Below, piece by piece: positions 1 through 39,014 of a stretch of DNA of 39,014 bases (the stretch's first letter is position 1; each line of letters begins with the position of its first letter). Source of the DNA: a virus; the IMG/VR virus record IMGVR_UViG_3300010412_000036, positions 1 to 39,014 of that record; one strand, written 5' to 3'. Made by a program: the position numbers and the translations under genes. The notes under the pieces were generated by a model that made no database searches, was not told where the DNA came from, and saw nothing but the letters and a program-made list of their open reading frames with translations.

Positions 1-2
1 TG

Positions 3-281
3 ATGAACAATCCATATGCTCTAGTGACTGTGGATGATACCCACATGATCCCAGGGTTCATGGTAGACTGCATCTACTATGGTCTTCTTGCTCGCGTGCA
101 AGAGCGCTTGTACATGCAAGGGAACGATCGAATGCTGAATCTAGCAGAACGTTCAGAAGCCAAGTACATGGCTAAGCGCAAAGAGATTGCGGCTAAGACC
201 TACGGGTTCATGGATGAGCGCTCTGTGCCGCAAGCACAGCCCTATCGTTGGCTCAGTGAAGACTACTACGGAGATGTTTGA
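3..281 (+). CDS. Head-tail adaptor-like protein, C-terminal part (probably cut by window edge)
   Basis: The reading frame is open to the left edge, so the ATG at position 3 may be an internal methionine of a longer gene. Alternatively it may be a true start in a TGATG overlap, since a TGA occupies bases 1-3. The 92 visible residues are mostly helical, with a hydrophobic stretch (PGFMVDCIYYGLLARV), a charged ERLYMQGND segment and AEARY-like spacing. This resembles the last helices of podoviral adaptor proteins of the T7 gp11 type, which sit between portal and nozzle. Its place directly upstream of a nozzle-like protein fits that role. Its stop (TGA 279-281) overlaps the next ATG by one base, so the two are probably translationally coupled. 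The family assignment is inferred from pattern and position only. Confidence 0.6.
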   Translation: MNNPYALVTVDDTHMIPGFMVDCIYYGLLARVQERLYMQGNDRMLNLAERSEAKYMAKRKEIAAKTYGFMDERSVPQAQPYRWLSEDYYGDV

Positions 282-3200
282 TGTCTCGTCAGCTAGCACT
301 CATCCAGGTCACCTTCAGCGAAGGCATCCAGGAAGGTCGCGTGCAGGACATCGATTATACGATGACCATGCTCAAGTGGCAGTCGCCCCAGCTGAATTCC
401 GTTCTCTACATGGAGAACTACGATCACACACGTGTAGATGGAGCCTTGGTCAAACGTCCAGGGTGGGCACTTTTGCGTCCCCTTGAAATCGAAAAGGACC
501 AAGACTACTACGGGCTGAACCCGACAAATCGATGGGCTACAGATTACACGTATACGGATCCCGAGGATCACATCGGCTTCGATCTGGATCGCTTCAGTGC
601 AAGCACCGCCTTTGTCAGAACGGCCGGAGACGGCCTTTTGCATTCCTCGCCTATGGATGGAGCCGGTCTAGCCGGCGTCATGTCATTTCCATATGCGCGT
701 CCTATTAGTCAGGAAGTCATCCTGTGTTTCGTTCGTGACGAAGAGAATCTTGTACGCAAGTCTGGCACCATCCCGACAGAGGTCACGCGCACGGTATCCT
801 ATTCTACTGACCAACCGTTTACGGCAACTCCTGCTGGTACTCGAGTCAATACGGAAGAACAGCAACGGTGGAAGGATCCGTTCATCAATAATCCTGTTGA
901 AACAGCCCCGCCCACAAGACTCGCTGACACCCTATGGTCAGAAACCCCTGGGGGCACAAACGGGAACGTCAATGCACCACAGCCACATACGTATCCGGGA
1001 TGGAAGGTCTATGGTACACTAGCTGATGCGGACCGCCATGGTGGTCTTGTTATTTTCAGTACTGTGATCCGCGGCACAGATGAGATGCAAACTGGCCGTA
1101 CCAACACGAACTACGCAGACTTTTATCCGAACCAGCTCTATCCGGTTTATGTGTGGGGTCTCTGGGACATCACCAACAAGCGCCAGGATGACAACCTTTT
1201 CTGGAACACAGCCAAAGAACCAACTGCCAGTGGTACTCTGATCCTGGATCAGCTCAACGAGAACTATACGGCCGACAACGCCTACTCCGTATTCAAGGTA
1301 CGTCAGCCGTCCATGTCCGTGCAGCGTGATTCGATCGTCTCCTTCGCTTCGTACGTCTACGACGACTGCTTTGTTGACGGCATCCTGGAACCAGCTAGCC
1401 TCGGCAAGCATGGTGGTCTGATGAACGACACTCCGGTAGGTGACGTAGAGATAGCTATCGTTGAGCAAAAGACTCGGGTGTACGATACCACTGGCACTGA
1501 TACTATGGACACGTGGCCCGACCTGCGTCGATATGAATATCAGGGTCAACCATATCTACCAGAGGTCAACAGATGGATCGAAAGCCTTGAGACTTTACGC
1601 CTAGATATCGATGAACCTACGCCAAACGACGTGGCGTCTCGCTGGTACATCAAAGGTCCTGGCATGACGCAGCTGCATAACTACCGTTACATTGGGCAGA
1701 ATGGTTCAAATCCCTCATGGGCTCGTCAGCTCGTGCAAGTCTCTGTCGGTCTCAATATTGTCCCAATGGACGTGATCGGTTTTGTTGGTGGCAACTGGAA
1801 GCCTCTTGGAAGGGTCAAACCGCTTATGCCACAGGAAGGCTCGGCTGAGTACAAAGACTACGAAAGCAAACCCGAATCGTATCTCTGGGGTCGGATGCAT
1901 GATAACGACCAGCGAGGTGAAGGCGAAGAGTACAGATTGGATCACAATGCCTTTTGGATCCTGCCTGTTCGATTGCCGAACTACATCGAGGATGGACTGC
2001 CTCGTCCCTGGATCAAGGGTGAAAGAATACCTTTAGTCGTCACTCTTAAAGTGAATGGCATTGAGATTTTCGGTGGTAGCCATCTCTACGAAGTACAACG
2101 AGACGTGTTCGACGCGGATGCTTCTCGATATGCCGAGTACAATGACCGGACGGCAAACGAAAGTTTTAATCAGACAAATCTGAATGAGAACAGTGCTCAA
2201 GGGAAGTATTGGCACTGGCGTTCTCGGGCGTGGTACGACACCTGGTTGGCATCACCGATGCGGATTGGTTCCCAGCAGATTCTCACACCGCTTGTCTGGG
2301 GTTATCAAAACTGGACGAATGAAACTGATATCAGCTGGACTGATCTGCTGATCGGATACAATATGGACGGCCCGGTTTATGACCTCAAAAAGTACAGGTC
2401 TGTCCAAGAGCCTCTAGCGTATGCGTGGGAACCGTTCAATCCTACGCTGGCTGCTTCGACTCCGTATACTCCGGCGACAGATCAGTATCCATGGGGCAAC
2501 AAGAACATCGTTCCTGATAAGTACCGAGCAAAGCATGACGAGCTGAACGTCATCTTCCTATTCTGCAAAATCAAGAAGGATTCAGTAGATAAGCTTCTGG
2601 ATCTAGGTCTTGAAGAGATTCGCGTCTACTCTGCAGCGCCAGATCCAGAGCGAAGCTTGCTTCGTTCGCAGGGTCTGCTGTCGTTTGAAGAAATCGCTAC
2701 ACCAGGTCTTTATGCATATCCGATCACGGAGAACATCGATGATCTGTCGAACTATCGATTGGTTCAGTCATATGTCCTGGATGGCAAGACAGAAAATCTA
2801 TATGGGCCCAATGATGGTGAGTCCTGGAGAGAGCTCTATTCTGGTGAACGATTGGGTCGACGCAATAGCTGGTGGCAGATGGGCACGCATTTGATCAGCG
2901 TAGCGCAGGATGACACGAAGGCGCCAGTGGCTAAGGTGACACCAGATTTCATCATGTACGATCGTCCTCAGACGACAGCGAATACGCCACTCATTTTGGA
3001 TTCATCCGGTACGTATTGGGCCGGCAAGGCAGCATCGCTTGTCACTGTCATCAAAGGGCGTGTTTTCATAGGAGGCTGTATCGATGAGTACGGAAAAGAA
3101 GAACAAGGAGTCATCCGCTATTCCGACGTCCAAGGGGGCACCATCAGTAAAGATGTCTTCAGTAAGGAAAACCTCATCTACCTCGGAGCTAATCCTCACA

Positions 3201-3760
3201 CCGCTCTGGTCGAATACCGAGAGCAGCTCTGGGCGTTCAGCGAACACGACATATATCGAATGGCCCTGGACAACATCGGTGATATCACTACATGGGAAAT
3301 CTTAGAGCGAATCGAAGGCCAAGGAACGTTTTCACCTAAGACGGTCATCGTAACCCCATATGGAGTGTGTTGGGCAAACAAGTCTGGTGTTTGGCTTTCT
3401 GACGGTCGTATGCCACAGCGTCTGACCGATAGCATTCCAGCTCTTTATGAGTCAATGTCAACCGGTCAACCGTATCCATACGATTCTGCTCTCAACTTGG
3501 GAGAGATCCCGACGTGGCCGCGGCACATCAATCCCTACCTGGAGGTTGCGTACGATCCGTTCGAAGACGAGCTCATTGTGAGCACTCCGTTCAAACAGGA
3601 TGAGTTCTTCGATGGTGGCGGTGTCGAACAGGCGGTGTATGATGTGTTCGATCTTGTCTACTCATTCTCTAGGCAGAGCTGGCGGACAGAACGTATCCAG
3701 AGCAAGGTATTCGATTTTGGACTATCAGAACTGAACATCAACGGACTGGATGAATTCTGA
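281..3760 (+). CDS. Large tail nozzle / tail tubular protein B-like structural protein
   Basis: A 1159-residue protein. I chose ATG 281 rather than the in-frame TTG 278 because GGAGA at 270-274 lies six bases upstream and the ATG forms a TGATG overlap with the previous stop. Near the N-terminus (residues 54-62) GALVKRPGW resembles the 'KRPG' segment typical of podoviral nozzle proteins (T7 gp12 and relatives), which form the tip of the short tail. The C-terminal third (about residues 930-1130) is rich in beta strands with blade-like segments such as VIRYSDV, LWAFSEHDIYRM and GVCWANKSGVWLSDGR (about 1027-1042), as in their beta-propellers. It is about half as long again as T7 gp12 (794 aa), so extra domains are probably inserted in the middle. 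The role at the virion tail tip is inferred; alternative names are stabilization or tail-hub protein. Confidence 0.6.
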   Translation: MSRQLALIQVTFSEGIQEGRVQDIDYTMTMLKWQSPQLNSVLYMENYDHTRVDGALVKRPGWALLRPLEIEKDQDYYGLNPTNRWATDYTYTDPEDHIGFDLDRFSASTAFVRTAGDGLLHSSPMDGAGLAGVMSFPYARPISQEVILCFVRDEENLVRKSGTIPTEVTRTVSYSTDQPFTATPAGTRVNTEEQQRWKDPFINNPVETAPPTRLADTLWSETPGGTNGNVNAPQPHTYPGWKVYGTLADADRHGGLVIFSTVIRGTDEMQTGRTNTNYADFYPNQLYPVYVWGLWDITNKRQDDNLFWNTAKEPTASGTLILDQLNENYTADNAYSVFKVRQPSMSVQRDSIVSFASYVYDDCFVDGILEPASLGKHGGLMNDTPVGDVEIAIVEQKTRVYDTTGTDTMDTWPDLRRYEYQGQPYLPEVNRWIESLETLRLDIDEPTPNDVASRWYIKGPGMTQLHNYRYIGQNGSNPSWARQLVQVSVGLNIVPMDVIGFVGGNWKPLGRVKPLMPQEGSAEYKDYESKPESYLWGRMHDNDQRGEGEEYRLDHNAFWILPVRLPNYIEDGLPRPWIKGERIPLVVTLKVNGIEIFGGSHLYEVQRDVFDADASRYAEYNDRTANESFNQTNLNENSAQGKYWHWRSRAWYDTWLASPMRIGSQQILTPLVWGYQNWTNETDISWTDLLIGYNMDGPVYDLKKYRSVQEPLAYAWEPFNPTLAASTPYTPATDQYPWGNKNIVPDKYRAKHDELNVIFLFCKIKKDSVDKLLDLGLEEIRVYSAAPDPERSLLRSQGLLSFEEIATPGLYAYPITENIDDLSNYRLVQSYVLDGKTENLYGPNDGESWRELYSGERLGRRNSWWQMGTHLISVAQDDTKAPVAKVTPDFIMYDRPQTTANTPLILDSSGTYWAGKAASLVTVIKGRVFIGGCIDEYGKEEQGVIRYSDVQGGTISKDVFSKENLIYLGANPHTALVEYREQLWAFSEHDIYRMALDNIGDITTWEILERIEGQGTFSPKTVIVTPYGVCWANKSGVWLSDGRMPQRLTDSIPALYESMSTGQPYPYDSALNLGEIPTWPRHINPYLEVAYDPFEDELIVSTPFKQDEFFDGGGVEQAVYDVFDLVYSFSRQSWRTERIQSKVFDFGLSELNINGLDEF

Positions 3761-4518
3761 TGGCAAACGCTATCTATACAATGCCGAACAGGGTCCAGTT
3801 TGCAAACCGGATCTGGCGAAACATGGCAGTCTACAAAGGACGCTTGATCCGCGGGAACATGTACGTATCTAATGGTTCTTCAGCTACGCACACTGCTCCG
3901 TATACGGCGCAAACACGTCATTACAAAAGGCTGCTTTTTGCTCAGAAGCTGCTTACGCGGTCATACGATGAGTTCGATCATCGATACTACAACAATGGGG
4001 ATACTGGCGAACGCAGGACGATACCGTTCCAGGAGATCCGCGGATACTTCATCACTCACGATATCGGTGATGGACAAAACGATTACCTCGCTGATTCTAT
4101 CGTCGTTGATTGCCAGTTCGATACGAGGCGCTATCACGGGTATCATTACGCTAATTCGTTCAATGATCCATCGATTACACTCAGGCCTCGAGCTCCATCA
4201 ATGGGCTTGGCTGAGCAACCTTTGGCTGATCCCGCTGTGGATCTAGTTGCCACAAATCTGACTGCTCGTCCTGGTCGTAATATCTTTCAGTCGTATCGTC
4301 AGATGCCGATCGATTCAGGAGCTCAAGGTGAAGGTGGTGACGAGTCTTCAGTGACGTCCAGTGACGACTTCGGTCCAGCACGTGAGTCTATTGCACTCGT
4401 TGTTCCATTCATGCGCTTCCGTCGCGCTCGTCTGGAGTTCGAAAGCTTCCAGAAAGTCGTACGGGTACGTGGCTTGACGTTCAAGATCGTCGAGTTGCCG
4501 CGCAGGACATTCGGCTGA
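3760..4518 (+). CDS. Unknown structural protein between nozzle and tail-fibre genes
   Basis: A 252-residue protein I do not recognise. ATG 3760 overlaps the previous TGA by one base, so it is coupled to the nozzle-like gene. It is rich in Arg, Tyr and Phe in the first half, has a low-complexity acidic/Ser segment (about residues 186-205, containing GEGGDESSVTSSDD), and ends with a compact segment rich in arginine and beta-branched residues (FRRARLEFESFQKVVRVRG). There is no signal peptide or membrane segment. Position and coupling suggest a virion component that joins nozzle and fibres, but nothing in the sequence proves it. Confidence 0.6.
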   Translation: MANAIYTMPNRVQFANRIWRNMAVYKGRLIRGNMYVSNGSSATHTAPYTAQTRHYKRLLFAQKLLTRSYDEFDHRYYNNGDTGERRTIPFQEIRGYFITHDIGDGQNDYLADSIVVDCQFDTRRYHGYHYANSFNDPSITLRPRAPSMGLAEQPLADPAVDLVATNLTARPGRNIFQSYRQMPIDSGAQGEGGDESSVTSSDDFGPARESIALVVPFMRFRRARLEFESFQKVVRVRGLTFKIVELPRRTFG

Positions 4519-4525
4519 GGTCTCC

Positions 4526-7114
4526 ATGTCACGGCAGACCGATTACCGACATGATGACTACAAGGTCCAGCGAGAGTTCGAGCGGCTAAAGAAGGAGCGC
4601 GTTTCAGCTGAATCTGAAACAACGCCATCTATCCCAGATACGACAACGACCGGTTCTGGTACTGGTGGTCAACGGACGACCCAGCCAGGACTGCAGTACG
4701 AAGTCACTTCGGTAGACAAGACAGTAGGCGTCAAGCGTATCGCTGGGCGGGACTCCGTTCGCTATGATATCAGTCGTCCATTTTCCGTCTTTCATGAAGA
4801 CGAGGTGATCCCTGATGGGCTCGGTGACGAAAAGCGAGTGCGTGTCATCGATGTCCATGATACAGATACTGTCATGTGGTCTATTACTGGATCAGCGGCA
4901 GGAGAGATCGAGCTGCGGGCTACTCGTCCCTTGTCTTTTGGTTTGTCTTCCACTGGTCTCTTTTCTACCAAAACGTCCACTGACATCATCACGGAGATCT
5001 GGCTCAGCAATGAAACCGACTCAAAACCAGCGGTGTACAACAAGAGGGTCTACTTTGATTGGGAGGAGACTCCTGAGGGACGGATCCTCATGGAAGCCTG
5101 GTACGAAGACCAGCAGAGCACGTACACGTGGGACCTCAAAATTGAAAACGTTCTTGTTGAAGCGATCGACTCTGGAGATGATGTAGACCTCAGAGGCATC
5201 AACGGTGTGTCGATCAGCAATGTGGGCAGGATCGTCACGTTCTCCAGGCCGTTCCAGGTCTTTGATGACGGTGCGTCGGTAGGTGGAACGGACACCACCG
5301 AGCTGGAATTTGACTCAAATGGGCAGGCTAGTACGGACGTAGCAGTCCGTTTCGATGTATTCGATGATGCATCCGGCCGCAGACGGGTACGAGCGTTCAT
5401 TCCTTCAACCGTTGCTGGATATACAGCTTGGAATCTGGAAGTTGATTCGGTTCTTCGTGAAGCAATCAATGATTCAGATGACGTCGATTTTGTATCTGGT
5501 ACTGGCATCAATCTGACGGGAGCGGCACGGCAGATCATTATCAATGTCGACGCAACGCCATGGCGCCAGACCAATGAACAGAACGCCAACGAAGAATCGT
5601 ACAACGTTGTTCCTGGCGATATCATCGAGTTTGAAAATGCCACAGAGGCAAAACCGGCTGGGTACACTAAGCGTATTTGGATAGACCTTGCTCAAGTGGG
5701 TAGTGTCGTGACCATCGAAGGATGGTACGAAGACATCGACACGGATACTATCTACAGTGGGTGGGCCCTTGAGGCTAACGGTGTATTGCGGGAGAACATC
5801 GATGCGGGCGATGATGTCGACTTCATTGATGGCATTGCTACTACGGTAGTCGGCTCTGGTAGGCAGATACAGATCGATCGTCCGCTGCAGGTCAAGAATG
5901 CTGGCGTCAACGTAGGTGACAACGCTACAATCGCCCTGAACGCAGACCCTCAGGGCCAGACTTCTACAGATGTGGCAGTCAACCTTCAATGGGTCGATGA
6001 TGGCTCTGGCCAGCGTACCCTTCGTGGTTGGATACCTTCAGCGGTAGCTGGCTATACTGGCTGGAATCTTGAAGCCAATGGTGTTCTCAGGGAGCTGATC
6101 AATGATGCTGAAGACGTAGACTTTATCAACGGCAATGGCACAACGATCGGTGGCACTGGTCGTCAGATCCAGGTCAATGTGGTTGATAGTACCCTCAAGC
6201 AGATCAACGATGAAAATGCGAATGAAGAATCATATACGTACACCCCAGGGCATTCTCTGTCCTTCAGCAATGAAACAGAGGCTAAGCCAGTCACCTATAC
6301 GCAAAGAGTATGGTTTGACCTCACTAGCGCTGCAGGAGCCCATGTACTTGAAGGATTTGCAGAAAGTCCTTCAGCATCAAGCCCACTCACTATCCGTCAA
6401 GACGGCGTAGACGTCGGTGGTAATGACACGATCGTCATCGATTTCGATAACCCGTCACCCGGGAAGCCTGCAGGATACACCAAGCAAGCTTGGGTACAGG
6501 TTTTTGATGACGGTGCTGGCATTCGTCGGGCAGTGATCTGGTATGAAGATCTGACTGGTCTTGCCGCATACAAGTGGGTTCTTCGCGGGCCCAACGATGC
6601 CGGCACGGATATCGACAATACAGAAATCGTGACCTTCAGGGGTCTGGACGGTATTATCGTAGAGCGTGTCAGCAACGAGATTCATATCAAGTATACCGGT
6701 GAGCCATCTGACGGAAACGACGGTGGTTCTGGCAACTCACGGCGACGGATCCTCAGAGGCGTGATCGATCTATGGACTGACGATGCCCCAGCACCTGGAT
6801 ACCATGGTGTCAAGGTCTTCAAAGACATTGTCCATGACTGGAATCTGGGCAATATGCACGGGTATCACATTAGGCTCGAGACGATCACATTCGATGAGAC
6901 GCGTGCTGCAGGTGACCCGGAAACTCTCACGTATCATTGGGGCGATCCCATTCCGACAGGACTTCTTGGTCATCTCGGGAACGTTCCGCGTCGTTCATTT
7001 CCCAGGATCTACGCTGTAGATGAAAACACCATCCGGGTTGCTACACGGCTTCCTAAGTTGAATGGTGCTCAGCCTACACATCTGAAGTACTACTACGTTC
7101 TGGAAGAAGTCTGA
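4526..7114 (+). CDS. Repeat-containing tail fibre / tail structural protein
   Basis: An 862-residue protein with ATG 4526 preceded by GAGGT. After a low-complexity N-terminal linker (Thr/Gly-rich, residues about 30-50), the body is built from repeated beta modules. One module has the core W-x-L-x5-V-L-x-E-x-I-x4-DDVD, beginning near residues 209, 309, 420 and 520. It alternates with modules containing DDxxGxRxxRxxIPSxVAGYT and NANEESY...KPxxYTxRxWxDL. The two-module unit recurs exactly 633 bases (211 aa) later. The C-terminal ~170 residues differ, and include a Ser/Gly/Asp-rich linker followed by a compact domain. Modular beta-repeat shafts with a distinct end are typical of phage tail fibres. 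The next gene carries a related module, so the two proteins probably assemble together. No enzymatic motif was seen. Confidence 0.65.
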   Translation: MSRQTDYRHDDYKVQREFERLKKERVSAESETTPSIPDTTTTGSGTGGQRTTQPGLQYEVTSVDKTVGVKRIAGRDSVRYDISRPFSVFHEDEVIPDGLGDEKRVRVIDVHDTDTVMWSITGSAAGEIELRATRPLSFGLSSTGLFSTKTSTDIITEIWLSNETDSKPAVYNKRVYFDWEETPEGRILMEAWYEDQQSTYTWDLKIENVLVEAIDSGDDVDLRGINGVSISNVGRIVTFSRPFQVFDDGASVGGTDTTELEFDSNGQASTDVAVRFDVFDDASGRRRVRAFIPSTVAGYTAWNLEVDSVLREAINDSDDVDFVSGTGINLTGAARQIIINVDATPWRQTNEQNANEESYNVVPGDIIEFENATEAKPAGYTKRIWIDLAQVGSVVTIEGWYEDIDTDTIYSGWALEANGVLRENIDAGDDVDFIDGIATTVVGSGRQIQIDRPLQVKNAGVNVGDNATIALNADPQGQTSTDVAVNLQWVDDGSGQRTLRGWIPSAVAGYTGWNLEANGVLRELINDAEDVDFINGNGTTIGGTGRQIQVNVVDSTLKQINDENANEESYTYTPGHSLSFSNETEAKPVTYTQRVWFDLTSAAGAHVLEGFAESPSASSPLTIRQDGVDVGGNDTIVIDFDNPSPGKPAGYTKQAWVQVFDDGAGIRRAVIWYEDLTGLAAYKWVLRGPNDAGTDIDNTEIVTFRGLDGIIVERVSNEIHIKYTGEPSDGNDGGSGNSRRRILRGVIDLWTDDAPAPGYHGVKVFKDIVHDWNLGNMHGYHIRLETITFDETRAAGDPETLTYHWGDPIPTGLLGHLGNVPRRSFPRIYAVDENTIRVATRLPKLNGAQPTHLKYYYVLEEV
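5129..6394 (+). repeat. Tandem protein-coding super-repeat, two 633-bp units
   Basis: Corresponding residues recur at exactly 633-bp spacing: the W codons at 5129 and 5762, VL at 5150 and 5783, VL at 5450 and 6083, and the NEESY segment at 5588 and 6221. Each unit holds two copies of the DDVD module about 300 bp apart. The bases have diverged considerably while the spacing has stayed exact, which indicates an old in-frame duplication kept under protein-level constraint. A partial related copy precedes the first unit (residues about 150-200, KPAVYNKRVYFDW) and a divergent one follows near 6560. Confidence 0.75.
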
Positions 7115-9567
7115 TGGCCTCGAGATCCCAAGATTTTATCACCCCTGTTCATGGTACGCCACCTCCTGAGGCTACTCTCGGGGCTACTATTCGTCTGTGG
7201 TTTCGTGTCAGGAAGAATCGTACGGTAGGAGGTATCACGTATGCGCACCCCATTACGGGTTCGTATGACGGTCTAGCCGGCGTAGGTTCTTTGTTGTATG
7301 TCGAAGGATCCGCTGGCGAAAATCAGGGGTATTTGGATCATGCGTTGTTTGCCATCAGCGTGGATGGCTTCGGGGTTCTTACGCCTTATACGCTCAACGG
7401 CACCAATTGCACGCTGTTCGATAACTCTGATCCTGATTACGAGCTCTGGTATCATGACCTTGATACCGCTACGGTTCAGTTCGTTGTAGCATTGAGCGAC
7501 AAGAATTCTGCATTTCCTCCTGGTACTCAGGTCACGAACGCCGGTCCAGTGCTTTACGGTCAGAATCTCTACACCCTCAAAGAGGGTGATTGGGACATCT
7601 GTTATGGAGGCAACAACAAGCATTGGGACGCAGCAACGTGGGCCGATAAGGATGACCAGTCTTGGTATGGCAACTCAATCAAAAATACGGCAGGTGGTTA
7701 TCAAGCACGGATCATCTTGAACGACCGGATCCAAACCCTTTCAGATGACGAGGGCCGTACTGACTTCGGTGAACGTGTGGCTGGGGAAAAGGCAATCTAC
7801 GATGATGAATTCGTGACCAAAGACCAGATCAAAGCTGGCCGCGGAGTCACGATTGTCTACTACGACAATGACGGAGTCCCAACAGATGGGTCGTACGCGA
7901 CTGATCCGTACAGGCGCATGGACCTTCTTATCACGTCTGAAGCGCTTCTCAATCTTGGAACCGATGACGTCCTCGGCATCGACATTATTACAGGCAACGC
8001 TCAGTCCTGGAATAACGAGGTCCAGTACAGCGATATTGATCTCCTTCTCTTCTCCACAGAGCAAGATTGGACGCTCAGCGCCGGATTGGCCATCGTTGGC
8101 AATGTCTCGGGTACCGAGTGGGAAGACCAGTCTATTCCCATTGCATTCAAAGGGTTCATCAGTCCGTCTGGTACCATCCATATTTCTGGGCGTACCCTTC
8201 ACTCTGGTCTTTTCGTCTCTCATGAGAATGCTGCAGGCGATACGGTCACGCAGTACGACGCTGGTTCGCATGGATCGATCAGCCATATCAAATTCAAGGA
8301 CACGGCTGACGGCACTTTCACCATTAGTGAGGGGACCGAAGAATCTCATTTCGGCTATCGCTACGGCATCTCTGTCGAATACACACCGACACCCGCAGTG
8401 TACAGTTGGGATATCGAAATACCTGGCATAACCTACACGGTCACAGACCAAGAGCGCGTACGCTATGTGGGAGTCGATGGCGTAGAGCTCACACTGGCAG
8501 TAATTGCTGGTGGCCACGAATTAGATATCAGACGCTCGTTCCAGATCACGGAGATCGACAAAGACGGCCTCGAGAACCTGATTGGCAATGCGTCGACTAA
8601 GAAACTCATCTTTGACAATGAAGGCTTAGATCCGGCAGAGTATACAGACCGAATCATTCTTTTGCCTGATGAGGTTGATGAATTTGGTCGTCGCGTACGC
8701 GGTTACGCTAAGCCTCCAGCAGCTACTAGTGCCCCTGTCGCACCTTCGTTTGTTAGCGCGTGGTACCGTCCTGTCAATATCAACACAGCTGTCGACGGGA
8801 ACTACTTCGATTTCATGATTTGCAATCAAAGCAATTGCGACTGGCGCGAGCAAATCACGACACCATGGGGCCCGCTCAAAAACGACCTCAGCCTCGATCC
8901 TGTAGCAGGCTTCAAAGCGACATGGGAAGGTCCATCAGGAGCATTTACGAAGACCGCTGGCAAGGAAATCCAGCAAAACGAAATGCCCTATCAGGCAGGA
9001 GCTATGCAAGTCAATCAAGATGGCTACTACCATATTGATATTGCTCAGCACAACTACATGTTCAAAAAAGCTACAATCAACAGCACCTACGCCCATCCTG
9101 TGGGTTATCAGTCCCATTGGCACTTGTTTCTGATGGTCTACAGGGTAGCGACAGGTGAGTGGCAACTACACAATCATCTTGATATGGAGCTTATCAATCA
9201 CCCAGCTGAGCAAGGCAATAGTGGTCTCTGGGCGAAAATGGAAAGCGGCATGCGCTACCATGTCCAAGGTTCGTGCGACGTTTGGCTCAATAGTGGGGAC
9301 AAGATCTCTTTTGTCCGTTCAGGTGCTGGACGAGATTACATCACGGCGGTGCCCGGATATCCAGGTGTTGGGTTGCCTTATGCGTGGTGGTCAATGCTCA
9401 CATACCAATCGTTCAACATACACTGGCTCCATGACGATGTTGCAAGTGTTCAGACAGATACAGATCTTTTTGTTGGGCCGCCAGACACTCCATATGCGTA
9501 TACGGAAAATATCACGGGACTCAACGTTCCATTTTTGACCGCTTTTGCCATCCAAAGTTTTATATAG
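7114..9567 (+). CDS. Tail protein with C-terminal C1q/TNF-like head domain
   Basis: An 817-residue protein whose ATG at 7114 overlaps the previous TGA by one base. The N-terminal half is beta-rich and unrecognised. Residues about 430-540 hold a module related to the repeats of the preceding gene: W-D-I-E...VRYVGVDG, then RSFQI, then LIFDNEGLDPAEYTDR and EFGRRVRGY. The last ~200 residues look like a C1q/TNF-type jelly-roll head: MQVNQDGYYHIDI matches the usual 'v..xGYYxf.f' strand, and VWLNSGDKISFV matches the 'l.LxxGDxv.v' strand. Such heads often end phage fibres and bind receptors. I infer a tail fibre or spike that partners the upstream repeat protein; binding specificity is unknown. Confidence 0.6.
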   Translation: MASRSQDFITPVHGTPPPEATLGATIRLWFRVRKNRTVGGITYAHPITGSYDGLAGVGSLLYVEGSAGENQGYLDHALFAISVDGFGVLTPYTLNGTNCTLFDNSDPDYELWYHDLDTATVQFVVALSDKNSAFPPGTQVTNAGPVLYGQNLYTLKEGDWDICYGGNNKHWDAATWADKDDQSWYGNSIKNTAGGYQARIILNDRIQTLSDDEGRTDFGERVAGEKAIYDDEFVTKDQIKAGRGVTIVYYDNDGVPTDGSYATDPYRRMDLLITSEALLNLGTDDVLGIDIITGNAQSWNNEVQYSDIDLLLFSTEQDWTLSAGLAIVGNVSGTEWEDQSIPIAFKGFISPSGTIHISGRTLHSGLFVSHENAAGDTVTQYDAGSHGSISHIKFKDTADGTFTISEGTEESHFGYRYGISVEYTPTPAVYSWDIEIPGITYTVTDQERVRYVGVDGVELTLAVIAGGHELDIRRSFQITEIDKDGLENLIGNASTKKLIFDNEGLDPAEYTDRIILLPDEVDEFGRRVRGYAKPPAATSAPVAPSFVSAWYRPVNINTAVDGNYFDFMICNQSNCDWREQITTPWGPLKNDLSLDPVAGFKATWEGPSGAFTKTAGKEIQQNEMPYQAGAMQVNQDGYYHIDIAQHNYMFKKATINSTYAHPVGYQSHWHLFLMVYRVATGEWQLHNHLDMELINHPAEQGNSGLWAKMESGMRYHVQGSCDVWLNSGDKISFVRSGAGRDYITAVPGYPGVGLPYAWWSMLTYQSFNIHWLHDDVASVQTDTDLFVGPPDTPYAYTENITGLNVPFLTAFAIQSFI

Positions 9568-9576
9568 GAGAATTTC

Positions 9577-9921
9577 ATGGCTACATACGAATCACACACC
9601 ACTGTCAACACAGCAACAGCTACGACAGTGCATACATGTGCTCAAGATGAAGAGCTCGTGTCTATCAGAATTGTTGCTCAGGCGACAACGGCTGCTCAGA
9701 AAATGCAGGTCATCAAACGAATTGGCGGCAGTACGAATTATGCGCTCGGGTGGGTAGAGGTTCCGGCCCGTAGCCCAGTCGGAGGTTCTAATCAGGCCCC
9801 GTTTTCGACCGTCTTCACAGCGGCTAAGTGCTATCTGAGCAATACTGACCAGATTCAGATAGACTCTGAGAATACGGATGCGTTCGATATTCACGTTGTC
9901 ACCAGAGATCCAGTCGTTTGA
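9577..9921 (+). CDS. Small beta-rich virion protein, unknown
   Basis: A 114-residue protein with a strong ribosome site (AGGAGA at 9568-9573) before ATG 9577. It starts with a Thr/Ala-rich strand pattern (TTVNTATATTVHTC), is rich in beta-branched residues throughout, and has no transmembrane segment or catalytic motif. It is the first of a series of small beta-sandwich-like proteins placed after the fibre genes. It could be a fibre adaptor, a head decoration protein or a receptor-binding accessory. Nothing in the sequence settles this. Confidence 0.6.
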   Translation: MATYESHTTVNTATATTVHTCAQDEELVSIRIVAQATTAAQKMQVIKRIGGSTNYALGWVEVPARSPVGGSNQAPFSTVFTAAKCYLSNTDQIQIDSENTDAFDIHVVTRDPVV

Positions 9922-10367
9922 TGCAACACGAACCTGATTTCGATCCTGATTTCATTATCAGGCCTGACGTAGCCAACAATCTCATCAAGGCGTGGGATAG
10001 GAGTGCTTTGTCTGAGGTCTGGGTGCCCAACTATAGGGATGTCAAGGAATCCTGGGCCCCATCAGGAGGCGATAAACGAGTTGTTCTTCGTACTCAGTCA
10101 TCTTGTGTGCCGTTGGAAGTATGGTCTGTTCTTCAGGGTTCTTCTACGCCTCAGGTGACGTGGGACCTCAAGTACGGCCCTGACATCACAGGAGCTGGAT
10201 CAACATCCATCAGCACAGGCGAGGTCACCACGAGCACAACAACTGGTAATCAAGGCATTCTACTCGTGGACAATGTCCCCGCTGGAAATTATGTTTGGAT
10301 CGATATCGTAGCTGTCACTGGTACGGTCACCGATTTCGCCCTTACACTAGGCTACAGGCTCGGATAA
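9921..10367 (+). CDS. Small beta-sandwich virion protein, unknown
   Basis: A 148-residue protein. ATG 9921 shares a base with the previous TGA (TGATG), and I prefer it to the TTG one codon upstream. The N-terminus is acidic (EPDFDPDF) with a short helix. From about residue 55 on it is a predicted beta sandwich (RVVLRTQSSCVPLEVWSVL, then a Thr/Ser-rich loop TGEVTTSTTTGN, then strands to the end). It is coupled on both sides to similar small proteins. I expect a virion accessory role, with low certainty about which. Confidence 0.55.
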   Translation: MQHEPDFDPDFIIRPDVANNLIKAWDRSALSEVWVPNYRDVKESWAPSGGDKRVVLRTQSSCVPLEVWSVLQGSSTPQVTWDLKYGPDITGAGSTSISTGEVTTSTTTGNQGILLVDNVPAGNYVWIDIVAVTGTVTDFALTLGYRLG

Positions 10368-10720
10368 TGGCAACTTTAGAACGTAACGCACCTACAGTCG
10401 ATGTCCAGGTAACCAAAGGGGATACCTTCGCTATGTCAATTGTCATCAGAGACAAGGACACTGGAGCGACGATCGACGTAACGGGCAGAACTTATGCCCT
10501 AGAAATCCGCAAGGTAAGCGACCAGTCCCTTATTGCAACGGCTTCTGTGGATACGTCAGGAGCTGCCTCGGGTGCGATCGGGTTTACCGTGTCCTCGGGT
10601 GACACGTCTGGCATGAGCTCTGTCATCCAGTATGCATATGACGTCGAAGAGACAAATGGCTCGAACATCAGAACCATCTTTGGTGGTGAGTTCAGAATAT
10701 TCACGGATGTGACTGCTTAA
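10367..10720 (+). CDS. Small Ig-like beta-sandwich virion protein
   Basis: A 117-residue protein whose ATG at 10367 overlaps the previous TAA (TAATG). An ATG-free extension further upstream is an unlikely start because it would run deep into the preceding gene. The order KGDTFAMSIVIRD, IDVTGRTYALEIRK, IGFTVSSGDTSGM, YAYDVEE and IFGGEFRIF matches the common phage Ig-like sandwich found in lower-baseplate or fibre-base proteins ('pxdltGxtxxxqiR ... yxyDl ... lxGxfxv'). It is probably a fibre base or linker piece. The domain type is inferred by eye. Confidence 0.6.
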   Translation: MATLERNAPTVDVQVTKGDTFAMSIVIRDKDTGATIDVTGRTYALEIRKVSDQSLIATASVDTSGAASGAIGFTVSSGDTSGMSSVIQYAYDVEETNGSNIRTIFGGEFRIFTDVTA

Positions 10721-11172
10721 TGCCGATCACGGTCACCATAGAAGAAACCACAGAATACGTCGAAATCATCGATGCCGGCATCAAAGTCGACCTGTATCCA
10801 GGCTTTGTCACAGTCACGAACACTGAGGTCGACAAGGTCTACACTGCAGGTGGAACAATCTCCGTAGGGTTTCCTGTTTATGTCGATGGATCTGGCAATG
10901 TTCAAGCAGCAGATGCCGATGCCATTGGAACCAGGAACATCCTGGGTGTGGCGGTTACTTCAGCCACAGTTACGAATCCCTGCACTGTCAGGACTTTTGG
11001 AGAGTTCCAGCATGTCTCATATTCGTTCACTGTCGGTACGGCTGTATTTGTGGGCTCAGGAGGCGGAATCGTTGATTCTCCTAACGGCTCTGCATATGTT
11101 TCGGCTGTAGGTGTGGCCACTGCGGCTGACACCTTGTATGTCAATCCATCGCAATCAATTGATTTGGTGTAA
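10720..11172 (+). CDS. Decoration- or fibre-like beta protein
   Basis: A 150-residue protein, coupled to its upstream neighbour by TAATG at 10718-10722. After a short N-terminal strand region it reads AGGTISVGFPVYVDGSGNVQ ... ILGVAV ... GEFQHVSYSFTVGTAVFV, ending with VATAADTLYVNPSQSIDLV. Alternating 'GxxVyvdxxGxvxxA' and 'lGvaxxxa' segments are typical of small phage beta proteins that decorate capsids or tip fibres. The next gene has the same design. The two could be paralogues or neighbours that co-assemble. Exact site in the virion is unknown. Confidence 0.55.
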   Translation: MPITVTIEETTEYVEIIDAGIKVDLYPGFVTVTNTEVDKVYTAGGTISVGFPVYVDGSGNVQAADADAIGTRNILGVAVTSATVTNPCTVRTFGEFQHVSYSFTVGTAVFVGSGGGIVDSPNGSAYVSAVGVATAADTLYVNPSQSIDLV

Positions 11173-11174
11173 AC

Positions 11175-11678
11175 ATGGCCAAGTACATCGCCCTTTCTTC
11201 TGGGCAACTCGCTGAAGTACAGCCGATCTCCGTTTCCGCTGGAGCTGGGGATGCCGGCAAAATGATCCAACTCGACGGTTCTGGCCGCCTTGACAACTCC
11301 ATGATGCCAGTCGGTATTGGTGCCGACACAGCCTCGATCGTGACATCTGAGAACCTCGCTGCCGGCGACTTCGTGAATCTCTGGAATGACGCAGGTACGC
11401 TCAAAGCTCGCAAGGCTGACGCCGCCAATAGCCAGCCAGCCCATGGTTTCGTCCTCGGTGCAGTGACGGCCCCTGCTGCTGCTACGGTCTATTTCGAGGG
11501 CCAGAACACCCAGCTCTCCGGTTTGACGGTAGGCAATACTCTGTACTTGTCGACGACGGCTGGTGGCGTAACAGCTACGGCTCCCTCTGGAAGTGGACAA
11601 CTCGTCCAAGAGGTCGGTATCGCCATCTCGACAACGGCAGCTTCCACGGAGATCGGTCGCCCAGTGACGCTCGTCTAA
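11175..11678 (+). CDS. Decoration- or fibre-like beta protein with SGQLxE start
   Basis: A 167-residue, Ala/Gly/Thr-rich protein without Cys. Residues 9-15 (SGQLAEV) match the 'GQLxxL' opening of the next gene and of many phage tail proteins. Further segments (AAGDFVNLWNDAGTLKARKA, GNTLYLSTTAGGVTATAPSG and LVQEVGIA) are the 'GxxLylsttaGxvtxtaPsgxGxxvqxvGxA' pattern seen in fibre-associated domains of many phages. It is therefore likely a virion surface protein. The ATG at 11175 starts three bases after the previous stop. Confidence 0.6.
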   Translation: MAKYIALSSGQLAEVQPISVSAGAGDAGKMIQLDGSGRLDNSMMPVGIGADTASIVTSENLAAGDFVNLWNDAGTLKARKADAANSQPAHGFVLGAVTAPAAATVYFEGQNTQLSGLTVGNTLYLSTTAGGVTATAPSGSGQLVQEVGIAISTTAASTEIGRPVTLV

Positions 11679-11687
11679 GGAGACCTC

Positions 11688-13025
11688 GTGGCTACTCGTA
11701 ACGCAGTTGTACTGGTATCAGGGCAGCTCCAAGAGCTCAATGCTCCTACGGATGTACTGCCCTCGAATACTATTGTCCCGTCGTTCGCAGCGAATGTCTT
11801 TGCTGTCTATGATAACGTAGACAACACCAAGATCTTCAATCTGAACGTATCTGGCGTTACGACATTAACCACAAGAACGTGGTCGATTCCTGATGTCAAC
11901 GACACGTTCGTGGGTCTGGCGGCTACTCAGACCCTGACGAACAAGACGCTTACCTCGCCCGTTATCAATGTCGGTTCGGATGCCACTGGCGATATCTACT
12001 ACCGTTCTGCGGGTGGAGTCTTTACTCGTCTCCCTGCCGGTACGAATGGTCATGTACTGACTCTGGCGGCTGGTATCCCCTCTTGGGCAGCTCCGGCTAG
12101 CGGTATCACGATCGGTACGACGGCTATCACAAGCGGTACTACCGAGTACTTCTTGTTCAACAATGCTGGGGTTGTCGGCAATGCTGATGAACTTCGCAGG
12201 GACGCAGCCAGCGGTCGCATCGAGGTAGACCATGGCGTAGCCTCCGGAGCAGCCTTCTATGCTCGCAACTCGGATGCGACAGGTTTCTACGCGATCCTGG
12301 CGGAGACGTCGTACAGCAATGCCCAGACCGCTCGCTTCATTGCCAACGGCACCAGTGCTCAAGCATTTTCCTCAGCCACCTTCGGCAATACGGCGACTGC
12401 GAACGCCTTCATCGTACAGCGATACGGTTCCGGGGGCACTGCAGTTGCCAACCGATTAGGCTACTTCTCTCAGAACTACAACGGCGGTACTCCGGCCGCA
12501 GGCTTCGGAGCATACCTGACCTTCGGCCTGAAGACGACGACGACTGATGACGTCGAGGCTGCTCGATTTGGTTGGCGCTGGACAGATCCTACGAACGGGG
12601 CATCTCAATCTGAGATCTACTTCTCGGCCCAGATTGCGGGTTCCCTCACTGAGTACATGACGTTGGGGCCGACCAATGGCATGCGTGTGTACACGAACAT
12701 CAGTGCCCAAGGCAATCAGATCTACAACTTCATAGCTTCTGTGACTGTTGTAGCCGGCACGACCTATACGGCTCTAGCCGCGGAATCCGGGACGGTGTAC
12801 TGGTTCACCAACGCCGCCAACATCACGTTTACGATCCCCGGGACACTCAATTCAGGATGGCACGCTACCGCCGTTCAAGTAGGTGCTGGTCAGATCATTA
12901 CAGCAACCAACGGATCTGGTGTTCTCCGCAACAACATAGGTGCAACAGATTCGGCTGGCCAGTGGGCGGTAATGTCGATCGTCAAGCAAGGCAATGACAT
13001 CGTGATCGGGGGTGCTACAGCATGA
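11688..13025 (+). CDS. Tail fibre protein (GTG start)
   Basis: A 445-residue protein starting at GTG 11688, supported by AAGGAGA at 11677-11683. It begins with an SGQLQEL segment (residues 11-17) and contains TLTNKTLTSP (residues 82-91), a hallmark of the trimeric shaft in many phage tail fibres, followed by YYRSAGG and a 'lpaGtnGhvLtxaaGxPxWa' segment. The middle (residues about 170-350) is a Gly/Ala-rich beta region with many aromatic residues. The C-terminus (AAESGTVYWFTNAANITFTI ... VMSIVKQGNDIVI) is a beta domain frequent at fibre ends. The role is host recognition or fibre assembly, inferred from family pattern. Confidence 0.7.
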   Translation: MATRNAVVLVSGQLQELNAPTDVLPSNTIVPSFAANVFAVYDNVDNTKIFNLNVSGVTTLTTRTWSIPDVNDTFVGLAATQTLTNKTLTSPVINVGSDATGDIYYRSAGGVFTRLPAGTNGHVLTLAAGIPSWAAPASGITIGTTAITSGTTEYFLFNNAGVVGNADELRRDAASGRIEVDHGVASGAAFYARNSDATGFYAILAETSYSNAQTARFIANGTSAQAFSSATFGNTATANAFIVQRYGSGGTAVANRLGYFSQNYNGGTPAAGFGAYLTFGLKTTTTDDVEAARFGWRWTDPTNGASQSEIYFSAQIAGSLTEYMTLGPTNGMRVYTNISAQGNQIYNFIASVTVVAGTTYTALAAESGTVYWFTNAANITFTIPGTLNSGWHATAVQVGAGQIITATNGSGVLRNNIGATDSAGQWAVMSIVKQGNDIVIGGATA

Positions 13026-13924
13026 TGCCTGGTTTGCTTGGGTTCAATACCCCTCTCGGAGGTGGATACGCAAAGCCTCTCGATAGTATGGGCACCCTCC
13101 CGGATTTGGCGGTTGGTGTACGACTACTGCGTTCAGCCTATACAGGCGACTGTATGCAGATCCTGCGTGCTTCCGATAAAACCACGTTGAACATCGGATT
13201 TGACGCTGACGGGCATCTTGACACGGCGTCAATCATATCGTTCTGTTCGGGCACGGTAGGCTACGTGAAGGCATGGTACGACCAGTCTGGCAACGGCAAC
13301 AACCTCATCAATAACTCGGATGGCGTCAACTACGACGGCGATGGTTCACAGCCCGATATTTACAACGGTGGGCTGCTCACCGTCAACGGCTTGGCTTCGG
13401 TGCGTAGCGCAACAGGTACTTGGGGGTCTAGTTCAGGCACAGCGGATTTCGTGACTTATAGCCACAGCATAGGTACAAGCAAACGCATGTGCCTGTTCGC
13501 CGTGCAAGCGTGGGGTGCGCTGATTGCCAGCGGATCTGCATCTCAATACGGACTTTGCGTTAATGATACCAACCCCATCCTTGCCTTTGATGACGCTCGC
13601 ACAAGTCTAATTGGCACAGGCGGTAGCGGCACATCGCAGGTGACACTAAGTGTAACGACGTCGCAAGACACCCTGTATCTGTGTGGCGTAGCGAGGACTG
13701 CCAATGGCGGCAACAACCTCAACGTGCGTATGGACGGCAGCTTGACCTCTGGTAGCTGTGGCTCTGGATCGGGTACGGCCACGAATCTTGTGACGGCGCA
13801 AAATGGCTCCAACACGCGCAGGTACGTGTGGCAGTCAGAGATTCTTGTGTGGGAAAACTCAGATCAAGATGCTTTGTATAGCACTTATCGTGCTAATGTT
13901 CAATCATACTATGGGGTAGCCTAA
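13022..13924 (+). CDS. Tail-associated protein with arabinofuranosidase/LamG-like beta-sandwich
   Basis: A 300-residue protein with an ATGA overlap (start 13022, previous stop 13023-13025); the next in-frame ATG, 13025, is an equally possible start. The segment VGVRLLRSAYTGDCMQILRA, then IGFDADGHLDTASI, then VKAWYDQSGNGNNLIN (about residues 33-105) is the signature of the alpha-L-arabinofuranosidase-B catalytic-type domain found in many phage tail proteins. There the fold usually serves as a carbohydrate-binding sandwich. The rest continues as a concanavalin/LamG-like domain with GGNNLNVRMDGSL. Binding of a host surface sugar is likely; hydrolase activity cannot be claimed from the sequence. 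Confidence 0.65.
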   Translation: MMPGLLGFNTPLGGGYAKPLDSMGTLPDLAVGVRLLRSAYTGDCMQILRASDKTTLNIGFDADGHLDTASIISFCSGTVGYVKAWYDQSGNGNNLINNSDGVNYDGDGSQPDIYNGGLLTVNGLASVRSATGTWGSSSGTADFVTYSHSIGTSKRMCLFAVQAWGALIASGSASQYGLCVNDTNPILAFDDARTSLIGTGGSGTSQVTLSVTTSQDTLYLCGVARTANGGNNLNVRMDGSLTSGSCGSGSGTATNLVTAQNGSNTRRYVWQSEILVWENSDQDALYSTYRANVQSYYGVA

Positions 13925-14196
13925 TGACTTCTATCCAACCAGTCAAGATCGGTGAGAACGTCGTCAGTATCGAGGCCTCTGTTACGGGTGCCGTCGACCT
14001 GACCGCCGATGACAACAACTACATGACGTTCATTGTGCGGGGCTTCAACGCCAATGGCAAGGAGCTAATCAACAAGCCTGTGACGTTCACAAAGGCACAG
14101 GTCGATACGTTCATGGCTACGAACCCAACGCCGGAACAGATCCAGCAAGCAGTCGAAGACCGCGCTGTTACTCAATGGGGATTGACCAAAGTATGA
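13924..14196 (+). CDS. Small protein after fibre genes, possible fibre accessory
   Basis: A 90-residue protein starting in a TAATG overlap at 13924. The N-terminal half is beta-like (VVSIEASVTGAVDLTADDNN), and the C-terminal half is helical with KAQVDTFMATNPTPEQIQQAVEDRAVTQWG. Small mixed proteins directly after fibre genes are often fibre assembly factors or minor virion parts, but I see no family signature. Its stop overlaps the ATG of the following gene by four bases (ATGA), so expression of the two should be linked. Confidence 0.55.
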   Translation: MTSIQPVKIGENVVSIEASVTGAVDLTADDNNYMTFIVRGFNANGKELINKPVTFTKAQVDTFMATNPTPEQIQQAVEDRAVTQWGLTKV

Positions 14197-14669
14197 CCGT
14201 CAAGCTGACCTATGATGAACTCAGGGCTCTTCAGAAGCACGTCGACGTTCTCGCACAGCTCGATTCGCTTCCTTTCTCGTATCACGTGTCCAAAGCTCAG
14301 TACAAGCTTGAGCAGGTTATCAGGCCCCTTCGGGAGATGTACGAAAAGGAGTTCAACAAGCACGTCGAGACTGACAATGATGGACAGCCGATCCAGTACT
14401 ACGTTATCAAAGAAGGTCCTCAGCTCGTTGAGCCCATCCCTGTAAAGGGCTTTGAAGGAGAGCTCATGCCGGAGTATGACTGGGCGATCGGTACGCGTTT
14501 GACGGCGGAAGCTCAGAAACCTGGATCAACATGGAATGTCTGGCTTGCCAACTTTGTGACGGACCGGTTCGAGGTAGAGCTACACGAAATACCTGAGTCT
14601 TTGGCTGTCCAGTACCAGGGCAAGCCTGAGCTACTGACACCCCTGTACGGTACTCTCCTGCAGGCTTGA
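14193..14669 (+). CDS. Unknown 158-aa protein
   Basis: I chose ATG 14193 over an ATG further upstream (14175) because it makes the usual ATGA overlap with the preceding stop. The first ~60 residues are helical and charged (LTYDELRALQKHVDVLAQLD ... EQVIRPLREMYEKEF). The second half is beta-like, with EGELMPEYDWAIGTRLTAEA and WNVWLANFVTDRFEVELHEI. It has no membrane segment and no recognised motif. It is the last gene of the coupled structural series; a 31-base gap follows. Confidence 0.55.
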   Translation: MTVKLTYDELRALQKHVDVLAQLDSLPFSYHVSKAQYKLEQVIRPLREMYEKEFNKHVETDNDGQPIQYYVIKEGPQLVEPIPVKGFEGELMPEYDWAIGTRLTAEAQKPGSTWNVWLANFVTDRFEVELHEIPESLAVQYQGKPELLTPLYGTLLQA

Positions 14670-14700
14670 TTTTTCTTGTCTGTGTGATGATGTTGGTATT

Positions 14701-14916
14701 ATGAGTCACGCACCTGATTCCACTGAAGTAGGATCGACCGTCCTATCTGGCGCTTCTGCGCTTGCCGGCACGGTATTGAGTCCGCACCCCTTGCAGATTA
14801 TAGCATGGGCAGTTGCTATCATTGCTGGTTTGTACGCGATCTACCGCGGCTACAAGGCCGAACGTCGTGCTGATGAGGCTGCCGCACGAGAACGGCAGGC
14901 ATTCGAGGAAGAATAA
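14701..14916 (+). CDS. Single-span membrane protein, holin/spanin-like candidate
   Basis: A 71-residue protein with one clear transmembrane helix (about residues 31-48, LQIIAWAVAIIAGLYAIY), a short polar N-terminus and a strongly charged C-terminal tail (KAERRADEAAARERQAFEEE). This one-span layout with a long charged tail fits small phage holins or i-spanins. It stands next to a three-span membrane protein and not far from a D,D-peptidase, which supports a lysis role. No convincing Shine-Dalgarno sequence precedes ATG 14701, so translation may be weak or coupled. The stop overlaps the next start (TAATG). Confidence 0.6.
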   Translation: MSHAPDSTEVGSTVLSGASALAGTVLSPHPLQIIAWAVAIIAGLYAIYRGYKAERRADEAAARERQAFEEE

Positions 14917-15347
14917 TGACGGATCAGATCCTCATAACGAAAGTGAAGCCCCTAGACTTTCTTGTCGAACGAGCTGAAAGAGCTCTGACCAAGATTCCTG
15001 ACCGGGAGAAAGCCAAGGAGATTCACTTCGAGCTCGAGCGATCTGTGAAGAATGAAAAGCGTTCTGTTCTTTCTCGTATCCTTTCAGTACTTTGGATCAT
15101 ACTCAAATCAGTTCCATCCATTATCGCAGGACTCATGACTATGAGCGGTAAGCAACTGGCTGCGTCGATTGCAGCTGTACTCGCCGGTATCCTGAATGCG
15201 GCTCTTGGTCTGACTGCAGACTGGGTCATCCCAGGTACCGAGATCAATATCGAGTGGATTCTTTCCACCATTCTCATTGCTCTTGGAACATGGCTGCTTC
15301 CGGGCCTCTTCGAGAAGAAGCTCAATCCAGCCAAGGCAGAAGACTGA
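14916..15347 (+). CDS. Three-span membrane protein, holin candidate
   Basis: A 143-residue protein. The first ~50 residues are soluble and charged. Hydrophobic helices follow at about 55-76 (LSVLWIILKSVPSIIAGLMT), 81-100 (LAASIAAVLAGILNAALGL) and 113-131 (EWILSTILIALGTWLLPGLF), with a short charged end (EKKLNPAKAED). The three-span pattern next to a peptidoglycan peptidase suits a holin, although the long cytoplasmic N-terminus is unusual for one. It starts in a TAATG overlap and ends in a TGATG overlap, so it is coupled to both neighbours. The alternative is a virion-ejection membrane protein. Confidence 0.6.
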   Translation: MTDQILITKVKPLDFLVERAERALTKIPDREKAKEIHFELERSVKNEKRSVLSRILSVLWIILKSVPSIIAGLMTMSGKQLAASIAAVLAGILNAALGLTADWVIPGTEINIEWILSTILIALGTWLLPGLFEKKLNPAKAED

Positions 15348-15481
15348 TGCGACAGAAACCGACACTCCCCAAGCCACCTTCGAGGAAACGCAAGCCGACC
15401 ATCCCCGGCGACTCAAACATCAAGCGCCGGCCTAGGAAGGCTCCTACATCTACCATTAAACTGCCCCGCAAGCGGGGTTAA
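15347..15481 (+). CDS. Tiny basic Pro/Lys/Arg-rich protein
   Basis: A 44-residue gene starting at ATG 15347 in a TGATG overlap with the holin candidate. About a third of its residues are Lys or Arg, with many prolines (PTLPKPPSRKRKPTIPG ... IKLPRKRG). No hydrophobic core is visible, so it is probably disordered. It is the first of three consecutive small basic proteins. Function is unknown; nucleic-acid or polyanion binding is a plausible guess from composition. Its last codons contain the palindrome CCCCGCAAGCGGGG. Confidence 0.5.
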   Translation: MRQKPTLPKPPSRKRKPTIPGDSNIKRRPRKAPTSTIKLPRKRG

Positions 15482-15492
15482 GGAGAGATCCA

Positions 15493-15843
15493 ATGCCAGT
15501 ACGCAAACAATCAGGCGGCAAGACAGCAAAGAAAACCGCTCGGAAACCGGCAGCGAAGAAGCCTGCACGTAAGCCTGCAGCTCAGTCTGCAGCTAAGCCT
15601 GCAGCCAAGCGAAGCCAATCCAGCGAGCCGTACGGCCCGACAAGGCAGACACTCAACAATGAGGCTGCTCGGCTTGCTCGTAGTCCTTATTCTGATATGC
15701 CTCACACCGATAGTCCGACGTATTCTCCGGAATACCACAATCCGGATACTCGTGCGAAGTATGTCAGCAAGTACTACAAGAAGGAGCAGGCTAATCGCAA
15801 GGCAGCTCAGAAGCGAGCTAAGCGTTCACGGACAAAGCGATAA
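15493..15843 (+). CDS. Basic Ala/Lys/Pro-repeat protein, histone H1-like composition
   Basis: A 116-residue protein with a strong ribosome site (AGGAGAGAT at 15481-15489) before ATG 15493. Residues about 8-40 consist of imperfect K-P-A-A repeats (KTARKPAAKKPARKPAAQSA), as in histone H1-like tails. The middle is Tyr/Ser/Pro-rich (SPYSDMPHTDSPTYSPEY) and the end is again very basic (NRKAAQKRAKRSRTKR). DNA condensation or packing inside the head is a reasonable inference; so is an RNA-binding role. No catalytic motif is present. The clustering with two other tiny basic genes is notable. Confidence 0.6.
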   Translation: MPVRKQSGGKTAKKTARKPAAKKPARKPAAQSAAKPAAKRSQSSEPYGPTRQTLNNEAARLARSPYSDMPHTDSPTYSPEYHNPDTRAKYVSKYYKKEQANRKAAQKRAKRSRTKR

Positions 15844-15848
15844 AAGCC

Positions 15849-16028
15849 ATGAAACAGTATTCGAAATCCAAGAAGCCGTCTAAGCGCAGCAAAACAAAGT
15901 CTCAAGGTGTTGCGGCAGCGTACAAGCCTGTGAAAAGCAAGAAAGGCCACTCTGGCTACTTGACAGCCAACGGGCAGTATGCCGGTTCATTTCGAAGCTT
16001 CATGAGCAAAGACAAAAAGAAGAAGTGA
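15849..16028 (+). CDS. Tiny basic Lys-rich protein (59 aa)
   Basis: A short gene of 59 codons plus stop from ATG 15849. It opens with KQYSKSKKPSKRSKTKS, has a small middle (GYLTANGQYAGSFRSF) and ends with MSKDKKKK. Its stop TGA (16026-16028) overlaps the GTG start of the M15 peptidase, and it begins six bases after the previous stop, so it fits the tight packing of real genes here. Composition suggests nucleic-acid binding. It is too short for family recognition. Confidence 0.5.
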   Translation: MKQYSKSKKPSKRSKTKSQGVAAAYKPVKSKKGHSGYLTANGQYAGSFRSFMSKDKKKK

Positions 16029-16477
16029 TCCACGTCTACTCATATGCACTCCATGGCCACTTGCGGGCTGGTGAACACTTCAAGATCGAAGAGTTTGCCT
16101 GCATCAACCGTCAAGAAGGCCGTGTTGTTGATGGGAAGCCCTATGCTCTTGGCGAGCTTGTAACGGATCAGATCCTCTTAGATGAAAAACTGGTCGAACA
16201 ACTGGAACTACTCCGGAAGTATTTCGGTCAGTCGGTACGGATCCTTAGTGGATATCGATCGTATCACTACAACAAAGCCGTAGGTGGCGCTCCTTCCAGT
16301 AAACATATGGAGGGACGTGCCGCGGATATCGTAGTGGCAGGGACCACCCCTGACGAAGTCTGGGAGTATGCCAATGCTCATATTCGCTACGGTGGTGTCG
16401 GTCGTTATGACACCTTCACACATATAGATTGCCGTGTGCAAGGGTTCGCACGCTGGGATCTGCGCAAAACAAAGTAA
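16025..16477 (+). CDS. Peptidase M15 family D,D-carboxypeptidase, likely endolysin
   Basis: A 150-residue enzyme starting at GTG 16025, which overlaps the previous TGA. It carries the full zinc-site signature of the M15 (D-Ala-D-Ala carboxypeptidase / Peptidase_M15_3) family: SGYRS at 75-79, SKHMEGRAAD with ligands H94 and D101, and HID with H133, followed by the usual terminal FARWD. These enzymes cut the peptide stems of peptidoglycan. With the two membrane proteins upstream it completes a lysis cassette. A role as a virion-borne wall-opening enzyme is an alternative, since the ejection-type genes start right after. There is no signal peptide, so export would rely on a holin. Confidence 0.85.
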   Translation: MIHVYSYALHGHLRAGEHFKIEEFACINRQEGRVVDGKPYALGELVTDQILLDEKLVEQLELLRKYFGQSVRILSGYRSYHYNKAVGGAPSSKHMEGRAADIVVAGTTPDEVWEYANAHIRYGGVGRYDTFTHIDCRVQGFARWDLRKTK

Positions 16478-16520
16478 CCCCACTCAATCGCGGCTTGGTC
16501 TCCCGATTGGTACTGACACT

Positions 16521-16555
16521 CGGCCTGGCTAGAAATAGCTGGGCCGTTGTATTTT
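16521..16555 (+). terminator. Intrinsic terminator with GAAA tetraloop
   Basis: CGGCCTGGCTA (16521-16531) pairs with TAGCTGGGCCG (16536-16546) through 11 pairs, two of them G-U, closed by a GAAA tetraloop. It is followed by TTGTATTTT (16547-16555). It lies 44 bases after the peptidase stop in the only sizeable gap of the left half, so it probably ends the structural/lysis transcript or attenuates it before the ejection-protein cassette. Confidence 0.8.
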
Positions 16556-16592
16556 AGGTTGAATTCCTCCCACACAATGCGGATGTTTAAGC

Positions 16593-16970
16593 ATGAGCGA
16601 GCAAAAAGCTGAGCTGACCCTCGAAGAAAAGATCCAGAAAGAGCAACTCGTCGCAAATTTGCGAGCGGCGAACAAGGTTCTGAAGGAAACGATCGACTAC
16701 TGCGAAGAAAAATTCGGGGTGCGGTTCACGCTCACCAAATTCGAAATGGGTTTCGTACCAGCAGGTGATCAACATGCAGAATCTGTTCAACAATCCGAAG
16801 ATCTGGGAGCTGATCTCTCAGGCACAACTGAAGACTCACGAGCTAGACTGGCCGAGCTCGAGTCCTCAACCGAAAACCACCAGCTGGCCAACGCAGAGCT
16901 ACTCGGTAGGCCGAAAGGGCACGCCACAAGTCCAGCAGACGGATCCGCCATCAGTGGGCAACAAGCCTGA
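16593..16970 (+). CDS. Small coiled-coil protein, overprinted at its 3' end
   Basis: A 125-residue protein from ATG 16593, with only a weak GGA-type ribosome site. Residues 1-60 form a charged helical segment (TLEEKIQKEQLVANLRAANK ... EKFGVRFTLTKFEMG). From residue about 61 on the composition turns polar and Ala/Ser/Glu-rich. Bases 16774-16970 are also read in the +1 frame as the start of the next gene, a 197-base overlap, so the polar C-terminus may exist only because the downstream frame is constrained. The function is unknown; its neighbours suggest a virion or assembly role. Confidence 0.5.
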   Translation: MSEQKAELTLEEKIQKEQLVANLRAANKVLKETIDYCEEKFGVRFTLTKFEMGFVPAGDQHAESVQQSEDLGADLSGTTEDSRARLAELESSTENHQLANAELLGRPKGHATSPADGSAISGQQA

Positions 16971-17826
16971 GGTTATTCCTCAAGGAGCACAGACGTCTAC
17001 GTCTGAAGCCGGCGACGGATCTGGTAATCCAGAAACAGAAACGGACTGGTTCAACGTTCTCGGTGCGGTACTTGGTGGCGGCGGAACTTTCCTGGATACC
17101 CTTGGTGGAATCTTGGGCGGTTCTTCACCTGAGCAAAATCTAGCCGCTGCAAATGCTACAGCCAGAGGAGGCAACATCTCCAAATCTGGCGACGTTACGC
17201 GCATTGTGGAAGAGCCGACCAACATTGCGTTGGGTGAACAGCTCAAAACGATGGATCAGCTGGATAATACCAACGTCCGTGCGAACATGCTTCAGACGAC
17301 ATCCGGTCTGAATGATCAGGCTCAAGCAGCAATGATGGCGGCTATGAATTCTGTGGCAGCCGGTCAAGGCGGCGACTCAGGCATCCCTATGGCCGATGCA
17401 CTCAAAGGCTCTTCGGCGGGTATCGCCGCACGTGCGGGCACTGATCAGGCAATCGCTGGGATCAAGTCCCAGGCAACACAAGAAGAGCTGACCAGAACCG
17501 GTATGCGTGCCGAACAGGCTGACGCGATCGGCAATCGCTCCGGCGAAGCATTGTATTTGCAAGGTGTCGACAACATCGGCAGTGAAGAAGAGCAGGCTGC
17601 TGCAGGTGGCGGTGGTTTCTGGGACATCGCCATGGGTATTGGCGGAGGTGTCCTGGACATGTTCACTGGAGGAATCGGCGGTACCGTCGCTACTGAACTC
17701 CTCGGGAGTCTCTTTGGCGGAGAAGATGTTACACAAAAGACAACAGGCTCACCTAAGCAAAACGCGGGACCGGCATTCGGCTTACCCGTTAGACGTCGGG
17801 CTGTTGCTGGTAGGAGCGGAGGCTGA
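16774..17826 (+). CDS. Internal virion / ejection-type protein
   Basis: A 350-residue protein. I chose ATG 16774 over GTG 16765 because AGGTGA (16764-16769) lies at suitable distance. The N-terminus is Pro/Ser/Gln-rich. Glycine-rich hydrophobic stretches occur at about 91-116 (DWFNVLGAVLGGGGTFLDTL...) and 279-316 (FWDIAMGIGGGVLDMFTGGI...), separated by an Ala/Gln-rich helical region. The pattern resembles small ejection proteins of podoviruses (T7 gp14 type) that insert into the membrane during infection. Its place directly before two larger putative internal proteins supports that. The first ~66 codons overlap the preceding gene in another frame. Confidence 0.6.
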   Translation: MQNLFNNPKIWELISQAQLKTHELDWPSSSPQPKTTSWPTQSYSVGRKGTPQVQQTDPPSVGNKPEVIPQGAQTSTSEAGDGSGNPETETDWFNVLGAVLGGGGTFLDTLGGILGGSSPEQNLAAANATARGGNISKSGDVTRIVEEPTNIALGEQLKTMDQLDNTNVRANMLQTTSGLNDQAQAAMMAAMNSVAAGQGGDSGIPMADALKGSSAGIAARAGTDQAIAGIKSQATQEELTRTGMRAEQADAIGNRSGEALYLQGVDNIGSEEEQAAAGGGGFWDIAMGIGGGVLDMFTGGIGGTVATELLGSLFGGEDVTQKTTGSPKQNAGPAFGLPVRRRAVAGRSGG

Positions 17827-17828
17827 TC

Positions 17829-19475
17829 ATGGCTGGAAAAGCACCCGAATATCGTACGACCCCTGGCGGAGGATCCGTCAAGGTTGGCTCTTCAACGTAT
17901 AGTACTGATGAGCTCAATACGCTTACCAATTGGAAGAACTCTCAGCGAGCGCTGGCAGGGCAGCTCCTAGCCTTAGCTCCTGGTTTGATCGATCGTAAAG
18001 ATGCCCTCAGGGCTACGAACGCTATGCGACGCGAAAAGCTGGAGCAAGCCATTGCATCCGGTATGATCAAAGGCGTCGAAGGCGGACAAGAAATCACTGC
18101 TTCTCAAACTGGTCTGGAGTTCGAAAGCGATGAAGCAGCAGCAAGTTTCTGGAAGCAGTTCGGAGAATCAACCGCAAGAGGCAATCTCGATCGAACGCGT
18201 GAGGTCCGTAATAAGGTCCGTGACCGGATCAAGAAAGACATCGACTCCCAGATTTCTGGTTTTCTCGACATCCAGTCAGTACTCAAAGAATCTGGAGCTG
18301 TCGAAGGCTCGACGGATGCGTTTACGAAGATCCTTACCAGCGCCGACATGGGCGCAGCACTTGCGTGGGATATCGAAGGTCTGCAACTCAAAGATGGAGC
18401 CGACGGATCTCAAGGCGTTCTAGACTACCAATGGGAAACGCCTGAGCAGATCGAGGCCCTCAACGAAATCGCCAAGGATATCCTGGATGGCAACACAGAG
18501 CGCTTTGCTCCGCTCGAGAATGTCAACGTAGGCGAGTGGCAGAAGGTCAGTGAGTACTACAAGAAGGGCGCTTCCGGCTCTCGTAGCCTGAACGTCGATG
18601 AAGACTACGGGAGTATCTCGTATAATCCTCTGATCGAACGGATGGTCGAACGGGATACAGAGTACATCGATGAGATCAAGACTGGTTCTGGTGAGCTCTT
18701 GGCATTGTATGCTATGGATGAGCTCAGTGGCCTACTTGGTGGAAGCTTCGGTGCGAACAAACCTTTCGCTGGTCAAGCGGCAGAATTGGCTGCTAAGCAG
18801 CGTCAACAGCTCAACTTGCAGAGCATGAGAGACCGGTCGAGATACTATGAAGATTCAGATGTGGTCCGCGGTGGTTCTGGAAGCTACGATTTTGGCGACC
18901 AGGCTATGAGAGCCCTTGCATCCTTTATGGCTAGTCAAGGTGCTGGATTCGAATCTGGTGGCGGCAAAAGCTATGCTCCTGTTGGACCTGGCGGCGGTGG
19001 CGGTAACAATTACATGACCGCGGATCTGTTCAGCAACACCGATCAGTACGATGACAAAGAATCTCTTGTAAACAAGACGCCGACGATGTTCGAAATGGTG
19101 CCCGGTCAAGGCCGCCGAATTGCATGGGACGATACGTCGTACCTGACAAAACGCGATGTTGAAACATTGAAAAAGCTCAACAAAGGCACTTTCAAGAACT
19201 TCAGCATGGAAAACCTTTCTGCTTGGGTCAAGTCGAACATTCCTACGAAGATGCTTCAAGACGGCATTTTCAAGATTCGCCAACAAGGCCAGAGCGTGGT
19301 CGTATCGTATGGTGCCAACGACTGGGCAGCCATTGAATTTCAGGATACAACCAACGAAAGCGCAATTGCTGAGTACGACAGAATGCAGCGCAATCCGTTC
19401 AAAGTTCACATCTACAAAGGTGCCGTCCTTGACATGCTCGGGCCGGCATTCAAAGGTCTCTACCGAGGAGAGTAA
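17829..19475 (+). CDS. Internal virion protein upstream of giant polymerase-like gene
   Basis: A 548-residue protein with GGAGG seven bases before ATG 17829. It begins with a flexible Gly/Ser stretch, continues with long charged helices (residues about 30-150, ESTARGNLDRTREVRNKVRD), a mixed middle, a Gly-rich break (about 380-395, GPGGGGGNNY), and a C-terminal domain of about 130 residues. There are no membrane segments or catalytic motifs. Its stop overlaps the start of the giant gene (TAATG), so the two are translationally coupled and probably co-assemble. A T7 gp15-like core or ejection role is inferred from gene order only. Confidence 0.6.
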   Translation: MAGKAPEYRTTPGGGSVKVGSSTYSTDELNTLTNWKNSQRALAGQLLALAPGLIDRKDALRATNAMRREKLEQAIASGMIKGVEGGQEITASQTGLEFESDEAAASFWKQFGESTARGNLDRTREVRNKVRDRIKKDIDSQISGFLDIQSVLKESGAVEGSTDAFTKILTSADMGAALAWDIEGLQLKDGADGSQGVLDYQWETPEQIEALNEIAKDILDGNTERFAPLENVNVGEWQKVSEYYKKGASGSRSLNVDEDYGSISYNPLIERMVERDTEYIDEIKTGSGELLALYAMDELSGLLGGSFGANKPFAGQAAELAAKQRQQLNLQSMRDRSRYYEDSDVVRGGSGSYDFGDQAMRALASFMASQGAGFESGGGKSYAPVGPGGGGGNNYMTADLFSNTDQYDDKESLVNKTPTMFEMVPGQGRRIAWDDTSYLTKRDVETLKKLNKGTFKNFSMENLSAWVKSNIPTKMLQDGIFKIRQQGQSVVVSYGANDWAAIEFQDTTNESAIAEYDRMQRNPFKVHIYKGAVLDMLGPAFKGLYRGE

Positions 19476-22400
19476 TGGGCAACTGGAGCCGATACTATCA
19501 TACACGTCTTCGTTCTCCCCGTCCACATCGTTCCTATGGTAAGCCTAAAACGGACAGGTTTACGGACGTCGACGATTACGGGGTCCCGAACCCTTATTAC
19601 AAAGAACAGTCGATAAACACGCGTGATTGGCAACAGTACCAAAAAGGCTACCGTGGCGATCAGCTGACGTCTGAAAAGGATAAGAACTATGCTTGGTCTC
19701 GTTTCCAAAAGGCCGAGTGGGACAACGATATCATCGCTGAGCACTTCGGTGGATCTCCGGGTAGGAAGCTAGACCCGGAAGATTACTACAAGTCTGTCGA
19801 AGAGCTGTCGTGGAAGCTCACTAAGGACTTTGAACGGCTGGGCTTGAACACGAATCTCGACGCTACGGAGTTCTCCGAAGCGATAGAAGGTCTGTTTGGT
19901 GCCGCTGAGGCCGAAGGTGTCGACCTAGGGTATAGTCGCTACGAAAAGCAACTTGCCCAGGAGCTTCAGACGAGTTCTTTTCTGCCTACGCTCGTCTCAA
20001 AACGACGCAGTGCCGGCAAGCAATTGCACGATATGTTCGAATCGCTCAGCCCTGAGCAACAGGCGTATCATCGTAAACGGGAACTCGAGTATCGAACGTA
20101 TGTAAGTGAACTGAGTGGCCGAAGTGTCCAACCTGAGGTTCGTCCTGATCTGAACAACCTGGCATATTACCTGGAGCCAGGCACAAAGATGGACAAGGAT
20201 GGCAAGCCTACGAATCTCAAGACGTGGCTACAACAGAATGTCACCGGTGAAATCTACCCTCTGCGACCCAAGCAATGGTATCTCGATCAGCTCGAGCATA
20301 TTCGGAAGCTTGAAGAGCGTGAATCCATCAAGCAAGGTATCAATGCCGTAGTCCCTTTGCAGGGTGTCCACAAGGATACCTATGGTACCCCCAGTGATCC
20401 TATCCAGCAGCCTCGCCGTAAGCAAGCTTCTGGTATTTCTCAGCTACAAAACCAGATCAAGTTTTACGAGACGAACAGCGAAGGCATGCTCGTCCACGAA
20501 GATGGCGTAGCTGTACTCAGGTCACCTGAACAGGTCGACGAAGACCTCAAGCGTGCTACCTCAGAAATTATCATGCGACTTCAGAATGTCGACATGCCTG
20601 AGGAAGAAAAAGCTCGCATGATCAAGTATTTCATGACCTCAGCCTCTGGCGATGGTCTCTTGAATGCCATCAGCGGGATCCTTGGTCGATTCATCGAGCC
20701 GTTCACTCCTGAGGGTGGATACAGTAGCTTCTCATATTTGAAGCCTGGCCTATCGTTTGGCGATCCTGAGATCTTCAAGATGTATGCTGCGGAACTCAAC
20801 CGCCTCAAATCTCTTGCTGCAGAGCATCGGGACCTTTATTCCAAAGCGAAAACGAACGGCCTTGGACAGAAGGTCTACGATCTCTCTGAAGCAGTCGACG
20901 GACGAGATTCCTTCGGTGCCGGTATCAGCGCTGTGTCTCAGGGGGTCGTCGGCACACTGTTTGGATCTGATGCTTCACGTGCTACAGCTGATGCAATCTT
21001 CGGCCTTCAGGAGATCAGCCGAGGCATCATGGAAGGCGGTGAGCCCACTAGGGATTGGAAGCTTCAAGCTCATCGCATGTTGAAGAACCAGCTGAGCGAA
21101 AAGGCGCTGAAATATCTCGAAGGAGAAGCTGATATACCAGAAGACTTCTGGCTTGAGCTGCCTTATGCCATGGGATACGTAGCCGGTTTGAGCGTTCCGA
21201 TCAACTGGTCAGCTCGAGCAACGGCACCCGTAACGCAAATGAGCCAACGTGTACTGCGTAGCAAGCCTGCTATGAAGTACATGGATCCAATTGTCAAGAA
21301 CTTGGGTATGACACCTGAGGTCTTTGCCGGTCGTCTGGTCAATACAACAGCATTGACAACGCAGATCTATGCGACGACATCGATGATCGATCCACTGAAC
21401 ATGTTCGAAAAACGGAACATCGTTACAGCTGTCGCAGGTGGTGTAGCAGGCGCTGCAACTCAGCAGATGATTATCTCTGCAATGAAGCGTCGTGGCAACA
21501 CCTATAAAGCTACACGTGACATGCTCAGGAACATGGAACTCAACGACCCTCGTCGTGCGGAGTTTGCTGCTCGTCTGATGCAGACGAACAAGAAGGAACA
21601 ATTCCTCGGTGGCTGGGCCGCTGCTACAGGCTTAGGCCCTGCAATGGAAGCTACTCAGCTGATGTACCAAGATGTCGACTTCTGGTCATCCATGGGGGAT
21701 TACTTTGATGTTTCGAATCCATATGGTTTCTGGTGGCTCGATATGGGACTGGGGACCATCGATGGCTATGAAGCTGCCAAAGCATACGGCAAAGCCCTGA
21801 GTCTCAGCCACAACACCATTGATGGCGGAAATCCTGAGATCACGGAACGTGCCATCCAGTTGCAACAACAAGCCAAGGAAAAGAATGAAGCTCGGCGTCA
21901 TTGGTTCCGTAAGAAATCGGGGGAAGATGCTCCGCAAGCTGAGACAGAGACGACTCAAGAACCTGCAGAAATGGGGACCCCTGAGTGGGTTGCCCAAACT
22001 GTCGAGAAAGTACGAAAACAAGATCCAGAGACTTGGGACAAAGTAAGAGCGGCCCAGGAAGCCTATAACTCCTACATCGAAGAAGTCGGCAGTCTCAAAG
22101 ATGTTGAGGGTGAAGCTCCTGTTGAAACACCGACTACGTTTGGCGACCATTTCAAGAACAAGACACCAAACGAGCGCGGCCGTTATGTCGTTGATGATAT
22201 CACGGGTTTGTTCCCTGACATGACGCCTTGGCAACAGAGCTTTTACAACCAATTCATCAAGCAGGATCCAGTCCAAGTTGAGCTCACGAAAGAGAATCGT
22301 GCTTGGTATGTCGAAGATGACGCCACTGGTGAGCGATTTGTCCGCATGCCAGAGACTCAGCCGTTCCATAGCAAGGTCTTTGTCCATGAGGGCATCGGTC

Positions 22401-25400
22401 ACCAGTTTACGGTGGACCTCCTTAGAAAGCACTCTACTGATCCGAAGGTCAAGGATCTCATTGAGGGTATCAACGATATCACGCAGAGCAACGAATGGCT
22501 CGAAGTACTGAGCCGGATGGAACCAGAAGAGCGCAAGCGTGTGGTATCTGACCCGTTTGAGACCGCAGCTGTGGTGATCGAACACCTTGATGAGTTCAAG
22601 ACGTCGAATGCTCTGCTAGCTAAGATCGGTTTTGCTACTCCTCCGGTGCCGAATACCATGGAGAGGATCCTCAAAGACCAGGAAGCTCGTAGAGCTCAGG
22701 CTGAAGAAGATGCAGATCAGGATCCAGAGAAACGCAACTTCGGATACTACAAACAGCTCCCACAAGCTGAGAATACCAGCGAAGTTGTCGGTGCCATGTA
22801 CGGTGCCGGCATTTTCGGTGAGTCAGTCAAGAACATTGTAGACCGTGTCAAAGAGTTTCATCCCGCATGGGATGGTATGCGGGCCGATGAGCAAAACCAG
22901 GCAATCCTGGAGTTCGTACGACTTCTAGAACCACAGGACCTCACGACCTATATGCCTGAGCGTGTCGTTCGGCCAGTCGACACTGGCGAGAACATCACGA
23001 ATATGCTCGAGGACATTCTTGGTGTGTCCGTTGACCCTTACATGAAGACCGCGGACATGCGTTCATGGGCTGAGTGGTACAATGAGCAGATCCAGCGCTC
23101 GCCGGCACCGCAAGACCGTAAGGACATTGCTGAAGAAGTCCTGAACAGAATCCGTTTCCGTCTCGACAACTACGTACAGAAGACTGTTTGGGATATCACA
23201 CCGGATGGCGAGCCTTACATCCGTCAGTTCGAGGGTGTTGGAAACAACCGTCTTGAGATCGAGGGTTTCCCACAGATCAATCCGTTTCCTTACCTGAAGT
23301 CAAACAACAATCCGATCCTTGAAGGATTCAAGGACATCGGCATTATGTCGCCGGATCTCAAAGATGACTTCGATAAGATGGTGGCTGAGGATGGATTTGA
23401 AGCTGCAGCCCGCCAGGCAATGGTTTATGGATTCATCCCTTTAGGCCCGGCCGGCCACGTATTGAACTTCAATCCTGAGATCGTCGCAGGTAATCGTGCG
23501 AAAGCACTCAAGGTGATCTACCAGGGCTACGAGCCATTGATTGTGGATCGGCTAACGAATCCAGAATCTTACACAGCAGGCGTTCCCGCCAATGCTGAGA
23601 CCATTGCTCAGATGCTCGACTGGTCAAAGATTCCCATGGATGGGCCCGTCACCATAGACATGCTTAACGAGGCTTCCCGTGGTCGATCAATTGGGCAACT
23701 CAAGACCATGGCCGAGCTCATTCGAGAAAACAAGGCGTTCGGTGCTGATATCCGGAAAGTGATCGAAGCTTACCGGAACATGTTCAAGGATGAAAATGGA
23801 CAAGGTTACATCCCGCCGTATGTCCGTTTGAAGCAGAAGGGCGACGAAGCATTCGAACGTCTTCGTGCTGCCAAGAACACTGCCGAGCAGGCAAAGGCCA
23901 TGGATGACTGGGCCAATATCAGGGATACTGAAATCTGGAGAGCATCAGTCGACCTGTACAATCGTATCCTCAGTAACAACGTACCCTCAACCAAGAAGCA
24001 CCCTGTCAAGTATGCCAGCAACGTCTTGTCTTCTCAAGGCAAGATGCCGTTCAAGCCTCAGAACATTGACCAACTAGGCGAATCGTACAACATGCCGAAG
24101 TTCTATCAGAAGGACGGCAAGATCGATCCGCACTACATGGCTGCGGGCTTCAATGAGGATGGCACGATCAACGTGATGACACTCCCTGGCTTTATGAATG
24201 AAAGCTTTGGATTGCCAAATCCTGAAACTTATGTGCCTGATCACAACGATTCGTTTACGTATCTAAACCCGCTTATGGGTGCAACGATGGAAGCATCGAT
24301 GGGCTTCCGTCCTGTAGGTGGCGCGATCAAGATGACAGGTATCTATGAAACGGGTCTTCACAAGACAATCGCATCTCCTTCAGAAGGGATCTTCAACACA
24401 CTGCCTGACACTTTCCCGCCGGTTGGCATGATCAGGGCTGAGACAGCTCACAAGAATCCCCGTGTACGTACGGTGACAAGCCGTATGTCACCTGGAACTC
24501 GCTATGTCATGAAGGGTGGCACCCCGATCGCTGAGATCACGGATGCCGGATACAAGAAGCTTTCTGATGAGGATGCCATGAGCATCGTCATGAAAGAACC
24601 TACCTTGATGATCGAGCGTGTCAAACCTGACCAGATCAACCTGGACTACATTGATAAGCCTGACCGCCTCGGCACCGTAGAGACCGGCAATGCAGCAGGT
24701 CACTCTTTGCCGTTCGATCCGTCGACTCCAGAGATGAATAAGTACCTGACTCAGGTACAACGTGCTAACGCCTATGAGCTCACGGAAGACATCATTGGTA
24801 TGTCAGCTCTTACAGACGTCGCTCATGGCAAGCGTCGGTTCACACCAAAGCAGAACGAAGCTCTGCGTGGCTTCCTGCGTCGTCTGACCAATCGTTTGCA
24901 CATGCTCAAGCAGCAGGACCAGACGTACAAGGGCATCTCTGGCAATCAACTGTCTGAATTGGCTACTCACCTGGAGGCAGCTACGATCAGCGAGAACGTC
25001 AACCGTCCTCTTTTGAAGGCTATCCTGTTGACGTATCCTCAGATCATCGATGCTGCCAACCATTCGCTAGCTGATAGCTACGACAACATCTACCAGGTCC
25101 GCAACCGTGGTGCTTCTGTCACCGTGGGGGATATGAACGTTGTTGACATCGAGGTCTCTCGGGAGAACGCAATTGAGTATCTCCAAAAGACCTTTTCTGA
25201 GACACCCCGCAAAGCTGAGCGTGCCATCCAGCGTTATAAGCAAGCGATGGAAGAGCTCAAGATCTTTGACGAACAAGGGTTCATTGATAAGGATTCCGAT
25301 CTCGGCGTGATCGTGCCTGAAGCATGGCTCGAGGCCATGAATGAGCGCCGCGGTCGGCAAGGCGAGGCTCCGCTGGTACCTGGTACCCGTATCATTCTAC

Positions 25401-28400
25401 AGCGTACTCCAATCGATGCTCCTGAATCGATGGCAGCCGGCATCATTGCTGGCGTTCATCCCCGTGCTTCCCACGCCGTGATGCCACCCGGATTCATGAA
25501 AAGGTCTGGTACCGATATGGATGCTGATAGGATCGGGATCATAGCGCCATATCGTCTTGGTCCAGGCAATCAGTTCTACGATGACACGCAGTATCGTCCT
25601 GTGTTAGAACCTGGGAATGACTTCTTTGTCAACGCTTGGCAAGAGATGGCTGACCGCAGCTATGGCGAAGGAACAGAAGCTCTCGACATCCTTAACATCA
25701 AGTCTCCATCTGGTAAGCCAATGCCGGTCAAGTATGCACCTCTGCATACGACAGATGCTCTTTATCCGGATTTTATGTACGGAATTGGTCAAGAGAAAGA
25801 GATCGGCAAGTCCGTAGGCATGTTCCGCCAGGTCATGGATCAGTTCTTGTCCAAAGGAGCTTTGCCTGGTGAGGAGATCAGTATTGGCAAATGGTCCTTC
25901 ACGAACAATCCGAACGTAAGCGAAGTCGGTCGTGTCAAGATTGAAGCATATGACTCATTCGGTAAATCTCATAGACGAGTGGATCCCGAGTTAGCTTTTG
26001 CCAACATCTTCGATCTCAAGTGGAATGGTCAATACATTGTCGACCTGCCTGAGGCGAGTGCCAAAGAGATGGTTGGCAAGTTCAAGGAGATGCTTCAAGA
26101 GCGAGCTCTTCCAAAGAAGCGGTCTCGTGGACCTCAGGACCAATCGTTGTATGACGAATTGGGTTCGTTGACAAACCCTTCAAAGGCAGCGATCCCTTAT
26201 TCGCCAAGCTTTGCAGCGCGAAAGGCTGTTGCTGATGCTGAGAAGCACCTAGGGACAAGTCGCTTGCCATATGGCATGCCTGACAAGTTCGCCATTCAGC
26301 AAGAGCTGGAAAAGGTCTACCAGAAGATCTATACGGATCCTGACAAGGTCACAGAGCCTGTTGTCAAGAAGGTCAATCTAATCGAAGCTATCACTAAGAA
26401 GTCATCGATTGATAACCCGTACACGGATTCCAGGAACTACTATGCCAAGCGTCCTCAGACGATGAGCGAGGATGATGCTCGAGCCATGGTAGCTGTCGTC
26501 AATTACTCTCTCAACACGCTCCCTATCGTCGTCGATGATGGGGTGACCTTCGCGCTTCCGCCCAACATGGGTACGATCATGGTAAACAATGGCAGCCTGT
26601 ACTGGATGACGCCAGAGTTCGACATGGTCCCGCTGACGAAGGTGTTCCAACCGAATGGCCAACTTCATGAGCGCTTTGACAACATCCGGATGCAGAATGC
26701 ACTGACCATCAATGAGGTGGTACCACGTGCTCTGACCGGATACGTGACCATCGAAGAAGGTCTCCGCAATCTAAACGACGTCAAACGTCATGAACTCGAC
26801 AAGTTCCTCGAGTGGGAACAGCGGGAGGAGAACCGTGTACGGATCACGTTCAGTGCTCTTCCTAAGGAGCGGACCCTTGGTGGTCGTCGTCAGGTGGTGA
26901 TGACTGTCAATCCAGAGATGACCGAGCCGGAATTCCGCGCTGAGCTCATGTCTGGTCTCAAGCAGCTCAACAAGATGCTCAAAGAAGTAGGACCATGGGC
27001 GCATGGTGCTATCGTACCTGAGTCATTCTCGCACTTGACCTCATGGCAAGAGGAGATCGTGCGCAACAAGTGGTCAGAGATGGCCAACTACGGTACGGTC
27101 TTCCAGAATGACCGCGGTATCACAGACCAAGAAGCTTCTGAATTGGCGGGCCGCTTGGCTGTCACCCTGGGTAGTAGCCCGGAAGAGATGACCGATCTGG
27201 CATTGCTCGTCGACAATGAACGATTCATGACGCCTTTCGGCATTGTCAATGGGGCTCTCCAAGCTGGCGCTATGCCTGAGGTCGAGATCTACGGCGAGCG
27301 TATGTCTTTGCCGGCAGCGATCCTTCGGGTAGCTGAGAAGCAATTCGGTGAGGAACGGAAATATGGGTACTGGGATACGACCGAGTCAGATGGCAAGCGT
27401 CGTATTACTATGAGCGAACTAGAGTTTTACAGCCTCACAAAGCTTACTGACGCTGTTCCTCCAACGGACTGGAGCGAAGAAAGCCTGGTATCGTCTTTCA
27501 AAGTACTCAATGGGATGGGGTACGATGAGCTCAAGATCTTCGGCATCGATAAGCCTTGGAACATATTCGACGTGCTGAGTCGACATATGGATCCTGAAGA
27601 ACTTGTCGACATGGACAGGAAGCAGACGGTCATACGAGAAGCTCCAGAAGACAAGACCTTGAGGGTCACTCATAAAGAACTTATGATCCTCAGGGAGAAC
27701 AAAAAGTATGACCGCGGCCGTCATGGATTCTACGAATTCTTCAAAGACCTTGAAGAACGCGGATACGAAGTACTCGTTTCGATATCTGCTCCAGGAATTG
27801 GCAATACGTGGGTTGTCAAGGACGAAATCGCCCAGCGCAAAGCAGAGTATGACGAATGGAGAAAAGCTAAAGATGATGCAGATGCTGAAGGCAACCAGCG
27901 TTCATATGGCTATTACAAGCCGGCGAACCGGCAGTCTTCTCTCGTAGAAAAGGTCATCGGTGCTACGCGTGGTATCAGTCCTTCTCTTTCAGCCAAGCAA
28001 CGTCGTCAAATCAAGTCTCGTATCAATGATGCGCGGTCGCAGGTGCGTGCTATCGACGAGCTGAGTCCCCGTCAGATTCACGATTTCATGAGAAAGGTCG
28101 GTGATGACGTCAAGCAATTCGGTCTTGAAGGCGTAGATGATCTGATTGAGTTCTATGATGCTCACATCCCCAGTGAGTGGCTCAAGGAGCAGGTTGAGAT
28201 CGCTGAGTATGTCCATCGTGATGATCCGAAAAAAGCCAAAGAGGCGGTCGACATTATCAAGATGGCTGCAGTACTTGACTACCTTGATTCGTTGAAGCGC
28301 ATGGTCCAGTCTGATAGGGACTTGCGATTCAGTGAGGTGACTCCGTTGCTCAACATGAAAGAACGTATCGCCAAGCATCGCCGTATTGGTGGTGTCGGAT

Positions 28401-31400
28401 CGTTCTACCAGGATGCAGCTCTGGGCATCATCAACCGGATGGCCACCGACGTGGTGCCAATGTCGCCTGACGAAGAGATCACACAAGTGATCAGTACTCA
28501 GAATGGAGTCCCTGTTAACGTTGTCAAGCAGAGTGCGAACACGTGGGTCGATCCTGATACTGGGTGGAACTTCCGTGGTGGAGCTATCTCCTCGTTCATT
28601 CCGCACTATGGTGTGCCTTATATCAACCATCGTACAACGAATGAACAGCACATCAACATTGTCAACAAGATCAGTTCGTACGCTTCTTCGCTCTGGCGTC
28701 GCAACGATGAGCCAAAAGTCTGGCAGCGCCTGAAGACGGCCTTCACTGGCAAACCCGAGGAAATGAGCAGTGCTGTCATGGACCTTTTCGCTCAGCCGGA
28801 AGGTATGGGTATGGCTCGACGGTTCTTTGAAGATCCTAGTAGCTTAGGGTTGGGCATCCTGACGCAAACGGAGGATGAAACGGTCGATCCGGTCATTCCA
28901 ATGGAAGCACCTGAGTTCGAAGATGTTACGGTATCCTATGACGGCGTTGGTAACTCACCGTCGATCCGGTTTTCTGTCACAGCAGATTCGTACATGCAGG
29001 CTCCCACGCCTGATCAAGAGAGTACGTTCGGACGAACAACACGTGAGTTTGTTCTGCAGTCATTTGAACGTGCTGACATGGAGAATGTCCTCGATGAGCT
29101 GGCGCGATTCTTAGTACCTGACGAGGCCGTTATGGCTGATGAAAATCCGGGTACAGCAGCCATTAAGAAGAAGAACCTGCGTAAGGTGATCAAGCAGGCT
29201 GCAGCTTCCTGGATCGGTACGAAGGTTAACGCGGAGTTCATGTCTCATCATGCCCACCTCGCTGGTGATCTGGGTACACGAGCCATGCAGCGAACTCATG
29301 ACGGACTGGAAGCTGGCCCTGAAGTCGAAGCTATTGCAGCGACTATGGACAAAGAGACGAAGGCTATCTATGAGGAAGAGAATCTCCTCAGGAACGCTAC
29401 GATCCTGGATGCTATCGATCTTTCAAGTGCCCTGCATCCTATGCAGGTAGCCGATCTGTACCGTGATTTCGTGGCTGATTTCACATCTGATCAGCCAAGT
29501 GCACTGGCACTGAACAACTTCGATTTGATTGCCGAAGAGCTCTTCCCAGGAGTGTCGCCGGCACTCGCTCGTCAGCGTGTTGTTGAATACATGAGCGATC
29601 GAGCTGACGAAATCTATAATCATGACAAGAACTTCCCTCGGATGCAGAAGTTCATCGATAACTCCTTGGAGGTAGACGATGCCACGGAAAGAATCGAAGA
29701 CACGCAGACGGCGGATCTTTACGACGTACGAATTGCTCGTATACTCGGTGCCGAATTCTACTCACCTGCTGGTCTTCATAAGCGATTGAAAGGTTCACAG
29801 CAGCGTTCGCATCGCAGCTATCTCAATGTCGCTCGCACGTCGTTCGAACTGGAACAAGAGTACAACCAACGGATGGGCCTACCCTTCAATCAAAATGAAC
29901 TTGTCTCACGTGAACAAGTGGCGCTCCTCTCCGGAGGTCGTATTCCGACTATCAACAATGTGCCACGTGCTAATATCATGGCACCACTCAATGCAAAGGG
30001 TGTTGCCACCTCTCGAGATACCGGTATTCCTGTCGGCACGCCTACGACGCTAGCTATCCAGTCGGAAGCTGGTGATATGAAATGGCTCCAGGGTCGCTGG
30101 CTTGGTGCGGCTGGTCACATAAAGTATAGCCGCGAGGGCTTCGCTCTCATGATGGAGCCCTCTACGCGTCAGATCTTCGAAGTCCCCATGGAAATGGTGA
30201 CAGCTATCGAGATCGGACACAAGGCAGGCTTTGCCAACCGCATTGCTGATCACTTCATGAAAGACGTCGTCAAGAAGTGGGGCACGGAAGAGCAGATGCT
30301 GACAGCCCTTCTGGACGGCGACAAGAAGAAGACAGCTGACGGTTGGTACTCGAAGTATCCGGAATTCTTCGATGCCCCGATGATGCACATGACCACGATG
30401 TTCGCAGAGAACATCAACAAGGTCTCCACAGGTATGAGCTATCTCTTCGGCAACGATGTAGCATCTGCTGCTACGCATGCCGGCATAGCTCTTGTGATGC
30501 TTCCGTTTTCTTTGCCTGCAAGTGTACACCATGGCCTGAGCGCCCTGAATCACGTTGCCAAGATGCACTGGCGGTACCTGAATCGTATCACCCAGAACCT
30601 CACGACAGGTGCCAATGCCTGGATCTCGGATCCTTTCATCAGCTTCATGCATGATGTAATTCCCAATATTGTACCAAGTCAAGAAGGTCTGCAGACATCT
30701 CAAATGGCCAGTGCGGCTCAGCGCTTTGCTGGTCACTACGGTGCAGCTATCAATGAAGCTTCTGGCGATGTGTCTACTCATGAAACATCCACTGTTTTGG
30801 CAACGGTGAAACGTGTCCAACGACAGCTGGATCAGCTCCGGGGTACCTCGAAATTCGAAGACGTTCTTGCTCTGATTGGCAACATTGAGATGGGCCGCAA
30901 AGAGCTCGAGCTTTATGATGACGAAGGTCTTCGTCTGGCACGTGTCTATGATGAGAATGGCAACATGATCGGTGGCCTCCAGGATATCTATGAGACCAAC
31001 GTTGATGCGATCACTCAGCTGTTCAGTATCAGCTATGGTGCCGATAACGCAAGGAATCTGTGGCTCCGAAGATCTGCTCAGGCTGCATCCATTTTCCCGA
31101 AATCGGTCAACAACTATCGTCTGCAGATGGCCTACAAGCAGGCCGAAACAGAACAAGGATCCGTCAAGAGCGTTCTGGGTATGCACGAGCGCAGTGAGGC
31201 CAAGCAAGACATAGCTTTCCCGATACGAGCTGCCGGCAAGGGTCTCTTTTCAGACGATGTTGTCAAGCGAGCCAACATCGCTGAGGACTACATGTACTCG
31301 ATCATGGGCCAGTACATCGGTAAGAGCGAGGCCCTGAAAGCTCCTCTAGCACACCGAGCTGTACTATTTAGCCACTTTGGCCGTGGCCGTGCCAAGATGA

Positions 31401-32098
31401 AGACCGTGCGAGCGTTCGATTATCTTCGTCAGTCTAAGGCTCTTGGACGTAAGTGGCATCAGCGCTTCCTGGATATGGGTATCGAAGTAGGTACCGATGG
31501 TGTCCTCAATCCGGTGCAGATCAAAACACTCATGGCTTCTGGTGCTCTGGGTGGTATCAAATCATTCCGTACTCTTCTTATGTACGGTTTTGGCATGATC
31601 ATTTCAGATTTCGTGGCTGATCTCTACGGTGAAGACTCCGAAGAGCTCGAGAATATGAAGACGGCCGTCAAGAATATGCGTTCGGTAGCCTATTCTATTG
31701 GTGGCGTCGAGCGCCAATATCAGATGGACGACATCCTTGCAACCCTCGTGGAAGGTGTTATCAGCCTGATCACCTTCGGTCTCTACGACGTTGATGACAT
31801 CGATAAAGGCAGTGAATTCCGGTTCTACCAGGTCAAGGGGATCGACCAAACGGTCCAAGACCTATCTTATGGGCTATCGGGAGGCATGGGGGTTAGTGAG
31901 GGTCTTTCTGTTATTTTGTCGCCATTCACGTATCGCATCCTTGAAGGAGCTGATGATTATGACAAGCCAAACAGCAACTGGGAAACACCGTACAACGACA
32001 AGGTCGACGAATATGTGACCAAGAAGGTCGGTCGCCTGCCGTTCATTGGACCGGTAGCTGAACCGATCGTTGAAGAGGTACTCAAGTCAGGTGACTGA
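19475..32098 (+). CDS. Giant (4207 aa) virion protein with DPBB-type RNA polymerase motif
   Basis: One uninterrupted frame of 4208 codons from ATG 19475 (AGGAG at 19466-19470). Residues 1973-2030 read IILQRTP ... HPRASHAVMPPGF ... SGTDMDADRIGIIAP. This matches the beta-prime pattern LNRAPTLHR ... [21 protein letters not shown] and the SGxDxDxDK signature of giant single-chain phage RNA polymerases (phi14:2 gp66 is the proven case). D2014, D2016 and D2018 would bind catalytic magnesium. K1619 and K1630 may be the paired lysines of the other barrel, and GKSVGMFRQ (2111-2119) follows downstream. Two GYYK joints (1090-1093, 2812-2815) bracket this core. Hydrophobic helices lie near 649-670, 3668-3684 and 4033-4052. 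Position at the end of the structural block suggests it is packaged and ejected, then transcribes early genes. The polymerase call is strong by motif but untested; no T7/N4-type polymerase motifs were recognised. Confidence 0.75.
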   Translation: MGNWSRYYHTRLRSPRPHRSYGKPKTDRFTDVDDYGVPNPYYKEQSINTRDWQQYQKGYRGDQLTSEKDKNYAWSRFQKAEWDNDIIAEHFGGSPGRKLDPEDYYKSVEELSWKLTKDFERLGLNTNLDATEFSEAIEGLFGAAEAEGVDLGYSRYEKQLAQELQTSSFLPTLVSKRRSAGKQLHDMFESLSPEQQAYHRKRELEYRTYVSELSGRSVQPEVRPDLNNLAYYLEPGTKMDKDGKPTNLKTWLQQNVTGEIYPLRPKQWYLDQLEHIRKLEERESIKQGINAVVPLQGVHKDTYGTPSDPIQQPRRKQASGISQLQNQIKFYETNSEGMLVHEDGVAVLRSPEQVDEDLKRATSEIIMRLQNVDMPEEEKARMIKYFMTSASGDGLLNAISGILGRFIEPFTPEGGYSSFSYLKPGLSFGDPEIFKMYAAELNRLKSLAAEHRDLYSKAKTNGLGQKVYDLSEAVDGRDSFGAGISAVSQGVVGTLFGSDASRATADAIFGLQEISRGIMEGGEPTRDWKLQAHRMLKNQLSEKALKYLEGEADIPEDFWLELPYAMGYVAGLSVPINWSARATAPVTQMSQRVLRSKPAMKYMDPIVKNLGMTPEVFAGRLVNTTALTTQIYATTSMIDPLNMFEKRNIVTAVAGGVAGAATQQMIISAMKRRGNTYKATRDMLRNMELNDPRRAEFAARLMQTNKKEQFLGGWAAATGLGPAMEATQLMYQDVDFWSSMGDYFDVSNPYGFWWLDMGLGTIDGYEAAKAYGKALSLSHNTIDGGNPEITERAIQLQQQAKEKNEARRHWFRKKSGEDAPQAETETTQEPAEMGTPEWVAQTVEKVRKQDPETWDKVRAAQEAYNSYIEEVGSLKDVEGEAPVETPTTFGDHFKNKTPNERGRYVVDDITGLFPDMTPWQQSFYNQFIKQDPVQVELTKENRAWYVEDDATGERFVRMPETQPFHSKVFVHEGIGHQFTVDLLRKHSTDPKVKDLIEGINDITQSNEWLEVLSRMEPEERKRVVSDPFETAAVVIEHLDEFKTSNALLAKIGFATPPVPNTMERILKDQEARRAQAEEDADQDPEKRNFGYYKQLPQAENTSEVVGAMYGAGIFGESVKNIVDRVKEFHPAWDGMRADEQNQAILEFVRLLEPQDLTTYMPERVVRPVDTGENITNMLEDILGVSVDPYMKTADMRSWAEWYNEQIQRSPAPQDRKDIAEEVLNRIRFRLDNYVQKTVWDITPDGEPYIRQFEGVGNNRLEIEGFPQINPFPYLKSNNNPILEGFKDIGIMSPDLKDDFDKMVAEDGFEAAARQAMVYGFIPLGPAGHVLNFNPEIVAGNRAKALKVIYQGYEPLIVDRLTNPESYTAGVPANAETIAQMLDWSKIPMDGPVTIDMLNEASRGRSIGQLKTMAELIRENKAFGADIRKVIEAYRNMFKDENGQGYIPPYVRLKQKGDEAFERLRAAKNTAEQAKAMDDWANIRDTEIWRASVDLYNRILSNNVPSTKKHPVKYASNVLSSQGKMPFKPQNIDQLGESYNMPKFYQKDGKIDPHYMAAGFNEDGTINVMTLPGFMNESFGLPNPETYVPDHNDSFTYLNPLMGATMEASMGFRPVGGAIKMTGIYETGLHKTIASPSEGIFNTLPDTFPPVGMIRAETAHKNPRVRTVTSRMSPGTRYVMKGGTPIAEITDAGYKKLSDEDAMSIVMKEPTLMIERVKPDQINLDYIDKPDRLGTVETGNAAGHSLPFDPSTPEMNKYLTQVQRANAYELTEDIIGMSALTDVAHGKRRFTPKQNEALRGFLRRLTNRLHMLKQQDQTYKGISGNQLSELATHLEAATISENVNRPLLKAILLTYPQIIDAANHSLADSYDNIYQVRNRGASVTVGDMNVVDIEVSRENAIEYLQKTFSETPRKAERAIQRYKQAMEELKIFDEQGFIDKDSDLGVIVPEAWLEAMNERRGRQGEAPLVPGTRIILQRTPIDAPESMAAGIIAGVHPRASHAVMPPGFMKRSGTDMDADRIGIIAPYRLGPGNQFYDDTQYRPVLEPGNDFFVNAWQEMADRSYGEGTEALDILNIKSPSGKPMPVKYAPLHTTDALYPDFMYGIGQEKEIGKSVGMFRQVMDQFLSKGALPGEEISIGKWSFTNNPNVSEVGRVKIEAYDSFGKSHRRVDPELAFANIFDLKWNGQYIVDLPEASAKEMVGKFKEMLQERALPKKRSRGPQDQSLYDELGSLTNPSKAAIPYSPSFAARKAVADAEKHLGTSRLPYGMPDKFAIQQELEKVYQKIYTDPDKVTEPVVKKVNLIEAITKKSSIDNPYTDSRNYYAKRPQTMSEDDARAMVAVVNYSLNTLPIVVDDGVTFALPPNMGTIMVNNGSLYWMTPEFDMVPLTKVFQPNGQLHERFDNIRMQNALTINEVVPRALTGYVTIEEGLRNLNDVKRHELDKFLEWEQREENRVRITFSALPKERTLGGRRQVVMTVNPEMTEPEFRAELMSGLKQLNKMLKEVGPWAHGAIVPESFSHLTSWQEEIVRNKWSEMANYGTVFQNDRGITDQEASELAGRLAVTLGSSPEEMTDLALLVDNERFMTPFGIVNGALQAGAMPEVEIYGERMSLPAAILRVAEKQFGEERKYGYWDTTESDGKRRITMSELEFYSLTKLTDAVPPTDWSEESLVSSFKVLNGMGYDELKIFGIDKPWNIFDVLSRHMDPEELVDMDRKQTVIREAPEDKTLRVTHKELMILRENKKYDRGRHGFYEFFKDLEERGYEVLVSISAPGIGNTWVVKDEIAQRKAEYDEWRKAKDDADAEGNQRSYGYYKPANRQSSLVEKVIGATRGISPSLSAKQRRQIKSRINDARSQVRAIDELSPRQIHDFMRKVGDDVKQFGLEGVDDLIEFYDAHIPSEWLKEQVEIAEYVHRDDPKKAKEAVDIIKMAAVLDYLDSLKRMVQSDRDLRFSEVTPLLNMKERIAKHRRIGGVGSFYQDAALGIINRMATDVVPMSPDEEITQVISTQNGVPVNVVKQSANTWVDPDTGWNFRGGAISSFIPHYGVPYINHRTTNEQHINIVNKISSYASSLWRRNDEPKVWQRLKTAFTGKPEEMSSAVMDLFAQPEGMGMARRFFEDPSSLGLGILTQTEDETVDPVIPMEAPEFEDVTVSYDGVGNSPSIRFSVTADSYMQAPTPDQESTFGRTTREFVLQSFERADMENVLDELARFLVPDEAVMADENPGTAAIKKKNLRKVIKQAAASWIGTKVNAEFMSHHAHLAGDLGTRAMQRTHDGLEAGPEVEAIAATMDKETKAIYEEENLLRNATILDAIDLSSALHPMQVADLYRDFVADFTSDQPSALALNNFDLIAEELFPGVSPALARQRVVEYMSDRADEIYNHDKNFPRMQKFIDNSLEVDDATERIEDTQTADLYDVRIARILGAEFYSPAGLHKRLKGSQQRSHRSYLNVARTSFELEQEYNQRMGLPFNQNELVSREQVALLSGGRIPTINNVPRANIMAPLNAKGVATSRDTGIPVGTPTTLAIQSEAGDMKWLQGRWLGAAGHIKYSREGFALMMEPSTRQIFEVPMEMVTAIEIGHKAGFANRIADHFMKDVVKKWGTEEQMLTALLDGDKKKTADGWYSKYPEFFDAPMMHMTTMFAENINKVSTGMSYLFGNDVASAATHAGIALVMLPFSLPASVHHGLSALNHVAKMHWRYLNRITQNLTTGANAWISDPFISFMHDVIPNIVPSQEGLQTSQMASAAQRFAGHYGAAINEASGDVSTHETSTVLATVKRVQRQLDQLRGTSKFEDVLALIGNIEMGRKELELYDDEGLRLARVYDENGNMIGGLQDIYETNVDAITQLFSISYGADNARNLWLRRSAQAASIFPKSVNNYRLQMAYKQAETEQGSVKSVLGMHERSEAKQDIAFPIRAAGKGLFSDDVVKRANIAEDYMYSIMGQYIGKSEALKAPLAHRAVLFSHFGRGRAKMKTVRAFDYLRQSKALGRKWHQRFLDMGIEVGTDGVLNPVQIKTLMASGALGGIKSFRTLLMYGFGMIISDFVADLYGEDSEELENMKTAVKNMRSVAYSIGGVERQYQMDDILATLVEGVISLITFGLYDVDDIDKGSEFRFYQVKGIDQTVQDLSYGLSGGMGVSEGLSVILSPFTYRILEGADDYDKPNSNWETPYNDKVDEYVTKKVGRLPFIGPVAEPIVEEVLKSGD
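22736..22753 (+). other. First GYYK joint in giant protein (left border of polymerase-like core)
   Basis: It encodes NFGYYK at residues 1088-1093, preceded by a charged, probably coiled segment (RRAQAEEDADQDPEKR). A matching joint occurs 1722 residues later. It is probably a domain linker or processing site, by inference from the duplication alone. Confidence 0.5.
24329..24364 (+). other. Candidate lysine pair of the first double-psi barrel
   Basis: It encodes KMTGIYETGLHK (K1619 to K1630). It recalls the KMAGRHGNK segment of bacterial RNA polymerase beta, whose lysines contact the substrate. It lies about 390 residues before the DMDAD motif, a spacing reasonable for a single-chain two-barrel enzyme. 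The match is short, so this remains a candidate. Confidence 0.4.
25403..25528 (+). other. Catalytic DxDxD motif region of RNA polymerase-like core
   Basis: Codons 1977-2018 of the giant gene: R1977-T-P1979 (beta-prime NRAP arginine/proline equivalent), then HPRASHAVMPPGF, then SGTDMDAD with D2014, D2016 and D2018. In beta-prime the equivalent aspartates chelate the catalytic magnesium. The usual glycine of DFDGD is alanine here, and phage enzymes of the DFDID type also lack it. Confidence 0.7.
27902..27919 (+). other. Second GYYK joint in giant protein (right border of polymerase-like core)
   Basis: It encodes SYGYYK at residues 2810-2815, after a charged helix (EYDEWRKAKDDADAEGNQR) and before a polar stretch with VEKVIGA. 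The first joint is likewise followed by VVGA. The shared layout suggests duplicated linkers around an inserted module. Confidence 0.5.
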
Positions 32099-32119
32099 TC
32101 CATACACTATAGGTGAACT
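32099..32119 (+). promoter_or_regulatory. Leader of 32120 gene: ribosome site and possible phage-promoter-like core
   Basis: The 21-base spacer contains AGGTGA (32111-32116), a ribosome site for ATG 32120. It also contains CACTATAGG (32105-32113), identical to the core of T7-type promoters and close to that of SP6. The two signals overlap. One short match can arise by chance, so the promoter reading is weak. Confidence 0.25.
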
Positions 32120-32605
32120 ATGCTCGCAATGCCCTTTCTCGTGAAGTTCCTTCCTCCGACCAAGAAGGCCGCTTCAAGCTCTGTTCGTATTCAGTCCCTG
32201 GTCACATCAGGGCGTATCGTCATTGGTAAACCGTATCTGGTGCTGGGCACCTCAGATGATACCAGTGGTAGTTGGTCGGCTCTTCTCATCGATGACCATG
32301 GCTTTATGATGTGGCAACCGTTTAGCGGTCTGAAATTCGCTGGTCTGTACACTGGCCAGAAGATCCAGCTTGGCGAAAGCTACATCGAAGATTACGAGCT
32401 CGCAGACTCACAGGTCCTGATGCCTGGCATCGATAGTGTTGTTCCTGTGCCACCTCCTGCGCCGGCAGAGGAAGAAAAAAAGGCTCCCGAAGGAGCCAAG
32501 AAATTCAAGGGCGACCGTAAAACATCTGATGCACATCTGCTTCCAGACCTTCCAGAGAATGTCGAGCATCTCGAATCCGACGCTCAAGATCAGCTTTCTG
32601 TCTGA
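32120..32605 (+). CDS. Unknown 161-aa protein with Pro/Glu-rich linker
   Basis: ATG 32120 follows AGGTGA. Residues about 20-105 look like a small beta domain (RIVIGKPYLVLGTSDDTSGS, then LLIDDHGFMMWQPFSGLKFA). A low-complexity linker follows (about 108-135, VVPVPPPAPAEEEKKAPEG), then a short acidic tail. It is the last plus-strand gene of the block, and its final 101 bases overlap the 3' end of the convergent minus-strand gene. A minus-strand terminator lies inside its linker codons. Function is unknown; it may be a minor virion or regulatory protein expressed with the giant gene. Confidence 0.6.
   Translation: MLAMPFLVKFLPPTKKAASSSVRIQSLVTSGRIVIGKPYLVLGTSDDTSGSWSALLIDDHGFMMWQPFSGLKFAGLYTGQKIQLGESYIEDYELADSQVLMPGIDSVVPVPPPAPAEEEKKAPEGAKKFKGDRKTSDAHLLPDLPENVEHLESDAQDQLSV
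32475..32497 (-). terminator. Intrinsic terminator of minus-strand operon (UUCG loop)
   Basis: On the minus strand GGCTCC, TTCG loop, GGAGCC is followed by seven T. It starts eight bases after the stop of the 33125-32505 gene. It lies wholly within the coding sequence of the convergent plus-strand gene (its EKKAPEGAK codons). This is a textbook stem, tetraloop and U-tract. Confidence 0.9.
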
Positions 32606-33125
32606 TCATCTCTAGCTTCACAGCACGTTCACGTAGTTCTTCCCAACTGGCAGCTTCTTCGCCCCAGCGTGCGATAACGAAGTAGCCTTCATTGCCAGCA
32701 TAGGGAAGCTCTGTGTCATACCTGAAACCAGTGGGTTCGATATTGGCAATCAGGAATGGGTCGGGCTTGTCGCCTGCATAGCGGATCACGAGCTGTTTCT
32801 CGTTTGGGAACCACTTCTTTGCTCGTTCGATTTCGTTGAGTACACGCGGCGGAATGACTTCGTGCTTGAACTCATGTGCATAGACAGCTGCAGGGCACAA
32901 GGTCTGGATGATAGCCTTCGTGCCCTGATTCATGTGCATGTATGGCACTCGTTCATTGGTATCAGGCGTGGTCGATCCATCTGCGCTATACCTGCCACCA
33001 TAGAGATATTTCTGGCCATGCAGGCCAAGCTTTTCGATCTGCCGCGAGACGTTCTCTAGCTCCTCTTCCGTGAGCTCCGTAATGATCTGAGGTTCTACCT
33101 CATAGATCTCAACCATTGTATCCAT
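32505..33125 (-). CDS. Unknown 206-aa protein, last gene of minus operon
   Basis: ATG at 33125 is preceded by AGGAGG (eight-base spacing); a second in-frame ATG three codons on is a less likely start. The N-terminal region is acidic and helical (EPQIITELTEEELENVSRQI), the middle is mixed with several aromatic residues (QLVIRYAGDKPDPFLIANIE, GYFVIARWGEEA), and the last ~50 residues are a charged helix (RERAVKLEMIRQKADLERRI). No family was recognised. It follows the preceding gene after two bases and is closed by a strong terminator. It is likely an early or middle phage protein of unknown role. Confidence 0.65.
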   Translation of the reverse strand: MDTMVEIYEVEPQIITELTEEELENVSRQIEKLGLHGQKYLYGGRYSADGSTTPDTNERVPYMHMNQGTKAIIQTLCPAAVYAHEFKHEVIPPRVLNEIERAKKWFPNEKQLVIRYAGDKPDPFLIANIEPTGFRYDTELPYAGNEGYFVIARWGEEAASWEELRERAVKLEMIRQKADLERRIRDARHSLEGLEADVHQMFYGRP

Positions 33126-33127
33126 GG

Positions 33128-33589
33128 TCAGTCCTCCTGTGTGTATAGATCTGAATGTTCCTCAGGGTCTGCGCCCTGATACATATCATTGATGAGCGCT
33201 TGCGTGTATTTGCCGACCGTGATGTCAATGAGGGCCCTGTCGAAGAACAGTTCCCATTTGGGATCAAGCTCGATGCTGATACGAAACTGAGGGTCAGAAA
33301 CGATCTCTCGCTCTATCAGGTATTCGACAGCCGGTGCTCCCCAGAATTCTGAGTGATTTCTGTAAGGGACATCCTTGTATGTACCCAGCTCGATGTCTTC
33401 GGTGTTGACAATGGCCATTACTCTCAAGCCACGCGAGATCCAGAGCCACGTATATTGGACTTCATCAGCAGTCTTGGTGTAGAGCTCGTTGAGTCTGCTA
33501 CAGAGCATATCGTCATCGCAGAGCATGACGTCGGGCATATACCCACTGAAGGGTATCAGCATGCAGGCCGCTGCAAACTGTGCTTTCAT
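33128..33589 (-). CDS. Unknown 153-aa protein
   Basis: ATG at 33589 has a near-perfect AGGAGG ribosome site. The first ~20 residues (KAQFAAACMLIPFSGYM) are hydrophobic but contain no clear signal-peptidase site. The rest is acidic and mixed, with GLRVMAIVNTEDIELGTYKD and ELFFDRALIDITVGKYTQAL, ending DPEEHSDLYTQED. It follows a terminator in the minus operon, so it may be transcribed from its own weak promoter or by read-through. The function is not recognisable. Confidence 0.6.
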   Translation of the reverse strand: MKAQFAAACMLIPFSGYMPDVMLCDDDMLCSRLNELYTKTADEVQYTWLWISRGLRVMAIVNTEDIELGTYKDVPYRNHSEFWGAPAVEYLIEREIVSDPQFRISIELDPKWELFFDRALIDITVGKYTQALINDMYQGADPEEHSDLYTQED

Positions 33590-33606
33590 GTGTCCTCCTG
33601 TGATTC

Positions 33607-33645
33607 AAAAAAATGGGTACGAGACGGAATAACCGCCCCGTACCC
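33607..33645 (-). terminator. Intrinsic terminator within minus-strand operon
   Basis: On the minus strand GGGTACG (33645-33639) pairs with CGTACCC (33621-33615), with a possible inner CGG/CCG stem. An A and seven T follow (33614-33607). It lies 12 bases after the stop of the 34400-33657 gene and before the next ribosome site, so it should reduce expression of the last two genes. Confidence 0.8.
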
Positions 33646-33656
33646 TCTAGGAGGAC

Positions 33657-34400
33657 TCATCGGTAGATCACCGTGAAGCCCAGTTCTGTCAGCTTGCTGC
33701 AGACCTCATCCTTGATGCGGTACATCTCCGCAAGGAGCTCCGTCTCAAGGTCCCAGCACTCGAACCAGAATTGAATCCGCCCGTCGTTGCTGATGTCGTA
33801 GCATACGTCTACGTCTACCACAGCTTTGGGCTCTCCAGCAACGAACTCCAGTTCGAGTTGGAATCGCTGCATAATATCGTTGTTGGCATTGGTTTGGGTA
33901 CCAATGTTCTTGTTGCCACGACCATCGTTGATCTCGAGGACCGTACGGTCTTGGCTGACCTTGGCATACTTCAGAGTATTGACCAGGGTCTGATAGTCGT
34001 TCACGTTGACGAACATCGCCTTCATCTCACGGATGATGCTGAGTGTTTCCTTCGTCGTACGCTGACGATTCAGATAGCCTGTGAACTGAGTGTACTGCTC
34101 TGAAGGGCAGATCTCACCTCGCATGACGATCTTGGGATCGGCATTGAACTCATTGAGTGCAGTGTACATACCGATCCGGTGGGTTGGCACAGCGTTCACG
34201 TCGTAACGAATGCTGTGTGTGAGATCTACAGAGATAAAGGTCTTCTCTGGGTCCCACTTGTAGAAGTCCAGCGCAGTCGGGATGCTTCGCGGCTGGATAG
34301 TGAAGTCAGAGCCTTTGTAAGGCGGAAGCAGCTCAGCTGCTTGACCGTTCCTAATGATAAGCTCTTTCCCGTCCGGTGTGATATTGATCTGATGATCCAT
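33657..34400 (-). CDS. Unknown 247-aa protein of the minus operon
   Basis: I chose ATG 34400 because GGGGAAAG lies upstream, about eleven bases away; GTG 34430 lacks any ribosome site. It has a mixed alpha/beta composition with strands such as ELIIRNG, KTFISVDLTHSIRYDVN and PKAVVDVDVCYDI, and a C-terminal charged helix (LETELLAEMYRIKDEVCSKL). The charge and size would suit a DNA-metabolism accessory, but no motif proves this. It overlaps the previous gene by 50 bases in another frame and is followed by a terminator. It is the largest gene of the operon. Confidence 0.6.
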   Translation of the reverse strand: MDHQINITPDGKELIIRNGQAAELLPPYKGSDFTIQPRSIPTALDFYKWDPEKTFISVDLTHSIRYDVNAVPTHRIGMYTALNEFNADPKIVMRGEICPSEQYTQFTGYLNRQRTTKETLSIIREMKAMFVNVNDYQTLVNTLKYAKVSQDRTVLEINDGRGNKNIGTQTNANNDIMQRFQLELEFVAGEPKAVVDVDVCYDISNDGRIQFWFECWDLETELLAEMYRIKDEVCSKLTELGFTVIYR

Positions 34401-34800
34401 CGTCTGTTCTTTCCCCAATTGATTTGACACTCATTACGTTGAACTGGCGCTCGCTTGGTCTCAGGCGGCGCTCTGAGACGTAGTTACCGTACTCATCGTA
34501 AGTACGCATGACTCCGTCTTCGTGGTCTGCAATGTCGTAACAGACGACCTGTCTGTCGACATAGCCATTCTTGAGTTCATGAGAGAGCTCGCGTACTTTC
34601 TTTGCTCGCTCCTTCTTACGTGAGGTGAACTCTTTCCTCACTTCCGCGAATGTTTCATCCTCCTGCTCCTGCGCCAGGATAGCTTCGGTAATCTTCTGCC
34701 GCTTGAAGTCGGCTTCTTCTTCCGAAATCTGTACTGGCACGACTCTGCTCTCAATCGTATGAGCTAAAGCCTGCAGTTGCTGAGGATCGATCCAATCCAT
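34351..34800 (-). CDS. Unknown 149-aa helical, charged protein
   Basis: ATG at 34800 follows AGGAGGTCCT, an excellent ribosome site. Residues 20-90 are highly charged and helical (SEEEADFKRQKITEAILAQE, EFTSRKKERAKKVRELSHEL), probably a coiled coil. The C-terminal part is polar (VMRTYDEYGNYVSERRLRPS). There is no recognised family. Its 3' end overlaps the start of the next gene by 50 bases. Its role is unknown; a protein-protein or nucleic-acid-binding adapter is possible. Confidence 0.6.
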   Translation of the reverse strand: MDWIDPQQLQALAHTIESRVVPVQISEEEADFKRQKITEAILAQEQEDETFAEVRKEFTSRKKERAKKVRELSHELKNGYVDRQVVCYDIADHEDGVMRTYDEYGNYVSERRLRPSERQFNVMSVKSIGERTDDGSSDQYHTGRERAYH

Positions 34801-34827
34801 AGGACCTCCTGCTGTTAGTGAAATACC

Positions 34828-35058
34828 CTATTCTTTAGGGATGTCGTTTGCATGCCCACCCTCTTCTGGAGTGGGCACTCCGTCTACCATTTTGATACTT
34901 GCGTCAATAGTCTCTTCACTGGAGAGATAGTAGGCATCTTCGCCACGTTCGTTGTTGAGCATTTCGCGTATGTCAAACTCGTCGAGCGGTTGATTCGAGT
35001 AGTATCGCATTCTACGGTCTTGCCCGTCCATACGATAGTTCACGATGTATGTGTACAT
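34828..35058 (-). CDS. Unknown 76-aa acidic protein
   Basis: ATG at 35058 is preceded by AGGTG. It begins with a strand-like YTYIVNYRMDGQDRRMRYYS, continues with an acidic helix (PLDEFDIREMLNNERGEDAY), and ends with a flexible PTPEEGGHANDIPKE. It is too small and unfamiliar to assign. A short CCCTA/TAGGG hairpin sits at its stop but lacks a proper T tract. Confidence 0.55.
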   Translation of the reverse strand: MYTYIVNYRMDGQDRRMRYYSNQPLDEFDIREMLNNERGEDAYYLSSEETIDASIKMVDGVPTPEEGGHANDIPKE

Positions 35059-35081
35059 ATCACACCTGAAAGATGGAATGA

Positions 35082-35576
35082 TTACTTGATCTTGTGTTCC
35101 GCCTTGACGTGATCAATGTGCTCACGCAGCCAGGCTCTGACATGCCGGTCCATGTGGTCGATTTCGAGATCTTCTCCACGCTGGAAGGGTTTACCGTTCG
35201 TTGTTTTCATATGAACTCTGAAGTTCAATCGTTCACGCCTGATATGGGTACGCCTCTCGTAATCGTACTCGGTGTAGCTATCAGCGCGTATTTCATGAAT
35301 GTAGACTTCGACCCATGCACCTTTGACGCGTGCTTTGACCTTTCCACTGATGGCATCCAGGTCGTTATTGAGTCGTTCTACGAGATCGGTAATGTACGGC
35401 CTACGCTTCTTACGCATAGCGTTGATGCGTTCATTCAGGCGACTCTGCTTTTGTCGCAGAATGTCCATCTCTTTGCGTATCGCTTCTTCTTCACGCATGA
35501 TCTTCACTACGCTGGTAGGCTGAGCCTCACGGATCTTCGTAAGGTCCGCCAGCAGGTTCTTCGTTGCTGTCGACAT
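35082..35576 (-). CDS. Unknown 164-aa basic coiled-coil protein
   Basis: ATG at 35576 has AGGAGA about ten bases upstream. Residues about 25-75 form a charged heptad-like helix (REEEAIRKEMDILRQKQSRL, NERINAMRKKRRPY). A beta-rich basic part follows (GKVKARVKGAWVEVYIHEIR, HIRRERLNFRVHMKT), with a final His/Arg-rich helix (DHMDRHVRAWLREHIDHV). The basic beta part could bind nucleic acid, though this is inference from composition. It overlaps the 3' end of the previous gene by 50 bases. Confidence 0.6.
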   Translation of the reverse strand: MSTATKNLLADLTKIREAQPTSVVKIMREEEAIRKEMDILRQKQSRLNERINAMRKKRRPYITDLVERLNNDLDAISGKVKARVKGAWVEVYIHEIRADSYTEYDYERRTHIRRERLNFRVHMKTTNGKPFQRGEDLEIDHMDRHVRAWLREHIDHVKAEHKIK

Positions 35577-35817
35577 GTTCTTGGTCTCCTAGATCTAAAA
35601 AGTTCAAGACGTACGGCTGGGTTTGACTGACTAACCACTCCACACACTCTTCGCGTGAACCTTCGAAGGTGGGGTACCGCTTGTCTAGAAATAGAATGGC
35701 TCGATACAGATTGTCCGGTATCGAGTACATGTGTCCGATGGTCACTTTTCCCATCATCACCGTATCGGAACCAGTGATATGAGGCTTGGCAAGTCTGACT
35801 TTGATTTTTCTGCTCAT
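35527..35817 (-). CDS. Unknown 96-aa protein directly after a terminator
   Basis: ATG at 35817 gives SRKIKVRLAKPHITGSDTVM at the start and a compact mixed domain with a Tyr/Trp-rich middle (YRAILFLDKRYPTFEGSREE), ending EEPAGGPYEDP. The frame stays open upstream to 35979, but that extension is read through a terminator hairpin and looks non-coding (CFCICM-type residues). The chosen start has no Shine-Dalgarno sequence, because the terminator T tract lies immediately upstream. Translation could be leaderless or re-initiated. Function is unknown. Confidence 0.5.
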   Translation of the reverse strand: MSRKIKVRLAKPHITGSDTVMMGKVTIGHMYSIPDNLYRAILFLDKRYPTFEGSREECVEWLVSQTQPYVLNFLDLGDQEHVDSNEEPAGGPYEDP

Positions 35818-35820
35818 ACA

Positions 35821-35863
35821 AATACAAAAGCCGCAGACCTCAGGGTGGGGAAGATCTGCGGCT
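35821..35863 (-). terminator. Intrinsic terminator after the first three minus genes
   Basis: On the minus strand AGCCGCAGA (35863-35855) pairs with TCTGCGGCT (35837-35829) around a 17-base loop, followed by TTTGTATT. It lies about 40 bases after the stop of the 36146-35904 gene and separates the proximal SSB-tip gene group from the distal operon. Confidence 0.7.
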
Positions 35864-35903
35864 GAATGCGCCTGCGACAGGATACAGGCAGTATGGGGAA
35901 TCT

Positions 35904-36146
35904 TTAGACTGGCTCGGCTACGCTTGCTGGCATTGGACCAGCATGGTCTGCGCTGCCTACCTCGTATCCCTTCAGCCATCCTTCAATGAAGGTCATAGCT
36001 GTAGTACGTTTTTCGAAATGGTACTCGTCGCCTTTCAGGAACACGACGTACCAGGTACGTGCTCCGTCCGAACGTTGCTGGGCTGTGCCGCCATACGGGG
36101 CGACCTTCTGCACCAGGTCATTCAGGCTTACATTGAGCTTGGGCAT
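35904..36146 (-). CDS. Unknown 80-aa protein
   Basis: ATG at 36146 is preceded by AAGGAGAGACC, a strong ribosome site. The sequence has a helical start (KLNVSLNDLVQKVAPYGGTA) and a beta middle (ARTWYVVFLKGDEYHFEKRT), then a helix and a flexible Ala/Pro end. This strand-turn-strand with a helix could be a small single-domain binding protein. It is the third gene after two proteins with SSB-type tips and is followed by a terminator. Function is unknown. Confidence 0.6.
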   Translation of the reverse strand: MPKLNVSLNDLVQKVAPYGGTAQQRSDGARTWYVVFLKGDEYHFEKRTTAMTFIEGWLKGYEVGSADHAGPMPASVAEPV

Positions 36147-36155
36147 GGTCTCTCC

Positions 36156-36422
36156 TTAGAATGGTACATCATCATCATTGATACCGCCACTTCCTCCACC
36201 GTTTCCGCCATACGATTGTTTGGCCTTGTCAATCCGCATCTTGGTGGACTGGAACTTTTGTTCCGCGATCGCAGCCACTGCGGCTGGGACCTTATCCATG
36301 GTGGTTTCCGTGGTGATGACGAGCTCTTCTTTCTCGTCAGGGAATTTTCGGCCCTGCTGGTTGGTCTTACCCGGCACGACGCGGCTGAACCGCATCTCAA
36401 CCTTCACGGGTTTGTCACTCAT
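36156..36422 (-). CDS. Small protein with Gly-rich linker and SSB-type acidic tip (DDDVPF)
   Basis: An 88-residue protein with AGAGGT before ATG 36422. Residues 1-68 are a short beta/alpha region (VKVEMRFSRVVPGK, ELVITTETTMDKVPAAVAAI), then a Gly/Ser/Asn linker (about 70-81, SYGGNGGGSGGI) and the terminal NDDDVPF. Bacterial SSB proteins end in a flexible linker plus DDDIPF, which docks repair and replication proteins. The N-terminal part is too short and unlike a standard SSB OB fold. It may be a minimal single-stranded DNA binder, a DNA-metabolism accessory, or a mimic that competes for SSB partners. Confidence 0.6.
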   Translation of the reverse strand: MSDKPVKVEMRFSRVVPGKTNQQGRKFPDEKEELVITTETTMDKVPAAVAAIAEQKFQSTKMRIDKAKQSYGGNGGGSGGINDDDVPF

Positions 36423-36459
36423 CGCTACCTCTTGAACATGATTACACTACTAATATAAT

Positions 36460-36714
36460 CTAAAAGGGCAAATCATCAAAATCATCTGGTGGAATTTGTG
36501 CATCGGCACGTAGCTCGTCCCACATCCACGCATGCCACATGACGATCGCTTCGTGTTCAGCACGGGTGATGACATGGGTCTCTAGCAGCTTGTTGCATTC
36601 ACGAATCAGATCCCACCGATCCATCATGATGAACTCCTGCTCTCTCTCTGAAAGCCTTTCTGGCAGTTCCGCTGTGACGTCCGCCGGGACATTCACGATT
36701 GGTTTCATTGTCAT
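36460..36714 (-). CDS. Small helical protein with SSB-type acidic tip (DDFDDLPF)
   Basis: An 84-residue protein from ATG 36714 (AGGAAGAG upstream; a second ATG two codons later is possible). It is mostly helical: ELPERLSEREQEFIMMDRWD, then ECNKLLETHVITRAEHEAIV and a Trp-rich MWHAWMWDELRA. It ends PPDDFDDLPF, a close match to the SSB C-terminal tip. No OB fold is visible. It is the first gene of the minus operon, next to another protein with the same type of tip, so a shared partner (host SSB-interacting proteins or a phage polymerase/helicase) is a plausible inference. Confidence 0.6.
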   Translation of the reverse strand: MTMKPIVNVPADVTAELPERLSEREQEFIMMDRWDLIRECNKLLETHVITRAEHEAIVMWHAWMWDELRADAQIPPDDFDDLPF

Positions 36715-36746
36715 GACTCTTCCTAAATTGGTTCACGTACAACGAG
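36715..36746. other. Divergent 32-bp spacer between minus operon and plus-strand gene
   Basis: This short gap separates the minus operon start from the plus-strand 36747 gene. It holds the AGGAAGAG ribosome site of the minus gene. I see no convincing -35/-10 pair in either direction, so promoters may lie within the flanking coding sequence or be phage-specific. Confidence 0.4.
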
Positions 36747-37577
36747 ATGGAATGCATGATAGAACATGTGGACAGCTATGGCCAGGTCACCAGAACGATC
36801 ACGTTGTATGAACCTGGTGACATCATCCCTGATGGCATTAATGTCATACCGTACCGTGATCGCCTGAGTGCACAGAAAGGGGACTACGTCACCGATCTGA
36901 ACGGTCTCATGATACCTTGCCGTCGCCGGCAGACGACAAAGCGCGGCATGTTTCTGGTATTCCCACGCTTTGCATGGTTCCCAGAGAAGTATCCTGACTT
37001 CATATACCCGCTGTGGCGGCTCGCGGAGCGAGGAAGGACTCCTGGTATGCCTGACAGCTACAACGCTGTCCTGAGGCTCGTAGGCGCTGGAGAAGACCTA
37101 CTCACGTCAGCTCTGCTTGTCTTCAAAGGGGTGCCACTCAATGTGGCTTGGAAGAAAACACTGCGTATGTTCCGCAATGACCAGTTCCTGGAAGCGCTGG
37201 TCCATCAAGGAGAGTACATGTCCACACTACGAAAGAAGCTCATAGAGCGCGGTATCGATGAGGACCGTATCGCTGAAGAGATCGAGAAGGCTCTTGGTGA
37301 TGACTCTGAAAAGAAGTCTGGCCTGAAAAAGTGGGCACTCGAGACATCTATGAAGATTCTCGAACAGAAGCCGGGTCGTCGTCCACCAGAAGGATCGCCG
37401 CGGTATGACGATGAAGATGAGCTTGACCGGATGATCGGTACTACACCGTCTCCCAGTCTAGCCCTCCCGAGTCCTCCTGCAGGCTTTGTCGAGGTGGGTA
37501 CATCATTCGACGACGTTCCTCATCGTCAAACAGGACAGACGGATCCTGATGCTGACGCAGAGGACGAGCATATTTGA
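36747..37577 (+). CDS. Unknown 276-aa protein, possible small terminase
   Basis: ATG 36747 gives 276 residues, while ATG 36756 three codons later has a slightly better upstream purine stretch. The first half is a mixed domain (GDIIPDGINVIPYRDRLSAQ, MFLVFPRFAWFPEKYPDFIY). Residues about 145-215 are helical, with EYMSTLRKKLIERGIDEDRI, EEIEKALGDD and LKKWALETSMKILEQKPGR, which resembles the DNA-binding and oligomerisation helices of phage small terminases. The end is acidic and proline-rich. It is convergent with the large terminase rather than upstream of it on the same strand, which weakens the call. Its last 137 bases overlap the terminase gene on the opposite strand. Confidence 0.6.
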   Translation: MECMIEHVDSYGQVTRTITLYEPGDIIPDGINVIPYRDRLSAQKGDYVTDLNGLMIPCRRRQTTKRGMFLVFPRFAWFPEKYPDFIYPLWRLAERGRTPGMPDSYNAVLRLVGAGEDLLTSALLVFKGVPLNVAWKKTLRMFRNDQFLEALVHQGEYMSTLRKKLIERGIDEDRIAEEIEKALGDDSEKKSGLKKWALETSMKILEQKPGRRPPEGSPRYDDEDELDRMIGTTPSPSLALPSPPAGFVEVGTSFDDVPHRQTGQTDPDADAEDEHI

Positions 37578-39014
37578 AGGCCATACTCAATGAGTCAGGC
37601 CAGTCATCATGATCATCGTTGCCAAGGTTGATCAGCTGGGCCCACATCTTCTCGAACTGCGGTCGAAGACGGGCATCTACGAAGATGATATCCGTTCTCT
37701 GATCTGCAAAGAATGGCTCCAAGATGGCATTGATCCGGTCCGCTTTTTGCTCCTTGCCTGCTGTCTCCTGGATAAGCCGTGCCGGTTCACGATTCTCCAT
37801 CATCTGCCTGCGGATCTCTTTGAAGACCAGCTCCTGCTGGCCATTGACTTCGATAACCACCATGGATGCATGGTACTTGCGGCGCCATTCCCTGATGATG
37901 GTAGCCTGACCCTCTCGTATCATTCTACCGTCTTTGTACTCGCGATTGATTGCCCATCCACGTCCTCCCATCATGTCGAGAATGACAGGAGCGCTGATGA
38001 GCTCAGTGTCGGCATGACCGGGCTTGTATCTGGTGATGTCACCATGCTGAATGCATGTCACCACGGTCTCGTCGGCTTTTTTCTTCTCTGAGGTGGCGAT
38101 ATCGATCGCTATCGTAGACGCCAGTGGCATGAAGTGGGTCTGATTCTCGTATTCCCACTTGAGCTGAGGTGGTCTGTTGCGTTTGGTGACGATTTCCATC
38201 TTGACGAATCTGAACCGGTCACGGTCATACTTGATCTCCTCAGGTGGGTTGGTGATCGACAAGTATTCCTGGTAGAAATAGGCCACCTTGCCCTGGTCGA
38301 ACGAATCCTTGTAAAGTCCGAGAATGTAGTACAGGTCGTGGCGATCTGGCCATGCAAGACTTTTGAGTCCTTTCTGGATCTGCCCACACTTGCTCTTGTC
38401 AGGGTGTATGAACCTGCCATCAGGTGTGAAGCTGCAGTGAGTATCGATGACGGTCTGGAGCTCCTCAAGACTGATGATCTTGCGTTCGATGCCGAACCAC
38501 TGGTCTGAGCGCTGGATGACTCGAGGTACCGTATCCTCATGCAGGATCGTACCCAGGAAGACGATCTTGCCTTTTTGGGAATCTAGTGAGTTGCCAAGGG
38601 ATGCGAACCACCACTTATTGATGCCGGCACGGCGCTCTTCAGTCTTGACGTTGTTCTCTGAGTAGATATCATCACCAATGATGAGCGTAGGACGCATGCG
38701 CTTGACCTGCTTGCCGCGGACCTGTTGTCCTGCGCCTACTCCCCAGATCGTAGTATCATCAGATGTCGTGAAGGCATTCTGTCGCCAGATACGGTTCTCA
38801 CCGACGATATCTGGATCCTCATCGAGTTGTACAGCCTTCGGGTGCTTGTTGCCGAACAAGGCAGCAAGGTCCTTATGTGACTCGATGACCGACCTGAGGT
38901 TCATCACGAAGGTCTCGCTCATCCCTGAGGTCTCAGAGGCGATCATGATGAGCTTCTCATCCATGAGGTGCTTGAAGATGCGCCCTTCCCTGTTGCGGAA
39001 GGCGATCATCTTAC
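37441..39014 (-). CDS. Terminase large subunit, N-terminus beyond window edge
   Basis: The frame runs off the right end (an AAG lysine codon precedes the first in-window ATG at 39009), so the Walker A region is missing. Counting from that ATG, residues 109-115 (LIIGDDI) are the Walker B strand with D113/D114, and 152-156 (LGTIL) is the coupling motif. The RNase H-like nuclease shows TIAIDIA (D303), VVIEVNG (E387) and DDWPDSLSM (about 468-474). Together they identify the DNA-packaging motor and headful nuclease of tailed phages. The gene is on the minus strand, opposite to all structural genes, and converges with the plus-strand 36747 gene over 137 bases. Confidence 0.9.
   Translation of the reverse strand, partial: KMIAFRNREGRIFKHLMDEKLIMIASETSGMSETFVMNLRSVIESHKDLAALFGNKHPKAVQLDEDPDIVGENRIWRQNAFTTSDDTTIWGVGAGQQVRGKQVKRMRPTLIIGDDIYSENNVKTEERRAGINKWWFASLGNSLDSQKGKIVFLGTILHEDTVPRVIQRSDQWFGIERKIISLEELQTVIDTHCSFTPDGRFIHPDKSKCGQIQKGLKSLAWPDRHDLYYILGLYKDSFDQGKVAYFYQEYLSITNPPEEIKYDRDRFRFVKMEIVTKRNRPPQLKWEYENQTHFMPLASTIAIDIATSEKKKADETVVTCIQHGDITRYKPGHADTELISAPVILDMMGGRGWAINREYKDGRMIREGQATIIREWRRKYHASMVVIEVNGQQELVFKEIRRQMMENREPARLIQETAGKEQKADRINAILEPFFADQRTDIIFVDARLRPQFEKMWAQLINLGNDDHDDWPDSLSMAFKYARPLRQHQDPSVLFDDEERRRMMYPPRQSLQEDSGGLDWETV

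Follow-up and report, generated by a model that had tools for sequence, protein, structure and literature searches.

What are two small neighbouring proteins of a bacterial virus doing with a C-terminal tip like that of a bacterial single strand DNA binding protein (SSB)? The proteins, here called A and B, are encoded by an unclassified bacterial virus represented by a linear fragment, which is a whole IMG/VR record. This entire 39,014-bp stretch is the window analyzed here. A string of small unannotated genes lies 3' of TerL on the same strand, B first and then A, arranged as follows.

37441-39009, minus strand: TerL (phrog_38, 7.5e-46), the gene being cut by the fragment end
36460-36714, minus strand: gene for protein B, 84 aa, ATG start, SD-like site GGAAGAG
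36156-36422, minus strand: gene for protein A, 88 aa, ATG start, SD-like site AGAGG
35904-36146, minus strand: third gene (C), 80 aa, no family assigned, with its own SD and without a tip
33615-36714, minus strand: likely operon beginning B-A-C, small genes down to a terminator-like hairpin
33645-33615: the terminator-like hairpin, 3' end of the likely operon

The genes are closely spaced: 37 bp separate the B stop from A and 9 bp separate the A stop from the start of gene C, the A stop sitting at the SD of gene C. A and B look like real genes because they have ATG starts and SD-like sites, and because their GC contents per codon position (0.61/0.34/0.56 for B and 0.57/0.39/0.63 for A) resemble that of TerL (0.56/0.37/0.66). 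Further along the B-A-C run, one small gene matches phrog_12688 and another matches phrog_11501. Because the contig breaks off within TerL and the 39,014-bp fragment has no recognizable replication gene, the partners of A and B are not visible.

The C-terminus of A reads ...GGGSGGINDDDVPF / GGNGGGSGGINDDDVPF, the last residues being INDDDVPF, and that of B ends in IPPDDFDDLPF. The codons of the two tips are:

36156-36176, minus strand: A tip, GAT GAT GAT GTA CCA TTC TAA, DDDVPF and stop (residues 83-88)
36460-36486, minus strand: B tip, GAT GAT TTT GAT GAT TTG CCC TTT TAG, DDFDDLPF and stop (residues 77-84)

The first-pass annotation had described the two adjacent products as having SSB-type ends, and this description stands: both ORFs are real-looking, and in both an acidic, hydrophobic-Pro-Phe end lies directly at the stop codon. 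With the pattern [DE][DE][ILVM]PF at the C-terminus and residues taken as independent, the chance of a tip is 8.5e-6 per protein; that one of 45 genes carries it has a chance of 3.8e-4, and that two neighbours among the 45 do, about 3e-9. A and B are the only carriers among the window ORFs of at least 30 aa (2/412). In a background of 90 loci (930 kb) not selected for the tip, just one of 2745 ORFs of at least 60 aa carries it, and this sole carrier (L086) is a canonical SSB (phrog_44, 3e-24). The independent-residue odds and the background count thus place the observation beyond chance, and the tip motif looks like a specific marker. The D-run of A is encoded by three GAT codons; repeat slippage would not yield the V-P-F-stop that follows.

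The bodies that carry these tips were modeled with AlphaFold2 from single sequences, without an alignment. The A model (mean pLDDT 77) consists of two strands, residues 5-16 and 30-41, that form a beta-hairpin, and a long helix, residues 42-71. Residues 72-88 are disordered in the model, and a Gly-rich linker (72-82) precedes the tip. The B model is weak (mean pLDDT 66) and helical, with the best helices at 33-45 and 51-71 and a tail of low confidence. Both tips would lie in low-confidence, probably disordered tails. The A body is basic (pI 9.6, charge +3.5) and the B body is acidic (pI 4.8, charge -7). Compared as possible paralogues from a tandem duplication, the two have different models (hairpin/helix versus helices, the B model being weak) and opposite charges, and the bodies are apparently unrelated to each other. 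No OB barrel is present in either single-sequence model. Foldseek searches with the models gave nothing better than E 0.08, and VIA gave Z values of at most 3.4 for A and 5.4 for B, within noise; OB folds were not among the matches listed by either program, which does not prove that the fold is absent. The earlier suggestion that neither body is an OB fold thus agrees with the single-sequence models, two strands plus a helix in A and helices in B, and with the lack of any SSB-family match. The accompanying suggestion that the pair might be minimal SSBs fares poorly for B, which is unlikely to be one since its body is acidic and, in the model, helical; it may apply to A, where the body is basic and a Gly-rich linker leads to the tip. 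The further first-pass idea, that the pair might be decoys for host SSB partners, is plausible.

In SSB-tip pockets the terminal Phe is buried, its carboxylate is gripped by basic residues, and the Asp residues are paired as well; binding becomes weaker when the Phe is missing or the Pro is altered (PMC10164576). The terminal Phe with its free carboxylate, the Pro, and upstream Asp are all present in A and B, in keeping with the SSB-type label given to the tips in the first pass (cf. PMC10164576). In a phage SSB, the NDYPPF end is required to load Sak4 on coated ssDNA (PMC5928155). Because A and B carry the tip elements on a flexible end, and in view of the published pocket rules and the Sak4 case, mimicry of the SSB tip, by which both proteins would dock onto SSB-partner pockets, is taken as their most likely function. 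We favour it with moderate confidence, judging from the sequences.

In the proposed mechanism, the terminal Phe carboxylate, the Pro, and the acidic residues would enter the pockets by which DNA-metabolism proteins bind the SSB tip. These partners might come from the host (such as RecO, RecQ, PriA, ExoI, RecG, the chi subunit, or DnaG) or be the phage's own, and would be recruited or competed for during infection. The basic hairpin/helix of A would bind nucleic acid or nucleoprotein, and the linker and tip would hold partners there, as in SSB but without an OB fold; the basic body and the Gly-rich linker probably favour such tethering. B, with its acidic helical body, would be a soluble adaptor or competitor; the acidity probably speaks against DNA binding and favours this role. 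Through both tails the virus probably engages, or competes for, the repair and replication machinery that bacterial SSB recruits. We infer the docking, the nucleic-acid contact of A, and the competition by B; partners may be recruited, linked, or blocked, and the pockets may belong to host or phage.

A, though not B, might instead be the phage's own non-OB ssDNA-binding protein, perhaps dimeric, that does the job of SSB, with B as an accessory tip protein. The basic body, the Gly-rich linker, and the tip occur in A in SSB order; no OB-fold SSB gene was recognized among the scanned proteins of the fragment; and the A model has a weak, non-significant likeness to the RNA-binding coat proteins of ssRNA phages. 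However, the record is a fragment and a true SSB may sit off-contig, A matches no SSB group in sequence or in fold, and its ordered part is only about 71 residues, with two strands in the model. This assignment is considered unlikely.

Docking by tip mimicry can be compared with several known systems. A and B share with bacterial SSB (SSB-Ct, E. coli DDDIPF; PF00436) the acidic residues, the hydrophobic residue, the Pro, and the terminal Phe, and in A the tip also follows a Gly-rich flexible linker. Unlike bacterial SSB, they have models without an OB fold, no PF00436 match, and bodies of only about 71-73 aa. Phage SSBs that themselves end in an SSB-like tip (HK620 SSB, NDYPPF; T7 gp2.5 and Enc34 types) are likewise phage-encoded with the tip at the chain end, and members of phrog_18154, among the small phrog_18154/phrog_7364 proteins, are similar in size to A and B; yet neither A nor B gave a match to any of these families. 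The phrog_2479-type proteins of two IMG/VR loci (L108 and L100; DDFDDIPF) are, like A and B, small and without an assigned function, and have a DDFDD-type tip and no SSB-family match, but their sequences are not similar to those of A or B.

Relatives of A and B were sought widely. Neither protein has a match in Pfam (including PF00436), PHROGs (including the ssDNA-binding families), or NCBIfam, and tblastn of 50,697 phages and 72,556 plasmids gave nothing credible. IMG/VR and GTDB genomes, scanned for exact peptides, gave no relative; such scans demand an exact eight-residue match, so that distant relatives can escape, and the collections may lack records close to the window. No credible relative was found among PDB sequences. 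Matches of A to a PDB amidase and a pilin (E 2e-4) are sums of weak stretches and were taken as chance; its best single PDB stretch (i-Evalue 0.0066), in the pilin, leaves the tip outside. The bodies also show no similarity to the tip-bearing proteins or to any of the 10,561 ORFs in the complete set of retrieved loci. A direct scan by TerL alone found no relatives. In 80 IMG/VR loci with distant TerL relatives (20-42% identity in the best segments), TerL and an endolysin were the only genes shared with the window, A and B being absent. The window itself carries an endolysin/peptidase gene at 16025-16477 on the plus strand (phrog_894, 1.3e-31).

Tips of the same kind are found elsewhere in viruses. 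Scans of IMG/VR with exact back-translated patterns matched 26 contigs for the B-type tip (DDFDD-x-PF-stop) and 59 for the A-type tip (NDDDVPF-stop). Forty tip proteins, a set made up mostly of non-canonical SSBs and including the background SSB and a second tip protein of L100, were scanned singly: 18 fell into ssDNA-binding families, two were other DNA enzymes (Ref-like and primase/helicase), one was RIIB, and 19 were unknown or unmatched. Among 57 aligned representatives (A and B included), Pfam recognized SSB (12), gp32-like, Enc34 ssDNA-binding, and UDG families, as well as DnaB, a RecA-dependent nuclease, and helicases; PHROGs recognized several ssDNA-binding families. Small tip-bearing phage proteins without an assigned function are common, not rare, in viral sequence. 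Since half of the singly scanned carriers lack an assigned function, the tip alone fixes no role. The twin arrangement has a parallel, because L100 and L102 each carry two tip genes, 0.7 kb apart, one belonging to phrog_6015 (an ssDNA-binding family) and one to phrog_2479. At L100:2665-4218, the phrog_2479-type protein ends in DDFDDIPF and the ssDNA-binding-family protein in ADIDDIPF. In a separate observation, IMG/VR loci L119-L176 contain widespread 70-110-aa proteins with an SPDYKG...AGW...SL pattern and an NDDDVPF end; many of these match phrog_18154/7364, 'single strand DNA binding protein'.

A and B might also be anti-defence or anti-repair decoys that fill the pockets for the SSB tip in those nucleases, helicases, or defence proteins of the host that would otherwise attack phage ssDNA or sense phage SSB; this too seems improbable. 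It is worth testing because several defence systems, namely Hachiman, Nhi, Retron-Eco8, AbpAB, and Hna, respond to phage SSBs (PMC13381803, PMC10732053), but in the passages cited the sensing is not traced to the SSB tip. The small size of A and B and their place in a run of small genes without an assigned function would suit decoys, and the role of soluble competitor suits the acidic body of B; against this, no PADLOC match was found for A or B. SSB-tip affinities are typically micromolar, and a decoy would therefore need a high copy number.

The tips might serve the phage alone, with no host target, linking A and B to a phage primase/helicase or polymerase in the manner of the T7 gp2.5 tail. 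Work cited in PMC5686142 describes binding of T7-type SSB tails to the phage polymerase and primase-helicase. The close match of the tips to the bacterial SSB consensus, however, best fits host pockets, and replication genes for comparison are absent from the fragment. A purely phage-internal role is considered unlikely. Coincidence, with the acidic PF ends serving some other purpose or no purpose, is very improbable, for although no homologue was found and the D-run of A is a short GAT repeat, the odds for two neighbours are minute and the lone background tip belongs to a real SSB.

Apart from coincidence, these alternatives are refinements of docking onto SSB-partner pockets and are not exclusive of it. 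A bolder version of the docking idea, possible but doubtful, is that A and B are paired, purpose-built tip mimics with unrelated non-OB bodies, one tethered to DNA and the other soluble, that redirect or block the host SSB-partner network. SSB-tip-bearing phage proteins were known already; here the tips are found on two orphan bodies. In bacteria, DNA replication and repair converge on the SSB-tip pockets, a hub that is also a target for antibacterial drugs, and small natural tip carriers on non-SSB bodies would offer ready-made probes or competitors of this hub. Furthermore, to judge by the survey, the tip can serve as a marker, flagging DNA-metabolism proteins and candidates in otherwise unannotated viral sequence.

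Two other plus-strand ORFs of the window can be recorded. ORF 19475-32098 encodes a 4207-aa protein with no sequence match in Pfam or PDB, and an RNA-polymerase-like motif pattern gave no relatives; it contains QRTPIDAPESMAAGIIAGVHPRASHAVMPPGFMKRSGTDMDADRIGI at 25391-25531, a stretch that on visual inspection looks like the DxDxD catalytic loop found in two-barrel RNA polymerases (cf. the virion RNA polymerases of crAss-like phages). ORF 36747-37577 (276 aa) has no family match in Pfam, PHROG, or NCBIfam profile searches. It starts 33 bp from the start of B, shares 137 bp with the 3' end of TerL, which lies on the opposite strand, and carries an internal SFDDVPH.
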